The translations under genes and the position numbers were made by a program. Positions 1 through 64,000 of a stretch of DNA of 64,000 bases are shown piece by piece. How positions within the stretch are numbered: the first letter of the stretch is position 1; every line of letters begins with the position of its first letter. Under the pieces are notes generated by a model, which saw nothing but the letters and a program-made list of their open reading frames with translations, was not told the origin of the DNA and did not search any database. Source of the stretch: Mycobacterium saskatchewanense (lineage in GTDB: Bacteria > Actinomycetota > Actinomycetes > Mycobacteriales > Mycobacteriaceae); NCBI RefSeq assembly GCF_010729105.1, contig NZ_AP022573.1, forward strand, positions 3,906,001 through 3,970,000. Direction: 5' to 3'.

Positions 1-739
1 CCCGCCGGATAGCCGCGACGTTGTACACATGGGTGGCCACATATGTCCCGTAATCCTGGGCGGATTGCACCGCCATCCGGAGCTCCCCGGGTGTGAATTG
101 CACCGTGTAGAGCGGATCGTAAATCGAAGCCACACCGCCGCCCACCATCAGCTTGATCTGCGAGGCGCCGAGTCTCAATTGCTCGCGGACGGCGGCCAGG
201 ACCCGGTCCGCGCCGTCGGCAACACGCATGAACCCGATTTGTTCGGCGCGTGACGGCGCACCGCCCAACGCCGTGGGTGGTTCGTAGACGAAACCGAAAT
301 CGCCGTGGCCGCCGGTCTGCGAAATCGCCGCCTGACTCGGGTAGATGCGCGGCCCTAGTTCAGGCTGCGTGTCGATGACGTTCTTGATCCCAACGGTGTC
401 TCCGCCCATGTCGCGCACCGTCGTGAAGCCCCGGAGCAGGGTGTCCTTGGCGCGAGCCAAAGTTGTTGCGGCCAGCTCAGTCTGAGAGGCCAACACCAGT
501 CGTGCCGGCGTGTTGGCCATGCCGACCAGGTGTATGTGGGCGTCGCTCATCCCGGGCATCAATGCCCGACCGGCACCGTCGATGACGGTGGTGCGCGAGG
601 ATTCCGGGATCGGTGAGGTCTCCACGGCGGCAATGGTGTGACCCTCGATAAGGACATGCCCGGAGCGCATTCGGTCCGATAACCCGTCGAAAATTTCCAC
701 GTTCTTCAACAGCAGTAGCCTGCCGTCACGGTGGTTCAT
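1..739 (-). CDS. Amidohydrolase family protein, partial (C-terminus beyond the window)
   Basis: The reading frame opens at ATG 739, nine bases after a strong AGGAGGT ribosome site, and runs off the left edge, leaving about 246 N-terminal residues. A short beta-rich segment leads to SDAHIHL near residues 69-75, the metal-binding HxH of the amidohydrolase superfamily. FTTVRDMGG, QIKLMVGGG (with the conserved lysine) and ATHVYN (next metal-ligand histidine) follow in the usual order. This matches imidazolonepropionase-like or prolidase-like cytosolic hydrolases that cleave C-N bonds of cyclic amides or dipeptides. The substrate cannot be told. The YWTD-type gene lies 62 bp upstream on the same strand, so the two are probably co-transcribed. 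Confidence 0.85.
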   Translation of the reverse strand, partial: MNHRDGRLLLLKNVEIFDGLSDRMRSGHVLIEGHTIAAVETSPIPESSRTTVIDGAGRALMPGMSDAHIHLVGMANTPARLVLASQTELAATTLARAKDTLLRGFTTVRDMGGDTVGIKNVIDTQPELGPRIYPSQAAISQTGGHGDFGFVYEPPTALGGAPSRAEQIGFMRVADGADRVLAAVREQLRLGASQIKLMVGGGVASIYDPLYTVQFTPGELRMAVQSAQDYGTYVATHVYNVAAIRR

Positions 740-801
740 CCAAGACCTCCTAAACCGTCGGACAATCTCATGCAGCTCCGATGTCTGCGCGTTCGCTTCC
801 G

Positions 802-1701
802 TCAGAGCACTGCCAACGCCAAGCCTGTCAGTCCGGCTGGGAGCCTGGCCAATTCGCGGTCGGTCCCGTCGGCGAGGTTCACGCAGCGGATGGAGCCCGA
901 CAGGTCGCCGACGTAGTACGTTTCGCCGTCGAGGGTGGCGAGTCCGATGGCCTCGTGGTAGCCCCGCGAAACAACCTGCGGTGTACCGATGTCCGGCTGC
1001 ACCCTGGCTCGGTTGAGCGTGTTACCGCCCGGGCCGGCGCCTCGATCCGTCCAGGCCAGCATTTCCCCATCTTGCAGGTCGAGGTCGATGGGCTCTGGGA
1101 GGCCGGCCCACAATAGTTCGATATCGTCGCGTTCGAGCGGGGTGCGCCCCTGCGGAATGTCAATCGAGGCCCGGAAGATGCGACCCTGGCCCGCATCAGG
1201 GGCGCCCTTTTGAGACCAATAGACCAGGCCTCGGACGGCATCCACGGCGATGCCCACGCAATGGTTGCGCCCGTCACGGGCGTCGGCGCCGATGCCGGCA
1301 CTCACGAGTGTTTCGAGGCGAGATCCGTCCAGATCGCAGCGCAGCACCTGCATGCCTTCCCGGTCACACCAGTACAGCTTGCCGGCGGTGAAGTCGGCCG
1401 TCAGCTGCTTGCCGGTGGTGAACGCCCCCCGAGGCACGATCGTGCGGCGGTGGCTGCCGTCGAGGTCGACGCGCTCAAGCGATCCATTGCGGGTGAGAAA
1501 GGTTGGTTCGGCCCCCGGCTGGGCGCCCGGATCGGGGGCGCCCATGTTGGTCCAGTAGATGTGGCCATGTCGTTGGTCGACGACGATGCCGTCGGGTCCC
1601 TCGTCGAGATCACTGACTACGGTGCGGACCCGCGAACCGTCCATCGACACCGCCTGCATGGCCCGCGTGGTCGCCAGGTTCAGCACGATCAGTTCGATCA
1701 C
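802..1701 (-). CDS. YWTD/SMP-30-like beta-propeller protein
   Basis: The 299-residue protein is built of repeated blades carrying YWTD-like turns: HIYWTNMG, KLYWCDREG, LVYWSQKG, MLAWTDRG and ETYYVGDLSG, each followed by a strand with a VDLDGS- or CDLDGS-type motif. This is the pattern of the LDL-receptor class B (YWTD) propeller, seen in bacteria in soluble lactonase or sugar-binding-like proteins. No signal peptide is visible, so it is likely cytosolic. GTG 1701 follows a GGAGTGAG ribosome site. It probably forms a two-gene unit with the downstream amidohydrolase. No catalytic residues can be assigned, so the enzymatic role is open. Confidence 0.7.
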   Translation of the reverse strand: MIELIVLNLATTRAMQAVSMDGSRVRTVVSDLDEGPDGIVVDQRHGHIYWTNMGAPDPGAQPGAEPTFLTRNGSLERVDLDGSHRRTIVPRGAFTTGKQLTADFTAGKLYWCDREGMQVLRCDLDGSRLETLVSAGIGADARDGRNHCVGIAVDAVRGLVYWSQKGAPDAGQGRIFRASIDIPQGRTPLERDDIELLWAGLPEPIDLDLQDGEMLAWTDRGAGPGGNTLNRARVQPDIGTPQVVSRGYHEAIGLATLDGETYYVGDLSGSIRCVNLADGTDRELARLPAGLTGLALAVL

Positions 1702-1873
1702 GCCTCACTCCTTCGCTGCAACTCCGGTGGACGCGTCACGCCGCTTGTCCCATGGTCTGACGCGCCGGACCCCGGGGTCGTTGGACGGGCATCAAGAATT
1801 TCGGCGCCGGGATGTGACGGGACGCAAGGTGGGCGCAGGGGCTGCACGCTACCGCGTCTCGACGACTCCCCAT

Positions 1874-3070
1874 TTACCATTCGTGCCAATAGGCTTGAAA
1901 AGCCAGGCAGAGTTCGGTGAGATCCCGCGGCGCCGACAACGACCGGCCGGTGTGCTGCTCGACGCGGCGCAGGCGATACCGCACGGTGTTGGGGTGGCAG
2001 AAGAGACGGTCGGCCGCATCGTTGATCGAACCGTCGCAGTCGATCCAGACCCGAAGCGTTTCGAGTAACACGTCACGTTCGTTGCCGGTCTGATGGTCGA
2101 AGTGGCCCAGCATCGTTCTCGCCAGCTTTCGGGTGACCCGCGGCGCGGAGACCGCGAGCGCGGCGAGAGGGGAGTCGTCGAAGACCGTGACCAGTTGGGT
2201 CTGGACGCGGTCGTTGACCGCGACCCGCGCGTAGCGCAGCGCCTCCGCGGTGTCCCCCAGGTCGTCGAACGGGGGACTGACCCCGACCCGCGCGGCCGCG
2301 ATTCGTGCCAACAATCCCAACAGCGACGCGTAGCGGGTCTCGTTCGGGACAGCGGCTATGCCGGCGTGCACATCCGGCAACACCAGCCACGCGGAAAAGA
2401 CGTCGAGGCTGCGCAGCATCGCCGCCGCGCCCGGGAGGGCCGGACTTCCGGACGTCGCGCACTTGGCGGCGACCACGACGTACGGCCCGCATCGGGGCAA
2501 GCCCAGAGCCTCGGCGACTTCCCATAACGACCGATGGTCACTCAGCCGGCTCTGGAAGAGCGCCTCTGTGAGCCGCAGCCGCTCGGCGTGGCCGTCGATC
2601 AGCTGCTGTCGCATCTGCTGGTCGTGGGCGGCCGCCATCGCGTCGGTGCAGAGATCCTGGGCGTGCCACAGCCACGTCGCCGCTCGCAGGAGATCTTCGC
2701 GGCTGATGTCCGGCCGCGGCCCGGCAAGATCGGCCACCGCCTTCCACATCTGGTGAAATCCGATTCTGAAAGCCGACATCACCGCCGGCAACGGCACTCC
2801 GGCCTCGGCCTGCCGCCGGCCGCTCGTGGCTGCCGGCGAAGTATCGATCATCGCGCCGCCCATGCCGTCGAGCAAGCTTCGCAGAATGCCGTCGCAGCTG
2901 GCCGCCAGCGCCTCATCGGCGACGAGCGACGTTGTTGCGTAGAAGGGCACAGCGCGTCGAACGCGCGAAACGATCTGCCGGCAAAGCTTTTCGAGGCGAG
3001 GCTCCAGCGCTTCGGCGATCGGCAGTAGGCGAACCCGATCAGCCGGGATGGTTGCGTTGGAATACAGCAT
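1874..3070 (-). CDS. PucR/CdaR-type transcriptional regulator
   Basis: This protein of about 398 residues ends in the PucR C-terminal helix-turn-helix: an acidic DGSINDAADRLFCHPNTVRYR stretch followed by LRRVEQHTGRSL. That domain defines the PucR/CdaR activators, which usually respond to small metabolites such as purine catabolites or sugar acids. The N-terminal half has an LEPRLEKLCRQIVSRV helix and a RsbR-like segment common in mycobacterial PucR proteins. ATG 3070 has an AAAGG site eight bases upstream. GTG 3115 would add 15 residues but has no well-spaced ribosome site. It reads toward the propeller/amidohydrolase pair and may control it, which is inference from position only. Confidence 0.8.
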   Translation of the reverse strand: MLYSNATIPADRVRLLPIAEALEPRLEKLCRQIVSRVRRAVPFYATTSLVADEALAASCDGILRSLLDGMGGAMIDTSPAATSGRRQAEAGVPLPAVMSAFRIGFHQMWKAVADLAGPRPDISREDLLRAATWLWHAQDLCTDAMAAAHDQQMRQQLIDGHAERLRLTEALFQSRLSDHRSLWEVAEALGLPRCGPYVVVAAKCATSGSPALPGAAAMLRSLDVFSAWLVLPDVHAGIAAVPNETRYASLLGLLARIAAARVGVSPPFDDLGDTAEALRYARVAVNDRVQTQLVTVFDDSPLAALAVSAPRVTRKLARTMLGHFDHQTGNERDVLLETLRVWIDCDGSINDAADRLFCHPNTVRYRLRRVEQHTGRSLSAPRDLTELCLAFQAYWHEW

Positions 3071-3395
3071 CCGCTTCGCCTTTGATCCTTCCGATGACCG
3101 CAGGGGGCGACCCACTCCGATGATGGCCCGAGTGACAGCGCCCTTGAATCCTCAAGACCTGGTAGTCATCGCGTCGACGGCATTGACCAGTGCCCCGTCG
3201 GGGAGCCGGTAAGTCGATTCGGATGCCCGGTGGTGCCCGTGTCGAGGCGATACACTTCCGGCATGATTTACGCCCGGAGCTGGGGCGGGCGCGAAGTCAT
3301 CGAGTGCGGTCCTGTCGCCCCGCATGCCGGCCGCACCGGTCTGCTGCTGTCGGTCGAGGGCTCCAGGTGCGACCGCGATCGGGGGTGAGTGCCCA
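3071..3395. other. Divergent spacer between PucR and the truncated LuxR gene
   Basis: This 325-bp stretch holds no convincing gene. A short plus-strand frame from about 3263 reads toward the LuxR gene and includes GRTGLLLSVEG. That faintly recalls the start of an ATPase domain, but there is no Walker A motif and the frame stops before 3396. It could be a remnant of the missing N-terminal half of the LuxR regulator, or simply a promoter region for both flanking genes. Confidence 0.3.
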
Positions 3396-4883
3396 ATGAA
3401 TCCGGCACGGCGCTCGTCGGCAATCGTGGACGGCGGTACCTTGCCTTCCGCGCTGCGCGGCGAAATGATGTTCACCTCGAAGTGCGGCAGTGACGCTGCC
3501 TCGGCTCTGATCGAGCTGGCCGAGGCGCACGCGCCCCACGACGCTGACGTGGCTCGTGAGCTCTATCTCGAGGCGCTCTCGACGGTCCTCTTTGCCGGTC
3601 GCCTGGCCGGTGGCGATGGCGTCCTGAAGGTCGCGATGGCCGCCGTGGCCGCACCCCCGCCGGGGCGAACTCCCCGCCCAGTGGATCTCTTGTTGGATGG
3701 GTTGACGACGCTCATCAACGGGGGCTCGGAGGGTGTGGGACTGGTCTGCAAGGCGGTGCACGGTTTCTGCCGCTCGGACGAAACAGATCTCGATGACGGC
3801 ACGCGATGGCTGTGGCTTGCATGCCACGCCGCCATCGTTGCCTGGGACGATCGGGCATGGCAGCTGTTGCCGGCTCGACAGGCGGCCCTCGCTCGCCGGG
3901 CCGAGAACCGGCGGGTACTTCCCGTCGCGCTGCACTCTCTGGCGGCCGTGCTGGCCTGGAGCGGTGACTTCCCGGTGGCGCGGCAACTGATCGCAGAGGC
4001 CGATGCGATCACAAACGCGTTGTCGACGACGGTATTTCCCTATGCGGCACTTCCGATCGCCGCATGGGAAGGTGACCGCGTCGAGGTACAGCGACTGATA
4101 CGGGCGGGCACACAACAGGCCCTCGCTCGAGGCGAGGGAATGGGATTGGCGTCAATCGAGTTGGCGACTGCGCTGCTGTGCAACGGGCTGGGGCGCTACG
4201 AGCAGGCTCTCACCGCGGCCCGGAACGGCAGCGAGCACCCGGACGAGCTTTGGTCAAACTTCTTCCTACCCGAACTAGTAGAAGCCGCAACGCATTGCGG
4301 GCAGATGGGCGCTGCGGAGCACGCAGTGAAACTGCTTGCGGAGAGCACGCAGGCGTCCGGCACCGATTGGGCTCTGGGGACCTACGCGTGCTCGCAGGCA
4401 CTCGTCAGCGACGGTGACGGCGCCGAACGACTTTATCGCGAGGCGGTCGAGCGGCTCGACCGTACGAATCTGCGTCCGGCTGCCGCGCGTGCGCGGCTGT
4501 CCTACGGCGAATGGCTGCGCCGGCAAAGGCGACCGAGCGAAGCCCGCGCCCAGCTGCGTCAGGCCTACCGGATGTTTATCGGGATCGGTATGGCAGCTTT
4601 TGCTGAACGAACTCGGCTGGAGCTCGAGGCCGCCGGTGAATGCATATGCGAGAAGCGGCATCCCGGGGCCCGTTGCGGCCTGACCCCGCGCGAGGCCCAG
4701 GTTGCCGCGTTGGCCGCCGGCGGAGCCACCAACGCCGAGATCGGCGCGCAGCTGTTCATTAGCCCCAATACGGTCGCCTACCACTTGCGCAAGGTGTTTG
4801 CCAAACTGGACGTCACCGCGCGCCGCCAACTCGGCGTCACGCTCAGGCACGAATCAGACAGCTTCAACGACTCGCCGTGGTGA
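3396..4883 (+). CDS. LuxR-family regulator lacking the N-terminal ATPase domain (probable truncation)
   Basis: The 495-residue product ends in a GerE/LuxR helix-turn-helix: LTPREAQVAALAAGGATNAE, then FISPNTVAYHLRKVFAKL. The preceding ~400 residues are TPR-like helices typical of the C-terminal part of large LAL (MalT-like) regulators, for example ARELYLEALSTVLFAGRLA and PVDLLLDGLTTL. Intact family members run to about 900 residues and begin with an AAA ATPase carrying a Walker A motif. Here that half is absent. ATG 3396 follows a GGGGGTGAG stretch, so the fragment could be translated. It may be a standalone shortened regulator or a decayed gene; the smooth frame over 1.5 kb argues against old decay. 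Confidence 0.7.
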   Translation: MNPARRSSAIVDGGTLPSALRGEMMFTSKCGSDAASALIELAEAHAPHDADVARELYLEALSTVLFAGRLAGGDGVLKVAMAAVAAPPPGRTPRPVDLLLDGLTTLINGGSEGVGLVCKAVHGFCRSDETDLDDGTRWLWLACHAAIVAWDDRAWQLLPARQAALARRAENRRVLPVALHSLAAVLAWSGDFPVARQLIAEADAITNALSTTVFPYAALPIAAWEGDRVEVQRLIRAGTQQALARGEGMGLASIELATALLCNGLGRYEQALTAARNGSEHPDELWSNFFLPELVEAATHCGQMGAAEHAVKLLAESTQASGTDWALGTYACSQALVSDGDGAERLYREAVERLDRTNLRPAAARARLSYGEWLRRQRRPSEARAQLRQAYRMFIGIGMAAFAERTRLELEAAGECICEKRHPGARCGLTPREAQVAALAAGGATNAEIGAQLFISPNTVAYHLRKVFAKLDVTARRQLGVTLRHESDSFNDSPW

Positions 4884-4894
4884 CCCGGTAGCGT

Positions 4895-5578
4895 TCACCT
4901 GTGGGTGGCCGGAAGCTCGGCGTGGACGTCGACGCGAGCGGCGTCGAAGCTGAGAAACCCTTTGATAGGAAGGCTTTCCGGGGGTGGATCCGCATAACTC
5001 CAGGCAGCGTCCTCGATAACGCGGTCGCCGAGGTCAACCGACCAATAGGTCGCGAAACCCTTGTAGTTGCAATAGGTCGACATGTCCGACCGCCGTAGCA
5101 GGTCGGTGCGCACGTACGTGGGGTCGACGTAGAGGCGCGGCTCGAGCGCGGTCTCGAACACGACCACCGTGTCGTGCGTGTCGACCAGGATTGTGCCGTC
5201 GACGGCGGCGCGTAGGTGCCGGCGGGTGCGGCGGCAGTCGACGCGGTGGTACGGATTCGGCGGGTAGTGAACGAGTTTCCTGCCCTCCTCGAGCCAGGTG
5301 TCTACCGCGCCCCAGGGCACGCGAACGAATCCGGGCGCATCCGGCTCGGGTTCCGTTGGTAGGTGCCGTATTTCGTCGGCCGGGAAGGCGTAGCTGAGTG
5401 GTTGCCCGCGCCGGTGCACCAGCAGCGCGCGCTCTGTATCGATCACCAGACGCCCGTCGCGCAGCGCCTGCACCCGCCGGGGATGGGGCTCGGCGTAGAC
5501 CACCTCGGCGGGTATGCCCGGCGAGAACCACCCGGCCGGATCGCCGCTCAGCGGTCCCCGGCCGGCTACCAGACTCAT
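4895..5578 (-). CDS. DUF427 domain protein (two copies)
   Basis: The 227-residue protein has two tandem DUF427 modules. The first includes PRRVQALRDGRLVIDTERAL and the second LRAAVDGTILVDTHDTVVV; the latter leads to PRLYVDPTYVRTDLL and STYCNYKGFATYW. The CNYKG/YW motif is a family hallmark. DUF427 proteins form small beta barrels of uncertain function and are common in actinobacteria, often in duplicate. The gene converges on the truncated LuxR gene (11-bp gap). ATG 5578 is the first good start. Confidence 0.75.
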   Translation of the reverse strand: MSLVAGRGPLSGDPAGWFSPGIPAEVVYAEPHPRRVQALRDGRLVIDTERALLVHRRGQPLSYAFPADEIRHLPTEPEPDAPGFVRVPWGAVDTWLEEGRKLVHYPPNPYHRVDCRRTRRHLRAAVDGTILVDTHDTVVVFETALEPRLYVDPTYVRTDLLRRSDMSTYCNYKGFATYWSVDLGDRVIEDAAWSYADPPPESLPIKGFLSFDAARVDVHAELPATHR

Positions 5579-5599
5579 GGGTCAACTGTGTCAGTTACG

Positions 5600-6041
5600 G
5601 CGCCGGTTAACCACACGCGAACCCGGCTTGGCGGCGTTGGCGGCGTTCGTGCGGTGTCGGGACCTGACGTGTCGCTGGCCCGGCTGCGACGTGCCCGCGA
5701 GCGGCTGCGAGGTGCCCCACCCACCACCCGGTCAAAACCTTCTCGGGCTGGACCGACCAGCAACTGCCCGACGGCACCGCGATCCTGACCTCTCCGTCCG
5801 GCCATGCCGACGTCACCATCCCTGGCAGCGCCCTGCCGTGGGCGGCATGCCCGCCCCCGAAACCCAGCCCGACGACCACTGCGCTGAGCGCACCGCCGTG
5901 GTGCCCCGCCGCACCCGCACCCACGCCCGACACCGCGCCGCGCGCATGGCCACCGAACGCCGGCACAACCGCCAAACCCGCCTCGGCCAACACGCCGGGC
6001 CCGCCCCACCCGAGGCTGACGAGGACCCACCACCCTGCTGA
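5600..6041 (+). pseudogene. 13E12-repeat (DUF222/HNH) family pseudogene, C-terminal fragment
   Basis: Pieces of the conserved end of mycobacterial 13E12 HNH proteins occur in different frames. FVRCRDLTCRWPGCDVPAS is readable near 5645-5705. The HNH core is then missing, and the sequence resumes in another frame with KTFSGWTDQQLPDG and TSPSGHADVTIPGSA (about 5735-5830). A second frame change restores RRTRTHARHRAARM, ERRHNRQ and EDPPPC before the stop at 6041. An internal deletion of roughly 60 bp removed the catalytic HNH residues. The N-terminal DUF222 region is absent. This is a dead remnant of a dispersed family. Confidence 0.8.
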
Positions 6042-6067
6042 CGGGGCGGCTGATTACTGTCCCTTGC

Positions 6068-7249
6068 ATGGCCGGACCGCTGGAAGGCATCAAAGTCGTG
6101 GAGCTCGGCGTATGGGTTGCCGGGCCGGCCACTGGCGGCATCCTCGCCGACTGGGGCGCCGACGTCGTCAAGATCGAACCGCCCTCCGGCGACCCGGGGC
6201 GCATGTTCGGGCGCATGCTGGGGTGCGACCTCGGCGTCAACCCGCCCTTCGAGATGGACAACCGCTCGAAGCGAAGCATCGTCCTCGACCTCACCGAGGA
6301 GGCGGGCCGGGACACCGCATTCGAATTGCTCTCGGCGGCCGACGTATTCGTGACGAACGTGCGTCCCGGTGCGTTGCGGCGCCTCGGGCTCGACCACGAG
6401 TCGGTGTCGGACCGCCTGCCGCGCCTGATCTACGGCCTTATCACGGGATACGGCGAGGCCGGTCCCGACGCAGACCGGGCCGCCTACGACGTCGCCGCGT
6501 TCTGGTCCCGAGCCGGGATCGCCCACCTGCTCACCCGGCCCGGTGACACCCCGCCGTTCCAGCGCGGCGGCATGGGCGACCATTCGGCGGGCATGAGCCT
6601 GGCCGCCGCGGTTTGCGCCGCTCTGGTCGCCCGGCAGCGCACGGGCACCGGCCAGCTGGTGACCACCTCGCTGTATCGCCAGGGCGCGTACACGGTCAGC
6701 TTCGACCTCAACACCTATTTGCTCACCGGCCAGCCCATCGCCATCGGGCAACGCGAATCGATGGGCAACCCGTGCATGAACAACTACGCGGCCGGCGACG
6801 GGCGGCGGTTCTGGATCGTCGGGCTCGAGGGCGAGCGGCATTGGCCCGCGCTGTGCCGCGCCGTGGGGCGCCCCGAGTGGTTGACCGATCCGCGGTTCGA
6901 CACCGCGCGGCAGCGCGCCGCCAACGCGGTGGACCTCATCGCCGAACTGGACCGCATCTTCGCCGCCCGGCCGCTCGACGAATGGGCCGACGTATTCGCG
7001 GGGGAGCCCGACTTCTTCTGGTCGCCGATCAACTCCGTCGAGGACGTGATCGCCGACGAGCAGTTCCACGCGGCGGGCGGCTTGGTGGACGTCCCCGTCG
7101 ACGTCCCCGACGGCGAGGCCGGCGTTCCGATGGTGGCGACGCCCGCCGATTTCCACGGCACGCCGTGGGTGCCGCGTTCGGCGGCACCGCGACTCGGGCA
7201 GCACACCAACGAGATCCTCGCCGAGCTCGAGGCCCGCAGGCGGCCCTGA
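6068..7249 (+). CDS. CaiB/BaiF (class III) CoA-transferase
   Basis: The 393-residue protein begins GIKVVELGVWVAGPATG and continues LADWGADVVKIEPP, the classic family III CoA-transferase N-terminus. Later come TNVRPGALRRLGLD, the AYDVAAFW segment holding the expected catalytic aspartate (about residue 140), and GTGQLVTTSLYR. These enzymes move CoA between carboxylic acids through an aspartyl-CoA thioester. A TACTGT -10-like element at 6055-6060 sits seven bases before ATG 6068, suggesting a leaderless message. Neighbouring genes point to organic-acid catabolism; the actual acid is unknown. Confidence 0.9.
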   Translation: MAGPLEGIKVVELGVWVAGPATGGILADWGADVVKIEPPSGDPGRMFGRMLGCDLGVNPPFEMDNRSKRSIVLDLTEEAGRDTAFELLSAADVFVTNVRPGALRRLGLDHESVSDRLPRLIYGLITGYGEAGPDADRAAYDVAAFWSRAGIAHLLTRPGDTPPFQRGGMGDHSAGMSLAAAVCAALVARQRTGTGQLVTTSLYRQGAYTVSFDLNTYLLTGQPIAIGQRESMGNPCMNNYAAGDGRRFWIVGLEGERHWPALCRAVGRPEWLTDPRFDTARQRAANAVDLIAELDRIFAARPLDEWADVFAGEPDFFWSPINSVEDVIADEQFHAAGGLVDVPVDVPDGEAGVPMVATPADFHGTPWVPRSAAPRLGQHTNEILAELEARRRP

Positions 7250-7405
7250 CCGGCCCGTCGCAGCTTTACAAAATCCCGCTCAAGTGTCACTCTGTCGGAT
7301 AGTCGCATCACCCGCTGCGTGACGCGGCGACAGCCTGACAAGTCCGAAACAAGCCCACAGGCGCGCCAACCGCACCGTTGGCGTTCGGCGGTGAGGAATG
7401 GATCG

Positions 7406-7993
7406 ATGGTCGCTCCAACGTTCGACGTCCGCGAGACCAGTCGGGCCACGACAGCACGGGCAATCCGTGCCGACGGCGAGTGTCTGCGCTATCGACTCGA
7501 GGTCGTGGCGGCCAGCGCCGCCGACGTCGTGGAGTCCGCCGGGGGGTGGCTGTACGACCGGGTGATGGCCGGCTGGGAGGTGACCGCGCTGCTGCCGCAC
7601 GGGGGCGACACCCGGCCGCTGCGCATTCTTGGCATCGCCGTCGCGGACCTGCCGTCACGCATCGGCGAGGAGGATCCGGCGAGGCATAGCCTCGCCGTCA
7701 GCGCCGAGGCATTTGCCGCCGACGCGGGCGTTCGCCGGCGAGTCCTCACTTCCCTCGACGCCCGGACGACCGAAGTGGCCCTGTGGGGCCACGCGGGTCA
7801 GGGCTGGCCGCTGGGCGTCCACCGGGTGACGGCCAAGGCGCAGCACGTGCTCAGCGCGGCGGCGCGCACCTACAAGGGTTACGCGCTCGCGGCCGCCGGC
7901 ATCTCCTGCGGCGCAGTGAATCCCATTGAGACGCTGCTGTGCGACATGACCACCCACTCACCGGCCGGCGCGCAGCTGATCCAGCTCGACTGA
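7406..7993 (+). CDS. Hypothetical protein of 195 residues
   Basis: I do not recognise this family. The product is soluble with no signal peptide or membrane segment. Its first half has alternating strands and helices (CLRYRLEVVAASAADVVESA, WEVTALLP, LRILGIAVADLP). The second half has EVALWGHAGQGWPLGVHRV and AARTYKGYALAAAG. ATG 7406 follows a GAGGA site; GTG 7391 is a less likely start. It lies between a CoA-transferase and an enolase-superfamily gene on the same strand, with an ~80-bp gap to the latter, so it may share their regulation. Confidence 0.6.
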   Translation: MVAPTFDVRETSRATTARAIRADGECLRYRLEVVAASAADVVESAGGWLYDRVMAGWEVTALLPHGGDTRPLRILGIAVADLPSRIGEEDPARHSLAVSAEAFAADAGVRRRVLTSLDARTTEVALWGHAGQGWPLGVHRVTAKAQHVLSAAARTYKGYALAAAGISCGAVNPIETLLCDMTTHSPAGAQLIQLD

Positions 7994-8072
7994 TGGGTGG
8001 CCCGTGAATCGACGGGTCGCGGGACCTTCGCCTCTACTCTGAGCGCGCGCGCCCTCGGCAGAATTCCGTGCC

Positions 8073-9266
8073 ATGAAGATCACCGGTGTGCAGGTCGTCC
8101 CGTTCGAAACATTCGTCGATCGGATCTCGTTCGGCCAGCTGATGACCGACTACCGCGTGGTGCAGACCGTGACCAAGATCCTCACCGACGAGGGCGTCGA
8201 GGGTTACTACCTCGGCGGTCACTTCCACGGCGACCAGGACGGCCTGCTGCCGGGAGATCAGGCCCTGCTCACCCAGTTCCTGGGCCCACTGCTCGCCGGC
8301 CAGGACCCGCTGGACCGGGCCGAAATCTGGCGGCAGCTGTGGGCGGCCAAGCTCCCCGAGAATGTCTGCAGTGTGATCGATTTGGCTTTGTGGGATCTGG
8401 CGGGCCGCGTGGCCGGGCTGCCGGTGCACAAGCTGCTCGGGGGCGCCCGCGACCGGGTCAAGGCCTACGCCAGCAGCTTCAACAATCTCGGCTCACCGGA
8501 CCAGTACGCCGCGCACGCGGCCGAGTGCAAGCAACGCGGGTATCGCGCCTACAAGATCCACCCCTATCACTATTGGAATCCCGCGACGGGCCAACCCGCG
8601 CTGCCCCGGCCGTCGTACGTGGACTGGGACATCCAGGCGTGCCGCGAGGTGCGCGCGGCGGTCGGCGACGACATGGTGCTGATGTTCGACCCCTGGGGCA
8701 CCTACCACACCTACGACGACGCGCTTCGCGTCGGCCGCGAGCTCGAAAGGCTCGGCTTCTACTGGTACGAGCACCCGATGCCCGAGTACCGGGTGGAGTC
8801 CTACGTCAAGCTCGCCCGCGAACTCGACATCCCCATCTGCTCCCCGGAAATCGCGGAGGGCGGCATCTATACCCGGGCGGACTGGATCCTGCGCGACGCC
8901 TCCGACATCAGCCGCATCGACGTGCTGCGCGGCGGCATCACCGGGGTGATGAAGCTGGCCGCGATGTGCGAGGCGGTCGGCATGCGCTGCGAACTACACA
9001 TGAGCGGCTTCGGCAACTTGCAGGTCCTCGGTGCGACCAGCGAAGACGTCTGCGAGTACTACGAACGCGGGCTGCTCGGGCCCGGCGCCCGCTACGACAG
9101 CGCGCCGCCCTATCTCGAGGCGCCCTGCGATCCGCTCGGCGCGGACGGGTTCGTCGAGATACCGTCGACGCCCGGCCTGGGCTACCAGATCCGTTGGGAC
9201 TACATCGAGCAACACCGCCTTCCCGACACGACCGTGGAACCGGTGGCGCCCATGCACCCTCGGTAG
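8073..9266 (+). CDS. Mandelate racemase/muconate lactonizing enzyme-like protein (enolase superfamily)
   Basis: The 397-residue enzyme has the N-terminal capping domain followed by an alpha/beta barrel. The barrel carries YRAYKIHPYH (catalytic lysine as KxH), then metal ligands in MFDPWG, YEHPMPE and CSPEIAEGG, and a late ELHMSGFG histidine. These are the landmarks of the enolase superfamily, whose members abstract a proton alpha to a carboxylate, usually dehydrating sugar acids or racemising hydroxyacids. The KxH form makes a sugar-acid dehydratase plausible but does not fix the substrate. The transhydrogenase gene follows after 30 bp, suggesting one pathway. Confidence 0.85.
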   Translation: MKITGVQVVPFETFVDRISFGQLMTDYRVVQTVTKILTDEGVEGYYLGGHFHGDQDGLLPGDQALLTQFLGPLLAGQDPLDRAEIWRQLWAAKLPENVCSVIDLALWDLAGRVAGLPVHKLLGGARDRVKAYASSFNNLGSPDQYAAHAAECKQRGYRAYKIHPYHYWNPATGQPALPRPSYVDWDIQACREVRAAVGDDMVLMFDPWGTYHTYDDALRVGRELERLGFYWYEHPMPEYRVESYVKLARELDIPICSPEIAEGGIYTRADWILRDASDISRIDVLRGGITGVMKLAAMCEAVGMRCELHMSGFGNLQVLGATSEDVCEYYERGLLGPGARYDSAPPYLEAPCDPLGADGFVEIPSTPGLGYQIRWDYIEQHRLPDTTVEPVAPMHPR

Positions 9267-9296
9267 GCCGGGCACGGTCTGACAGGATGGCAGGCG

Positions 9297-10604
9297 ATGT
9301 CCTGCTGCGATATTCCGATTCCCGCCGACGGCTGCGACGGCGCCTTCACCGTCGACTCGTCACGGGTAACGTTCGGGCGCGGTTGCCTGGCGGAGGTGGG
9401 CGACAGAGCCCGGACGCTTGGGCTGCGGCGGGTGGCGTTGTTCAGCGACGCCGACGTTGCCGCGCTGCCCGTCTTCGCGACTACTTACGACTCGCTGATC
9501 GCAGCCGGCCTGGACGTCGTCCCCTACACCGACGTCCACGTCGAGCCCACGGACGTGTCCTTTCTCCAAGCGGCGCGGTTCGCGCAGGAGTCGAAGCCCG
9601 ACGGCTACATATCACTGGGCGGCGGCTCCGTTATCGACACGTGCAAGGCCGCGAACCTGTACGGCACCCATCCCGCCGACTTGCTGGCCTACGTCAACGC
9701 GCCGATCGGCGAGGGCAGGCCCGTACCCGGCCCGCTCAAGCCACACATCGCCTGCCCCACCACGGCGGGCACCGGCAGCGAGGTCACCGGGATCGCGATC
9801 TTCGACCTGTTGGCGCTGAAAGCCAAGACCGGCATCGCTTCGCACGCGCTGCGCCCGACGGAGGCGCTCGTCGACCCCGACTGCACGGCGAGCCTGCCCC
9901 GCGAGGTCGTGGCCTCGGCGGGGCTCGACGTCCTGTCTCACGCGCTCGAGTCCTACACCGCGCGTCCCTATAGCCGGCGCCGCGCCCCCGAACGGCCAAG
10001 CCTGCGACCGATGAGCCAGGGTGCCAACCCGTGGAGTGACATGGGCTGCCGGCAGGCGTTACGCACGCTGGGGCAGTTCTTCGAGCGCGCGGTGAGCGAC
10101 GCCTCGGACAGCGAGGCCCGGGAACAGGTGATGTGGGCCGCCACGCTGGCGGGCATCGCGTTCGGCAACGCGGGTGTGCACGCGCCACACGGCATGGCCT
10201 ACGCGGTGGCGGGGCTGGTACGTGACTTCCGTCCCTCGGGCTACCCCACCGAGGAGCCGCTCGTGCCGCATGGGATGGCCGTCATCGTCAACGCGCCCGC
10301 GGCCTTCCGCTTCACGGCGGAGGTGAGCCCAGAACGGCACTTGGAGGGGGCCCGGCTGCTCGGCGCCGACACCCGGGGCGCCGGCGCGCAGGATGCGGGC
10401 GAGGTGCTGGCTGGCGAACTCGTCCGGATCATGCGAGCGGTGGGCATGCCCAACGGGCTGAGCGGGGTCGGCTACACCGACGACGACGTGGCGGCTCTGA
10501 CCGAAGGCGCTTACCCCCAGCAGCGCCTGCTGCAGAACGCTCCGCGCGAGATGAGCAAACCGGTCCTGGCGGACCTGTTCCGGAACGCCCTGCGGTACTG
10601 GTAG
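9297..10604 (+). CDS. Iron-containing alcohol dehydrogenase, hydroxyacid-oxoacid transhydrogenase type
   Basis: The 435-residue protein has the group III alcohol dehydrogenase fold: [18 protein letters not shown] for the nucleotide-binding turn, [12 protein letters not shown], and metal ligands in [12 protein letters not shown] and [10 protein letters not shown]. An extra segment after the [13 protein letters not shown] motif ([19 protein letters not shown]) and the following NPWSD match the transhydrogenase (ADHFE1/HOT) branch. That branch oxidises 4-hydroxybutyrate while reducing 2-oxoglutarate without free NAD. A simple alcohol dehydrogenase remains possible. The downstream thioesterase begins four bases after its stop. 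Confidence 0.8.
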
Positions 10605-10608
10605 GGCC

Positions 10609-11079
10609 ATGGGTTCGGCTCCTTCGGTACCGCCCGCGCCGGACGGGCTCACCGGCGCCGACTTCCCGGTGCGCTGGCCCGTCGGAACCAGGTGGGTCGA
10701 CAACGACATGTTCGGCCACCTCAACAACGCCGTGTACTACCAGCTGTTCGACACGGCGATCAATGCCTGGATCAACACGAGCACCGGCCTGGACCCGCTC
10801 ACCACGCCCGCGCTCGGCGTCGTCGCCGAGTCGGGCTGCCGCTACTTCTCCGAAGTGCACTTCCCGGAGGACCTCGCCGTGGGCATCGCGGTGACCCGCC
10901 TCGGGCGCAGCAGCGTCACCTACCGGCTGGCGGTGTTCCGGCCGCGGGACCCGGCGGGACCGATCCCCGCGCTCGGGCACTGGGTGCACGTCTACGTCGA
11001 CCGGGCCAGCCGCAAACCGGTGCCGATCCCCGACGCCATCCGGGAGCTGCTGTCGACGGCGCGCGTCGATCGGGCGTGA
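10609..11079 (+). CDS. Acyl-CoA thioesterase, hotdog fold (Rv0163-like)
   Basis: The 156-residue protein contains RWVDNDMFGHLNNAVYYQLF, the 4-hydroxybenzoyl-CoA thioesterase-type hotdog signature with the catalytic-region aspartate, then GVVAESGCRYFSEVHFPED and the final strands. Such enzymes hydrolyse acyl-CoA thioesters in the cytosol. It starts four bases after the transhydrogenase stop. Position and size match M. tuberculosis Rv0163, two genes before mce1R, and mark the left edge of the conserved block. Confidence 0.85.
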   Translation: MGSAPSVPPAPDGLTGADFPVRWPVGTRWVDNDMFGHLNNAVYYQLFDTAINAWINTSTGLDPLTTPALGVVAESGCRYFSEVHFPEDLAVGIAVTRLGRSSVTYRLAVFRPRDPAGPIPALGHWVHVYVDRASRKPVPIPDAIRELLSTARVDRA

Positions 11080-11134
11080 GATCGCCCCTACCGCCGCCTC
11101 TTTCGCCGCGCTGGCGCCCCGTTATGCTTCGCCC

Positions 11135-11575
11135 ATGCCAGTTTTGAGCAAGACGGTCGAGGTCGGCGCCGACGCCGCGATGATCCTCGGGATCGTCGCC
11201 GACTTCGAGGCCTACCCGCAGTGGAACGAAGAGATCCAAGGCCTTTGGGTTCTCGCCCGCTACGACGACGGGCGCCCCAGCCAGCTGAGGCTCGACGCCG
11301 ACTACCAAGGCATGCAGGCCACGTTCATCCAGGCCGTGTACTACCCGGGGGAGAACCAGATCCAGACCGTCCTGCAGCAGGGCGACCTGTTCAGCAAGCA
11401 GGAGCAACTGTTCAGCGTGGTGGAGACCGGCGCGTCGAGCCTGCTGACCGTGGACATGGACGTCGAGACGACGATGCCGATCCCCGCGCCGATGGTGAAG
11501 TCGCTGGCCGGCAACGTTCTGGACCACCTCGCCGAGAACCTGAAGCGGCGCGCCGAGCAGCTGGCCGCCCAGTAA
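11135..11575 (+). CDS. TB18.5: SRPBCC/cyclase-dehydrase-like protein (TB18.5, Rv0164-like)
   Basis: This 146-residue START-like protein shows AAMILGIVADFEAYPQWNEE, the standard opening helix and strand of the polyketide-cyclase/SRPBCC family, and ends with a long helix (LDHLAENLKRRAEQL). The family binds hydrophobic ligands in a deep cavity. A TATGCT element at 11123-11128 lies six bases before ATG 11135, so transcription probably starts at the A of ATG. It converges on mce1R with a 7-bp gap. Confidence 0.85.
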   Translation: MPVLSKTVEVGADAAMILGIVADFEAYPQWNEEIQGLWVLARYDDGRPSQLRLDADYQGMQATFIQAVYYPGENQIQTVLQQGDLFSKQEQLFSVVETGASSLLTVDMDVETTMPIPAPMVKSLAGNVLDHLAENLKRRAEQLAAQ

Positions 11576-11582
11576 ACACCCG

Positions 11583-12275
11583 CTAGTCAAAAATTCCGAG
11601 CCGGTCCCGCATCTCAGTCAGGCGGCCGGCCGCATCGGTGAATTGCCAGACGGTGTGTTCGATCACGGCGACGGCGTCCCGCTGGCGCAACGCCGCGATC
11701 AGTCGGCGGTGATTGTCGATTGCGGCCGCACCCCAGTGCGGGTCGCCGGCGTACACCAGCACCGGCATGTAGCGCGCGGCGTTGAGGAGGAACCAGGCCA
11801 GCTTGATCCGGCCGCTGGCCTGGTTGAAGACCCGGTGGAACGCGAACTCGATGCCCGCGATCGTTTCGGCGTCGGCGGATCCGACGGCAGCCTCGAGCGC
11901 GTCGTTGATGCGCTCGAGCTCGTTGATCTGGGCTTCGGTGATGTGCTCGGTGGCCGCCGCCGCCAGCTCCCGCGCGATGGTGGCCTGCAGCCAGAAGATG
12001 TCCTCGATGTCCTGGCGGGTGAGTGGCAGCACGACGTGGCCGCGGTGCGGCTCCAGCTGCACCATGCCCTCGCCGCGGAGTTTCAGCAGCGCCTCCCGCA
12101 CCGGTGTGATGCTGACCCCGAGCTCGGCCGCGGTCTCGTCGAGCCGGATGAACGTTCCGGCGCGCAGTTTGCCGGCCATGATCGCGGCCCGCAGGCGGCC
12201 CGCCACCTCGTCGGACAACTGCGCCCGGCGCAGCGGACGCCGGCTCCGCGGCTGCGTTGATATCGGTGGGTTCAC
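11583..12275 (-). CDS. mce1R: Mce1R, GntR/FadR-family repressor of the mce1 operon
   Basis: The 230-residue protein has a GntR winged helix (LRAGTFIRLDETAAELGVSI, then TPVREALLKLRGEGMV) followed by an FCD ligand-binding domain with ELAAAATEHITEAQINELE, EFAFHRVFNQASGR and DNHRRLIAALRQRD, which carry the usual metal or ligand histidines. It is divergent from fadD5 and the mce1 genes, exactly as Rv0165c is. The M. tuberculosis protein represses mce1 and is thought to respond to fatty acids. Overlap with the convergent gene is nil (7-bp gap). Confidence 0.92.
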   Translation of the reverse strand: MNPPISTQPRSRRPLRRAQLSDEVAGRLRAAIMAGKLRAGTFIRLDETAAELGVSITPVREALLKLRGEGMVQLEPHRGHVVLPLTRQDIEDIFWLQATIARELAAAATEHITEAQINELERINDALEAAVGSADAETIAGIEFAFHRVFNQASGRIKLAWFLLNAARYMPVLVYAGDPHWGAAAIDNHRRLIAALRQRDAVAVIEHTVWQFTDAAGRLTEMRDRLGIFD

Positions 12276-12413
12276 GTCGGCTGCCTGGGCTTATCGGGGG
12301 CTTGTCAGGGCTTGTCAGAGCGTCGACAAAGCCATAGTGTGACCCAGACAACACCAACTTTTATCAAATATCAACCTGGCGCAAGCGGTGCCTGAGTGAA
12401 GGGGAGTGTTCGG
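12276..12413. promoter_or_regulatory. Divergent mce1R-fadD5 control region with inverted repeat
   Basis: The 138-bp spacer contains TTGTC at 12312-12316 and its complement GACAA at 12325-12329 with an 8-bp gap, plus an extra CTTGTCAGG copy just before it (12301-12309). An AT-rich stretch follows at about 12355-12375. This is the natural place for Mce1R to act on both promoters. The repeat is a candidate operator only; I do not have the experimentally mapped Mce1R site to compare. Confidence 0.4.
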
Positions 12414-14063
12414 TTGACCGCGCAATTGGCCGGCCATCTGGCGCAGGGGTCACGGGAGGGCGACCAGTTGTATCGCGCCCGGCGGCAGAACTGGGTCACT
12501 CAGCTGGAACGTCATGCGCTGATGCAGCCGGACGCCACGGCGCTGCGGTTCCTCGGCAACACCGTGACGTGGGCGCAGCTGCAGAGGCGCGTCGCGGCGC
12601 TGGCGGATGCCCTGAGTCGCCGGGGGGTCGGGTTCGGCGACCGGGTCATGATCCTGATGCTCAACCGGACCGAGTTCGTCGAGTCGGTGCTGGCGATCAA
12701 CGCGTTGGGCGGGATCGCGGTCCCGCTGAACTTCCGGCTCACCCCCGCCGAGATCGCCTTCCTGGTCGAAGACTGCGAAGCGCGGGCGATGATCACCGAA
12801 CCCGTGCTCGCCGCCGTCGCCACCGGGGTCCGCGAGATCCAGCCGCTGGTGGACACGGTCATCGTCGCGGGCCGCTCCACCGACGACGCCGTGCTCGGTT
12901 ACGAAGACCTGATCGACGAGCCCGGCGAGGCGCACCAGCCGGTCGACATCCCCACCGACTCGCCGGCGCTGATCATGTACACGTCGGGCACCACCGGCCG
13001 GCCCAAGGGCGCCGTGCTCACCCACGCCAACCTGGCCGGGCAGACGATGACGGGCCTCTACACCAACGGCGCGGACCTCAACAACGACGTCGGCTTCATC
13101 GGCGTCCCGTTCTTCCACATCGCCGGGATCGGCAACATGCTGACGCCGATGACGCTCGGCACCCCGACGGTGATCTACCCGCTCGGCGCGTTCGACCCCG
13201 GCCAGCTGCTCGACGTGCTGGCGGCGGAGAAGGTCACCGGGATCTTCCTGGTTCCCGCGCAGTGGCAGGCGGTGTGCGCCGAACAGCGGGCGCGCCCTCG
13301 GGACCTGAAGCTGCGGGTGATCTCGTGGGGGGCGGCGCCGGCGCCCGACGCGCTGCTGCGGGAGATGTCGGCGACCTTCCCGGGGACGCAGATCCTTGCC
13401 GCGTTCGGCCAGACGGAGATGTCGCCGGTGACGTGCATGCTGCTCGGCGAGGACGCGATCCGCAAGCGCGGCTCGGTCGGCAAGGTCATCCCGACGGTCG
13501 CGGCTCGCGTGGTCGACGAGAACATGAACGACGTGCCGGTCGGCGAGGTCGGCGAAATCGTCTACCGCGCGCCCACCTTGATGAGTGGCTACTGGAACAA
13601 CCCGGAGGCCACCGCCGAAGCGTTCGCGGGCGGCTGGTTCCACTCCGGCGACCTCGTCCGGATGGACGAAGAGGGCTACGTCTGGGTGGTGGACCGCAAG
13701 AAGGACATGATCATCTCCGGCGGGGAGAACATCTACTGCGCGGAGGTGGAGAACGTTCTCGCCGGCCATCCCAGCATCGTCGAGGTGGCCGTCATCGGCC
13801 GCAGCCACGAGAAGTGGGGCGAGGTACCGATCGCGGTCGCCGCGGTCACCGACGAGGCGTTGCGGCTCGACCATCTGGCCGATTTCCTGGCCGAGCGGTT
13901 AGCCCGCTACAAGCACCCCAAAGCGCTGGAGATCGTCGACGCGCTGCCCCGCAACCCTTCAGGGAAGGTGCTCAAGACTGAGCTGCGGGTCCGTTACGGG
14001 GCCGCAAATTTTATCGAAATACGTTCCGATGCAAGGGATTCGATGAACGGCGAGGGAGGCTGA
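12414..14063 (+). CDS. fadD5: FadD5, fatty-acyl-CoA ligase
   Basis: The 549-residue enzyme activates fatty acids with ATP and CoA in the cytosol and is the first gene of the mce1 operon. Visible motifs are the AMP-binding P-loop MYTSGTTGRPKGA, the FGQTEMSPV region, HSGDLVRMDEEGYVWVVDRK, and the C-terminal catalytic lysine in NPSGKVLKTEL. TTG 12414 is preferred because AAGGGGAG lies seven bases upstream and the product then starts MTAQLAGHL, like the M. tuberculosis protein as I recall it. GTG 12396 would add six residues. A 167-bp spacer separates it from yrbE1A. Confidence 0.93.
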   Translation: MTAQLAGHLAQGSREGDQLYRARRQNWVTQLERHALMQPDATALRFLGNTVTWAQLQRRVAALADALSRRGVGFGDRVMILMLNRTEFVESVLAINALGGIAVPLNFRLTPAEIAFLVEDCEARAMITEPVLAAVATGVREIQPLVDTVIVAGRSTDDAVLGYEDLIDEPGEAHQPVDIPTDSPALIMYTSGTTGRPKGAVLTHANLAGQTMTGLYTNGADLNNDVGFIGVPFFHIAGIGNMLTPMTLGTPTVIYPLGAFDPGQLLDVLAAEKVTGIFLVPAQWQAVCAEQRARPRDLKLRVISWGAAPAPDALLREMSATFPGTQILAAFGQTEMSPVTCMLLGEDAIRKRGSVGKVIPTVAARVVDENMNDVPVGEVGEIVYRAPTLMSGYWNNPEATAEAFAGGWFHSGDLVRMDEEGYVWVVDRKKDMIISGGENIYCAEVENVLAGHPSIVEVAVIGRSHEKWGEVPIAVAAVTDEALRLDHLADFLAERLARYKHPKALEIVDALPRNPSGKVLKTELRVRYGAANFIEIRSDARDSMNGEGG

Positions 14064-14230
14064 CGGCACCTGTAACGTTTGCCTGCTGTTGACGAAGGGT
14101 TAATTGTGGAGATGCGGTTCACACGTGCGAAACCATCGGGTACATTCCTGTGGTCGCCGTTACTACCTGCGAGTAGGGAGCCGATGATCACACCTGTGAG
14201 GTCGGGGCGAGCAGGCGTGAGGGGGGAGCG

Positions 14231-15046
14231 GTGACGTCCACGTCGACGGGTCGGCAGGGCCCCCAGTTGGTGGGTTATCTGCGCGACCAACTGCAGACGC
14301 CGCTGACCCTGATCGGTGGGTTCTTCCGGATGTGCGTGCTGACCGGACGGGCGCTGTTTCGGTGGCCCTTCCAGTGGCGGGAATTCATCCTGCAGTGCTG
14401 GTTCATCATGCGGGTGGCGTTCCTGCCGACGATCATGGTTTCGATCCCGCTGACCGTGCTGCTGATCTTCACCCTCAACGTCTTGCTGGCCCAGTTCGGC
14501 GCCGCCGACCTCTCCGGTGCCGGCGCGGCGATCGGCGCGGTGACCCAGCTCGGACCGCTGACCACCGTGCTGGTGGTGGCCGGCGCCGGCTCGACGGCGA
14601 TCTGCGCGGACCTCGGTGCCCGCACCATTCGCGAGGAGATCGACGCCATGGAGGTCCTCGGCATCGACCCGATCCACCGCTTGGTGGTCCCCCGGGTGAT
14701 CGCCGCGACCCTGGTCGCCACGCTGCTCAACGGCTTGGTGATCACCGTCGGCCTGGTGGGCGGCTACCTATTCGGGGTGTACCTGCAGAATGTCTCGGGC
14801 GGTGCCTACCTCGCGACCCTGACCACCATCACCGGCCTGCCCGAGGTGGTCATCGCCACCCTCAAGGCCGCGATCTTCGGGCTCATCGCCGGCCTGGTCG
14901 GTTGCTTCCGCGGGCTGACGGTGCGCGGCGGCTCCAAGGGCCTTGGCACGGCCGTGAACGAGACCGTCGTGCTGTGCGTCGTCGCGCTGTATGCGGTCAA
15001 CGTGGTGCTCACCACCATCGGTGTTCGGTTCGGGACGGGACGCTGA
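14231..15046 (+). CDS. yrbE1A: YrbE1A, Mce1 transporter permease subunit
   Basis: The 271-residue integral membrane protein belongs to the MlaE family. It has several hydrophobic helices and the conserved DLGARTIREEIDAMEVLGID loop (about residues 128-147), the coupling segment for the ATPase MceG. GTG 14231 follows GAGGGGGG. With YrbE1B it forms the permease pair of the Mce1 lipid importer. The next gene begins one base after its stop. Confidence 0.95.
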   Translation: MTSTSTGRQGPQLVGYLRDQLQTPLTLIGGFFRMCVLTGRALFRWPFQWREFILQCWFIMRVAFLPTIMVSIPLTVLLIFTLNVLLAQFGAADLSGAGAAIGAVTQLGPLTTVLVVAGAGSTAICADLGARTIREEIDAMEVLGIDPIHRLVVPRVIAATLVATLLNGLVITVGLVGGYLFGVYLQNVSGGAYLATLTTITGLPEVVIATLKAAIFGLIAGLVGCFRGLTVRGGSKGLGTAVNETVVLCVVALYAVNVVLTTIGVRFGTGR

Positions 15047-15047
15047 G

Positions 15048-15917
15048 ATGTCGACCGCTGCCGTGTTGCGCGCCCGGTTCCCCCGGGCGGTGGAGAACGT
15101 CAACCGCTATGGCGGCGCCGTGGTCCGGGCGATCGACGACATCGGTCAGATGGCGTGGTTCGGCGCCGTCGCCGTCGGGCACATGCCGCACGCGCTGCGC
15201 AATTACCGCAAGGAGACGCTGCGCCTGATCGCCCAGATCGGCATGGGCACCGGTGCGATGGCCGTCGTCGGCGGCACCGTCGCGATCGTCGGGTTCGTCA
15301 CGCTGTCCGGTAGTTCCCTGGTCGCCATCCAGGGGTTTGCGTCGCTGGGCAACATCGGGGTCGAGGCCTTCACCGGGTTCTTCGCCGCGCTGATCAACGT
15401 GCGCATCGCCGCCCCGGTCGTCACCGGGATCGCGATGGCCGCCACCGTCGGCGCCGGCGCGACCGCCGAGCTGGGAGCCATGCGCATCAGCGAGGAGATC
15501 GACGCCCTGGAAGTCATGGGCATCAAGTCGATCTCGTTCCTGGCGACCACCCGCATCATGGCCGGCCTCGTCGTGATCATTCCGCTGTACGCGCTGGCCA
15601 TGATCATGTCGTTCCTGTCCCCGCAGATCACCACGACCGTGCTCTACGGGCAGTCCAACGGAACCTACGAGCACTACTTCCGGACGTTCCTGCGACCCGA
15701 CGACGTGTTCTGGTCGTTCCTCGAGGCCATCATCATCACCGGGGTGGTGATGATCACCCACTGCTTCTACGGTTACAACGCCGGCGGCGGGCCCGTCGGC
15801 GTCGGCGAGGCCGTCGGCCGCTCCATGCGGTTCTCGCTGGTGTCGGTGCAGGTTGTCGTTTTGGCCGCAGCGTTGGCGCTCTACGGCGTCAACCCGAACT
15901 TCGCGCTCACGGTGTAG
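15048..15917 (+). CDS. yrbE1B: YrbE1B, Mce1 transporter permease subunit
   Basis: This second MlaE-family permease has 289 residues and the matching coupling loop GAMRISEEIDALEVMGIKSI. It is hydrophobic throughout, with GTGAMAVVGGTVAIVGFV and the later VVIIPLYALAMIMSF as clear membrane segments. ATG 15048 begins one base after the yrbE1A stop (TGAG-ATG), so translation is probably coupled. Partner of YrbE1A in the inner-membrane channel. Confidence 0.95.
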   Translation: MSTAAVLRARFPRAVENVNRYGGAVVRAIDDIGQMAWFGAVAVGHMPHALRNYRKETLRLIAQIGMGTGAMAVVGGTVAIVGFVTLSGSSLVAIQGFASLGNIGVEAFTGFFAALINVRIAAPVVTGIAMAATVGAGATAELGAMRISEEIDALEVMGIKSISFLATTRIMAGLVVIIPLYALAMIMSFLSPQITTTVLYGQSNGTYEHYFRTFLRPDDVFWSFLEAIIITGVVMITHCFYGYNAGGGPVGVGEAVGRSMRFSLVSVQVVVLAAALALYGVNPNFALTV

Positions 15918-15921
15918 CGCC

Positions 15922-17244
15922 ATGGCAGCACCGATCAAGGTCAACTCCCCGCGGAACCCGCCGTACAAACTGGCCGGCGTCGCGCTGCTGGTGGTCGGGG
16001 CCATCGTCCTCGTCCTGGTGTATGGCCAGTTCCGCGGCGACTTCACCCCGAAGACCAAACTGACGATGGTCGCCTCCCGGGCCGGGCTCGTGATGGACCC
16101 GGGCTCGAAAGTCACCTACAACGGCGTGGAGATCGGCCGGGTCGCCGACATCGGCGAGACCATGCGCGACGGGAAGCCGGCCGCCAAGTTCACGCTGGAC
16201 GTCTACCCCCGGTACCTCTCGCTGATCCCGGCGAACGTGACCGCCGACATCAAGGCCACCACGGTGTTCGGTGGCAAGTACGTGTCGCTGACGACGCCGA
16301 GGGACGCCCAGGGGAATGCCGTCGCGAAAGGGCGCCTGAACCCGCAGACCACGATCGTCGCGAGCACGGTGACGACGGAGATCAACACACTGTTCCAGAC
16401 GATCACCTCGATCGCTGAAAAGGTCGATCCGGTGAAGTTGAACCTGACGCTCAGCGCCGCCGCGCAGTCGCTGACCGGGCTGGGCGACCGGTTCGGGCAG
16501 TCGGTCGTCAACGCCAACGCGATTCTCGACGACGTCAACCCGCAGATGCCGCAGGCACGCCGGGACATCCAGCAGCTGGCGGCGCTGGGCGACACTTACG
16601 CCGACGCCGCGCCGGACCTGCTTGACTTCCTCAACAACGCGGTGGTGACCGCCCGCACCATCAACCGCCAGCAGAAGGACCTGGACCAGGCCCTGTTGTC
16701 GGCGGCGGGATTCGGCAACACCGGCGCCGACATCTTCGAGCGCGGCGGGCCCTACCTGGCGCGCGGGGCCAAGGACCTGGTGCCGTCGGCCCAGCTGCTC
16801 GACACCTACAGCCCGGCCATCTTCTGCACCATCCGCAACTATCACGACATCGAGCCCAAGGCGGCCTCGTTCCTGGGCGGCAACGGCTACTCGCTGAACA
16901 CCGAGACCGAGGCGCTGTCCGGCCTGGGGCTCATCGCGAACCCGCTTTCGCTGGCCGCGGTCAGCCTCCTCACGATGGGGCTCGGCGGGGTCGCCGGGCT
17001 GGTGGGCGGGGCGCCGAACCCTTACACCTATCCGGAGAACCTGCCGCGGGTCAACGCGCGCGGCGGGCCGGGCGGTGCGCCGGGCTGCTGGCAGCAGATC
17101 ACCCACGACCTGTGGCCCGCGCCCGAGTTGGTCATGGACACCGGCAACAGCATCGCGCCGTACAACCACCTGGACACCGGGTCGCCGTACGCGATCGAGT
17201 ACGTCTGGGGCCGCCAGGTAGGGGATAACACGATCAACCCATGA
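15922..17244 (+). CDS. mce1A: Mce1A, MCE-domain lipid transport subunit
   Basis: The 440-residue protein begins with a short cytosolic N-terminus and one membrane anchor (LAGVALLVVGAIVLVLVYG). The MCE/MlaD domain follows at about residues 42-125, with GLVMDPGSKVTYNGVEIGRV, and then the helical Mce4_CUP1-type region carrying ADAAPDLLDFLNNAVV. Six such subunits are thought to make a hydrophobic tube that carries fatty or mycolic acids across the envelope. Length is close to the M. tuberculosis protein. It starts four bases after yrbE1B and overlaps mce1B by four. Confidence 0.95.
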   Translation: MAAPIKVNSPRNPPYKLAGVALLVVGAIVLVLVYGQFRGDFTPKTKLTMVASRAGLVMDPGSKVTYNGVEIGRVADIGETMRDGKPAAKFTLDVYPRYLSLIPANVTADIKATTVFGGKYVSLTTPRDAQGNAVAKGRLNPQTTIVASTVTTEINTLFQTITSIAEKVDPVKLNLTLSAAAQSLTGLGDRFGQSVVNANAILDDVNPQMPQARRDIQQLAALGDTYADAAPDLLDFLNNAVVTARTINRQQKDLDQALLSAAGFGNTGADIFERGGPYLARGAKDLVPSAQLLDTYSPAIFCTIRNYHDIEPKAASFLGGNGYSLNTETEALSGLGLIANPLSLAAVSLLTMGLGGVAGLVGGAPNPYTYPENLPRVNARGGPGGAPGCWQQITHDLWPAPELVMDTGNSIAPYNHLDTGSPYAIEYVWGRQVGDNTINP

Positions 17245-18281
17245 AAATCACCGGTACCGTCGTCCGACTCGGCATCTTCTCACTGGTGCTGCTGCTGTTC
17301 ACCGTGATGATCATCGTGGTGTTCGGTCAGATGCGTTTCGACCGCACGTACAAGTACTCCGCGGAATTCACTAACGCCAGCGGGCTGCGGGCGGGCCAGT
17401 TCGTCCGGGCCTCCGGCGTGGAGATCGGCAAGGTCGGTTCCGTCGATCTGGTCGACGGCGGCAAGCGCGCGAGGGTCGAGTTCGACGTCGACCGCGGGGT
17501 GCCGCTGTACCAGTCGACGACGGCCCAGATCCGGTACCTGGATCTGATCGGCAACCGCTACCTGGAGCTCAAGCGCGGCGAGGGCGAGGGCGCCGACCGC
17601 GTGCTGTCCCCGGGCGGGTTCATCCCCGTCTCGCGGACCTCGCCGGCGCTTGACCTCGACGCGCTGATCGGTGGGTTCAAGCCGTTGTTCCGGGCGCTGG
17701 ACCCGCAGAAGGTGAACACCATCGCGACGGCGCTGGTCACGGTGTTCCAGGGCCAGGGCGGCACCATCAACGACATCCTCGACCAGACGGCTCAGCTGAC
17801 CTCCCAGCTCGGGGAGCGTGATCAGGCGATCGGCCAGGTGGTCAAGAACCTGAACATCGTGCTGGACACCACGGTCCGGCACCGTCAGCAGTTCGACCAG
17901 ACGGTGAACAATCTCGAGGGCCTGATCACCGGCCTCAAGGACCACAAGGATCAGCTGGCGGGCGGGACGGCGCACATCAGCAACGCCGCGGGCACGGTGG
18001 CCGACCTGCTGGCCGAGGATCGCGGGCTGCTGCACAAGACCATCGACTACCTGGACGCGGTCCAGCAGCCGCTCATCGACCAGCAGGATCAGCTGCAGGA
18101 CTACCTGAAGAAGGTGCCCACGGCCCTGAACATGATCGGCCGCGCCATCGGGTCCTACGGCGACTTCGTCAACTTCTATTCCTGCGACATCACTCTCAAG
18201 CTGAACGGCCTGCAGCCGGGCGGTCCCGTCCGCACGGTCCGGCTCTTCCAGCAGCCGACGGGTAGGTGCACGCCGCAATGA
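17241..18281 (+). CDS. mce1B: Mce1B, MCE-domain lipid transport subunit
   Basis: The 346-residue subunit has an N-terminal anchor (LGIFSLVLLLFTVMIIVVFG), an MCE domain with TNASGLRAGQFVRASGVEIG, and a long helical segment rich in coiled-coil-like heptads (GTINDILDQTAQLTSQLGER). The end carries NFYSCDITLKLNGLQPGG, a cysteine-containing tail seen in Mce B proteins. ATG 17241 overlaps the mce1A stop by four bases (ATGA), marking strict coupling. Confidence 0.95.
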   Translation: MKITGTVVRLGIFSLVLLLFTVMIIVVFGQMRFDRTYKYSAEFTNASGLRAGQFVRASGVEIGKVGSVDLVDGGKRARVEFDVDRGVPLYQSTTAQIRYLDLIGNRYLELKRGEGEGADRVLSPGGFIPVSRTSPALDLDALIGGFKPLFRALDPQKVNTIATALVTVFQGQGGTINDILDQTAQLTSQLGERDQAIGQVVKNLNIVLDTTVRHRQQFDQTVNNLEGLITGLKDHKDQLAGGTAHISNAAGTVADLLAEDRGLLHKTIDYLDAVQQPLIDQQDQLQDYLKKVPTALNMIGRAIGSYGDFVNFYSCDITLKLNGLQPGGPVRTVRLFQQPTGRCTPQ

Positions 18282-19870
18282 GAACGCTTGAACCACCCAA
18301 CCGGATGCGCATCGGCTTGATGGGCATCCTGGTCACGCTGCTCATCGTCGGCGTGGGTCAGAGCATCACGAGTGTTCCGATGCTCACGGCCAAGCCCGAG
18401 TACTACGGGCAGTTCACCGACACCGGCGGCATCAGCACCGGCGACAAGGTGCGCATCGCCGGCGTGGACGTCGGCAAGGTGGAGAGCCTGCGGATCGACG
18501 GCGACCACATCGTGGTCAAGTTCAACATCGGCACGGCCACCATCGGCACCGAGAGTCGGCTGGCCATCAAGACCGACACCATCCTCGGTAAGAAGATCCT
18601 CGAGATCGAGGCCCGGGGCAACCAGACGCTGCGGCCGGGCAGCGCCCTGCCACTGGGGCAGAGCACGACCCCCTATCAGATCTACGACGCGTTCTTCGAC
18701 GCCACCAAGGCCGCCTCCGGATGGGACATCGACACGGTCAAGCAGTCGCTGCACGTGCTCTCGGACACGATCGATCAGACCTATCCGCACCTGAGTGCCG
18801 CGCTCGACGGGGTCGCGAAATTCTCCGACACCATCGGCAAGCGCGACGAGGAGATCAAACACCTGCTCGCCCAGGCGAACCAGGTGGCGAGCGTCCTCGG
18901 GGACCGCAGCGACCAGGTCGATCGCCTGCTGGTCAACGCGAAGACGCTGCTGGCCGCGTTCAACGAGCGCGGGCGCGCGATCGACGCCTTGCTGGCCAAC
19001 GTCGCCGCGTTCTCCCAGCAGGTCAAGGGCTTCATCAACGACAACCCGAACCTGAACCACGTGCTCGAGCAGCTGCGGACGGTCAGCGACATCCTGGTGC
19101 AGCGCAAGGACGACCTGGCCGCGGGCTTCACCGAGGTCGGCAAGTTCCTGCCGTCGCTGAACGAGGCCATCGCATCGGGCCCGTTCTTCAAAGTCGTGCT
19201 GCACAACCTGGCGCCGTACCAGATCATCCAGCCTTTCGTCGACGCCGCCTTCAAGAAGCGCGGCATCGACCCGGAGAACTTCTGGCGCAGCGCCGGCCTG
19301 CCGGAGTTCCGCTGGCCCGACCCCAACGGCACCCGGTTCCCCAACGGCGCGCCGCCGCCGGCGCCGCCGGTGTTGGAGGGCACGCCGGACCACCCCGGGC
19401 CCGCGGTTCCCCCGGGATCGCCCTGCTCCTACACGCCGGCCAACCCCGGCGGCAACATCACCACCGGCGACGAGGGCCTGCCCCGGCCGTGGAACCCGCT
19501 GCCGTGTGCCGGTGCGAACATCGGTCCGTTCGGCGGCCCGGGCTTCCCCGCGCCCGTCGACGTCGCGACGTCGCCACCCAACCCGGACGGCCTGCCGCCC
19601 ACGCCGGGCATCCCGATCGCGGGGCGGCCGGGTGACCCGCCGCCGAATGCGCCCGGCACCCCGGTGCCGCTGCCGACGCAGGCGCCGCCGGGCGCGCGCA
19701 CCGAGAACCTGGCGCCGGCCGGCCCGACGCCGCCGCCGTCGACGTTCGCCCCGGCCCTGCCGCCGGGCCCGCCGGCGCCGCCCGGACCGGGAAACCAACT
19801 GCCGGCACCGTTCATCAATCCGGGCGGAACCGGAGGCAGCGGCGCAGCGGGAGGGGGTAGCCAGAATTGA
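18278..19870 (+). CDS. mce1C: Mce1C, MCE-domain lipid transport subunit with proline-rich tail
   Basis: The 530-residue subunit has the anchor MRIGLMGILVTLLIVGVG, the MCE domain (TDTGGISTGDKVRIAGVDVG) and the helical region. Its last ~170 residues are dominated by proline, glycine and alanine (LPPTPGIPIAGRPGDPPPNA), typical of C-type subunits and possibly cell-wall spanning. ATG 18278 overlaps the mce1B stop by four bases; the upstream in-frame start at 18266 has no better ribosome site. Confidence 0.95.
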   Translation: MRTLEPPNRMRIGLMGILVTLLIVGVGQSITSVPMLTAKPEYYGQFTDTGGISTGDKVRIAGVDVGKVESLRIDGDHIVVKFNIGTATIGTESRLAIKTDTILGKKILEIEARGNQTLRPGSALPLGQSTTPYQIYDAFFDATKAASGWDIDTVKQSLHVLSDTIDQTYPHLSAALDGVAKFSDTIGKRDEEIKHLLAQANQVASVLGDRSDQVDRLLVNAKTLLAAFNERGRAIDALLANVAAFSQQVKGFINDNPNLNHVLEQLRTVSDILVQRKDDLAAGFTEVGKFLPSLNEAIASGPFFKVVLHNLAPYQIIQPFVDAAFKKRGIDPENFWRSAGLPEFRWPDPNGTRFPNGAPPPAPPVLEGTPDHPGPAVPPGSPCSYTPANPGGNITTGDEGLPRPWNPLPCAGANIGPFGGPGFPAPVDVATSPPNPDGLPPTPGIPIAGRPGDPPPNAPGTPVPLPTQAPPGARTENLAPAGPTPPPSTFAPALPPGPPAPPGPGNQLPAPFINPGGTGGSGAAGGGSQN

Positions 19871-21438
19871 GCACCATCTTTGACATCCGCAACCTGCGGT
19901 TACCGAAGCTGACGCGCGCGACCATGATCGTCGGCACGGTGGCGGTGGTGCTCGTGTTGGCGCTCGGCTACGTGGGCTACCAGCTCTATCAGAAGCTGAC
20001 CAACAACACGGTGGTCGCGTATTTCCCGGCGGCGAACGCTTTGTACCCGGGGGACAAGGTTCAGATCATGGGCCTGCGGGTGGGCGCGATCGACAAGATC
20101 GAGCCGACCGGCGACAAGATGAAGGTCACCTTCCACTACGAGAACAAGTACAAGGTGCCGGCCAACGCGTCGGCGGTGATCCTCAACCCCACGCTGGTGG
20201 CGTCGCGCGCGATCCAGTTGGAGCCCGCCTACAAGGGCGGCCCGGTGCTGGCCGACAACGCGGTGATCCCCGAGGAGCGCACGCAGGTCCCGGTGGAATG
20301 GGACCAGCTGCGCAACAGCATCACCAACATCATCTCCAAGCTCGGCCCGACGCCCGAGCAGCCGACGGGCCCGTTCGGTGAGGTGATCGAGTCGTTCGCC
20401 GACGGGTTGGCCGGCAAGGGCAAGCAGATCAACACCACGCTCAGCAGCCTCTCGCAGGCAGTGACCGCCCTGAACGAGGGCCGCGGCGACTTCTTCGCGG
20501 TGCTCAAGAGCCTGGCGCTGTTCGTCAACGCGCTGCACCAGGACGACCAGCAGTTCGTGGCGCTCAACCAGAACCTGGCCGACGTGACCACCCGGCTCGC
20601 GCACAACGACAGCGATCTGGCCAACGCGGTCCAGCAATTCGACAGCCTGCTGTCCACCGTGCGCCCGTTCCTGGACAAGAACCGCCAGGTGTTGACGCAG
20701 GACGTGAACAACCTGGCGACCGCGACGAATGCGCTGCTTCAGCCCGATCCGCTGAACGGGCTGGAGACCGCGCTGCACATCCTGCCGACGGCCGCGTCCA
20801 ACATCAACCAGATCTACCACCCGTCGCACGGCGCGGTGGTCGCCATCCCGGCGATCACCAACTTCGCCAACCCGATGCAGTTCATCTGCAGCGCGATCCA
20901 GGCCGGCAGCCGCGCCGGGTACCAGGAGTCCGCCGAGCTGTGCGCGCAGTACCTCGGGCCGATCCTGGATTCGATCAAGTTCAACTATCTGCCCTTCGGC
21001 CTGAACCTGTTCAGCACCGCCGAGACCTTGCCCAAGGAGGTCGCGTACTCGGAACCACGGCTGCAGCCGCCGAACGGTTATAAGGACACGACCGTCCCGG
21101 GCATCTGGGTGCCGGACACGCCGACGTCGCACCGCAACACCCAGCCCGGCTGGATCGTCGCCCCCGGCATGCAGGGTCAGCAGGTGGGGCCGATCACGTC
21201 GGGTCTGATGACGCCCGACTCGCTGGCCGAGCTCATGGGAGGCCCTGACATCGCGCCCGTCCAGTCCACGTTGCAGACCCCGCCGGGACCGCCGAACGCG
21301 TACGACGAGAACCCGTCGCCGCTCATCGGGCTGAACCCGCCGCAGGTGCCGATCCCGCCGCCTCCGCCGGGCCCCGGTGTGGTCCCGGGCCCGGTCGCGC
21401 CGACGCCCTCTCCGCTTGACGCAGGGCTGGGCCAGTGA
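19867..21438 (+). CDS. mce1D: Mce1D, MCE-domain lipid transport subunit
   Basis: The 523-residue subunit starts at TTG 19867, overlapping the mce1C stop (TTGA). It has the anchor MIVGTVAVVLVLALGYVGY, the MCE domain (FPAANALYPGDKVQIMGLRV) and a helical domain, then a proline-rich end (PPQVPIPPPPPGPGVVPGP). The stop codon lies inside the first copy of a 54-bp repeat that extends into the start region of the next gene. Confidence 0.95.
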   Translation: MSTIFDIRNLRLPKLTRATMIVGTVAVVLVLALGYVGYQLYQKLTNNTVVAYFPAANALYPGDKVQIMGLRVGAIDKIEPTGDKMKVTFHYENKYKVPANASAVILNPTLVASRAIQLEPAYKGGPVLADNAVIPEERTQVPVEWDQLRNSITNIISKLGPTPEQPTGPFGEVIESFADGLAGKGKQINTTLSSLSQAVTALNEGRGDFFAVLKSLALFVNALHQDDQQFVALNQNLADVTTRLAHNDSDLANAVQQFDSLLSTVRPFLDKNRQVLTQDVNNLATATNALLQPDPLNGLETALHILPTAASNINQIYHPSHGAVVAIPAITNFANPMQFICSAIQAGSRAGYQESAELCAQYLGPILDSIKFNYLPFGLNLFSTAETLPKEVAYSEPRLQPPNGYKDTTVPGIWVPDTPTSHRNTQPGWIVAPGMQGQQVGPITSGLMTPDSLAELMGGPDIAPVQSTLQTPPGPPNAYDENPSPLIGLNPPQVPIPPPPPGPGVVPGPVAPTPSPLDAGLGQ

Positions 21439-21560
21439 GGCGCGCGACGAGCGCGGGACGCGCGAGGAGTAAGCCGAACCATGGGGCGGTGAGGCGCGCG
21501 ACGAGCGCGGGACGCGCGAGGAGTAAGCCGAACCATGGGGCGGTGAGGCGCGCGACGAGC
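21435..21560 (+). repeat. Tandem 54-bp repeat at the mce1D-lprK junction
   Basis: Two perfect 54-bp copies (21435-21488 and 21489-21542) are followed by the first 18 bp of a third. Each copy begins GTGAGGCGCGCGACGAG and contains a GAGGAG motif and an ATG. The length is 18 codons, so the frame stays open and would encode VRRATSAGRARSKPNHGA twice. Every copy offers a GTG that could start lprK. The form resembles mycobacterial variable-number repeats placed between coupled genes. Confidence 0.9.
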
Positions 21561-22715
21561 CTTACGGGGCTGATCCGGCACCGGGCCTGGCAGACCCTGG
21601 TGCTGGCGGTGGCCGCGGTGGCGCTGAGCTCGTGCGGTTGGCGCGGCATCTCGAACGTGCCGATCCCGGGCGGCCCGGGCAGCGGTTCGGGTGCCATGAC
21701 CATCTACGTGCAGGTGCCGGACACGCTCGCGATCAACGGCAACAGCAAGGTGATGGTCGCCGACGTCTTCGTCGGGTCCATCAAGTCGATTCAGCTGAAA
21801 AACTGGATCGCCACGCTGACGCTGGGCATCGACAAGAATGTGAAGCTGCCGAAGAACGCCACCGCCAAGATCGGCCAGACCTCCCTGCTGGGGTCCCAGC
21901 ACGTCGAGCTGGCCGCACCGCCGAACCCGTCCCAGCAGTTCCTCAAGGACGGCGACACCATCCCGCTGAAGAACTCCTCTGCGTTCCCGACCACCGAGCA
22001 GACGCTGGCGAGCCTCTCGCTGATCCTGCGCGGCGGCGGCATCCCCAACCTGGAGGTGCTACAGAACGAGGTCTTCAATATCTTCAACGGGCGGGGTAAC
22101 CAGATCCGGTCGTTCCTGGGCAAGCTGGACACCTTCACCGACCAGCTCAACCAGCAGCGCGACGACATCACCCACGCCATCGACTCGACCAACCGGCTGC
22201 TGGCCTACGTGGGTGGCCGGGCCGACGTCCTCGATCGGGTGCTCACCGACCTCCCGCCGCTGATAAAGCACTTCGCCGACACCAAGAACCTGCTGATCAA
22301 CGCGGTCGACTCGCTGGGACGGCTCAGCCAGGCCGCCGACCAGTACCTGTCGGAGGCGCGCGGGCCCCTGCACACCGACCTGCAGGCGCTGCAGTGCCCG
22401 CTCAAGGAGCTGGGCAAGGCCTCGCCGTACCTGATCGGCGCGCTGAAGCTGATCCTCACCCAGCCGTTCGACATCGACACGGTGCCGAAGCTGTTCCGCG
22501 GTGACTACATCAACGTCTCGCTGACGCTCGACGTGACTTACAGCGCGGTCGACAACGCGTTCCTCACTGGCACGGGGCTGTCGGGTGCCCTTCGGGCGCT
22601 GGAGCAGTCGTTTGGCCGCGACCCCGAGACGATGATCCCCGACGTCCGCTACACGCCGAACCCCAATGACGCGCCGGGCGGACCGCTGGTGGAAAGGGCG
22701 GATAGGAATTGCTGA
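21543..22715 (+). CDS. lprK: LprK/Mce1E, lipoprotein MCE subunit
   Basis: From GTG 21543 the product is 390 residues, as I recall for M. tuberculosis LprK. It starts with a short basic stretch and a hydrophobic helix ending in the lipobox LSSC (VLAVAAVALSSCGWRG), so it should be lipid-anchored. The MCE domain (LAINGNSKVMVADVFVGSIK) and helical region follow. The frame is also open from GTG 21435 and 21489 through the tandem repeat; using those would put 18-36 extra basic residues before the signal, which is unusual for a lipoprotein. It overlaps mce1F by seven bases. Confidence 0.92.
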   Translation: MRRATSLTGLIRHRAWQTLVLAVAAVALSSCGWRGISNVPIPGGPGSGSGAMTIYVQVPDTLAINGNSKVMVADVFVGSIKSIQLKNWIATLTLGIDKNVKLPKNATAKIGQTSLLGSQHVELAAPPNPSQQFLKDGDTIPLKNSSAFPTTEQTLASLSLILRGGGIPNLEVLQNEVFNIFNGRGNQIRSFLGKLDTFTDQLNQQRDDITHAIDSTNRLLAYVGGRADVLDRVLTDLPPLIKHFADTKNLLINAVDSLGRLSQAADQYLSEARGPLHTDLQALQCPLKELGKASPYLIGALKLILTQPFDIDTVPKLFRGDYINVSLTLDVTYSAVDNAFLTGTGLSGALRALEQSFGRDPETMIPDVRYTPNPNDAPGGPLVERADRNC

Positions 22716-24283
22716 CACCCTTCATCAGACGCCAGCTGATCGTCTTCGGGATCATGACCGTGATCTCGGTCCTGGTGCTGGGTGTCTACTACCTGCAGAT
22801 TCCCAGCCTGGTGGGCATCGGCCGGTACACGCTGAACGCGGAGCTGCCCGCGTCCGGGGGCCTGTACCCCACGGCCAACGTGACCTACCGCGGCATCACC
22901 ATCGGCAAGGTCACCGACGTCGAGCCCACCGAGACGGGCGCCCGCGCGAAGATGAGCCTCGACAGCCGCTACAAGATCCCGGTCGACGCCACGGCCAACG
23001 TGCACTCGGTCTCGGCGGTCGGTGAGCAGTACCTCGATTTGGAATCGACCGGCAGCCATCCCCGCCAGTTCTTCTCTGACGGGCAGACCATCACGTGCGG
23101 GCCCGGCCCGCAGTGCAAGAACACGGTGCCCAGCGAGATCGGACCGGCCCTGGACACGGCCAATCGCGGGCTCGCCGCCCTGCCGAAGGACAAGATCAGC
23201 TCATTGCTCGACGAGACGGCCCAGTCCGTCGGCGGATTGGGTCCCGCCCTGCAGCGACTCGTCGACGGCACGCAGGCGATCGTCGGTGACTTCAAGACCA
23301 ACATCTCGGACACCAACGACCTCATCCAGCATTCCGGACCGATCCTGGACAGCCAGGTCAATTCGGGCAGCGCCATCGAGCGTTGGGCGCGCAACCTGAA
23401 CAGGTTGTCGGCCCAGGCCGCCCAGAACGACCAGCACGTGCGGAGCGTGCTGTCCCAGGCCGCGCCGACCGCCGATCAGGTCAACGAGGTGTTCAACGAC
23501 GTCCGGGACTCGCTGCCCCAGACCTTGGCCAATCTCGAGGTGGTGTTCGACCTGCTCAAGCGCTACCACACGGGTGTGGAGCAGGTGCTGGTGTTCCTTC
23601 CCCAGGGCGCGTCGATCGCGCAGACGGTGGCCGCCCCGTTCCCGAACCAGGCGGCTCTGGACCTCGCGCTGTCGATCAACCAGCCGCCGCCGTGCCTCAC
23701 CGGCTTCATTCCGGCACCGGAGTGGCGGTCGCCTGCCGACACGAGCATGCAGCCGCTGCCGTCGGGGACGTACTGCAAGATCCCGATGGACACCCCGGCC
23801 AACAGCGTGCGCGGGTCGCGCAACATCCCCTGCACCGACGTTCCGGGCAAGCGGGCGGCCACGCCGCGCGAGTGCCGCGACCCCAAGCCGTACGTGCCGG
23901 CGGGTACCAACCCCTGGTACGGCGACCCGAACCAGACCCTGACGTGCCCGGCGCCCGCGGCCCGCTGTGACCAGCCGGTCAAGCCGGGGTTGGTGATCCC
24001 GGCGCCGTCGGTGGACAACGGCTTGAACCCGGCACCGTCGGATCGCGTCGCGGGAACACCGCCACCGGTCAGCGACCCGTTGTCGCGCCCCGGATCGGGT
24101 ACGGTGCAGTGCAACGGCCAGCAGCCCAACCCGTGCGTTTACACTCCGGGCGGGCCCCCAGTCGCGATGTACAGCCCGCAGAGCGGTCAGCTGGTGGGGC
24201 CCGACGGGGTCAAGTACTCCGTCGAAAACTCGACCAAAACAGGAGACGACGGATGGAAGGAGATGCTGGCGCCAGCCGGCTGA
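22709..24283 (+). CDS. mce1F: Mce1F, MCE-domain lipid transport subunit
   Basis: The 524-residue final MCE subunit starts at TTG 22709 behind an AGGA site, overlapping the lprK stop. It has the anchor IVFGIMTVISVLVLGVYYLQ, the MCE domain (PASGGLYPTANVTYRGITIG), a helical region with LSQAAPTADQVNEVFNDV, and a Cys/Pro-rich C-terminal domain (GPGPQCKN; QPPPCLTGFIPAPEW) seen in F-type subunits. It ends with YSPQSGQLVGPDGVKYSVEN, a conserved tail. Confidence 0.95.
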   Translation: MLTPFIRRQLIVFGIMTVISVLVLGVYYLQIPSLVGIGRYTLNAELPASGGLYPTANVTYRGITIGKVTDVEPTETGARAKMSLDSRYKIPVDATANVHSVSAVGEQYLDLESTGSHPRQFFSDGQTITCGPGPQCKNTVPSEIGPALDTANRGLAALPKDKISSLLDETAQSVGGLGPALQRLVDGTQAIVGDFKTNISDTNDLIQHSGPILDSQVNSGSAIERWARNLNRLSAQAAQNDQHVRSVLSQAAPTADQVNEVFNDVRDSLPQTLANLEVVFDLLKRYHTGVEQVLVFLPQGASIAQTVAAPFPNQAALDLALSINQPPPCLTGFIPAPEWRSPADTSMQPLPSGTYCKIPMDTPANSVRGSRNIPCTDVPGKRAATPRECRDPKPYVPAGTNPWYGDPNQTLTCPAPAARCDQPVKPGLVIPAPSVDNGLNPAPSDRVAGTPPPVSDPLSRPGSGTVQCNGQQPNPCVYTPGGPPVAMYSPQSGQLVGPDGVKYSVENSTKTGDDGWKEMLAPAG

Positions 24284-24993
24284 ACCCCCCACCCATGCCG
24301 ACGAATCGTCGTCTGCGTAGGCGCAACCGCACTTTCAGGTCAACAGATCTTCCGGGGTCGGACGTGGCGCAGGACGAGACCGATGAGACGACCGCCACCG
24401 CGACGGCCCAGGAGTCGACCGAGACCGAAACCGAGGTTGAAGCCGAACCGGAGGCAGATGTCGAGGCTGAGGTCGAGGCCAGGCCCGGACGCCGGCCGTC
24501 GCGGTTGGGTCGCGGCTGGCAGGCCGGGATCGCCGCGGCGCTCGTGCTGTGCGCGGCGGCGGTGGGGACCGGCGGCTACTTCGCGCTGCGGTTCCACCAA
24601 CAGGCGCAGACCATAGCCCGCAATGACGCCGCCGCACTCAAGGCGGCGGTGGATTGCGTGTCGGCGACCCAGGCACCCGACACCAACGCGATGGCTGCCA
24701 GCGAGAAGAAGATCATCGACTGCGGCACTGACGCTTTCCACTCCCAGGCCCTGCTCTACACCAGCATGATCGTCCAGGCCTACCAGGCCGCCAACGTCCA
24801 CGTTCAGGTATCCGACGTGCGGGCGGCCGTGGAGCGCAACAACGGCGACGGGTCGATCGATGTGCTTGTCGCGCTTCGCGTCAAGGTGGACAGCAACGAG
24901 CAGCAGAAAGAGACCGGATATCGGCTGCGGGTGAAGATGGCGCTGGCGGATGGCGAGTACAAGATCTCCAAGCTCGACCAGGTGACGAAGTGA
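24253..24993 (+). CDS. Mce-associated membrane protein Mam1A (Rv0175-like)
   Basis: The 246-residue protein has an acidic, low-complexity N-terminus (ETETEVEAEPEADVEAEVEA), one membrane helix (AGIAAALVLCAAAVGTGGYF) and a periplasmic NTF2/VirB8-like domain. Two cysteines (VDCVS and IIDCGTD) may pair. Mam proteins are thought to stabilise the Mce complex. ATG 24253 is chosen for the AGGAG seven bases upstream; it makes a 31-bp overlap with mce1F. Confidence 0.88.
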   Translation: MEGDAGASRLNPPPMPTNRRLRRRNRTFRSTDLPGSDVAQDETDETTATATAQESTETETEVEAEPEADVEAEVEARPGRRPSRLGRGWQAGIAAALVLCAAAVGTGGYFALRFHQQAQTIARNDAAALKAAVDCVSATQAPDTNAMAASEKKIIDCGTDAFHSQALLYTSMIVQAYQAANVHVQVSDVRAAVERNNGDGSIDVLVALRVKVDSNEQQKETGYRLRVKMALADGEYKISKLDQVTK

Positions 24994-25955
24994 CCGTGGT
25001 GGTCGAGGAGCCTCAGACCACCGCCGTCAGCGAGTCACCACCGAACCCGTTGGCTCCGTGGCGTCTTCGCGCCGGCGCCATCAGTGTGGACGTGCTGCCC
25101 GGCGCGGCGGTGGTCGCCACGATGGCGTTGGTCGCGTTGAGTCTGCCGCAGCATCCCGTTTGGTGGTGGGTGTGTGTCGCGATCGGTGGGCTGGCCATCC
25201 TGCTGATGCTGCTCAACAGGCTGCTGCTGCCGACGGTCACCGGGTGGAGCCTCGGGCGGGCCCTGTTCGGCGTCGCGGTGACCCGGCGTGACGGATCGGC
25301 CCCCACGCCGTGGGCGCTGTTGCTCCGCGACCTGGCCCACCTGCTCGATACCGCGTCGGTGGTGGGATGGCTTTGGCCACTGTGGGATTCGCGCGGTCGG
25401 ACCTTCGCCGACATGCTGTTGCGGACCGAGGTGCGGCGCGCCGACGGGCCGGGGCCCAATGTGCGGCCCTGGGTGCTGGGCGTCCTGGCGACGGCGACGT
25501 CGTTGTGCCTCGGCGGCGCCGCGGTGGGCGGCGTGGTGGTATACGCGCAGGATCGGGCCTCCCAACAGACTACGGCGGAGATCGCCGTTCAGGGGCCGAA
25601 GATCGTCGCCCAGATGTTGACGTACGACCCGAAGTCGTTGGCCGGCGACTTCGCCCGCGCCCGGTCGCTGGCCACCGACAAGTACCGCGGCCAGCTGGCG
25701 GCGCAGCAGGAGATCGTGCAAAAAGGCCACCCGGTCATCAACGAGTACTGGCCGGTCAACAGCGCGGTCCTGGACGCGGCCCCGGATCGGGCGACGATGC
25801 TGCTGTTTCTACAGGGCCGGCGGGGTGCTGCGCCCGACGAACGGTACATCACCGCCACCGTCCGGGTGGTGTTCGCCAAAGGCGGGGACAACCGCTGGCG
25901 CGTCGACGATCTCGCCGTCCTGACCAAACCGAAGCCGCCCGGGAGCGGCAAGTGA
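24990..25955 (+). CDS. Mce-associated RDD-family membrane protein Mam1B (Rv0176-like)
   Basis: The 321-residue protein opens with an RDD domain: RAGAISVDVLPGAAVVATMA with the R and D landmarks, further helices, and GRALFGVAVTRRDG before LLLRDLAHLLDT. A last membrane helix leads to a soluble Mam-type domain like the neighbouring proteins. GTG 24990 overlaps the previous stop (GTGA). It is likely part of the Mce1 accessory complex in the inner membrane. Confidence 0.9.
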   Translation: MTVVVEEPQTTAVSESPPNPLAPWRLRAGAISVDVLPGAAVVATMALVALSLPQHPVWWWVCVAIGGLAILLMLLNRLLLPTVTGWSLGRALFGVAVTRRDGSAPTPWALLLRDLAHLLDTASVVGWLWPLWDSRGRTFADMLLRTEVRRADGPGPNVRPWVLGVLATATSLCLGGAAVGGVVVYAQDRASQQTTAEIAVQGPKIVAQMLTYDPKSLAGDFARARSLATDKYRGQLAAQQEIVQKGHPVINEYWPVNSAVLDAAPDRATMLLFLQGRRGAAPDERYITATVRVVFAKGGDNRWRVDDLAVLTKPKPPGSGK

Positions 25956-26506
25956 GTCCCCGCCGCAGGGTCCTGCCCGGGGAGGAGCCACTGTTCGTCG
26001 AGCAGCCGCTGCCGCCGGGGCGGTCGCGGCTGCTGCCGGGGGCCGGCGTGGTGGCGGCGGTGCTGATGGCGGCCGCGATCGCGGTGTCGGCGTTGGTGCT
26101 GATCTCCTACCAGTCACGGGAACATGCCGAGTCGAGGGACCGCGAGGTGCTGAGCTACGTGACCGGTTTCATGACGCAGTTCACCTCTGTCGATCCGTTC
26201 CACGCCAACGACTATGTGACGCGGGTCCAGGCCCAGGCGACCGGCGACTTCGCCAAGAAGTACCGCGAGAAGGCGAACGAGATCCTGCTGCAGATCGCCC
26301 GCGCCGAACCGGCCACCGGGACAGTACTCGGCGCCGGGGTGGAACGGTGGAACGACGATGGGAGCGTCAACGTCATCGTGGCGACCGCCGTCAGCACGAA
26401 ATCGGCGGACGAGAAGCAGGTCATCGAGAACACGAATCGTTGGACGGCAACCGCCACGCAGGAAGGAAAGCAGTGGAAGATCAGCAACCTGCAGCAGGTG
26501 ATCTGA
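25952..26506 (+). CDS. Mce-associated membrane protein Mam1C (Rv0177-like)
   Basis: The 184-residue protein has one membrane helix (AGVVAAVLMAAAIAVSALVL) and a soluble domain with YVTGFMTQFTSVDPFHANDY and TAVSTKSADEKQVIEN, the Mam/VirB8-like fold. GTG 25952 overlaps the previous stop by four bases (GTGA). The much longer open frame upstream is an artefact. Confidence 0.9.
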   Translation: MSPRRRVLPGEEPLFVEQPLPPGRSRLLPGAGVVAAVLMAAAIAVSALVLISYQSREHAESRDREVLSYVTGFMTQFTSVDPFHANDYVTRVQAQATGDFAKKYREKANEILLQIARAEPATGTVLGAGVERWNDDGSVNVIVATAVSTKSADEKQVIENTNRWTATATQEGKQWKISNLQQVI

Positions 26507-27123
26507 CCGACGACGAACCAGACTCGGCGCCAACGGAATCCGCTGAGACCGAGACCGAGACCGAGACCGAGACGCCCGCCAAGCGCCGACGGGTCCGGAC
26601 CAAACGGCTGGCCGGCAAGTGGCTACCCGTCGCCGTCGCGCTGGCCGCCGTGCTCTTCGTCGGATCCGCAGCCTTCGCCGGGGCAACGATGCAGCCGTAC
26701 CTGACCGACCGCGCCGCCGCGGCGACCAAGATGAAAGTCGCGCGCACGGCGGCCAACGCGATCACGACGCTGTGGACCTACACGCCGGAGAACATGGACG
26801 GCCTGGCCGACCGCGCGGCGGCTTACCTCAGCGGCGACTTCGAAGCCCAGTACCGCAAGTTCATCGACGCGATCGTCGCGCCCAACAAGCAGGCCAAGAT
26901 CACCAACAGCACCGAAGTCACCGGCGCGGCGGTCGAATCCCTCGACGACTCCAACGCCGTCGTCATCGTGTACACGAACACCTCGTCGACGAGCCCGCTG
27001 ACCAAGAACATCCCGTCGCTGAAGTACCTGTCCTACCGGCTGTTCATGAAACGCGCGGGCACCCGCTGGCTGGTCACCCGGATGACCACGATCACGTCGC
27101 TGGATCTGACCCCCCACGTCTAG
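26473..27123 (+). CDS. Mce-associated membrane protein Mam1D (Rv0178-like)
   Basis: The 216-residue product has an acidic head with an ETETETETET run encoded by five GAGACC-type hexamers (26545-26574). A basic stretch (KRRRVRTKRL) follows, then one helix (LPVAVALAAVLFVGSAAFAG) and a Mam-type domain. GTG 26473 lies in an AAGGAAAG context and overlaps mam1C by 34 bp. It is the last conserved gene of the mce1 operon. Confidence 0.88.
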   Translation: MEDQQPAAGDLTDDEPDSAPTESAETETETETETPAKRRRVRTKRLAGKWLPVAVALAAVLFVGSAAFAGATMQPYLTDRAAAATKMKVARTAANAITTLWTYTPENMDGLADRAAAYLSGDFEAQYRKFIDAIVAPNKQAKITNSTEVTGAAVESLDDSNAVVIVYTNTSSTSPLTKNIPSLKYLSYRLFMKRAGTRWLVTRMTTITSLDLTPHV

Positions 27124-27800
27124 TGGCCGTCAGCTCCCCGGTATCCGACCGCTCGACGGTTGCCGCCCTGCTGCTCCTCACCTTCGCCACCGGCCTCGCC
27201 GACGCGATCAGCATCCTGGTGCTCGGACACGTCTTCGTCGCCAACATGACCGGAAACGTGATCTTCCTTGGCTTTTGGCTCGCGCCGCGGACCAGCATCG
27301 ACCTGACGGCGGTCGTGGTGGCCCTGCCGACGTTCGTGTGCACGACGATCGTCAGCGGCCGGTTGTCGCGGCACTTCGGTGATCGCGCGCGACCGTGGAT
27401 CACCACCGTGCTGGCGATGGAGATCACGCTGCTGATCGGGTTGTCGATCCTGGCCGGCGCGGGTGTCCTGCACTACCACGACAATTCGAAGCTGATCATG
27501 ATCGGCCTGCTCGCGGTCACCTTCGGCCTGCAGCATTCGAGCGCCCGCCAGTTCGGGATCCAGGAACTCTCCACCACCGTGCTCACGTCGACGATCGTCA
27601 GCCTCGGCCTGGACAGCCGCCTGGCCGGCGGTACCGGCGCCCGCCAAGGGCTGCGTCTGAGCGTCGTCGTGACGATGTGCGCCGGCGCCCTGGTGGGAGC
27701 GACGTTGTCGCGGTTCGTCGTCGCCCCGGTGTTCGCCCTCACGGCGGCGGTGGTCGCAACCAGCCTGCTGATCTTCCGGTGGGGGCCGAAAGCTAGTTGA
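27123..27800 (+). CDS. YoaK/DUF1275 family membrane protein
   Basis: The 225-residue protein is hydrophobic, with six or so predicted helices. It shows TGLADAISILVLGHVFVANM followed by TGNVIFLGF, the DUF1275 signature, and later FGLQHSSARQFG. The family is of unknown transport function. GTG 27123 shares one base with the mam1D stop, so it is coupled to the mce1 operon. It converges on lprO with an eight-base overlap. I do not recall it at this site in M. tuberculosis, so it is probably an accessory addition. Confidence 0.8.
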   Translation: MAVSSPVSDRSTVAALLLLTFATGLADAISILVLGHVFVANMTGNVIFLGFWLAPRTSIDLTAVVVALPTFVCTTIVSGRLSRHFGDRARPWITTVLAMEITLLIGLSILAGAGVLHYHDNSKLIMIGLLAVTFGLQHSSARQFGIQELSTTVLTSTIVSLGLDSRLAGGTGARQGLRLSVVVTMCAGALVGATLSRFVVAPVFALTAAVVATSLLIFRWGPKAS

Positions 27801-28884
27801 ACGCCAACCAGCTGGGCAGCGCCCGCTCGTGGGAGTCGCACAGCACCTGGCGGGTGTCGCACGATCCCCGCGGGGAGCCGGCGCCGGCCCACATGCCGCC
27901 GGTGTCGCGGCGCAGCACGATGGCCGAGGAGCCGCCGCCGTCCAGCAGGACAGCGGTGTCACTGCCCAGGCCGCGGAAGAGGTCCTGCATGTTGTCGGGC
28001 GTGTAGTTGCCGCCCTCGAAGACGTACATCTCGTCCTTCTGCTTGGCGTAGGCCAGGGCCGTTCGCGCCGCGCTCGGTCCGCCGTCGTGGAGCTGCCCGG
28101 TGTTGCCGGGCGCCAACAGGCCGATGCCCGATACCGCGACGAATCGCTCGTTCTTGTTGAGCAGGTCCTGGACCACCGGGGTGGCGGCGTCGTAATCGTG
28201 TTTGGTCCTGGGCCATACCACGTACGGCGCGCCACCCGTCGGCAGGATCATCGTGGTCAGCGCGCTCCAGCTCTCGCCGCCGCCGGACAAGCCCTGTTTG
28301 CCGGGGTAGGCGACCGTGCCGGTCACCGCCTGGTTGGCGCGGCCCTGGCCATGGGTGTTGTCGACGAAGGCGCCCAGCGGTGAGCTGCACCCGGTTTGGC
28401 GCCACGAGCCGCCCTTCTGCCCGCGCACGTCGAAGAAGTTCGCGTTGATCGCGATCGTCGGCTGCCCCATGCGTTGCCATGCCTGCAGCGGCGCGTAGAC
28501 CTCCGACGCCTGCCACAGCCCCTCGCCGGTGCGGGCCGCGGGGTTGTTCTCACAGCGGGCCTGGTCGCCCTGATGGGTGTCGACGAGCAGGTGCGGGGTC
28601 AGCCGGCTCGCCGCGTTCTTGATGATCATCAGGTGGCCGCCGTTGTTCATCTCGTACCAGCTACCGCCCGCGTTGAGCATCGGCGCGGGGTGGCCCGGCC
28701 CGAAGTTGTAGACCAGGTAAGACCCCCTGGTGGAGTCGATGGCGCTGGCGAGCAGGTCTCGGCCGTCGGCGGCGCGCGCAACGGGCTGCCCCGCGGTGGC
28801 CGCCAGCGCGACACACGTGACGAAGGCGACGAGGGCGGCGCAGCAGGCAGCCAGCCGGCGCAAGCTTGCGCTTGAGGTCAGCAC
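27793..28884 (-). CDS. lprO: LprO-like exported phosphodiester glycosidase-domain protein (Rv0179c-like)
   Basis: The 363-residue product has an N-terminal signal (RLAACCAALVAFVTCVALAA) with a possible lipobox at LAAC (residues 11-14), but the n-region is short, so secretion with ordinary cleavage at VARAAD is equally possible. The mature domain shows AINANFFDVRGQKGGSW and a late LLDGGGSSAIVLRR, the NAGPA/phosphodiester glycosidase fold. Length and position match LprO. Substrate unknown. Confidence 0.85.
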   Translation of the reverse strand: MLTSSASLRRLAACCAALVAFVTCVALAATAGQPVARAADGRDLLASAIDSTRGSYLVYNFGPGHPAPMLNAGGSWYEMNNGGHLMIIKNAASRLTPHLLVDTHQGDQARCENNPAARTGEGLWQASEVYAPLQAWQRMGQPTIAINANFFDVRGQKGGSWRQTGCSSPLGAFVDNTHGQGRANQAVTGTVAYPGKQGLSGGGESWSALTTMILPTGGAPYVVWPRTKHDYDAATPVVQDLLNKNERFVAVSGIGLLAPGNTGQLHDGGPSAARTALAYAKQKDEMYVFEGGNYTPDNMQDLFRGLGSDTAVLLDGGGSSAIVLRRDTGGMWAGAGSPRGSCDTRQVLCDSHERALPSWLAFN

Positions 28885-28990
28885 GGTAGCCCTTTCGGCC
28901 CTGATGTGGATGCAACAAGAAAAGCATCAGTCACACCAGTCACACTGTCAACTAAGATAACGGCCGGGTCAAGCTTGGGCACCGCTCGAA

Positions 28991-30373
28991 TTACGTTTGT
29001 TCGCTTATGCTTTCGGATTCGGTCTCATCCGCGGGCGCGCGCTTATCTTGGCGCGCCTGGTAGGCCGCCTGGTGTTCCACGGCGATCGCCATCGCCACCG
29101 CGCCGGGGATCCGGTGGAAGCCCTTGCGGTCGTACATGTGCGTGATGATGCCGCCGAACAGCAGGCCGATCACGAGGCCGATCGCGGTCAGGGTCAGCGC
29201 CTGGGACAGGCCGGAGCCCGTGCGCCCGTCGAGATAGGCCAGCGACCGTACGCCCAGGAACACCTGGTGCATCGGCTCGAACTCGGCCAGCCAGCGGAAC
29301 AGCGGCGGCGTCGCCTCCAGGGGGACCGTGGCGCCCGCCGACGGCAGACCAAGGATCACGAAGATCAGCATGCTGACCAGCAGGCCCATCGAACCCAGTA
29401 CCGACAGCACGGAGCTGGACGTCACGCCGACCGCGGCGATCGCGAAGACGCCGAAGGCCCACAACTGCCAGCCGTGGTCGATCGGCATACCTAGCCCGTG
29501 CGCGATCGCCAGGTATGCCGCCGAGGTGAGCAGCGCCAGCAGCACCATCATCGCCCACTTGACCACCAGCGTCTGGAAACGCGAGATTCTGACCTGCTCG
29601 GCGAAACGATAGACCGGACCGAATTCGGCTGGCACGTAACCGAGTAACGCATCGACGAGCGTGCTCACCACGACGCTGCCGGTGAAGCCCGCGAGCAACA
29701 GCAGCAGGGCGTAATAGAACGCCGACAGCCCGTTGCCGGTGCCGTTGGGCAGGGGCCTGTATACGGTGGACTTGACGTCGACGGGATTGGCGATGCCCAG
29801 CTGCGAGGCTCCGGTAAGGGGCGCCCCACCGGTCTGCGCGGCGACATCGGCCGTAAGTCGTTGGCCCACTCTGCTGTTGACCACGGTCATCGCCTGAGTC
29901 AGCGTCTGCCCGGCGATGCTCGCGCCCAGCGTGCCCGCCCGCGGGTTGGTGGCGATCGTGATGGTGGGCCGCTCCGCGTGCACGGGAGCGACGGCGCTTT
30001 CGCCGAACTCGCGCAGCCGCGACGAAAACGTCGGCGGTATCACGGCTTCGCCGTAGACCTGGACCCGGTCCATCAGCTGCTGCGCCTCGTCGTGGGAGAC
30101 GACGCGGACGTCGAACTTGTCCTTGTCCAGTCCGGCGACGACGCCATCGACGATCTGAGCGCCCGTCGGCCCGGCGTCCTCGTTGACCACGGCGATGGGG
30201 AAGTGGCGGAGGTTCGTCATCGGGTTCACGATGCCGCCGAGGTAGAGCGCGCACAGCGCCGACATCAGGGCCAGCGTGATGAGCAGCGGCGCCGCCCAGA
30301 ATCGCACGGTCCGAATCGCCTTCACATTGCGCTTCGGGTCGGGCGCCGCGTGCCGCGGCCGCGATTGAGACAT
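28991..30373 (-). CDS. Rv0180c-like membrane protein, YhgE/Pip (DUF3533) type
   Basis: The 460-residue protein has one N-terminal helix (WAAPLLITLALMSALCALYL), a large outside domain that begins NPMTNLRHFPIAVVNEDAG, and five or six C-terminal helices (FTGSVVVSTLVDALLGY; VLSVLGSMGLLVSMLIFVIL). This is the ABC-2/YhgE-Pip architecture shared with some exporters and phage-receptor proteins. ATG 30373 begins the basic MSQSRPRHAAPDPKRN head. Function unproven. Confidence 0.85.
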   Translation of the reverse strand: MSQSRPRHAAPDPKRNVKAIRTVRFWAAPLLITLALMSALCALYLGGIVNPMTNLRHFPIAVVNEDAGPTGAQIVDGVVAGLDKDKFDVRVVSHDEAQQLMDRVQVYGEAVIPPTFSSRLREFGESAVAPVHAERPTITIATNPRAGTLGASIAGQTLTQAMTVVNSRVGQRLTADVAAQTGGAPLTGASQLGIANPVDVKSTVYRPLPNGTGNGLSAFYYALLLLLAGFTGSVVVSTLVDALLGYVPAEFGPVYRFAEQVRISRFQTLVVKWAMMVLLALLTSAAYLAIAHGLGMPIDHGWQLWAFGVFAIAAVGVTSSSVLSVLGSMGLLVSMLIFVILGLPSAGATVPLEATPPLFRWLAEFEPMHQVFLGVRSLAYLDGRTGSGLSQALTLTAIGLVIGLLFGGIITHMYDRKGFHRIPGAVAMAIAVEHQAAYQARQDKRAPADETESESISEQT

Positions 30374-30462
30374 GCGGGCTCCTGTCTGTCGTGCTCACTC
30401 TATTGGGTTCGCCGGTTGATTGCGGCGACCCGCTGCGCCGTCGGCGGGGTTTCGGCGCGGAT

Positions 30463-30508
30463 GCCCGGCTCGCCGGGCTGTCACGGCCACGCGCCCGGCT
30501 GGCCGGGC
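30463..30508 (-). terminator. Two adjacent GC hairpins downstream of the pirin gene
   Basis: GCCCGG-CTCG-CCGGGC (30463-30478) and GCCCGG-CTGG-CCGGGC (30493-30508) are perfect six-bp stems with four-base loops, 14 bp apart, just beyond the pirin stop at 30515. There is no U-tract, as is common for mycobacterial terminators. Confidence 0.4.
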
Positions 30509-30514
30509 ACGCGG

Positions 30515-31240
30515 CTAGCCGCCGAGCGCGGCGTGCATCTCCCACACCAGCAGTTCCGCCGGCTCGACCGCCGTGACCCGGCGGCCGTCGGAGTCGGCGA
30601 ACCGCACCGCGTCGCCCTCGTGCAGCTCGCCGATCTCCTCCAAAGCGACGTGGCCGCGGGCGGCGAACACATGCACGAACGGCGCCCGCGGCAGCGGCAC
30701 CGCATCGCCCGGCTTCAGGCGGGTCGCGTGCAACGCGGCCTGGCGGTTGTGCAGGCCGATGACGGCGTCGTGGCCCGGCATACCGGACGCGACGGGAACC
30801 AGCTCGCCCGCCAGGGCCTCGTCGCCGATCTCGCGCTGTTGGTAACCCGGCGCGATACCGGCCACCTCGGGTATGACCCACATCTGCACGAAATGCACTG
30901 CGTCAGTCGCCGATTGATTCTTCTCCGAGTGCAGTATCCCGCTGCCCGCCGACATGCGTTGCGCCAGACCCGGATAGATGACCCCGTGGTTGCCGGCCGA
31001 GTCTCGGTGGGTCAACTCGCCCCGCAACACCCAGGTGACGATCTCCATGTCGCGGTGGGCATGCGTCTCGAATCCGGTTCCCGGCTCCACGATGTCGTCG
31101 TTATTCACCAGGAGCAACCCGTGGTGGGTGTTGCGCGGGTCGTAGTGATCGCCGAAGGAGAACGAGTGCCGCGACTGCAGCCAGGGCGTCGTCGTGACGG
31201 CCCGGTCGGCGGCACGCCGGATCTCCGCGTTGGCTGCCAT
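30515..31240 (-). CDS. Pirin family protein (Rv0181c-like)
   Basis: The 241-residue bicupin has the pirin metal site: ETHAHRDMEIVTWVL (His60, His62) and GSGILHSEKNQ (His103, Glu105), plus SFSFGDHYDPRNTHHGLLLV near the start. Pirins bind iron and act as quercetinase-like dioxygenases or redox-sensing regulators. It reads on the same strand as the upstream IclR gene (24-bp gap) and as the Rv0180c-like gene. Position equals Rv0181c. Confidence 0.9.
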   Translation of the reverse strand: MAANAEIRRAADRAVTTTPWLQSRHSFSFGDHYDPRNTHHGLLLVNNDDIVEPGTGFETHAHRDMEIVTWVLRGELTHRDSAGNHGVIYPGLAQRMSAGSGILHSEKNQSATDAVHFVQMWVIPEVAGIAPGYQQREIGDEALAGELVPVASGMPGHDAVIGLHNRQAALHATRLKPGDAVPLPRAPFVHVFAARGHVALEEIGELHEGDAVRFADSDGRRVTAVEPAELLVWEMHAALGG

Positions 31241-31264
31241 GTCGCCAGCTTAGTCAGCCGCCGG

Positions 31265-32131
31265 TCAGGCCGGCCCGGCGCCGAGTATTCCCTGGGCGTG
31301 GCGCAGCGCGTCCTCAAGAGCCGCCAGGGTCAGGCCCGAGGGGTGGCCCAGGTGGATCTCGACCTGGTACTCCGGCTGACCGTCCTGGCCGAATATCGGC
31401 AGGACCACGAATTCCGTTGAAGGCAGCTCTGTTTCGAGGACGCCGGTGACGGACTGCAGTGTCACTATGGTCATCAGAGTGGTGAGCTGACGGGTCACCT
31501 GGGCGGTCGGCTCGAGCGACGCCAGCACGCCCGCGAGCCGGTTGTGCAGCGACTGGTGGGTGTCGTCGAACCGCCACGCCCCGTAGCCCCGCGCACGGAT
31601 GTCGGCCAGCACGCTCAGATGCTCCGCGATCTCGGCCCGGCTTAGCTGTGGCAGCACGCGGTACAACCACGCCTGCACGGACTCGTCGTCCCGCCATGCC
31701 ATCGCGACGAGCCCGAACGGTGGATCGATGGGGAAGCGCTGGCCCACCGCGTGCCCGCCGTCGGTGCCGTGGCCGACCGCGTCGACGGTGGTCAGGTGCC
31801 GGCCGCCGATCCGGGACATCGAGCAGCCCGCACCCAGCGTGTCGTGCAGGAAGCGCAACGCCTCACGCCCGCGGTCGAGCAGCGGGAACTGCGTGCGCAG
31901 ACCGTGCACCAGGCCGAACAGGCCGCTGCCCAGCACGTAGCGGCGGTCCTCGCGCCGGGTCACCCATGTTCGGCGTTCGAGTTCCGCCAGCACCAGCGCG
32001 CAGGTCGAGGTGCTGATCCGGCAGTTCTTTGCCAGCTCGGCCGACGTCTTCCCGTGCGGCGAATCCGCCAGGGCGGTAAGCACGTTCACCACCCGGGCGG
32101 TGGGCGGAGATTTGACGGTTGACGTTTGCAC
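31265..32131 (-). CDS. IclR-family transcriptional regulator
   Basis: The 288-residue protein has an N-terminal winged helix (VVNVLTALADSPHGKTSAEL followed by AKNCRISTSTC) and a C-terminal effector domain with HDTLGAGCSMSRIGGRHLT. GTG 32131 has AGGAG six bases upstream, favoured over TTG 32155. It is divergent from the DapB-like gene, 62 bp away, and so probably controls it. Not in the M. tuberculosis order. Confidence 0.8.
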   Translation of the reverse strand: MQTSTVKSPPTARVVNVLTALADSPHGKTSAELAKNCRISTSTCALVLAELERRTWVTRREDRRYVLGSGLFGLVHGLRTQFPLLDRGREALRFLHDTLGAGCSMSRIGGRHLTTVDAVGHGTDGGHAVGQRFPIDPPFGLVAMAWRDDESVQAWLYRVLPQLSRAEIAEHLSVLADIRARGYGAWRFDDTHQSLHNRLAGVLASLEPTAQVTRQLTTLMTIVTLQSVTGVLETELPSTEFVVLPIFGQDGQPEYQVEIHLGHPSGLTLAALEDALRHAQGILGAGPA

Positions 32132-32193
32132 GACCCGCTCCTTACGATCCGCCAAATATTAACAGTCGGTGTCCTAATTTTAGGAGAAATGCA

Positions 32194-33327
32194 GTGTACA
32201 AGGTCGGAGTCTGGGGGCCGGGGTCCATGGGTGTGATCGCCCTGCGCGGAGTCGTCGACCACCCGGAGCTGGAACTGGTGGACGTCGTCGTGCACAGCGA
32301 CGCCAAGGCGGGGCGCGACGCGGGGGAATTGTGCGGGATCGATCCGGTGGGGGTGGAGGCCACGCAGGATCCGGCCTCGCTGCTCGCCGGTGACGCCGAC
32401 GCCGTCGTCTACGCCGCCGGGGCCAACCTGCGGCCCCTCGAGGCGGTCGAGGACATGGTGGCCCTGCTGCGCGCCGGAAAAAACGTGGTGTCGTGCTCGG
32501 TGGTGCCGCTGGTCTTTCCCGATGCGGTCGACGCGGCGTTCACCGAGCCGCTGCGACGCGCGGCCTTGGACGGTGGCGCCTCGTTCTTCACCACCGGGAT
32601 TGACTCCGGCTTCGCGAACGACGTTCTGCCGCTCGTCCTTACCGGGGTATCGCGGGTGATCGAATCGGTGCGGGTGACGGAGATGTTCAATTACGCCACC
32701 TACCCCGACAAGGCCGCGGTGTACGAGATCCTGGGTTTCGGCCAGCCGCCGGAGTACCAGGCCTTCGCCGCGCAGCCCGGGATGTTCGCTTTCGGCTGGG
32801 GTCCGGTGCTGCACCAGCTCGCCGCCGGACTGGGCGTCAAGATCGACAACATCGAGGAGGCCAACGAGCGTATCCCCGCCACCGAATCGTTCGACACGCC
32901 CACGGGCCACGTCGCGGCCGGGACGATCGCGGCGATGCGGTCTACCCTGACCGGTTACGTCGGGGACAAGCCGACCTTTGTCCTCGATCACGTCACGCGG
33001 ATGCGCGACGACATCGCCCCCGACTGGCCGCAGCCGATGATCTCCATCCCACCGAAGAACCTGGGCTTCGGCCCGGCCTCCGGCCGGGGGCTCTACCGCG
33101 TCGAGATCGAGGGCTCCCCGAGCATGCGATGCGAGTTCGAGATGGCCGAAAACCACGACCACGACCTGGGGGCGCGGATCGCCGGCGCCTCCCGGATGGT
33201 GAACGCCATCCCGGCGGTGTGCGCCGCGCCGCCCGGTCTGCTGTCCGCGCTGGACCTGCCCCTGGTGACCGGGTCCGGCCTGGTCCGTCCGGTGCCGGGG
33301 CCGTCGCCGGACAGCCGGCTGTTCTAG
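32194..33327 (+). CDS. Dihydrodipicolinate reductase-like NAD(P)-dependent dehydrogenase
   Basis: The 377-residue enzyme has a Rossmann start (YKVGVWGPGSMGVIALRGV), DADAVVYAAGANLRP and KNVVSCSVVPLVFP, matching the DapB/2,4-diaminopentanoate dehydrogenase-like family widespread in mycobacteria. GTG 32194 sits seven bases after AGGAG; the open frame from 32119 is too long. Proteins of this type act on amines or imines, but the substrate is unknown. Confidence 0.8.
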   Translation: MYKVGVWGPGSMGVIALRGVVDHPELELVDVVVHSDAKAGRDAGELCGIDPVGVEATQDPASLLAGDADAVVYAAGANLRPLEAVEDMVALLRAGKNVVSCSVVPLVFPDAVDAAFTEPLRRAALDGGASFFTTGIDSGFANDVLPLVLTGVSRVIESVRVTEMFNYATYPDKAAVYEILGFGQPPEYQAFAAQPGMFAFGWGPVLHQLAAGLGVKIDNIEEANERIPATESFDTPTGHVAAGTIAAMRSTLTGYVGDKPTFVLDHVTRMRDDIAPDWPQPMISIPPKNLGFGPASGRGLYRVEIEGSPSMRCEFEMAENHDHDLGARIAGASRMVNAIPAVCAAPPGLLSALDLPLVTGSGLVRPVPGPSPDSRLF

Positions 33328-33329
33328 GA

Positions 33330-33760
33330 CCGGCCGCGCTGCCGGCAGCAGGCCGATGAGCATATCGATGGGGTGCTCGGCGTCGGTCTGCCATTCGTCC
33401 CAGGCCAGGTGACCGCTCAGCTCCAGGCCGGTGGTGCCGTGGGCGCTGGTCGGCAACAGCGCCCCGTATCGTCGCGCCCGTTGCGAGTGCGCTCGGCGGC
33501 CCTCGTGAGGGCGGTGCGATCACCCGCAGGGACGGTGAACGTCAGCCGGTACCGGTGAGGGCGGGTGTGCCCGATGGTGACCGGCGAGAGCGTTTGTTCC
33601 CAGCATCCGGGGGGAGCACCTTGAGCAGGCTCTCCGAGTGGGAAACAGCCGGTCCGTGCCCCGACTTGGCGCAAGCGTGACCGCCTCGGGCCCGCCGCTG
33701 GTGCGGCCGGCCCGTGTGATCTCCGACAGGTTGTTGGACCGCAGGCTGCGCCTGAACCTT
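33330..33760 (-). pseudogene. Degenerate TetR-family regulator (WHG C-terminal domain)
   Basis: On the minus strand, pieces of a TetR WHG-type domain appear in shifted frames: HRYRLTFTVPAGDRTALTRA (about 33480-33560) and then SAHGTTGLELSGHLAWDEWQ (about 33395-33450), where intact proteins have LHGLVSLELxGHL. A possible N-terminal scrap (SGGPEAVTLA) lies near 33690. No frame runs the full length. It lies between the DapB-like gene and the hydrolase and fills a 441-bp gap without an intact gene. Confidence 0.5.
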
Positions 33761-33768
33761 CGGCCGCA

Positions 33769-35145
33769 CTATGCCTGACTGGACTCGCCGCGGCGGTACG
33801 TCGCGGCGGCGAGCGCGAGGATCTCCTCGCGATCGGCCGGCAGGATGAACCCCGCCTGGATCGCCGCGTCGAGCGCCGCGCCGAACCGGGCCAGGTATTC
33901 CGCCGCGCCGTCTGGATAGAGCCGGTTCAACGTGGCGGCGTCGAAAGGCTCGCCGGAGCCGAAGATCGCGGACATGACGCTGTCGTCGCCGCCGAACCCC
34001 GAGGTGCGGGCGATCGGGACGTCCACCCATGGGGTCCTGACGCCGCCCAGGGCGAGGCCGTTGGCGTCGAGGACGGGCATGGGCTGCCCGGAGTCGGTGA
34101 CGTCCAGGGGAGGGGCCTCGGGCGGCGGGGCGCCCGTGCGGACCCAGGCGTTGAGGGCGTCCAGTGCCGCCTGCAGCACGTAGTGGTGCTGCGGTGCGAA
34201 GTTGATGTAGTGCGAAAGCCGCTGCCCCATCAGCACGTTGGTCGGCGCGTACGCCGCCGCGAGGTCGTCGACGCGTGCCGTGCCGCTGTCAATCGGCGCC
34301 ACTTGGATCGTGTAGTTGTCGGCGTGGGCGGCGCCGGGGATCTCCCACACCCGCAGCCGGTCGTTGTCGGGTTGCCGCGCAAAGTAATAGCCCTCCCGCG
34401 CAGCGCCGAAGAGGTCGGTCTCGGTGATCACGGTCATCACCGGGACGCGCAGGTCCGGACGGAAGGGGACCGGTTGGGCGGCGCCGGATTCGGCGAAGAT
34501 GGAACTTCCGTCGAGGGGCGCGGCGGACCCGAAGCGCGAATGGACCAGGAATCCGTCGAAGGTCTGGGCGAGCGGGTCGACGGCGTTGATGTACGTCGTG
34601 AGGAACATGGCCGACTGGGACTCGCCGACCGCAATCACGCTGCGCGCACGGCTCAGCCGTGAAATGCCATGCCGCTCGGCGTATTTGAGCGTCTCTCCGG
34701 CCTGGGTGAAGATGTCGTAGGCGTAACCGTCGCCCGGGTGGTGCAGGGCGCCATACCGCGCCGGGTCCTGCCTCTTGAGGGACATGTCCGCGGCGAGCAT
34801 GCTGGCGCCGCCCTCCACGCCCACCCGCTGGACGGAGACCGCGACGTACGCGTAACCGGAACGGACGACCTCGCGATGCGCCATCATCCACACCGCCGGA
34901 GCGTCGATGCCGCCGCTCACGTTGAGCCACTCGACCAGCACCGTGCCGTTGAAGCGGGCCGGATCGTCCGGCGTCAGCACCACCATCCGGGTGGTGTAAT
35001 CCGCCGCGTCGCCGGGCGTTACGGAGCGGGCCGTTCCGGAGATGAAGAACTCCTCGGCGACATAGCCTACGTCGCCGATGTCGAAGGCGCCCAACAGGAT
35101 CAGCGGCTTGCCGGGCGCGAGGGTGACGCTCGGCGATTCCGTCAC
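33769..35145 (-). CDS. Alpha/beta hydrolase domain protein (Abhydrolase_10 type)
   Basis: The 458-residue protein contains RARSVIAVGESQSAMFLTTY, where GESQS is the nucleophile-elbow serine, DGFLVHSRFGSAAPLDG, TVITETDLFG for the acid, and WEIPGAAHADNY for the histidine. It matches the large alpha/beta hydrolase domain family found in actinobacteria, function unknown. GTG 35145 overlaps the sigG stop by four bases (GTGA), so it is translated behind sigG. The longer frame upstream is an artefact. Confidence 0.8.
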   Translation of the reverse strand: MTESPSVTLAPGKPLILLGAFDIGDVGYVAEEFFISGTARSVTPGDAADYTTRMVVLTPDDPARFNGTVLVEWLNVSGGIDAPAVWMMAHREVVRSGYAYVAVSVQRVGVEGGASMLAADMSLKRQDPARYGALHHPGDGYAYDIFTQAGETLKYAERHGISRLSRARSVIAVGESQSAMFLTTYINAVDPLAQTFDGFLVHSRFGSAAPLDGSSIFAESGAAQPVPFRPDLRVPVMTVITETDLFGAAREGYYFARQPDNDRLRVWEIPGAAHADNYTIQVAPIDSGTARVDDLAAAYAPTNVLMGQRLSHYINFAPQHHYVLQAALDALNAWVRTGAPPPEAPPLDVTDSGQPMPVLDANGLALGGVRTPWVDVPIARTSGFGGDDSVMSAIFGSGEPFDAATLNRLYPDGAAEYLARFGAALDAAIQAGFILPADREEILALAAATYRRGESSQA

Positions 35146-36128
35146 AGGCAACGGGGTAGACCGAACTTCGGGAACAGCGCGCCGTCGAGGAACGCCACCA
35201 CGCGCGAGATCCCCTCCCCGGTCACGTCCAGCACGTGGAGCTGGAACGGGACGTGCACGCCGTCGATGCGCATGTACATCGCCGCGGCGGGCTGGCCGTT
35301 GGCGGTCAACGGAATCAGGCGCATGTCGCCGGGCGACTCGGCGGGGCAGTGCTGGTGGATGAGCGCGATGATGTCGGGAGCGCCCCGATACCAGCCCACG
35401 AAGGGCGGCATCTCCCAGATCGCTTCGGAGGTGAACAGATTCACCAACCGGTCGATGTCGTAGGCCTCGAATGCGGCGATGTAGCGGTCCAGCAAGTCTT
35501 TGGCCTCCGCCGAATCCGGCGGGGTCAGCCGGTCGTCGGTGCTGGGGCCGACGGCTTCCAGCTGGGTGCGGGCCCGCTGCAGCAGGCTGTTGACGGCGAC
35601 GGTGGTGGTGCCGACGGCCTCGGCCACCTCGGCGGCCTTCCACTGGAGCACGTCGCGCAGCAACAGCACGGCCCGCTGACGCGGCGAAAGGTGCTGCAGC
35701 GCAGCCACGAGCGCCAGGCGCACGGACTCCCGTGACCCGACTATGACGGCCGGGTCGGCCGGGTCGGACGGGTCCGGCAGGGGCTCCAGCCACGGCACCT
35801 CGGCGCGTTCGACCAACTCCGCGGTCGGATCGGCGCAGGGCGAGCCGAGCCCCGTGGGCAGCGGACGGCGTTGCCGGCCCTCCAGGGCGGACAAGCAGGT
35901 GTTGGTGGCGATGCGGTACAGCCAGGTGCGCATCGACGACTTGCCTTCGAAGCGGTCGTAGGCCTTCCATGCCCGCAGCAGTGTCTCCTGTACCAGGTCC
36001 TCGGCATCGTGCACCGATCCGGTCATCCGATAGCAGTGCGCGAGCAGTTCGCGACGGTACGGCTCGGCGCGGGTCGAGAAGTCGTCACCGACCGCGGCGC
36101 CGCCGGCGTTTTCCGCAAGCAGCCTCAC
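35142..36128 (-). CDS. sigG: SigG, ECF sigma factor with SnoaL-like C-terminal domain
   Basis: The 328-residue ECF41/SigJ-type sigma factor has region 2 (LLAHCYRMTGSVHDAEDLVQ, then ETLLRAWKAYDRFEG), region 4 (LSPRQRAVLLLRDVLQW, TTTVAVNSLLQRARTQLE) and an NTF2-like tail (DLLDRYIAAFEAYDIDRLV, then WEMPPFVGWYRG) that modulates activity in this group. GTG 36128 is used; TTG 36164 would add 12 residues. It is divergent from the lipase gene and forms a coupled pair with the downstream hydrolase. Confidence 0.9.
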   Translation of the reverse strand: MRLLAENAGGAAVGDDFSTRAEPYRRELLAHCYRMTGSVHDAEDLVQETLLRAWKAYDRFEGKSSMRTWLYRIATNTCLSALEGRQRRPLPTGLGSPCADPTAELVERAEVPWLEPLPDPSDPADPAVIVGSRESVRLALVAALQHLSPRQRAVLLLRDVLQWKAAEVAEAVGTTTVAVNSLLQRARTQLEAVGPSTDDRLTPPDSAEAKDLLDRYIAAFEAYDIDRLVNLFTSEAIWEMPPFVGWYRGAPDIIALIHQHCPAESPGDMRLIPLTANGQPAAAMYMRIDGVHVPFQLHVLDVTGEGISRVVAFLDGALFPKFGLPRCL

Positions 36129-36137
36129 GATGGATGA

Positions 36138-37052
<915 letters not shown>

Positions 37053-37095
37053 GCGTCATGTCGTACGGCTCCGTTAGGTTGGCGCTATGACCCCG

Positions 37096-37201
37096 CGCCG
37101 GCGACGATGCGGCGCGTAGCGATGAGGAGGAGCGGCGCAGATGACCGACGCCGGCGACGATGCGGCGCGTAGCGATGAGGAGGAGCGGCGCAGATGACCG
37201 A
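37096..37201 (+). repeat. MIRU-like 53-bp tandem repeat before the DUF2786 gene
   Basis: Two identical 53-bp units (37096-37148 and 37149-37201) contain GATGAGGAGGAGCGGCGCAG followed by ATGACCGAC. The first ATG (37141) encodes 18 residues (MTDAGDDAARSDEEERRR) whose stop overlaps the next gene start (ATGA, 37194-37197). This start-stop overlap with a short acidic/basic peptide is the hallmark of mycobacterial interspersed repetitive units. Confidence 0.75.
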
Positions 37202-37943
37202 CGACAAAATGCTGACCCGCATCGCCGCACTGCTGCGCCAGGCGGAGGGGACCGACAACCCCCACGAGGCCGAGGCGTTCATGAGCGCCGCGCAACGGCT
37301 GGCGACGGGGGCCTCCATCGACCTGGCGGTGGCGCGGTCGCACGCGGCGAACCGCTCGCCGGCGCAGGCGCCGACGCAGCGCACCGTCACCATCGGCGCC
37401 GCCGGCACCAAGGGCCTGCGGACCTATGTCCAGCTGTTCGTGCTGATCGCGTCAGCCAACGACGTCCGCTGCGACATCGCGTCTAACTCGACTTTCCTCT
37501 ACGCCTATGGGTTCCCCGAGGACATCGACGCCAGCCACGCGCTTTACGCCAGCCTGGTGGTCCAGATGGTGCGCGCGTCGGACGCCTACCTGGCCTCGGG
37601 AGCGCACCGCCCCACGCCGACCATCACCGCCCGGCTGAACTTCCAGCTGGCCTTCGGGGCCCGCGTCGGCCAGCGCCTGGCCGAGGCGCGTAACGAGGCC
37701 CGCCGCGAGGCGACCAAGGACCGTCGCCGCCCGCCGGGCACCGCGATCGCGCTGCGGGACAAGGAGGTCGAGCTGCACGACTTCTACCGCGGCGCGTCGC
37801 AGGCGCGGGGCACCTGGCGAGCGAACAGCGCCACGGCCGGGTATTCGTCGGCGGCGCGGCGTGCGGGTGACCGTGCGGGCCGGCGGGCTCGCCTCGGCAA
37901 TAGCGCCGAGCTGCCCGGCGCTCGGAGCGCGCTGGGCCGGTGA
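37194..37943 (+). CDS. DUF2786 domain protein (Rv0184-like)
   Basis: The 249-residue protein opens with the DUF2786 helix pair (MLTRIAALLRQAEGTDNPHE and AEAFMSAAQRLATG), followed by a domain with YVQLFVLIASANDVRCDI and a basic C-terminus. ATG 37194 follows the GAGGAGG of the repeat. Conserved in mycobacteria beside Rv0185; function unknown. Confidence 0.85.
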   Translation: MTDDKMLTRIAALLRQAEGTDNPHEAEAFMSAAQRLATGASIDLAVARSHAANRSPAQAPTQRTVTIGAAGTKGLRTYVQLFVLIASANDVRCDIASNSTFLYAYGFPEDIDASHALYASLVVQMVRASDAYLASGAHRPTPTITARLNFQLAFGARVGQRLAEARNEARREATKDRRRPPGTAIALRDKEVELHDFYRGASQARGTWRANSATAGYSSAARRAGDRAGRRARLGNSAELPGARSALGR

Positions 37944-37944
37944 G

Positions 37945-38448
37945 GTGAGTCCGGGCGACAGAGACTCCCAGCGGGCCAAGGTGTACGCCGCGGAGGAGTT
38001 CGTCCGGACGCTGTTCGACCGCGCCGCCGAGCACGGCTCGCCCGCAGTGGAGTTCTTCGGCACGCAGTTGACGCTCCCCCCGGAGGGGCGGTTCGGATCG
38101 ATCGCCTCGGTCCAGCGTTACGTCGACGACGTGCTGGCGCTGCCCGGGGTGCGGCGCCAGTGGCCCGACGCGTCGCCGCTGAGCGTGCGGCCGCGGCGTG
38201 CGGCCTCCGCGGCGCATTACGAAAGCCGCGACGGCGCAGGGGTTATCGCGGTTCCCGACCGCGGCACCGCCGACTGGGCGCTGCGCGAGCTGGTGGTGTT
38301 GCACGAGGTCGCGCATCATCTGTGCCAGGCCGAGCCGCCCCACGGCCCGCATTTCGTGGCCACGTTCTGCGAATTGGCCGAGCTGGTCATGGGCCCCGAG
38401 CTAGGGCATGTGCTGCGGGTGGTCTACGCCAAGGAGGGCGTGCGGTAA
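37945..38448 (+). CDS. Zinc metallohydrolase-like protein (Rv0185-like, TIGR04338 family)
   Basis: The 167-residue protein has LRELVVLHEVAHHLCQAE, an HExxH zinc motif, near residue 115, and HGPHFVATFCELAELVMG with a probable third histidine. It matches the small mycobacterial metallohydrolase family of TIGR04338. GTG 37945 lies one base past the DUF2786 gene stop (37941-37943), so the two are a coupled pair. Substrate unknown. Confidence 0.85.
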   Translation: MSPGDRDSQRAKVYAAEEFVRTLFDRAAEHGSPAVEFFGTQLTLPPEGRFGSIASVQRYVDDVLALPGVRRQWPDASPLSVRPRRAASAAHYESRDGAGVIAVPDRGTADWALRELVVLHEVAHHLCQAEPPHGPHFVATFCELAELVMGPELGHVLRVVYAKEGVR

Positions 38449-38629
38449 CTGCATCGGGGGCCGACGCCCCGGTTGCCGCACGGGCGCCCCGCGAATCCGA
38501 ACTGCCGAGCGAGCCGACGGCCGCCGCCCCAGACGGTCGCTTCGGCCCGCGTACGCCGCCACGCCGCCCACACTCAGCGGCGTGACCAGCAATTTTGCCG
38601 CCAGTACGGTGAATTCGTCACACATCTAA

Positions 38630-38668
38630 CAAGGATAGGCATACCTAAGCTAGGGTAGGCTAACTTTG
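38630..38668 (+). promoter_or_regulatory. Two adjoining IdeR-like iron boxes
   Basis: Against the 19-bp IdeR/DtxR consensus (TTAGGTTAGGCTAACCTAA), 38630-38648 matches 14 of 19 and 38650-38668 also matches 14 of 19. They lie end to end, 20 bp apart centre to centre. A -10-like TAACTT (38661-38666) falls in the second box, so bound IdeR with Fe2+ would block transcription of the PPE operon. Binding strength is not proven from sequence. Confidence 0.75.
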
Positions 38669-38693
38669 CTAGCTTTCGTGAAGGGGCCAGCCG

Positions 38694-38786
38694 ATGGCGG
38701 ACATTGCTTCTGTGTTGCTGGAGTCACCGGCTGACGCCACCTCCGTGATCGGCCTTCGCGCGCACCGAAAGGCCGGGCGGTCGTGA
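38694..38786 (+). CDS. Small leader ORF of 30 residues, coupled to the PPE gene
   Basis: ATG 38694 opens a frame for MADIASVLLESPADATSVIG then LRAHRKAGRS, ending TGA at 38784-38786. The stop overlaps the PPE start GTG 38783 (GTGA), the same coupling used between later genes. AAGGGG lies about eight bases upstream of the ATG. It follows the iron boxes directly. It resembles no family I recognise; it may be a leader that couples translation to the PPE gene, or a short real peptide. Confidence 0.45.
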   Translation: MADIASVLLESPADATSVIGLRAHRKAGRS

Positions 38787-40240
38787 GCTACCCGATGTGG
38801 TTCGCGGTTCCCCCGGAGGTGCATTCCACCCTGCTGTCCACCGGCGTGGGCCCCGGGCCGCTGCTGGCGGCGGCCGAGGCCTGGCATGCGCTTGCGGCGG
38901 AATACGGCTCCGCCGCAACGCAACTCACGGGTCTCCTCGCCAGCGTCGCCTGGGAGGGGCCAACGGTGGAGCGGTTTGTCGCCGCCCATCAACCGTTCCT
39001 TTCCTGGCTGACCCATGCCAGCGCGGTGGCCAGCGCCGCGGCGGCGGGACGTGAAACGGCCGCGGCGGGCTATGCGTCGGCGCTGGCGACCATGCCGACC
39101 CTGGCCGAACTCGCGGCCAACCACGTCGTCCACGCCGTCCTGCTCGCGACGAACTTCTTCGGGATCAACACCATCCCCATCGCCCTGAACGAGGCCGACT
39201 ACGCGCGGATGTGGGTTCAGGCCGCGACGACGATGAGTGCCTACCAAGGTCTGTCGGAGGAAAGCCTCGCCGCCACGCCCGCGACATCACCCGCACCGCA
39301 AATCCTCACCACGGCAGCCACGTCGGCCGCTGACAGCAGCTTCCCCGACCCGACGAAGGTGATCCTCCAGCTGTTCAGCGACTTCCTCAACACCCTGAGC
39401 AACATGGCGACCCAGTACCTGCCGGGGCCCTTGGGCAGCCTCGTCAGCCAGCTCCTGGACTCGTTCATCGCCCTGATGTCCACCCAGCTGTTCCTGATTC
39501 CCGCCTACTCGGTGATCGATCCGATCATCTATTTCGGCCCGTTCACCCCGCTGTTGACCCCCTTCCTGGCGTCCCTCGGGCTGGTCGGACTGGCCGGTCT
39601 GGCCGGCCTCGACGCGCTGGGCGATGCGGGAGGGGTGACCGCGGTGTCCAAGGTGCCCGACCAGCAGGTGTTGCCCGCTGTCACCGGGGTGACCGTGGCG
39701 GCCGCCACCCCCGGTGCGGGCGCCGGCACACCGGCTGGCGCGCCGACCGCGGCCCCCACCGCGCCGGCCGCCTCGGTGCCCGGACCCGGTGCCGCGCAGG
39801 TTTTCTACGCGGTCGACGGCGACCCCGGGGGTGAAGGATTCAGCCCCACCTCCACAGCCGGAGCCGCCGCCGCGGCTGTCGCCGCGATCGCCGCCCTCGC
39901 CGACAAGGCACCGGCGGACGCCGACCGGCTCAGGGCCAAGCGAAACGCCAGAGCGCGCCAGCGGGTCCGCAAGTACCGATTCGAATACCTGGACGAGGAC
40001 GGGCGCATGACGCTGCCCGTCGATCCGGTGGACGAGCGCGTCGCCGCCTCCGACGGCGGCTCGGGCCCGCTCGGGTTCGCGGGAACCGTCCCCGACCCGA
40101 CCGCGGCGCGCGCGCAAGGACTCACCCATCTCCACGGTCGTGAATTCGACGCGGCACCGGTGGCGCCGATGCTGCCGCAAAGCTGGGATGGCGGCGGCGA
40201 GCATGCGGCCGGGGCCGACGACAACGAAGCGGGCCGATGA
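38783..40240 (+). CDS. PPE family protein, PPE-PPW subfamily
   Basis: The 485-residue protein has the PPE motif at residues 10-12 (WFAVPPEVHSTLL) and a WEG turn at 57-59, the helical hairpin that pairs with PE proteins for ESX secretion. The C-terminal part carries GFAGT (near 431) and PMLPQSW (ending near 468), the PxxPxxW signature of the PPW subfamily, which includes iron- and heme-linked PPE36 and PPE37. No PE gene is beside it. It is the first large gene after the iron boxes, suggesting an outer-membrane role for the same small molecule. Confidence 0.88.
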   Translation: MSYPMWFAVPPEVHSTLLSTGVGPGPLLAAAEAWHALAAEYGSAATQLTGLLASVAWEGPTVERFVAAHQPFLSWLTHASAVASAAAAGRETAAAGYASALATMPTLAELAANHVVHAVLLATNFFGINTIPIALNEADYARMWVQAATTMSAYQGLSEESLAATPATSPAPQILTTAATSAADSSFPDPTKVILQLFSDFLNTLSNMATQYLPGPLGSLVSQLLDSFIALMSTQLFLIPAYSVIDPIIYFGPFTPLLTPFLASLGLVGLAGLAGLDALGDAGGVTAVSKVPDQQVLPAVTGVTVAAATPGAGAGTPAGAPTAAPTAPAASVPGPGAAQVFYAVDGDPGGEGFSPTSTAGAAAAAVAAIAALADKAPADADRLRAKRNARARQRVRKYRFEYLDEDGRMTLPVDPVDERVAASDGGSGPLGFAGTVPDPTAARAQGLTHLHGREFDAAPVAPMLPQSWDGGGEHAAGADDNEAGR

Positions 40241-41409
40241 AGGTCGTGGTGGCGGGCGGCGGTATCGGCGGGCTCGCGGTCGCAAGCGGACTGCAGCGAG
40301 CCGGTTGGGAGACGGTGGTGTTGGAGCGGGCGGCCGATCCCGAGCCGCCGCGCGCCGGATTGTCGTTGTTCGGGAACGGGTTTCGGGCCTTGGACGCACT
40401 GGGGCTCGGACCGGCCGTCCGCGCCATATGCGCCGACGGTCCTCCGTACCGGACGGCCGGCATCCGGACCCCCAGTGGGCGCTGGCTGGTGAGGTTCGCC
40501 CCAGCCGCCAGTGCGCGGCTGCGCGCAGTCGACCGCACCGAGCTGCACCACGTGTTGCTGGCCTCGCTGACCCCCGGCACCGTGCGCTGGGGCCAACGCG
40601 TGACCGGAGTGCGGCACGGTTCGGTCGAAGCCGAAGACGGCGCCCTCACCCGCGGTGCCGACCTGGTCGTCGGGGCCGACGGCATCCGCAGCCGCGTCCG
40701 GGCGAGCGTGCCACAGGACCGCCCCACGCGCCACAGTGGTTACGGCGTATGGCGTGCCGTCACGGCCATCCCGGTGCCCGTCGAAGTGGGCGGCGAGACA
40801 TGGGGCCCGGGGCAGCGGTTCGGAATTGTCCCGATGCGCGACGGGCGGGTCTACTGGTTCGCCGTTGTGGACCGCGCGCGCTGCGGCACGGGCGCCGCGG
40901 CCCTCCAGGAGATTCGCGACCGCTTCGACTCGTGGCACGAACCGATCGGCCGGTTGATCGATGCCACGGAGCCCGACGCCGTGAACTACGTCTCCAGTGA
41001 GGAACTCAGCGGTCCGCTATCGTCCTACGTCCACGGCCGCATCGTGCTCGTCGGCGATGCGGCGCACGCGATGAGCCCGAATCTCGGCCAAGGTGCGAAT
41101 CAAGCGCTCGAGGATGCCGCGACACTATGCGCGCTCCTGACGGCCGCGCCGGGGTCGGGCATCGAGGGGATCGACGCGGCGTTGCGACGTTACGACCGGA
41201 TCCGCCGTCCCCGCACCCAGCGCATCGCGCGCGAGTCGCGTGGCATCGGTGTCGCGGCGCAGTGGAGCCATCCGCTGCTGGTCCGGCTCCGGGAGGCGGG
41301 TATGTCGGCCGTTCCCGACCGGCTGTTCAGCCGCCGCACGACGCGCCTGCAGCACTGGGACCCGCCCCCAGCCAACCCCCATCGGGAGATACGGAGCCCC
41401 GCATGCTGA
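40237..41409 (+). CDS. FAD-dependent monooxygenase
   Basis: The 390-residue flavoprotein begins with a GGGIGG dinucleotide fold (residues 7-12), then VVGADGIRSRVRAS (DG motif) and VLVGDAAHAMSPNLGQGANQ (GD motif, 271-290). This is the PHBH/aromatic hydroxylase class, which uses NAD(P)H and O2. ATG 40237 overlaps the PPE stop (ATGA). It probably hydroxylates an aromatic or prenylated intermediate of the operon's product. Confidence 0.87.
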   Translation: MKVVVAGGGIGGLAVASGLQRAGWETVVLERAADPEPPRAGLSLFGNGFRALDALGLGPAVRAICADGPPYRTAGIRTPSGRWLVRFAPAASARLRAVDRTELHHVLLASLTPGTVRWGQRVTGVRHGSVEAEDGALTRGADLVVGADGIRSRVRASVPQDRPTRHSGYGVWRAVTAIPVPVEVGGETWGPGQRFGIVPMRDGRVYWFAVVDRARCGTGAAALQEIRDRFDSWHEPIGRLIDATEPDAVNYVSSEELSGPLSSYVHGRIVLVGDAAHAMSPNLGQGANQALEDAATLCALLTAAPGSGIEGIDAALRRYDRIRRPRTQRIARESRGIGVAAQWSHPLLVRLREAGMSAVPDRLFSRRTTRLQHWDPPPANPHREIRSPAC

Positions 41410-42086
41410 TCGAGATGACCGCCGTGAGCCGGACGTATCGCCGCGGGCGGGAACTGGTCAAAGCTGTCGACGACGTGACCCTGACATTCGGCAACGAGAA
41501 TCTTCTGGCGGTCACGGGGCCGTCGGGTTCGGGGAAGAGCACGCTCCTGCACCTCATCGGCGGTATCGATCGGCCGGATGAGGGCTCCATCAAAGTCGAC
41601 GGGGAAGAGCTGTCGGACAAGAGCGACGACGAGCAGTCCGAATACCGGCGGCGCAAAGTGTCCTTCATCTTCCAGTTCTTCAATCTGCTGCCCACGCTGA
41701 CCGCCTGGGAGAACGTGGCGATGCCCAGGGTCCTCGACGGGTCTTCGATGAAGCTGGCCAGAAAGGACGCGCACGACCTCCTGGACATGGTCGGTCTGGG
41801 CAACAGAACCGACCACAAGCCCTCCGAGCTGTCCGGGGGACAGATGCAACGGGTCGCCATCGCCCGCTCGCTGATCATGAAGCCCGGCGTCGTGCTGGCA
41901 GACGAGCCGACGGGGAACCTCGACTCGGAATCCGGCAGCAGCATTCTGGCGCTCCTCCGTCAGATCGCCGACGAGGGCCAAAGCTCGGTGATCATGGTGA
42001 CGCATGATCGGGAAATCGCCGCCGCGGCCGATCGTGAGATTGTGATGCGCGACGGCCGGGTCGTCGAAAGCCGGGACCGGGCATAG
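41403..42086 (+). CDS. ABC transporter ATPase, MacB/LolD type
   Basis: The 227-residue ATPase has Walker A GPSGSGKST (39-47), the Q-loop FQFFNLLPTLTAWENV, signature LSGGQMQRVAIARSL, Walker B VVLADEPTGNLD and the VTHD histidine. ATG 41403 overlaps the monooxygenase by seven bases. Together with the next gene it makes a MacB-like export pump. Confidence 0.92.
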   Translation: MLIEMTAVSRTYRRGRELVKAVDDVTLTFGNENLLAVTGPSGSGKSTLLHLIGGIDRPDEGSIKVDGEELSDKSDDEQSEYRRRKVSFIFQFFNLLPTLTAWENVAMPRVLDGSSMKLARKDAHDLLDMVGLGNRTDHKPSELSGGQMQRVAIARSLIMKPGVVLADEPTGNLDSESGSSILALLRQIADEGQSSVIMVTHDREIAAAADREIVMRDGRVVESRDRA

Positions 42087-42094
42087 GGATTCGG

Positions 42095-44599
42095 ATGATG
42101 ACCGCTGCGGGTGTCCGCTTCAAGATGCTGAACGTGCGGTACGCGCTGGCGCACTGGAAACGCTCGCTGAGCTGCGTGGTGGCCGTGATGATCGCCAGCG
42201 GACTGCTGGTGGCGATCGCCGGCATCTACAGCTCCTTGACCAAGTCGGTCGCAACGATGTCGGAGGACCTGTACGGCCGAGCGGCGTTCGAGGTCACCGG
42301 TGTGGCCGACAGCGGCCTGCCCGAAGCGCTGCTGGACGAGCTGCGCGGAGTGCACGGCGTGGCCGCCGCCGAACCGGTCGTGAAGGCGACGCTGAACGCA
42401 CCCCGCTCGGGGACAACGTTGTTGGGGGTCAGCCCCAACATTCGGGTGCTGAACAATCGGGTCGGCAACGAGCTCGTGCAGCAGGCCCAACGCGACACGT
42501 CCCACGGGTCGCTCGCCGACGGCGCGATCGCCGGGCCCGGGCTCGGGGTCGCGGCGGGCGGCACGGTCGACGTCGACTCCTTGCCCGTCAAGGTGGTCTT
42601 CGTGCCGAAGGGCGACCTCGCCGAGAAATACAACGCGGGTGACTACCTCATCGCGCCGCTGCAACTGGCGCAGCAACTCCTCCACCAAACCGGCCGGTTC
42701 AGTTCGGTTTTCATCGTCGCGGAGCCGGGTGCCGACACCCGGAACCTGGCCGCGGAGCTGGTGCGGGTGGTCGACCATCGGGCGGTGGTCGCCGAGCCGC
42801 AGTTCCGCGTCGCGCAGACCGACAACTCTGTGTCGCTGACCCGCGACGCCTTGCTCCTGGTCGGTTCGATCGCGCTGGTCGTCGCGATGTTCATCGTGTT
42901 CAACACCATGAACATGGCGGTGGTGCAACGCCGGCCGGTGATCGCCACCCTGCGGGCGCTCGGAGCGCGACGCGGCCAGCTGGCAAGGGACCTGCTGCTC
43001 GAGGTGGCGCTGATGGGATTTCTCGGTGGCTGCGTCGGCGCACCACTGGGGGCCGGGATGAGCTACCTCGCGATCAAGCGGCTGCCCCCGTTGCTGCTGC
43101 AGTCGGTGGACGTCAAGCCGGAATTCTTCTTTCCCAACGGCGCGATCGCCGTCGTGGTGGTGCTGGGGGTCGTCGCCTGCGTCGTGGGCGCCGTCTGGCC
43201 CGCGTTCGTCGTGTTCAACGCCTCACCCGCCTCGGCCATGCGACCGGCCGAGCTCGAAGCCCTGGGCGCCAGCCGGTCGAGGCCGAACTGGCTCGGCATG
43301 GTTGCCGGCGCTTCGCTGACGATAGCGGCGTTTGTCAGCGCGATGCGGCTGCACGACGAAAGAGCCTTCGGCGGCGGGGTTTTGGCGCTGGCCGGCGTGC
43401 TCGTGCTGTGCTGGGCCCTTGGGCCCGTGATCGTGGAGGCCAGCAGCCGGATCGCGGCCATGATGGGACCGAGCGGTCAGGTCAGCAGGTCGACGATGAC
43501 CGCGTCGGCAAAACGGACGTGGGCGAACGTGATGATCGTCGCGATCGCGGTCGCGTTGGGTAGCGTGACCAACGGGGTGCTGACGGATGTCGTGGACTCC
43601 ACGGGCGGTTTCTTCTCCTCCCTCGCGGGCGCCGACGTCTACCTGGCCGCGGCGCCGAAAGACGTTGTCCCCGTGAGCCCGTTGATCCCCAAGGGGGTGG
43701 ATCAGCAAGTCCGGCAGATCCCGGGGGTCGCCCGGGTCGTCCCGGTCCAGTACGCCTACGTCAACGTCGGCAGCGACCGGGTCTTGGTGGTGGGCGCCGA
43801 CCCGGGCACGGTCACGCCCGCCTTCTCCGCCATGAGTCCTGGGGTCCGCTCCCGGGTCGAGGCCGGGGACGGCGTCGTGGTGTCCCGCCAGCTTGCCCGC
43901 CGCCTGCATCGCGGCGAGGGGCAGACCCTGACCCTGAACACCCCGTCGGGACTGAAGACGGTGCAGATCCTGGGCGTGGTCGACTATCTCACCACCGAGC
44001 GCGGCATGATCGCGATGTCGCTGACCAACATGCGCACCTGGTTCCAACGCGACGGCGCCACCTATCTGGAGGTGCACGTCGCCGATCGCAACAAGGTGCC
44101 CGGTGTGCTGGACCGGGTCCAAAAGATTGCCGCCTCAACCGGATTGTTCGCCTTCGGCGGCCAGGACGCCGTCGACTCGGGGAAGGGCGCGGTCGCCCAG
44201 ATCGGATCCGTGGCCGTGTTCGTTCAGTGGATCGTGGCGCTGTTGGCGGCCATGGCCCTGTTCAACGCATTCATGATCTCCGTCATCGAACGCAGGAGGG
44301 AGATCGGCGTGTTGCGCGCGATGGGCGCTTCCCGGCGCTACATCACCAAATCGATTCTCGTCGAGTCGAGCAGCGTCGCCCTGGTGGGCGGCCTTCTCGG
44401 GCTGCTGTCCAGCCTCGTCGTCCACCGGCTGGGCACGCTGATCATGAGCACCGTCACGGCCATGACGGTGCGGTTCGCGCTGTCACCCCTTGACCTGCTC
44501 AGCGTCGTGGTGGCGGTGGCCTTGTGCTGGAGCGGTGCCCTGCTGCCCGCATCACGTGCCGCCAAGGCGGCGATCGTGGACGCGTTGGAAGTGGAGTAG
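42095..44599 (+). CDS. Two-module FtsX/MacB-type ABC permease
   Basis: The 834-residue membrane protein has two repeats, each an N-terminal helix, a periplasmic MacB-PCD domain and three helices ending in an FtsX core. The first FtsX stretch has IALVVAMFIVFNTMNMAVVQ followed by RRPVIATLRALGARRGQLAR; the second has FNAFMISVIERRREIGVLRA followed by MGASRRYITK. This ten-helix layout is typical of actinobacterial exporters that use a separate LolD-like ATPase, here encoded eight bases upstream. Substrate unknown. Confidence 0.9.
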   Translation: MMTAAGVRFKMLNVRYALAHWKRSLSCVVAVMIASGLLVAIAGIYSSLTKSVATMSEDLYGRAAFEVTGVADSGLPEALLDELRGVHGVAAAEPVVKATLNAPRSGTTLLGVSPNIRVLNNRVGNELVQQAQRDTSHGSLADGAIAGPGLGVAAGGTVDVDSLPVKVVFVPKGDLAEKYNAGDYLIAPLQLAQQLLHQTGRFSSVFIVAEPGADTRNLAAELVRVVDHRAVVAEPQFRVAQTDNSVSLTRDALLLVGSIALVVAMFIVFNTMNMAVVQRRPVIATLRALGARRGQLARDLLLEVALMGFLGGCVGAPLGAGMSYLAIKRLPPLLLQSVDVKPEFFFPNGAIAVVVVLGVVACVVGAVWPAFVVFNASPASAMRPAELEALGASRSRPNWLGMVAGASLTIAAFVSAMRLHDERAFGGGVLALAGVLVLCWALGPVIVEASSRIAAMMGPSGQVSRSTMTASAKRTWANVMIVAIAVALGSVTNGVLTDVVDSTGGFFSSLAGADVYLAAAPKDVVPVSPLIPKGVDQQVRQIPGVARVVPVQYAYVNVGSDRVLVVGADPGTVTPAFSAMSPGVRSRVEAGDGVVVSRQLARRLHRGEGQTLTLNTPSGLKTVQILGVVDYLTTERGMIAMSLTNMRTWFQRDGATYLEVHVADRNKVPGVLDRVQKIAASTGLFAFGGQDAVDSGKGAVAQIGSVAVFVQWIVALLAAMALFNAFMISVIERRREIGVLRAMGASRRYITKSILVESSSVALVGGLLGLLSSLVVHRLGTLIMSTVTAMTVRFALSPLDLLSVVVAVALCWSGALLPASRAAKAAIVDALEVE

Positions 44600-44601
44600 C
44601 C

Positions 44602-45693
44602 GTGGCGAAGCGCGAACTGACCGCACCGGTGACGGCGGCGGCCCCCGAATCGCTGGCCGAATTCCTGTGCAGGCCCGGCGAGCAACGGTTGATCTGGGTG
44701 CGCAGCAGTCCGGGCCTCCCGGCGCCCGTGGCATGGCGTCTCGCGCGCTTCGTGGCGTTCTCGCGGCCGCGAACCTGCGTGCCCGGAATGCTGGCCTTCT
44801 ATTTCGCGAGCGTCGTCAGCGGGCAGGTTCCGCTGCGGGCCCTGATCGTGGGCATGGTGGTCTCCTACCACATCGGCGCGATCGCCAATTTGTACAACAT
44901 GTACACCGACATCGTCGAGGACAACGAGAACATTCCGTCCAGGGTGTTCGAGCTCGGCCGGTACGGCCGAGACCGCCTGCTGCGCGACACCCACCTGCTG
45001 ACCGCGGCCGTCTTCGTGTCGTCGCTGCTGGTGAACCCCTACTTCGCGGGCTTGACGCTGCTGGCCCTCGTTGGCTGCCAACAATATTCGTTTCGGCCGT
45101 TTCGGATGAAGGCGCGGCCCCGCGTCGGGATCCTGTACTTCGCCAACGCGGTGGCATATCCCTACCTGAGCGCGGCCCTGGCCGGCGACGGGAAGCTGCA
45201 TGCCTTCCTCGAGCCCGAGTACCGCGCGCTGGCGATCTACCTGTTCGTATGGTTCTGCGCCAAGGGCCTCATCAAGAACGTGCCCGACTACGACGGCGAC
45301 AAGCGGGTGAACGTGACGACGTCGGCGACGCTGAGCGCGAGCAGGCGCAACGCGGCGCTGGTCGCCGCGACGGCGACCGTGCTGGTCTACGCCGCCGTCG
45401 CCGTTCCCGTCGCTCTCGACGTCGTCGGGCGCAAGTTCCTGCTGGCCCTGGTGTGGCTTCCCGTGGCGTGCTTTCAGGGGTGGCGGCTGGTGCGTGCGGG
45501 TGAGGAGAAGTCACGCAACGACATGCTGCGCGACGACATGTTCGTATCCGTCGGATACCTTTCCACGCTCATCTTGGTCGAAAGGCCGTCGCTGTCGTCC
45601 GCCTCGGTGGTGGCCGCGGGGATCGCCATCATGGTGTTATCGGACCAGCTGGGGCTCGACACCCGAAGAGCCGAAGATTTCGGTGCGCCATGA
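44602..45693 (+). CDS. UbiA-family prenyltransferase
   Basis: The 363-residue integral membrane enzyme shows the first aspartate motif NMYTDIVED (N99, D103, D107; NxxxDxxxD) and the second KNVPDYDGDKRVNVTT (D229, D233), which bind Mg2+ and prenyl diphosphate. At least seven hydrophobic helices surround them. It transfers an isoprenoid chain to an acceptor. GTG 44602 starts two bases after the permease stop, and the gene overlaps the aminotransferase by four. Confidence 0.87.
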   Translation: MAKRELTAPVTAAAPESLAEFLCRPGEQRLIWVRSSPGLPAPVAWRLARFVAFSRPRTCVPGMLAFYFASVVSGQVPLRALIVGMVVSYHIGAIANLYNMYTDIVEDNENIPSRVFELGRYGRDRLLRDTHLLTAAVFVSSLLVNPYFAGLTLLALVGCQQYSFRPFRMKARPRVGILYFANAVAYPYLSAALAGDGKLHAFLEPEYRALAIYLFVWFCAKGLIKNVPDYDGDKRVNVTTSATLSASRRNAALVAATATVLVYAAVAVPVALDVVGRKFLLALVWLPVACFQGWRLVRAGEEKSRNDMLRDDMFVSVGYLSTLILVERPSLSSASVVAAGIAIMVLSDQLGLDTRRAEDFGAP

Positions 45694-46769
45694 GGACTCA
45701 CCGAATAGTGCTGCACGACAGCGGGACCCGCCCGTCCCGCCCGGAGTTCGATCTGTCCCGCAACGAGTTGCACCTCGACCCGCTTCCCGAGGTGCGCAAG
45801 ATCCTCGAGTCGAGCGCCGACACCCTCAGTCGCTACCCTCAGGACCACCTTGTCGCGGCGCTGACCGAGCGGATCGCCGCGCTGCACGGGGTGCCGTTGG
45901 ATCGGGTGGTCGTCGGCCCGGGCAGCATCGGTGTGCTGGACGCCCTGCTGCACGCCGACGGCGGACCCGCCGGGTCCACGGTGTTTGCCACCCCCACCTT
46001 TGACGAGTACGCGGTGCTCGTCGCCCGAGCGGGCGGCGTTCCCGTCGGGGTTGCGGGTGACCCCGTGGGCAAGCAGTCGCTCGACGGCATCCGGGCCCGC
46101 GTCGACTCGTCGACGCGCTATGTGATCGTCGCGGCGCCGCACAACCCCAGCGGCGCCGCGGTCAGCCTGGCCGAACTGAGGCATCTGCGGCTGGCCTTGC
46201 CGGACACCGCGGTGCTCGTCGTCGACGGCGCTTACGCCGAGTTCGACGAGACCGCCCGCCCGGATGCCGTGCGGCGCATGGTCAGCGGCCCGCGGCCGGT
46301 GGTGGTCCTGCGCAGTTTCTCCAAGGCCCACGGGCTGGCCGGCCTGCGGATCGGTTACGGGGTCTTCAGCTGCGCGGCGCTGGCGGCGCGGGTCAGGTCC
46401 GCCGTCCCGATGTTCGCGGTGAACTCGATCGCGCTGACCGCCGCGGCGGAATCGTTGCGGCATCAACAGCGACTGCGGGAACGGGTGTCCCGGGTGATCG
46501 AGAACCGCAACCGCCTGGAAGCGGCTCTGCTCCGGTACGGCCTGTACTCGGGGATCGCCTCGCAGGGCAATTTCGTGTGGTTGCCCACCCGGGATTCCCG
46601 GCGGCTGTTCGCGCATGCCCTCGGTGACGGCATCCTCGTGCGCGAGTACCCCGGCTGGGGCGTCCGGATCACCGTCGGTTCGGACGAATCGGTGAATGCC
46701 GTCCGCAAGTCGCTGGCGACCTTCGTGGCCGGCACACGCGGCCGCGCCCGCAGCGGTGCCGATGCATAA
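45690..46769 (+). CDS. PLP-dependent aminotransferase, HisC-like (fold type I)
   Basis: The 359-residue enzyme shows LSRNELHLDPLPEV, VAAPHNPSGAAVS for the conserved asparagine, VVDGAYAEFDE, and RSFSKAHGLAGLRIGYGV with the PLP lysine at 212, plus GVRITVGSDESV with the carboxylate-binding arginine. This is the histidinol-phosphate/aromatic aminotransferase branch. Because histidine biosynthesis has its own gene elsewhere, a specialised role in the operon's pathway is likelier. ATG 45690 overlaps the prior stop. Confidence 0.87.
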   Translation: MRTHRIVLHDSGTRPSRPEFDLSRNELHLDPLPEVRKILESSADTLSRYPQDHLVAALTERIAALHGVPLDRVVVGPGSIGVLDALLHADGGPAGSTVFATPTFDEYAVLVARAGGVPVGVAGDPVGKQSLDGIRARVDSSTRYVIVAAPHNPSGAAVSLAELRHLRLALPDTAVLVVDGAYAEFDETARPDAVRRMVSGPRPVVVLRSFSKAHGLAGLRIGYGVFSCAALAARVRSAVPMFAVNSIALTAAAESLRHQQRLRERVSRVIENRNRLEAALLRYGLYSGIASQGNFVWLPTRDSRRLFAHALGDGILVREYPGWGVRITVGSDESVNAVRKSLATFVAGTRGRARSGADA

Positions 46770-49700
46770 CCGGCACCTGCTCTCCAATGCCATTGGGCGG
46801 CAGCGGTTCGCCGACCAGTTGGTGGATCATCTGATCAGCCTGGGGGTCGAGTACCTCTTCGGGATGCCGGCGGAGTCGGTGAATTCGCTGATGCACGCCG
46901 CGAGTCGGCGCAGCGAAATACGGGTCGTCAGCGCCCGGCACGAGACCGCGGCCGCGCTGATGGCGGTCGGTTACGCCCGCTCCTCCGGGCGATTGGGCGT
47001 GTGCTTCGGAACGGCGGGACCGGGCGCCACCAATCTGGTGGCCGGCGCCTACGAGGCCTTCGTCGGGCGGGTGCCGCTGCTCGCCATCAGCGGTCAGGTT
47101 CCGCTGGCGGCCATGGGCACGGGCTCTTTCCAGGAAATCGACTCGGAGAGCCTGTTCCGGCCCTGCACCTCCCTGTCCGTACAGATCGACGGCCCAAGCC
47201 AATTCGAGCGGTTGGCCCGGTGCTGCGTGCAGGCCGTGCACGAGTCCACCGCGTGCCACGTGGCTATTCCCGGTGACGTGCTGTACGCCCCCATCGGTGC
47301 GCACGGCTCGCGCGTGTTCGTTCCCGACCCGCCGAACCCGGCGGCCGCGGCCAAGGAAGAGATCAGCGCGATCCTGGATTTCCTGGGTTCCGGGGACCTT
47401 GCCATAGTGCTCTCCTGCGCGAGCGGGCCCCAGCGCGTTCTGGCCCGGCAGCTTTCCGAGCGCCTGGACTGTCCGCTGCACACCGCGGAGGGACGAGACG
47501 CCGGCGTGATAGGTGCCGCGGACGTGTTGGTGGTGGGCCGGGCGAGTCCCTTGCTGGCGCAGCGTGTCCGCGGGCACGCCAACCTGCTTGAGCTCACCGA
47601 CCGGCGGTTCGCGTCCGGGTCCATGCCATACATCAGGCAGATCGTCTGCGACGTGGAGGCAACGCTTGCGACGGTCCTCGGCTTCGTCCCCGCGCAGCCC
47701 GGGTCTTTGCCGGAGCGCAGCGCCGCGCGCGAAACCGACGACGGCGCAGCCGATTCGGTTCGCTGGCGCGTCTACACCGACCTGGACGGCGCCGACGGAC
47801 TACTCCCGCAAGGCATCGCGCTTGACGACGCGGTCGTGTCGAGCGTGGCCCGCATCCCGGGCGCGGCGCTGCCGCTGGCCATCGGCGGGGCCCTGGGCGG
47901 CCACGGGGATCCGCCGAGCCTGGTCGTGACGGACCACGCGCAGTTAGGCCAGTTCATCGCGGACGTGTCCACCCTGGCCAGCCTCGGCGGCGACGTGCTG
48001 GTGGTCTGCCGGGTGGGCGATGGTGAAAGCCTCTCGGGGGCAAGCCAACTCGGTGCCGCGATGTCGGTGCCGGCGGTCCGCGCGGAAAACGGCGCGGACC
48101 TGTCCCGGCTGTTCCGCCGCCTCGCCGAGAACGGGGGCCCCGGGATTGTCACCGTGCGGGGCGCCCCCGCGGCAAGCCCCGAGGCACGGCCCCTCCGGCC
48201 CGGTGAGCGGGCCTTGGCCGAGCGGCTGGCCGCCTGCCTGGCCGTCCCGGTCCAGCTGAGCGAATTCTGCGCTCCGCTGCTGCCCTGTTTCACGACAGCG
48301 CAGCGCAGCGCCAACGCCCAGGCGCCCTCGATGAACGCGTCCGCGCTGCGGAAATGCGGGAACGCCCGCGCGGGCACGGTGGCCGCGACCGGCGCCGCAC
48401 TTCTGCTGCAGCTGAACGGGATCTACGACGCGGCGTTGGATAACGCCAGGATTCTCGTGGCGACCGTCGAGGCCCGGGACTGGGCACTCGACGCCCGCGG
48501 GCTGCTCGACGAAGTGAGCGTCGCGCGCTACACGGTCGACGATCCGGCGACGGCGGCCGCCACGGTGCGGCAGGCCTGCGCGGCCGCCGGCGCGCCCGGC
48601 GGGGGTGTGGTGCATCTGCACGTGGGGTCGCGCGCGCTGGACGCGGAGTGGACGCCCGATACGGCCGACCCGGGGGCGGCGGGGCCGCGACCGGCCGGGG
48701 CCCGCCATGGTCAACCCCCGAGCGAATCCGCGCTGTCGGCGGCGATCGCCGCCCTGCGCGACGCCGACCGAGTCGCCATCGTCGCGGGCCGGGGGGCCGC
48801 GGGGTGCTCGGATCTGCTGGTGGAACTGTCCGAGATCCTTTGTTGCCCGGTGTATCTGACGATGGGCGGGGACTCGGTGCTCGCGGATCCGGGCCTGCGG
48901 GCGCGGGGGCGTATCGGCGGTTCCGGGGACCTCCGGGCGTTTCACGAGGTGGCCCGGGCGGACGTGCTGCTGTTGATCGGCGTGTCCAACAGGGGCTCGG
49001 CCTTCGACCTGGCGGCGGCCGGGCGGACGATCGCCGTCAACCTCGACCCGCACGCGATGCTGCGGCTCTCCCGGCGCGATATCTGCGTGCTGGCCGACGC
49101 CGCGCCGGCGGTGGAGGCGATGGTCGCCGCGCTGCGCGCCGCCCCGCCGGCGGGTGCCTTCCGGCGCCGCGCGGCGCGAGTGGGAACCGTTCCACGGATC
49201 GCGCGACGGCGGGGGGACAACGGTCGGCTGCGCGCGTCGCGGCTCACCCGTGTGATCGACGAGGAACTCCGCCGGTTCGACGGCGCCTCCACGGTGTGCG
49301 CGGACGTCGGCGTCAACACGCTGTGGGTATACCGCCACATCACGTCGATGACCCGCAGCGTCTGGTCCGCGTCGTTCGGCACGATGGGTTTCGCGGTTCC
49401 CGCGGCGATCGCCGTGGCCAGAAACTCCGTCCCGAGTTCCAGCGAGCCGGCGCTGGTGGTGGCCGTGGCCGGGGACGGCGGCACCTCGGTGACATTGAGT
49501 CAGATCCGGTCGTCGGCCGGCCTCGCGACGCCGATCGTGTTCGTCGTCGTGAACAACCTGGCGCTCGCCGCGATCAAGTTCGAAAGCGAGATCATGGGAT
49601 GGCCGGACCGCGCGTCGTCCATCCCGGACATCAACTTCGCGAAATACGCCGCGTCCCTGGGGATCAGATCGCGCAGGGTCGACACCCCGCGCGGTTTCCG

Positions 49701-49923
49701 CGCCGCCTTCCAGGAGGCGATCAGCGAACCCCGCCCCTTCCTGATCGACGCCCGCTGCGTCGTCAACGACGCCCCGATCCAGGCCGGTAGGTCCGACTGG
49801 CGCCAGGTCGCGGGTTTTCTCCTCGCCTGGTCACAGGAGGGGCGCGACGCGGTCGGCTCGTTTCGCGAAGTCGTGCGCGCGGTCGTGATCGGCAAGCTCT
49901 ACGAGAAGGGGCTCTCGTGGTAG
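46762..49923 (+). CDS. Fused tandem thiamine-diphosphate enzyme (one intact, one degenerate half-set)
   Basis: The 1053-residue protein is about twice the usual ThDP-enzyme length. Order seen: PYR1 with SARHETAAALMAVGYA (Glu61 catalytic); a middle domain; a PP-like domain (about 335-480) in which GDG is replaced by TDH (390-392) and NN by CR (416-417); a degenerate PYR-like domain (NARAGTVAATGAALLLQLNG) lacking the glutamate; a second middle domain with VAIVAGRGAAG; and an intact PP2 with GDGG (904-907) and NN (931-932). A single active site from Glu61 and PP2 is inferred. Expected chemistry is 2-oxoacid decarboxylation or carboligation. Confidence 0.8.
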   Translation: MHNRHLLSNAIGRQRFADQLVDHLISLGVEYLFGMPAESVNSLMHAASRRSEIRVVSARHETAAALMAVGYARSSGRLGVCFGTAGPGATNLVAGAYEAFVGRVPLLAISGQVPLAAMGTGSFQEIDSESLFRPCTSLSVQIDGPSQFERLARCCVQAVHESTACHVAIPGDVLYAPIGAHGSRVFVPDPPNPAAAAKEEISAILDFLGSGDLAIVLSCASGPQRVLARQLSERLDCPLHTAEGRDAGVIGAADVLVVGRASPLLAQRVRGHANLLELTDRRFASGSMPYIRQIVCDVEATLATVLGFVPAQPGSLPERSAARETDDGAADSVRWRVYTDLDGADGLLPQGIALDDAVVSSVARIPGAALPLAIGGALGGHGDPPSLVVTDHAQLGQFIADVSTLASLGGDVLVVCRVGDGESLSGASQLGAAMSVPAVRAENGADLSRLFRRLAENGGPGIVTVRGAPAASPEARPLRPGERALAERLAACLAVPVQLSEFCAPLLPCFTTAQRSANAQAPSMNASALRKCGNARAGTVAATGAALLLQLNGIYDAALDNARILVATVEARDWALDARGLLDEVSVARYTVDDPATAAATVRQACAAAGAPGGGVVHLHVGSRALDAEWTPDTADPGAAGPRPAGARHGQPPSESALSAAIAALRDADRVAIVAGRGAAGCSDLLVELSEILCCPVYLTMGGDSVLADPGLRARGRIGGSGDLRAFHEVARADVLLLIGVSNRGSAFDLAAAGRTIAVNLDPHAMLRLSRRDICVLADAAPAVEAMVAALRAAPPAGAFRRRAARVGTVPRIARRRGDNGRLRASRLTRVIDEELRRFDGASTVCADVGVNTLWVYRHITSMTRSVWSASFGTMGFAVPAAIAVARNSVPSSSEPALVVAVAGDGGTSVTLSQIRSSAGLATPIVFVVVNNLALAAIKFESEIMGWPDRASSIPDINFAKYAASLGIRSRRVDTPRGFRAAFQEAISEPRPFLIDARCVVNDAPIQAGRSDWRQVAGFLLAWSQEGRDAVGSFREVVRAVVIGKLYEKGLSW

Positions 49924-49990
49924 CCGCACATCCGCGCCCCTCCGTCGCCCCAATCCAGCCCAATCCGGGCGAAGAAAGGATGATGGTCCA

Positions 49991-51553
49991 TTGACCGCCG
50001 CAGACGAACCAATCTTGGAATCCCACGACGCGCAAAGTGGTTGCCCGGCAACCGGGCTTGCGCGCACATTCCGCCTCACTGCGGCCCCGCCACCCCGGGA
50101 GTCCCGGTGGTCCGCGGGCCGGCTCAGCGCCCTCGGCGCGCTGCGGGAAGACCCGCTGTGGCCCACCCGGCTCTCGGTGGCAACGTCCCTGGGTGCCGCG
50201 CGCGGATTCGGCCGGCCGGCGCCGCTGCCCCCCGGCCCCAAGGGCCTTCCCGTCGTCGGCTCCTTCTTCCAGCTCCGCCGGGATCCATTTCGGGTCATGA
50301 GCCGCGGCGCGGCCGAATACGGCGACATGTTCCGGATCCCGATGCCGCTCCTGGACATGGTCGCGGTCACGCACCCGGACCTGCTGCACGAATTCATGGA
50401 CGATCCGGACGGGCGATACAGCCGATACAGCCCGGTGGGTCCGCTGTTGGGAATCATCGGGGCGAACAGCATCATGCTCGAGGGGCCGAAGCTGCGGGAA
50501 CGCCGGCGGATGCTCATGCCGATGTTCACACGCAGACACCTGGTGACGATGGCCGACATCTTCTGCGCCGAGTTCGACGAACGCCTCGGCCGGTGGTCGA
50601 ACTGGGCCGGCACGGGACGGCCGGTGGATCTGCAGTACGAGATCTCGCTGACGACGCTGAAGGTCTACCTGCGGGCGCTGTTCTCGACCTCGATCACCGA
50701 TCGGAACCTGCGTCAGCTGGACGCCGACATGCGGGCGATCACGGGCCTGCTGGGCCTTACCACGCTGATGGTGCCCTTCCCCAATCTGCTTCCGCGGCAT
50801 GGACGATCCAGCCTGGTGCCGGCCCTGCTCCGGATCTACCGGCTTGTCGGGCGTCTGATCAGGGACCGGGAGGCCCACCCGCTCGACACCCCCGACTTCC
50901 TCGATACGTTGCTCGGCGCCCGGTACGAGGACGGTTCACCCATTTCCAGGCCGGACCTCGCGGCGGAGATCGTCGGTCTGCTAGGCGGCGCCTACGACCC
51001 GACGGGCGCGGCGTTGACCTGGACGGTCGCGCTGCTGCTGGGCAACCCCGACCAGCTGGCGAAACTGCGGGAGGAGATCGCCGCGCTGGGCGGCGCGCTG
51101 CCCACCTACGACGACGTCTCCCGGCTGGAGTGGGCCAAGGCCTGCTTCGACGAGGCGCAGCGGATGCAGGGGCATCCGTTCTTCCCGAGGTTCTGCATGG
51201 CGGACAACGCGCTCGGCGGCTACCGGCTACCCAAGTACACCCTGGTGGGTGCGTGCATGTCGGTGGTGCACCGCGATCCGCGCTGGTGGCCCGATCCGGA
51301 ACGGTACGAACCCGGCCGGTTCATCGATCCGGCGCAGGTACGGGCGCGTCCGCGACTCGCGTTCATGCCGTTCAGTTCGGGGCAGCACTTCTGCCTGGGC
51401 ACCACGATGGCGTACATGGCCGCCCAGTTCTTCCTGACCATCCTCTTTCAGCGCTATCGGCTGGCCCTGCCGCACGGGTGGCGGCCGGAGCCCCGATTCA
51501 CGTTCTCGGTAACCGTCAAAGGCGGCCTGCCCGTGACCTTGTCGCATGTGTGA
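49991..51553 (+). CDS. Cytochrome P450
   Basis: The 520-residue P450 has a proline-rich hinge (PLPPGPKGLPVVGSF), an I-helix with LGGAYDPTGAALTW (331-344), the EAQR ExxR motif, ERYEPGRF, and the heme loop MPFSSGQHFCLGTT with Cys468. The I-helix has a proline between the acidic residue and threonine, unlike the usual AGxDT. The N-terminus is not a membrane anchor. TTG 49991 follows GAAAGGA. It closes the operon and probably oxidises the prenylated product. Confidence 0.88.
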   Translation: MTAADEPILESHDAQSGCPATGLARTFRLTAAPPPRESRWSAGRLSALGALREDPLWPTRLSVATSLGAARGFGRPAPLPPGPKGLPVVGSFFQLRRDPFRVMSRGAAEYGDMFRIPMPLLDMVAVTHPDLLHEFMDDPDGRYSRYSPVGPLLGIIGANSIMLEGPKLRERRRMLMPMFTRRHLVTMADIFCAEFDERLGRWSNWAGTGRPVDLQYEISLTTLKVYLRALFSTSITDRNLRQLDADMRAITGLLGLTTLMVPFPNLLPRHGRSSLVPALLRIYRLVGRLIRDREAHPLDTPDFLDTLLGARYEDGSPISRPDLAAEIVGLLGGAYDPTGAALTWTVALLLGNPDQLAKLREEIAALGGALPTYDDVSRLEWAKACFDEAQRMQGHPFFPRFCMADNALGGYRLPKYTLVGACMSVVHRDPRWWPDPERYEPGRFIDPAQVRARPRLAFMPFSSGQHFCLGTTMAYMAAQFFLTILFQRYRLALPHGWRPEPRFTFSVTVKGGLPVTLSHV

Positions 51554-51585
51554 TCGCGACCGGGCCCCCGCGTTAGAGTCGCGGC

Positions 51586-52152
51586 GTGCCCAAGATCAGT
51601 GCCGCATCGGTGGAGGAGCACCGCGAACAGGTCCAGCGGCGCGTCTTCGACGCCTTCGCCACGCTGATGGGCGAGCACAGCTTCGACGCGATCACGATGG
51701 CCAAACTCGCGGCCCGGGCCGGCATCGGACGAACGGCGATCTACCACCACTTCGCCGACAAGGAAGCGGTTGTCGTGGCGTTTGCATCGCACGAGACCAG
51801 TCGCTACATCGACGGGCTGCGCGCCGGTCTGGCCGATGTCGACGACCCGGTCGAGCGCCTCGCGATCTACATCCGGCACCAGCTCAACGCCGGCCAGCAA
51901 TTCCACATGGGCCTTGGCCCGCAGCTGTACGGCGCCCTTTCGCAGGACACGATGCGGGCCATCCGGGAGCACGTGACCGCCGTCGAGGATGTCTTGCGGG
52001 AAATCCTGGCCGACGGTGTGGCCACGGGACAGTTCACCATCGAGGACGAGGTGGCCACCATGTCGCTGATCCACGCCTGTTTGGCGCCGCGCGACCTGCC
52101 GCCCGCGATCGTCGAGCGGTTTGTGCTGCGCGCGCTCGGCGCGGCGCCGTAG
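51586..52152 (+). CDS. TetR-family regulator, likely repressor of the heme oxygenase gene
   Basis: The 188-residue protein has the TetR helix-turn-helix (ITMAKLAARAGIGRTAIYHH, then FADKEAVVVAF) and a C-terminal ligand domain. GTG 51586 follows a TAGAGT element (51574-51579) by six bases, consistent with a leaderless message. The gene directly precedes a double palindromic site and the heme oxygenase gene, so it likely controls heme breakdown or shares an effector with the P450 operon. Confidence 0.85.
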   Translation: MPKISAASVEEHREQVQRRVFDAFATLMGEHSFDAITMAKLAARAGIGRTAIYHHFADKEAVVVAFASHETSRYIDGLRAGLADVDDPVERLAIYIRHQLNAGQQFHMGLGPQLYGALSQDTMRAIREHVTAVEDVLREILADGVATGQFTIEDEVATMSLIHACLAPRDLPPAIVERFVLRALGAAP

Positions 52153-52184
52153 CAGGCGGGGCGGGCACCGGCCGTAGTATGTTT

Positions 52185-52220
52185 CTGACAGGTTGTCAGT
52201 ATCATTTTGACATGTTGTCA
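52185..52220 (+). promoter_or_regulatory. Double TGACA-N3-TGTCA operator before the heme oxygenase gene
   Basis: CTGACA-GGT-TGTCAG (52185-52199) and TGACA-TGT-TGTCA (52208-52220) are two inverted repeats of the same half-site, 22 bp centre to centre. A TAGTAT -10-like element lies at 52175-52180, so both copies cover the probable start of transcription. The TetR gene upstream is the obvious binder. Confidence 0.75.
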
Positions 52221-52249
52221 CCGAATCCGCCGACCTCTTGGAGCCGCAG

Positions 52250-52978
52250 ATGCCGTTGAACGCCACCGAATCCGCCCGCCGGGTTTCCGTCGCGATGAGG
52301 GAAGGCTCGGCCGCGGAGCACGCCGCCGCGGAGCGCTCGCCGTTCGTGTCCGAACTGGTTGCCGGACGGGTCAACGAGCGGGGCTATGCCGACTACCTGC
52401 GGCGGTTGCGCGTCGTCTACGCCGCCCTCGAGGACGCCGTCCGGTCCCATCGCGACGACCCGATGGTTTCGGCTGTGTACGACCCGGCGCTCGAACGCCT
52501 GGCGGCAATCGACGCCGACCTGGACCATTGGGCGCCCGGCGCGGGGCGGGCCGTCGAATCACCCGCCGCCGAGGCATACCGTGACCGAATCGCCGGCGCC
52601 GAGTGGGGCGGCGCCCTGGTCGCGCACCACTACACGCGCTATCTGGGTGACCTCTCGGGCGGCCAGGTGATCGGCAAGGTTCTCGACCGCACGTTCGGGC
52701 TCGGCGGTGCCGGCCTCGCGTTCTACCGGTTCCCGATGCGTCCGAAACCGTACAAGGACGCCTACCGCTCCCGGCTCGACGGCCTCACCCTGGACGCCGA
52801 CGAGTTCGACCGCGCCGTCGACGAGGTGAAGGCCGCCTTCACGCTCAACCAGGCGCTGTTCGACGAGCTTGCCGACAATCTCCCGGCCTATCGCCGATCG
52901 TCACCGGTGCGGGTAGGGCCCGGGGCGCCCGACGGCTACTCGACCGGCCTCAGCTCGTCGCCACACGTGCAGCGGTAG
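52250..52978 (+). CDS. Biliverdin-producing heme oxygenase, HmuO/HO-1 type
   Basis: The 242-residue enzyme carries [17 protein letters not shown] with the proximal heme ligand His24 (compare His20 in HmuO) and [19 protein letters not shown], the distal helix GDLSGG of canonical heme oxygenases. It opens heme to biliverdin, iron and CO with reductase electrons. ATG 52250 has GGAG six bases upstream. M. tuberculosis is known for MhuD, an unrelated fold, so this is a different heme-degrading route. The 3' end overlaps mymT by 43 bp on the opposite strand. Confidence 0.9.
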
Positions 52979-53082
52979 GGCTCGCCGGAACCCGAACAGT
53001 GGCACGGAACCTCGATGCGGACGCGACACCCGCAGCCTTCGTGGCCGCAGGTCAGCACGGTTCCTTCCGCGTGGTTCGCCAT
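52936..53082 (-). CDS. mymT: MymT, copper metallothionein
   Basis: A 48-residue protein rich in cysteine: [20 protein letters not shown], then YRCTCGDEL. The seven cysteines and their spacing match M. tuberculosis MymT (Rv0186A), which binds up to several Cu(I) ions. ATG 53082 has AGAGGGG eight bases upstream; GTG 53091 is the alternative. It converges on the heme oxygenase gene and overlaps its last 43 bases. A RicR box lies 77 bp upstream. Confidence 0.95.
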
Positions 53083-53158
53083 GTCGATCACCCCTCTTCT
53101 TCAGTCGTGGACACTTCGTTGTGGGCCACACCAGTGGATCGACCACACCGCCACTGTA

Positions 53159-53173
53159 TACCCCGGGCGGGTA
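53159..53173 (-). promoter_or_regulatory. RicR box of mymT
   Basis: TACCC-CGGGC-GGGTA is a 15-bp palindrome matching the RicR/CsoR copper operator. On the minus strand GGGTA runs straight into TACAGT (53158-53153), a -10-like hexamer, so RicR bound in the absence of copper would block the promoter. Copper releases it. Confidence 0.9.
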
Positions 53174-53242
53174 TGCGGTAAATCGCGGATGCCCAGCCGG
53201 CCGTTACGGCGCGCGGCGCCACGTCTCGCTAGCGTGGGCGAT

Positions 53243-53929
53243 ATGGCCGAAAAAGCAACCCCTGCTACCCCTGCAACCACTGCAACCCCTCAGGACGTCG
53301 ACGCCTTCTTGGACAGCACGGTGATTGGCGACGATCCGGTGCTCACCGAAGCACTGGCCGCCAGCGAGGCCGCCGGGTTACCGCCGATCGCGGTATCGGC
53401 ACAACAGGGCAAGTTCCTCTCGCTGCTGGCCGGCGCGACGCAGGCGCGGCGCATCCTCGAGATCGGCACCCTGGGCGGGTTCAGCACCACCTGGCTGGCC
53501 CGGGGCGCGGGACCGCAGGGCCGGGTGGTGACACTGGAATACGAGCCAAAGCACGCCGAGGTGGCGCGAGCCAACCTGCAGCGGGCCGGCCTGGCCGACC
53601 GGGTGGAGGTGATCGTCGGCGCGGCGCTGGACACCTTGCCGACGGTGACCGGCGACCCGTTCGACCTGGTGTTCATCGACGCCGACAAGGAGAACTACCC
53701 TGCCTACCTGCAGTGGGCGATCCGCCTGGCGCGTCCCGGCGCCGTCATCGTGGCAGACAACGTGATTCGCGAGGGTGACGTGCTCACCGCCACCCCGGGA
53801 AGCGGCGCCGCGCACGCGGTGCGTCAGACCCTCCAGCAGATGGGCGAGCACCCCCGCCTGGACACGGCGGTGATCCAGACGGTGGGTGCCAAGCGCTGGG
53901 ACGGTTTCGCGCTGGCGCTGGTGCGCTAG
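53243..53929 (+). CDS. SAM-dependent O-methyltransferase (Rv0187-like)
   Basis: The 228-residue enzyme has ARRILEIGTLGGFSTTWLA for the SAM loop, VVTLEYEPKHAEVARAN, FDLVFIDADKENYPAYLQW for the metal-binding D-D/K site and VIVADNVIREGDV, all typical of the catechol/caffeoyl-CoA O-methyltransferase family. The N-terminus has a TPATPATTATP repeat. ATG 53243 follows TAGCGT (53230-53235) by seven bases, another leaderless pattern. Possibly methylates a phenolic acceptor. Confidence 0.9.
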   Translation: MAEKATPATPATTATPQDVDAFLDSTVIGDDPVLTEALAASEAAGLPPIAVSAQQGKFLSLLAGATQARRILEIGTLGGFSTTWLARGAGPQGRVVTLEYEPKHAEVARANLQRAGLADRVEVIVGAALDTLPTVTGDPFDLVFIDADKENYPAYLQWAIRLARPGAVIVADNVIREGDVLTATPGSGAAHAVRQTLQQMGEHPRLDTAVIQTVGAKRWDGFALALVR

Positions 53930-53939
53930 CGGCGCGCGC

Positions 53940-55655
53940 CTAGCCGCAGACCGCGCCGATCGCCGCCGAGCTCACCAGCTTGACGTACTTGGCCAGTACG
54001 CCGGTCTTATAGCGCGCCGGGGGAGGGGTGAAACCCTCTCGGCGCGAATCGAATTCGGCGGGATCGACCAGCACGTCGAGCACGCGGTTCGCGACGTCGA
54101 GGCGAATGCGGTCGCCGTCGCGGAGGAAGGCGATCGGTCCGCCGTCGACCGCCTCGGGCGCGATGTGCCCCACACATAGGCCGGTCGTCCCCCCGGAGAA
54201 GCGGCCGTCGGTGAGCAACAGGACGTCCTTGCCCAGCCCGGCGCCCTTGATCGCGCCGGTGATGGCGAGCATCTCCCGCATCCCGGGCCCGCCCTTGGGG
54301 CCTTCGTAGCGGATCACCACGGCGTCGCCCTGGGTGATGGTGCCGTCCTCGAGGGCGTCCAGCGCGGCCCGTTCGCCGTCGAAAACCCTTGCGGTCCCTT
54401 CGAACACGTCGGAATCGAAGCCGGCCGACTTGACCACCGCCCCCTCGGGCGCCAGCGAGCCGCGCAGGATGGTGATCCCCCCGGTGGGGTGGATGGGATC
54501 GTTCAGCGCGCGCAGCACCTTGCCGTCCGGGTCGGGCGGGGCGATCGCGGCGAGGTTCTCGGCGACGGTCTGGCCGGTCACCGTCAGGCAGTCACCGTGC
54601 AGCAGGCCCGCGTCCAGCAGCGTCTTCATCATCACCGGAACGCCGCCGATGTGGTCGACGTGGGTCATGACGTGGCGGCCGAACGGCTTCACGTCGGCCA
54701 GGTGCGGCACCTTCGACCCGATCCGGTCGAAGTCGTCGAGCGTCAGGGCCACCTCGGCCTCGTGCGCGATGGCGAGCAGGTGCAGCACCGCGTTGGTGGA
54801 GCCGCCGAACGCCATCACCACCGCGATCGCGTTCTCGAACGCCTCCTTGGTCATGATGTCGCGGGCGGTGATACCGCGCCGCAGCAGTTCGACGACGGCC
54901 TGGCCGCTGCGGCGCGCGAACCCGTCGCGGCGCCGGTCGGTGGCCGGTGGCGCCGCGCTGCCAGGCAGCGACATGCCGAGCGCCTCGGCGGCGCTGGCCA
55001 TCGTGTTGGCGGTGTACATGCCGCCACACGCCCCCTCGCCGGGGCAGATGGCCCGCTCGATGGCGTCGACGTCCGCGCGCGGCATCAACCCGCGGGCGCA
55101 CGCGCCGACCGCCTCGAACGCGTCGATGATGGTGACCTCGCGCTCGCTGCCGTCGGAAAGCTTGGCCACGCCCGGGAGGATGGACCCCGCGTAGAGGAAC
55201 ACCGACGCCAGGTCCAGGCGCGCGGCGGCCATCAGCATCCCCGGAAGCGACTTATCACACCCGGCCAGCAGCACCGAGCCGTCCAGCCGCTCCGCCTGCA
55301 TCACGGTCTCGACGCTGTCCGCGATCACCTCGCGGGACACCAGTGAGAAATGCATCCCCTCGTGGCCCATCGAGATGCCGTCGGAGACGGAGATCGTCCC
55401 GAACTCGAGCGGGTACCCGCCCGCCGCGAACACGCCCTCCTTGACCGCCTTGGCGAGCCGGTCGAGCGAGAGGTTGCACGGCGTGATCTCGTTCCAGGAC
55501 GACCCGACCCCGACCTGCGGCTTGGCGAAGTCCTCGTCACCCATGCCTACCGCGCGCAGCATGCCACGGGCCGCGGCCTTCTCCAGGCCGTCGGTGACGT
55601 CACGACTACGGGGTTTGATGTCGGCGGAAGACGCCGGATCGGTGGTGGAGGACAT
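53940..55655 (-). CDS. ilvD: Dihydroxy-acid dehydratase IlvD
   Basis: The 571-residue enzyme carries the iron-sulphur cysteines in [20 protein letters not shown] and [16 protein letters not shown], and the C-terminal [18 protein letters not shown] with the catalytic serine. It makes branched-chain 2-oxoacids for valine, leucine and isoleucine. It is divergent from ricR; only 70 bp separate the two starts. Such clusters are damaged by excess copper. Confidence 0.95.
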
Positions 55656-55698
55656 CGTTCAAGTATGCGCGAACCGCGTGGCCACGAGACCCGCGGGA

Positions 55699-55713
55699 TA
55701 CCCCAACGGGGTA
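55699..55713 (+). promoter_or_regulatory. RicR box of ricR (and facing ilvD)
   Basis: TACCC-CAACG-GGGTA is followed directly by the -10-like TAAGCT (55714-55719), with ATG 55726 six bases later. The spacing equals that of the mymT site. It implies autoregulation by RicR. It lies 44 bp upstream of the ilvD start on the other strand. Confidence 0.9.
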
Positions 55714-55725
55714 TAAGCTAGGAGA

Positions 55726-56016
55726 ATGACGACCGCGCACGGATATTCCGAGCAGAAGGACAACTACGCCAAGAGGCTGCGGCGCATCGAGGGCCAGGTG
55801 CGGGGCATCGCCCGGATGATCGACGAGGACAAGTACTGCATCGACGTCCTCACCCAGATCAGCGCCGTCAACAGCGCCCTGCGCTCGGTGGCGCTGAACC
55901 TGCTCGACGAGCACCTTAGCCACTGCGTCACCAACGCGGTCGCCGAGGGCGGCGGCCAGGCCGACGAGAAGCTGGCCGAGGCCTCCGCGGCCATCGCGCG
56001 GCTGGTTCGTTCCTGA
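55726..56016 (+). CDS. ricR: RicR, copper-sensing CsoR-family repressor
   Basis: The 96-residue protein shows RLRRIEGQVRGIARMIDEDK followed by YCIDVLTQISAV, and LLDEHLSHCV: the C-H-C Cu(I) site of CsoR/RicR. It represses the copper-defence regulon, which in M. tuberculosis includes mymT, ricR and lpqS. The AGGAG is only one base from the ATG, so translation probably starts on a leaderless message rather than at that site. Confidence 0.95.
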   Translation: MTTAHGYSEQKDNYAKRLRRIEGQVRGIARMIDEDKYCIDVLTQISAVNSALRSVALNLLDEHLSHCVTNAVAEGGGQADEKLAEASAAIARLVRS

Positions 56017-56128
56017 TCGCCTAGGGCGTGTTGAAACGAAAGAATGCATGAACCCGTTGCCGCGGTGCGTACCGTAGGGGCAGCGTGGTCGTGTCGGCGG
56101 TATTGCCGGCCCATCCCGCAACCGACCT

Positions 56129-57370
56129 ATGACTGCCATGACAGCCGAAACCACTGTTGCCACGCGAACGTGGACGCCACGCATCGCGGCACAGCTGGCC
56201 GTGCTGGCCGCGGCGGCTTTCACCTACGTCACCGCGGAAATCCTGCCGGTGGGCGCGCTGTCCTCGATCGCGCGGAACCTGCACGTCAGCGTCGTCCTCG
56301 TCGGGACCTTGCTGTCCTGGTACGCGCTGGTGGCGGCCCTGTCGACCTTCCCGCTGGTGCGCTGGACGGCGCACTGGCCGCGGCGGCGCGCCCTGGTGGT
56401 GAGCCTGGCGTGCCTGACCGCCTCCCAGCTGATCTCCGCGCTGGCCCCGAACTTCGCCGTGCTGGCCGCCGGGCGGGTGCTCTGCGCGGTCACCCACGGG
56501 CTGCTGTGGTCGGTCATCGCCCCGTTCGCCACCCGGCTGGTGCCGCCCAGCCATGCCGGCCGCGCCACGATGTCGATCTATATCGGGACCAGCTTGGCCC
56601 TCGTCATCGGTAGCCCGCTGACGGCCGCCATGAGCCTGATGTGGGGCTGGCGGCTCGCGGCGGTCAGCGTCACGGTCGCGGCGGCCGTCGTCACGGTGGC
56701 CGCCCGGCTCCTGTTGCCGGCGATGGTGCTCAGCAACGACCAGCTCGCCTGCGTCGGCCCGCGCGCCCGGCATCACCGCAACCGCCGGCTGATCATCCTC
56801 AGCCTCATCACGATGGTCGGCGTCACCGGCCACTTCGTCTCGTACACCTACATCGTCGTGGTCATCCGCGAGGTGGTCGGCGTGCGCGGCGCGAACCTGG
56901 CCTGGGTGCTGGCCGCCTACGGCGCCGCCGGCGTGGTCGCCGTGGGCATGGTCGCGCGACCGCTGGACCGCCGGCCCCGCGGGGCGATCATCTTCTGCAT
57001 GGCCGGGTTGACCGTCGTGTTCGCCGTGCTGACGGGTCTGGCGTTCGGGGGCGAGCCCGTCGTGGCGACCGTGCTGATCGGAACGTGCGCGATCGTGCTG
57101 TGGGGTGCGATGGCGACGGCCGTGTCGCCGATGATGCAGGCCGCCGCCATGCGCAGCGGGGTCGACGACCCCGACGGGGCGTCGGGGCTGTACGTGACGG
57201 CGTTCCAGGTGGGCATCATGGCGGGGTCGCTGGTGGGCGGTCTTCTCTACGAGCGCAGCATCGCCCTGATGTTGACCGCTTCGGCCGGCCTGATGGCCGC
57301 GGCGCTGGCCGGTATGGCGGCCAATCGGCAGGTGCTCGACGTTGCGCCGGCAAGCTCACGTGATTCATAG
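56129..57370 (+). CDS. MFS transporter, drug efflux type (Rv0191-like)
   Basis: The 413-residue protein has twelve predicted helices and, in the first half, ILPVGALSSIARNLHVS and RWTAHWPRRRALVVS, the loop 2-3 signature of the DHA1/sugar-efflux group. A second pair occurs at RPLDRRPRGAIIFCM. The M. tuberculosis counterpart has been linked to chloramphenicol efflux. ATG 56129 or 56138 may be used. No ribosome site is obvious. Confidence 0.87.
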   Translation: MTAMTAETTVATRTWTPRIAAQLAVLAAAAFTYVTAEILPVGALSSIARNLHVSVVLVGTLLSWYALVAALSTFPLVRWTAHWPRRRALVVSLACLTASQLISALAPNFAVLAAGRVLCAVTHGLLWSVIAPFATRLVPPSHAGRATMSIYIGTSLALVIGSPLTAAMSLMWGWRLAAVSVTVAAAVVTVAARLLLPAMVLSNDQLACVGPRARHHRNRRLIILSLITMVGVTGHFVSYTYIVVVIREVVGVRGANLAWVLAAYGAAGVVAVGMVARPLDRRPRGAIIFCMAGLTVVFAVLTGLAFGGEPVVATVLIGTCAIVLWGAMATAVSPMMQAAAMRSGVDDPDGASGLYVTAFQVGIMAGSLVGGLLYERSIALMLTASAGLMAAALAGMAANRQVLDVAPASSRDS

Positions 57371-57476
57371 CTCGGCAGGTCAGCGACCCTAAACGGGTCC
57401 GGCGGGGGCCGCGGACCGGGTAGCCGGTTCCCGCGCTGTGCCAAACTATTTCCAGGACGTGTCTGGAGGGATGCAT

Positions 57477-58469
57477 ATGTCGGGCTGGACGAGGGGACGC
57501 TTCTTCGCCGCTCTGAACGCAGCCGGGTTGGCCGTTGTGTTGGTGCTGAGCGCCGGCACCGCGCTGGCGGATCCGGACCCGGCTCCCGGTGATCCGGGGG
57601 TGGCCGTCCCGCCCGGGCCGCCCTCCCCCCCGCCCGACCCGTTCGCGGCGCCCCCGCCGCCCAACCCGCTGGCGCCGCCTCCCTTCCTGCCGCCGCTCGG
57701 CCAGCCCGTCGCCGCGGGTCCCGCCGCCGGGCAGAACCCGAGCCCGTTCACCGGCGTCGCGCCGTTCGGCCCCCCGAAGATCGTCCCGGTCAACGGTTCG
57801 ACCGTGGGTGTCGGGCAGCCGATCATCGTCAACTTCCCCGCCCGCGTGGATGACGCCGGCGCGGCCATGGACGCCGTCCACGTCATGTCGACCCCGCCGG
57901 TGCCGGGCAAGTTCTACTGGATGACCCCGACGCAGCTGCGCTGGCGCCCGCTGAGCTTCTGGCCCGCCCACACCGCGGTGACCGTCGACGCGGGCGGCAC
58001 CGTGACCAGCTTCCAAACCGGTGACGCGCTGATCGCCACGGCGGACGACACGACCCACCAGCTGACCGTGACCCGCAACGGCACGGTGGAGAAGACCATC
58101 CCGATGTCAATGGGCATGTCGGCGGGCAATCACCAAACCCCCAACGGCACCTACTACGTGCAGGAGAAAATGCCGTCGGTGGTGATGGATTCTTCCACCT
58201 ACGGGGTCCCGGTCAACTCGACGTACGGCTACAAGGTGACCGTCGACCTGGCCGTCCGGTTCGACAACGTCGGCGACTTCGTGCACAGCGCACCGTGGTC
58301 GGTGGACGACCAGGGCAAGCGCGACGTCAGCCACGGCTGCATCAACATCAGCCCCTCGAACGCGAAGTGGTTCTTCGACAACTTCGGCCCCGGCGACGTG
58401 ATCGTCGTGAAGAACTCGAGCGGTGGGCCTTACCCGAAGAATGACGGCTCCGCCGACTGGATGAACTAG
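57477..58469 (+). CDS. L,D-transpeptidase (Rv0192/LdtMt4-like)
   Basis: The 330-residue exported enzyme has a signal sequence ([20 protein letters not shown]), a Pro-rich linker, an immunoglobulin-like domain ([20 protein letters not shown]) and a YkuD catalytic domain with the SHGC motif (Ser285, His286, Cys288) after [13 protein letters not shown]. It makes 3-3 peptidoglycan cross-links. ATG 57477 is favoured because GGAGG lies seven bases upstream; ATG 57471 sits too near it. Confidence 0.92.
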
Positions 58470-58485
58470 CCCTCTCCCGCTCTGT

Positions 58486-58502
58486 GCGGAAGGGCCTTCC
58501 GC
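58486..58502 (+). terminator. Hairpin after the transpeptidase gene
   Basis: GCGGAAG-GGC-CTTCCGC is a perfect seven-bp stem with a three-base loop, 17 bases past the L,D-transpeptidase stop. There is no U-tract. Probable terminator or 3' stabiliser. Confidence 0.5.
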
Positions 58503-58514
58503 GCGCCCGGCGGT

Positions 58515-58534
58515 TATGTATAGCATCATACATA
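58515..58534 (+). promoter_or_regulatory. Palindromic operator before the TetR-oxidoreductase pair
   Basis: TATGTAT (58515-58521) and ATACATA (58528-58534) form a perfect seven-bp inverted repeat with a six-bp spacer. A TAGCAT -10-like element (58521-58526) lies between the arms. The TetR protein encoded 20 bp downstream is the likely binder, giving autoregulation of the operon. Confidence 0.75.
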
Positions 58535-58554
58535 CCCCCGGCCGAGGAGCGGCG

Positions 58555-59148
58555 ATGCGAAGCCACCGCGAGCAGATGGTCGTCTCGGCCGCGCTGCTGA
58601 TCAGGGAGCGCGGCGCGCGCGCCACCGCGATCTCGGACGTGCTGCAGCACAGCGGCGCGCCGCGCGGGTCCGCCTACCACTACTTCCCGGGTGGGCGCAC
58701 CCAGTTGCTCTGCGAGGCGGTGGACTACGCCGGTGACCACGTCGGCGCCGTCATCGCCGCGGCCGAGAGTGGCCTCGAACTGCTGGACACGCTGATCGGC
58801 AAGTACCGCCGCCAATTGCTCGACAGCGACTTCCGCGCCGGGTGCCCGGTTGTCGCGGTCTCCGTCGAATCCGGTGACGAGCAGGACCGCGAGCGGATGG
58901 CCCCGGTGATCGAGCGCGCGACGGCGGTGTTCGACCGCTGGACGTCCCAGATCACCCAGCGCCTCGTCTCCGATGGCATCCCGACCGAGACCGCCGCCGA
59001 ACTGTCGATGCTGACCACGTCGGCGATCGAGGGCGCGATCGTGCTGGCCCGGGTCCGGCGTGACGTGGCGCCCCTGGATCTCATCCACCGTCAGCTGCGC
59101 AGCTCGCTGCTGGCCGCCCTGGGAAGGAACCCCGACGATGACCGCTGA
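58555..59148 (+). CDS. TetR-family regulator (Rv0196-like)
   Basis: The 197-residue protein has the TetR helix-turn-helix (TAISDVLQHSGAPRGSAYHY, then FPGGRTQLLCEAV) in the LmrA/YxaF-like subgroup and a C-terminal ligand domain with GCPVVAVSVES. ATG 58555 has AGGAG five bases upstream. It overlaps the oxidoreductase by 11 bp, so the repressor and its target are co-expressed. Confidence 0.88.
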   Translation: MRSHREQMVVSAALLIRERGARATAISDVLQHSGAPRGSAYHYFPGGRTQLLCEAVDYAGDHVGAVIAAAESGLELLDTLIGKYRRQLLDSDFRAGCPVVAVSVESGDEQDRERMAPVIERATAVFDRWTSQITQRLVSDGIPTETAAELSMLTTSAIEGAIVLARVRRDVAPLDLIHRQLRSSLLAALGRNPDDDR

Positions 59149-61369
59149 ATGGCAGCCCACCGCCTGCATCCTCTGCGAGTGCAACTGCGGCATCGTCGTC
59201 CAAGTCGAGGACGGCCATTTGGCCAAGATCCGCGGCGACAAGAACCATCCGGCGTCGCAGGGCTACACCTGCAACAAGGCGCTGCGGCTGGACCACTACC
59301 AGAACAACCGGGCCCGCCTGACATCGCCGATGCGCCGCCGGCCCGACGGCACCTACGAAGAAATCGATTGGGACACCGCGATCGTCGAGATCGCCGAGGG
59401 CTTCAGGCATATCCGTGACACCTACGGCGGCGACAAGATCTTCTACTATGGCGGCGGCGGGCAGGGCAACCACCTGGGCGGGGCCTACAGCGGCGCCTTC
59501 CTGAAGGCGCTGGGGTCGAAGTACCGGTCGAATGCGTTGGCGCAGGAGAAGACCGGCGAGGCCTGGGTCGACGGGCACCTGTACGGCGGCCATACCCGCG
59601 GCGAGTTCGAGCACGCCGAGGTTGCGGTGTTCGTCGGCAAGAACCCATGGATGTCGCAGAGCTTCCCCCGGGCGCGCGTGGTGCTCAACGAGATCGCCAA
59701 GGACCCGGCCCGGTCGATGATCGTGATCGACCCGGTGGTCACCGACACGGCGAAAATGTCCGACTTCCACCTGCGGGTGCACCCCGGAACCGACGCCTGG
59801 TGCCTGGCCGCGATGGCTGCCGTCCTCGTTCAGGAAAGCCTGTGCGACGAGGCTTTTCTCGCCGAACATGTGCGCGGGGCCGACACCGTGCGCGACGCGT
59901 TGCGCGACGTCTCGGTCCGCGACTACGCGCTGCGCTGCGGGGTCGACGAAGAGCTGGTGCGGGCCGCGGCACGGCGCATCGGCACCGCCGCCAGCGTCGC
60001 GGTGTTCGAAGACCTCGGCATCCAGCAGGCGCCCAACAGCACTCTGAGCTCCTACTTGAACAAGCTGCTGTGGATCTTCACCGGCAACTTCGCGAAAAAG
60101 GGTGGGCAGCACCTGCATTCGTCGGTGGCGTCATTGTTCAGCACGGTGTCGGGCCGCACCCCCGTCACCGGCGCGCCGATCATCGCCGGCCTGGTGCCGT
60201 CCAACGTCGTGCCCGAGGAAATCCTCACCGATCACCCGGACCGGTTCCGGGCCATGATCGTCGAAAGCGGGAACCCCGCCCACTCGCTGGCCGACTCGAC
60301 GGCGTGCCGGGAGGCGTTCCGATCGCTGGAGCTGATGGTGGTCGTCGATGTGGCGATGACCGAGACGGCCAGGCTGGCGCACTACGTGTTGCCCGCCGCG
60401 TCGCAATACGAGAAGCCCGAGGCCACCTTCTTCAATTTCGAGTTCCCGCACAATGGCTTTCACCTGCGGCGGCCGCTGCTCGAACCGCTGGGGGGCACGC
60501 TGCCCGAACCGGAGATCTGGGCCCGGCTGGTGCGGGCGCTCGGCGTCGTCGACGACGCGGACCTGCGTCCGTTGCGCGAGGCCGCCCTACGCGGCCGTCA
60601 GGCGTACGCCGAGGCGTTCCTCTCCGCGGTGTCCGCCAATCCGACTCTGGCGCGGCTGGTTCCGTATGTGCTCTACGAGACGCTCGGCCCGACGCTGCCC
60701 GACGGCATGGCCGGCGCGGCCGCCGTCTGGGGGCTGGCCCAGAAGGTCGCGATGACCTACCCCGAGGCCGTACGCCGGGCCGGCCATGCCGACGGCAACG
60801 CGCTGTTCGACGCCATCCTGGACAGCCCGTCAGGCGTGGTGTTCACCGCCCACAACTACGAGGACGATTTCGCGCTGATCGGCCACGCCGACCACAAGAT
60901 CGCGCTGGAGATTCCCGAAATGCTCGCCGACCTGCGGGCACTCGCCGAGGCGCCACTGCGGCTGACCACGGCGGAGTTTCCCATTGTGCTGTCGGTGGGC
61001 GAGCGGCGGGCCTACACCGCCAACGACATCATCCGCGACCCGTCCTGGCGCAAGCGTGACACCGACGGGGCGCTGCGCGTCAGCGTCGAAGACGCCCAGC
61101 ACCTCGGGCTCGTCGACGGGGGCCGGGCGCGCATCAGCACCGCGGCCGGCAGCGCGGAGGCCACCGTCGAGGTCACCGAGACCATGCTGGCCGGACACGC
61201 AGCCCTGCCCAACGGTTTCGGCCTCGACTACGTCGGGCCCGACGGGCAGACCGTCGTTCCGGGTGTCGCCCCGAACGCGCTCACCTCCACCCGGTGGCGC
61301 GACCCCTACGCCGGCACGCCCTGGCACAAGCACGTTCCCGCCCGCATCGAACTGTGCCCGGCCGGGTGA
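59138..61369 (+). CDS. Molybdopterin oxidoreductase, formate dehydrogenase-like (Rv0197-like)
   Basis: The 743-residue enzyme has a [4Fe-4S] site in TACILCECNCG (Cys10, 13, 17) and YTCNKAL (fourth cysteine near 45), then molybdopterin-binding segments (KIFYYGGGGQGNHLGGAYSG, VAVFVGKNPWMSQSFPRAR) and the C-terminal MopB fold (VLSVGERRAYTANDIIRDP). Substrate is not known; formate or a small aldehyde/carboxylate is conceivable. ATG 59138 overlaps the TetR stop. It ends one base before zmp1 on the other strand. Confidence 0.88.
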   Translation: MTAEWQPTACILCECNCGIVVQVEDGHLAKIRGDKNHPASQGYTCNKALRLDHYQNNRARLTSPMRRRPDGTYEEIDWDTAIVEIAEGFRHIRDTYGGDKIFYYGGGGQGNHLGGAYSGAFLKALGSKYRSNALAQEKTGEAWVDGHLYGGHTRGEFEHAEVAVFVGKNPWMSQSFPRARVVLNEIAKDPARSMIVIDPVVTDTAKMSDFHLRVHPGTDAWCLAAMAAVLVQESLCDEAFLAEHVRGADTVRDALRDVSVRDYALRCGVDEELVRAAARRIGTAASVAVFEDLGIQQAPNSTLSSYLNKLLWIFTGNFAKKGGQHLHSSVASLFSTVSGRTPVTGAPIIAGLVPSNVVPEEILTDHPDRFRAMIVESGNPAHSLADSTACREAFRSLELMVVVDVAMTETARLAHYVLPAASQYEKPEATFFNFEFPHNGFHLRRPLLEPLGGTLPEPEIWARLVRALGVVDDADLRPLREAALRGRQAYAEAFLSAVSANPTLARLVPYVLYETLGPTLPDGMAGAAAVWGLAQKVAMTYPEAVRRAGHADGNALFDAILDSPSGVVFTAHNYEDDFALIGHADHKIALEIPEMLADLRALAEAPLRLTTAEFPIVLSVGERRAYTANDIIRDPSWRKRDTDGALRVSVEDAQHLGLVDGGRARISTAAGSAEATVEVTETMLAGHAALPNGFGLDYVGPDGQTVVPGVAPNALTSTRWRDPYAGTPWHKHVPARIELCPAG

Positions 61370-61370
61370 C

Positions 61371-63356
61371 CTAGTTCCAGATCCTGACCCGGCGCCGCGG
61401 CTCCAGGAACAAGGCGTCGCCCTCGGACACCTCGAACGCCTCGTAAAAGGCGTCGATGTTGCGGATCACCCCGTTGCACCGGAACTCCGGCGGCGAGTGC
61501 GGATCGATCGCCAGCCGCCGGATCGCCTCAGCCACACGGGATTTGGTGCGCCACACCTGCGCCCAGCCGTAGAACACGCGCTGCACGCCGGTGAGGCCGT
61601 CGATGACGGGGGCGGCTTGTCCATTAAGGGACAACTGGTAGGCGAGCAGCGCGATGGACAGCCCGCCCAAGTCGCCGATGTTCTCGCCGACGGTGAACGC
61701 GCCATTCACGTGGTGACTCGCGTCAAGTCCCCTCGGCGTGTAGGCGTCGTACTGCTCGATGAGCGCCTTGGTCCGCGCGCCGAACTCGGTGCGGTCCTCG
61801 TCGGTCCACCAGTCGACCAGGTTGCCGTCGCCGTCGTACTTCGCGCCCTGGTCGTCGAAGCCGTGCCCGATCTCGTGACCGATCACCGCGCCGATCCCGC
61901 CGTAGTTGGCGGCGTCGTCGGCCTCGGCATCGAAGAACGGCGGCTGCAGAATGGCCGCGGGAAAGACGATTTCGTTCATGCCCGGGTTGTAGTAGGCGTT
62001 GACGGTCTGCGGCGTCATGAACCACTCGTCTCTGTCCACCGGGCCGCCCAGCTTCGCCACCTCGCGGTCGTGGTTGACGGCGTAGCCGCGGCGGTAGTTG
62101 CCGTAGAGGTCGTCGCGCTCGACCTGCAGCGCGGAGTAGTCGCGCCACTTCGAGGGGTAGCCGACCTTGGCGGTGAACTTCTCCAGCTTGCGCAGCGCCC
62201 GCTCGCGGGTTTGCGGCGTCATCCAGTCCAGGTCGTTGATGGACTGCCGGTAAGCCGCCTTGAGGTTCTCCACCAGCGCGTCCATGCGCGCCTTGGCCTC
62301 CGGCGGGAAATGCTGCTGCACGTACAGCTTTCCGACGGCGTCACCCATCAGGTTCTCGACCAGCGACACCGCCCGCTTCCAGCGGTCCCGGATCTGCTCC
62401 GCCCCGGTCAGCCGTCGGCCGTAGAAGTCGAAGTCCGCGGCGACGATGGCGTCGGTCAGCCACGGCGCACGCGCGCGGATCACCCGCCAGCGTGCCCAGG
62501 ACTTCCAGTCCTCCAGGTCCTCGCCGGCCCACAGGGTCGCGAACGCGGTCAGGTAATCGGGTTGGCGCACAACGACTTCGGCGGCCGCCTCAGGACTGCT
62601 GCCCAGCGCGCGCACCCACCCGGCCCAGTCGAAGCCCGCCCCTTCGGCCTCGAGATCGGCGAAAGCGCGCAGGTTGTAGCTCAGCTCGGCGTCGCGGCGC
62701 TTGACCACGTCCCAGTGGGCGGCCGCCAGTTTGGCCTCCAGGGCCACGATCCGCGCCGCCGTGTCGGTGTGGTCGCCCTGATCCTCGCCGAACACGAGGG
62801 CGAACATCCGCGCGATGTGCCCGGGGTAGGCCGCCAGGACCTCGGCGTGCCGCTCCTCGCGGTAATACGATTCGTCGGGCAGCCCGAGGCCGGACTGGTT
62901 GAGGTAGACCAGGTAGCGCGACGAGTCCTTGGCGTCGGTGTCGATGTACACGCCGATGCCGCCGCCCACCCCGGTGCGTTGCAGGGCACCCACCGCTGCG
63001 GCCAGCGCGGCGGCGTCCGTGGCCCCGTCGATCGAGGCGAGCTCGTCCAGCAGCGGTTGCACGCCTCGGCGTTCGACCGTCTCCTCGTCGAGGAAACTGG
63101 CGTACAGGTCGCCGATGCGCTGCGCGTCGGTACCCGGCGCGCCGCCGGCCTCGCTGGCCTCGATGATCAGGTCCCGGACCTGCTCCTCGGCGCGGTCGTA
63201 GAGGTGACGGAAGGCGCCGTCGGTGGCCCGGTCGGCCGGTATCTCGTAATCGTCCAGCCAGCGGCCGTTGACGTGGCCGAACAGGTCGTCCTGGGGGCGG
63301 GCGGTTGCGTCGACGTAGCTCAGGTCGATACCGGAGCGGATGGCCTCTACTGTCAC
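61371..63356 (-). CDS. zmp1: Zmp1, M13-family zinc metalloprotease
   Basis: The 661-residue neprilysin-like enzyme has AVIGHEIGHGFDDQGAKYDG (HExxH: His494, Glu495, His498), NAYYNPGMNEIVFPAAIL for the substrate-binding NAYY motif, and GENIGDLGGLSIAL with the third zinc ligand glutamate. Length matches M. tuberculosis Zmp1, which limits inflammasome activation in macrophages. GTG 63356 is the start; no signal peptide, as known for this protein. Confidence 0.95.
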   Translation of the reverse strand: MTVEAIRSGIDLSYVDATARPQDDLFGHVNGRWLDDYEIPADRATDGAFRHLYDRAEEQVRDLIIEASEAGGAPGTDAQRIGDLYASFLDEETVERRGVQPLLDELASIDGATDAAALAAAVGALQRTGVGGGIGVYIDTDAKDSSRYLVYLNQSGLGLPDESYYREERHAEVLAAYPGHIARMFALVFGEDQGDHTDTAARIVALEAKLAAAHWDVVKRRDAELSYNLRAFADLEAEGAGFDWAGWVRALGSSPEAAAEVVVRQPDYLTAFATLWAGEDLEDWKSWARWRVIRARAPWLTDAIVAADFDFYGRRLTGAEQIRDRWKRAVSLVENLMGDAVGKLYVQQHFPPEAKARMDALVENLKAAYRQSINDLDWMTPQTRERALRKLEKFTAKVGYPSKWRDYSALQVERDDLYGNYRRGYAVNHDREVAKLGGPVDRDEWFMTPQTVNAYYNPGMNEIVFPAAILQPPFFDAEADDAANYGGIGAVIGHEIGHGFDDQGAKYDGDGNLVDWWTDEDRTEFGARTKALIEQYDAYTPRGLDASHHVNGAFTVGENIGDLGGLSIALLAYQLSLNGQAAPVIDGLTGVQRVFYGWAQVWRTKSRVAEAIRRLAIDPHSPPEFRCNGVIRNIDAFYEAFEVSEGDALFLEPRRRVRIWN

Positions 63357-63398
63357 CCCGCCATCCTTCCATCTTCATTTGGGTGCAACGATCGGGCC

Positions 63399-64000
63399 AT
63401 GCCCGACGGCGACCCCACCGAGCCACCCCCCGACGACGAACCGGCCGGCGCCGATTCGGCGTCCGAACCCGCAGGCGGAGCCATGTTTTCCGGCTACGGC
63501 GTCGCGTCGGCCGCCCTCGGCCTGCTGTCGGTCGCGGCGGTCGCGCTCGGTGTCTTCATCTGGTCCGGACACCGTGACGAGGAGGCCGAGCGTTCGTACC
63601 TCACCCGCGTCATGGAGTCCGCCGCCGAATGGACGAACGTGCTGATCAACATGAACAGCGGCAACGTGGACGCCAGCCTGCAGCGGCTGCACGACGGGAC
63701 GGTCGGTGAGCTGAACACCGACTTCGACGCGGCCGTCCAGCCCTACCGCCAGGTGGTGCAGAAGCTGCAGGCCAAGAGCACCGGCCGGATCGAGGCGGTG
63801 GCCATCGAGTCGGTGCACCACGAACTGGACACCCAGCCCGGTGGCGGGAAGCCGAAAGATGTGGTCACCACCAAGCTGCCGCCCTTCGCCAGCCGCACGG
63901 ACTCGGTGCTGCTGGTCGCCACGTCGATCAGCGAGAACGCCGGCGGCAAGCCGACGACGGTGCACTGGAATCTGCGGTTGGACGTGTCCGACGTGGACGG
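63399..64000 (+). CDS. omamA: OmamA-like orphaned Mce-associated protein (Rv0199-like), partial
   Basis: ATG 63399 opens a frame that runs off the right edge (at least 200 residues). It has an acidic, Pro-rich head (EPPPDDEPAGADSASEP), one membrane helix (GVASAALGLLSVAAVALGVF) and a Mam-type domain (YLTRVMESAAEWTNVLINMN). OmamA in M. tuberculosis stabilises the Mce ATPase and aids cholesterol import. It is divergent from zmp1 (42-bp gap). Confidence 0.9.
   Translation, partial: MPDGDPTEPPPDDEPAGADSASEPAGGAMFSGYGVASAALGLLSVAAVALGVFIWSGHRDEEAERSYLTRVMESAAEWTNVLINMNSGNVDASLQRLHDGTVGELNTDFDAAVQPYRQVVQKLQAKSTGRIEAVAIESVHHELDTQPGGGKPKDVVTTKLPPFASRTDSVLLVATSISENAGGKPTTVHWNLRLDVSDVD

Follow-up and report, generated by a model that had tools for sequence, protein, structure and literature searches.

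A putatively iron-controlled mycobacterial operon predicted to make and export a prenylated 4-quinolone

An operon of Mycobacterium saskatchewanense that follows two IdeR-like iron boxes probably makes and exports, under IdeR repression, a prenylated 4-quinolone that a flavin monooxygenase (FMO) would turn into a PQS-like iron chelator. The operon lies in the window, by which is meant the whole stretch of DNA that was analysed (64,000 nucleotides; NZ_AP022573.1, positions 3,906,001 to 3,970,000). Since the operon encodes a ThDP enzyme of the ZigE family beside a UbiA prenyltransferase and an aminotransferase, its product is, judged from gene content, most likely a 2-prenyl-4-quinolone derived from tryptophan. 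In Micromonospora zingiberis, according to a report of June 2026 (Kakumu and Helfrich 2026, PMC13307353), ZigE carries out the expansion of a prenylated indole-3-pyruvate to a 4-quinolone. The need for the UbiA, the methyltransferase step and the ThDP step has been shown for the zig pathway only (PMC13307353). From the gene set, the conservation of the boxes, sequence homology and the motifs kept or lost in each half of the ThDP enzyme, all established here, we infer the mycobacterial chemistry, the iron response, the export and the iron binding.

The features of the locus are collected in Table 1. The original prediction described eight co-directional genes with tight junctions, and these were found as open reading frames with the corresponding domains. 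Gene starts were revised using relatives and the sequence itself (ABC ATG at 41403 and not 41127, UbiA at 44602, ThDP at 46762), giving a UbiA of 363 aa and a ThDP enzyme of 1,053 aa. With these starts the genes overlap by 4 nt (PPE/FMO), 7 nt (FMO/ABC), 4 nt (UbiA/aminotransferase) and 8 nt (aminotransferase/ThDP), and the gaps are 8, 2 and 67 nt. The leader frame that had been proposed exists; however, no similar frame was seen by eye before the PPE gene in the two PPE-bearing relatives, and the leader was dropped as a conserved element.

Table 1. Features of the operon and its 3' side (positions in the window)
Feature	Coordinates	Strand	Remarks
Two adjoining IdeR-like iron boxes	38630..38668	+	14/19 each, starts 20 bp apart
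Possible 30-codon leader ORF	38694..38786	+	4-nt overlap with PPE start
PPE protein, PPE-PPW subfamily	38783..40240	+	Pfam PF00823, PF18878; GFAGT and PMLPQSW motifs
Group A flavin monooxygenase (FMO)	40237..41409	+	PF01494; motifs GGGIGG, GADG, GDAAH; substrate putative
ABC exporter ATPase, LolD/MacB/FtsE kind	41403..42086	+	start revised from 41127
FtsX-type ABC exporter permease	42095..44599	+	PF02687 in 2 stretches (two FtsX domains)
UbiA prenyltransferase, ZigC-like	44602..45693	+	PF01040; NxxxDxxxD and DxxxD motifs
HisC-like aromatic aminotransferase	45690..46769	+	PF00155, class I/II; substrate putative
Fused double ThDP enzyme, ZigE-like	46762..49923	+	ThDP N, M, C domains
Cytochrome P450	49991..51553	+	PF00067; FSSGQHFCLG heme motif
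TetR-type regulator adjoining heme oxygenase	51586..52152	+	78% identical to L006:14654-15220, TetR by Pfam
Heme oxygenase just 3' of operon	52250..52978	+	PF01126

The locus was compared with others in a set of 22, six mycobacterial (the window included) and 16 non-mycobacterial. Six of 25 loci (L023-L028), which hold single-size enzymes in Sulfurospirillum, in Methanohalophilus and other archaea, were dropped before counting, and L001-L003, L051-L054, L056 and L058 duplicate other loci. A tree took 16 of the 22, leaving out L015, L016, L019, L020, L022 and L055 (near-duplicate, split, short, not cleanly called or broken). The genes were expected to co-occur in other genomes, and six of them (ABC, FtsX, UbiA, aminotransferase, ThDP and P450) are found together in all six mycobacterial loci, at three genomic sites.

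The ThDP enzyme belongs to the same fused family as ZigE and was aligned with P0099 of M. zingiberis; locus L021 is that of M. zingiberis PLAI 1-1, the strain used in PMC13307353. Identity to the zig proteins of L021 is low (ThDP 33%, UbiA 39%). Both the N half (residues 1-470) and the C half (471-1053) can be aligned to the length of a 584-aa pyruvate oxidase (E 4e-94 and 9.9e-92, hhalign in forced global mode), so that the window protein consists of two fused acetolactate-synthase-like subunits, as in the zig type. Judged by motif, one active site appears intact and the other degenerate. A by-eye reading in which the catalytic Glu of the C half had become a Gln kept in zig-type members was withdrawn, as in the hhalign alignment the window protein has Ala at that position and Gln beside it. 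Among solved structures, the enzyme is closest to pyruvate oxidases, acetolactate synthases and the HKA synthases CsmA/BbmA; a second structural comparison covered mainly residues 11-575. These relatives would suit an enzyme that performs ordinary acyloin chemistry (carbazole- or acetolactate-like) on an aromatic keto acid to give a prenylated hydroxyketone or indole and no quinolone. Such an activity is improbable given the fused double architecture shared with ZigE, the UbiA gene adjoining the ThDP gene in 22/22 loci, and the invariance of Glu61, GDGG 904-907 and Asn932 in all 23 aligned members, P0099 included. The two window proteins share 63% and 72% identity with P0060, which is predicted to be a natural ThDP-P450 fusion, and some P450 lies within the fetched stretch of every one of the 22 loci.

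In common with the zig cluster, the operon has a UbiA, a fused two-subunit ThDP enzyme, an aminotransferase and a P450, although the aminotransferase is of class III in L021 and of class I/II in the window. The best solved relative of the latter is 4r2n, a putative phenylalanine aminotransferase, and that of the P450 is 3dbg, itself named a putative P450. The mycobacterial loci differ from zig in adding an FMO (five of six, four of them orthologous), an FtsX-type ABC exporter, sometimes a PPE protein, and iron boxes. They also differ in what they lack. No ZigD-type methyltransferase was found in the six mycobacterial loci at E 1e-8, and tblastn matched neither a polyprenyl synthase nor a Pyr4-like terpene cyclase in them; the cyclase query (L021:13323-14066) was assigned here to the putative ZigF by size and place. 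Seven Nocardia loci likewise lack the Pyr4-like cyclase and the polyprenyl synthase.

In the zig pathway, the ZigD-type methyltransferase fills C3 of the quinolone (PMC13307353), and a ZigD/UbiE-type enzyme is found in 15 of the 16 non-mycobacterial loci. The FtsX-type exporter is present in 7/7 loci without the methyltransferase and in 0/15 with it, a pattern that could stem from no more than one or two events. The permease is 76-79% identical in the five other mycobacterial loci and 35% in Nocardia transvalensis. One UbiE-like match was obtained in each of the five operon genomes searched, as in two of three genomes without the operon, and no dedicated ZigD-type copy was seen elsewhere in those five. 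The Nocardia UbiA-AT-ThDP-UbiE-P450 clusters (L007, L008, L012-L016) share the core order UbiA-aminotransferase-ThDP and a P450; however, they carry a UbiE-type methyltransferase after the ThDP gene, no FtsX or FMO match, and no 14/19 box at the cluster.

Taken as a pathway, the aminotransferase would convert tryptophan to indole-3-pyruvate, and UbiA would prenylate indole C2 with a polyprenyl chain taken from the cellular pool. Ring opening and re-closure by the ZigE-like double ThDP enzyme, during which the keto acid is lost, would then give the 2-prenyl-4-quinolone. Since there is no beta-carbon methyltransferase, C3 would stay open and accessible to the FMO, which is proposed to hydroxylate C3 or N of the quinolone, its presumed substrate, creating a bidentate iron-binding group as in PQS-type or N-hydroxy quinolones. 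The P450 may oxidise the prenyl chain and the FtsX-type ABC exporter may remove the lipophilic product from the membrane, with iron shortage releasing IdeR and turning the operon on.

An orthologous FMO is encoded in the window and in three of the five other mycobacterial loci. In L005 the FMO is a different one (35%) and L006 has none nearby, the best match in its genome being 34% on another contig. The best solved relative is the tropone 2-monooxygenase 8rqh. The next relatives are about 50% identical (e.g., Gordonia, Tsukamurella), with no quinolone-specific name among the best 120 of 3,769 matches, and the FMO names in the matches listed from libraries and protein search are generic only. 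The FMO was thus rejected as proven quinolone-specific. The likeness to the PQS system of Pseudomonas aeruginosa, in which PqsH converts HHQ to PQS, lies in the proposed reaction, where a 2-substituted 4-quinolone would be the substrate of a flavin monooxygenase; PQS itself binds Fe(III). The PQS ring is built from anthranilate and a fatty acid, while that of the operon product would come from tryptophan and an isoprenoid through the aminotransferase, UbiA and ThDP enzyme. PQS and 2-nonyl-4-hydroxyquinoline are reported to chelate iron (PMC11768086, PMC7731028). Prenylated 4-quinolones are also known as aurachins and as the geranylated quinolones of Pseudonocardia sp. CL38489. Quinolone-type aurachins differ in bearing the prenyl group at C3; half of the Pseudonocardia compounds lack a C3 methyl (PMC7731028).

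Control by iron is indicated by two adjoining boxes, CAAGGATAGGCATACCTAA (38630-38648) and CTAGGGTAGGCTAACTTTG (38650-38668), each matching at 14/19 as originally predicted. When a degenerate core was searched with up to three mismatches, 8 matches were obtained in the window, 7 of them within 38631-38667, against a mean of 1.06 and a largest value of 5 in 100 shuffles. Genome-wide, a similar pattern at up to three mismatches was not enriched (33+26 matches vs 69+76 for a reversed control). One box alone therefore has little meaning, and the significance of single matches was rejected; what counts is that the boxes stand in tandem and are conserved. A box of 14/19 or better stands at the operon promoter in 6/6 mycobacterial loci, and L005 has the same 20-bp tandem (17/19 and 16/19). 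In L004, L055 and L057 the box is downstream of the FMO gene, with none before it (best 10/19). The P450 gene is inverted in four loci (L004, L006, L055, L057), each time with its own box (three 14/19, one 13/19). All 10 box clusters of at least 14/19 in the 172,227 bases of the six loci are at an operon or P450 promoter; in a control with 300 permuted palindromes the mean was 0.71 and the maximum 17. Of nine other box-bearing regions of the M. saskatchewanense genome in which genes were named, three hold a bacterioferritin, EccA or MbtA-like gene, five gave no named family and one an unrelated family (L068 was fetched and left out of the naming). IdeR-type control, as predicted, is thus supported at the level of sequence.

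No 14/19 box was found at the cluster promoter in the 16 non-mycobacterial loci. L007, L014 and L015, which are nearly identical Nocardia loci, have a 13/19 site at 7689, just before UbiA, and, outside the core, a 14/19 match near 18.85 kb. Since the 16 clusters lack a 14/19 box, iron control looks to have been added in mycobacteria and not to be ancestral to the pathway; its arrival with the pathway was rejected.

The boxes also bear on whether the product is a weapon. A prenyl quinolone of the zigralone, aurachin or Pseudonocardia kind could be an antibacterial or respiratory-chain inhibitor, or a menaquinone mimic, deployed under iron starvation without binding iron. Zigralones 2 and 3 have an MIC of 2 ug/mL against S. 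aureus (PMC13307353), the Pseudonocardia geranylquinolones are potent against H. pylori (PMC7731028), and neither the FMO nor the PPE gene is constant among the loci. This role is rather unlikely in view of the boxes in all six mycobacterial loci and the absence there of the C3-methylating enzyme that most of the other loci keep.

The PPE protein was originally taken to be part of the system. Its C-terminus matches PF18878 (E 3.9e-15), and GFxGT and PxxPxxW occur in the window and L005 proteins, that of L006 having PMMPGTW only. Since only 3/6 mycobacterial loci carry the gene, it does not belong to the core. The earlier reading otherwise stood: the iron boxes remain, no NRPS or PKS was found by Pfam among the eight genes, and a prenylated, oxidised and exported small molecule is supported as the probable output, with the ThDP enzyme now sharpened to the ZigE type.

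In the window, a heme oxygenase gene and a TetR gene lie directly 3' of the operon, the TetR gene being likely a unit apart from it, and in L006 such a pair lies beside the P450, the heme oxygenase there being a second copy. Together with the PPE-PPW gene, and with PPE36, PPE37 and PPE62 linked to heme use (PMC7058343), this arrangement might suggest that the operon serves heme use, with a heme-binding quinolone as a small-molecule hemophore. The idea is very improbable, as the PPE gene is missing in three loci, and heme oxygenase occurs commonly across the genus (119/392 genomes) and is located elsewhere in G045, G235 and G381. For 14 of these 119 genomes the heme-oxygenase regions (up to 14 kb) were inspected; none matched the S33, DUF2786, 37861, O-methyltransferase or ilvD of the window, and TetR was present in six. 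The TetR-heme oxygenase pair, adjoining the operon in two of six loci, was rejected as a fixed part of it.

Returning to the PQS-like chelator, a more specific version may be put forward tentatively: a membrane-partitioning metallophore, that is, a prenylated 3-hydroxy- or N-hydroxy-4-quinolone from tryptophan and isoprenoid, IdeR-controlled, FtsX-exported and taken up as the Fe(III) complex or as a heme partner, in some species with PPE-PPW. Mycobactin and carboxymycobactin are IdeR-box-controlled NRPS/PKS products; the operon is alike in its control and different in encoding no NRPS or PKS. If correct, the metallophore reading would mean iron scavenging without either kind of enzyme, in which the zig-type C3-methylating enzyme has been swapped for a hydroxylase, and a second chemical class in the iron handling of the genus. 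It would also connect a small-molecule pathway with a protein of the PPE-PPW subfamily. The C3-methyl and C3-open loci form a natural series for asking what quinolone substitution is for.

The zig-type ring expansion itself was described only in June 2026. No report of the operon was found among the open PubMed Central papers searched, nor any that linked prenyl quinolones with Nocardia and thiamine; among the titles and abstracts listed, nothing relevant connected mycobacteria with meroterpenoids and quinolones. To our knowledge, no endogenous mycobacterial quinolone has been described.

The operon had been placed where M. tuberculosis carries bglS (GH3), and a flank comparison with eight genomes agrees. 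No match to the GH3 ORF was obtained in the M. saskatchewanense genome, in a search run without a positive control. A large ORF lies between the same flanks in six of the eight (726-801 aa in five; 1,092 aa, script-called, in L117), and it is a GH3 in 3/3 tested. The gene cluster is rare, occurring in few mycobacteria.

The original prediction described eight genes preceded by paired iron boxes, and a check of the ORFs, domains and box positions agrees with that description. The window spans 3,906,001-3,970,000 on one contig of 6,008,916 bp. Three start codons were shifted from relatives and sequence (see table) and, as a result, the gene junctions are tighter, with overlaps of 4, 7, 4 and 8 nt and gaps of 8, 2 and 67 nt.

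Coordinates of the operon and of other features
Feature	Locus	Position
Operon, eight genes and paired boxes	window	38630..51553
ABC ATPase, revised start	window	41403
UbiA, revised start	window	44602
Fused ThDP enzyme, revised start	window	46762
P450	window	49991-51553
TetR gene then heme oxygenase	window	51586-52978
ThDP gene with broken frame	L055 (G045)	6751-9024
YaaA-type gene	L004 (M. asiaticum)	13754-14512
Box-like site and β-ketosynthase gene	L067	G000:C1:2018500-2023500

The UbiA gene is rare in the genus, being found in 5 of 396 genomes drawn with the genome of the window counted (E 1e-30). When the 84,980 GTDB species genomes were scanned for the pattern, 25 loci came up, 19 of which (L004-L022) have the fused ThDP enzyme: three from mycobacteria, eight from Nocardia, three from Actinomadura and one each from Actinocrinis, Amycolatopsis, Longimycelium, Streptomyces and Micromonospora. 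These 19, the window and two more mycobacterial loci, L055 and L057, make up the compared set of 22. Six of the eight genes co-occur: those for ABC, FtsX, UbiA, aminotransferase, ThDP and P450 were found in all six mycobacterial loci. A fuller version in Nocardia transvalensis (L009) encodes a polyprenyl synthase, a flavin monooxygenase (FMO), ABC, FtsX, aminotransferase, UbiA, ThDP enzyme, a 609-aa second FAD enzyme and P450. The mycobacterial operon occupies three genomic sites: that of the window, that of L005 and L006, and that of L055 and L057, with which L004 was grouped by a common P450-side flank. A large ORF lies between the flanks of the window operon in six of eight genomes compared; it is GH3 in 3/3 genomes tested, and a search of the window's own genome, made without a positive control, gave no match to it. 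The L055 ThDP frame is open only over residues 1-702, reflecting either a sequencing error or decay.

The iron-box observation holds, and the boxes are conserved. Across the 172,227 bases of the six mycobacterial loci, all 10 clusters of IdeR-consensus matches scoring at least 14/19 stand upstream of the operon or of the P450; permuted palindromes gave a mean of 0.71 clusters (maximum 17, 300 permutations). With the threshold lowered to 13/19, 11 of 13 clusters stood at these positions, and the permutations gave a mean of 6.6 (sd 7.3, maximum 71). The 20-bp tandem of the window recurs in L005 with scores of 17 and 16. In both loci the P450 is in line and without its own box; the inverted P450 of the other four loci does have a box, scoring 14/19 in L006, L055 and L057 and 13/19 in L004. 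Chance does not readily account for a box that turns up just where the inverted P450 requires a promoter. Two results point the other way. Genome-wide, the pattern was not enriched at looser thresholds, and no 14/19 box was found at the cluster in the 16 non-mycobacterial loci, nor one of at least 13/19 in L009; a 13/19 site is immediately upstream of UbiA in three near-identical Nocardia loci. Divergent from the L004 P450 and its box is a YaaA-type peroxide stress gene; YaaA is iron-related in E. coli.

Genes near nine other box-bearing regions of the window's own genome were named. Three regions have bacterioferritin (TIGR00754, 249 bits), EccA (TIGR03922) or an MbtA-like adenylate ligase (TIGR02275), the first two scoring above the family cut-off and the third below it; bacterioferritin, EccA and MbtA are IdeR targets in M. 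tuberculosis. The remaining six comprise one DarB-like ketosynthase and five with no named family. At L067, also in the window's own genome, a box-like 14/19 site is ~400 bp upstream of a StlD/DarB-family β-ketosynthase gene of the dialkylresorcinol type, its StlD/DarB scores being below family cut-offs.

A prenylated 4-quinolone can now be predicted as the class of product, at moderate confidence. Kakumu and Helfrich described the zigralone (zig) cluster of Micromonospora zingiberis, whose fused ThDP enzyme ZigE reportedly converts prenylated indole-3-pyruvate to a 4-quinolone by ring expansion; the authors' wording is read as placing the prenyl group at C2 with the β-carbon as C3 (PMC13307353). 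Since the ThDP protein of that strain (P0099, L021) aligns at ~33% identity, the window product would by analogy be a 2-prenyl-4-quinolone. Unlike zig, the mycobacterial loci have no ZigD-type methyltransferase and have an added FtsX exporter. A ZigD/UbiE-type methyltransferase is present in 15/15 loci without the exporter and in 0/7 with it (the six mycobacterial loci and L009). One UbiE-like match (E 1e-8) was found in each of five operon genomes searched; of three genomes without the operon, two had one and the third two. The matched gene is probably the menaquinone MenG. On the ThDP tree (16 of the 22 loci), the exporter-with-no-methyltransferase state requires two changes; one change is compatible with the well supported branches, but appears in only 2% of bootstrap trees. 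The methyltransferase sets the C3 substituent; in its absence C3 would be open.

The nearest solved relative of the FMO is tropone 2-monooxygenase (8rqh, E 1.3e-39), the name of which implies hydroxylation adjoining a ring ketone. According to two papers, PqsH converts HHQ by hydroxylation into PQS, the N-oxide HQNO arises through PqsL, and both PQS and 2-nonyl-4-hydroxyquinoline bind iron (PMC7731028, PMC11768086). Either FMO outcome, hydroxylation at C3 or at N, would provide an iron-binding group. There is real counter-evidence to such a step, which is proposed by analogy. The orthologous FMO is in four of the six mycobacterial loci (window, L004, L055, L057; L005 has a different FMO, 35%, and L006 none nearby). 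Outside the window, all three orthologous genes (L004, L055, L057) lie upstream of the box and lack one of their own (best 10/19). A siderophore-like role is a testable proposal, albeit a doubtful one.

The nearest solved structure to the P450 is 3dbg (CYP170A1). The P450 is linked to the pathway by P0060, a protein predicted to be a natural fusion of ThDP enzyme and P450. The I-helix stretch is AYDPT in the window and AYDPS in P0060, with Pro after the acid where P450s usually have Thr; this residue possibly marks an unusual oxygen-activation site. By eye, the position beside the lost catalytic Glu in the C half of the fused ThDP enzyme is Pro-Glu or similar in Actinomadura, Amycolatopsis and Micromonospora, and Ala-Gln or Thr-Gln in mycobacterial and many Nocardia members; the adjacent Glu might serve a second site.

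The PPE-PPW gene is present in three of the six mycobacterial loci; PPE36, PPE37 and PPE62 are tied to heme use in M. tuberculosis (PMC7058343). TetR and heme oxygenase genes are 3' of the operon in the window and, as a second copy, beside the P450 in L006; heme oxygenase is common outside operon loci. Two palindromes between the TetR and heme oxygenase genes of the window, TGACAGGTTGTCA and TGACATGTTGTCA, are plausible candidate TetR operators.
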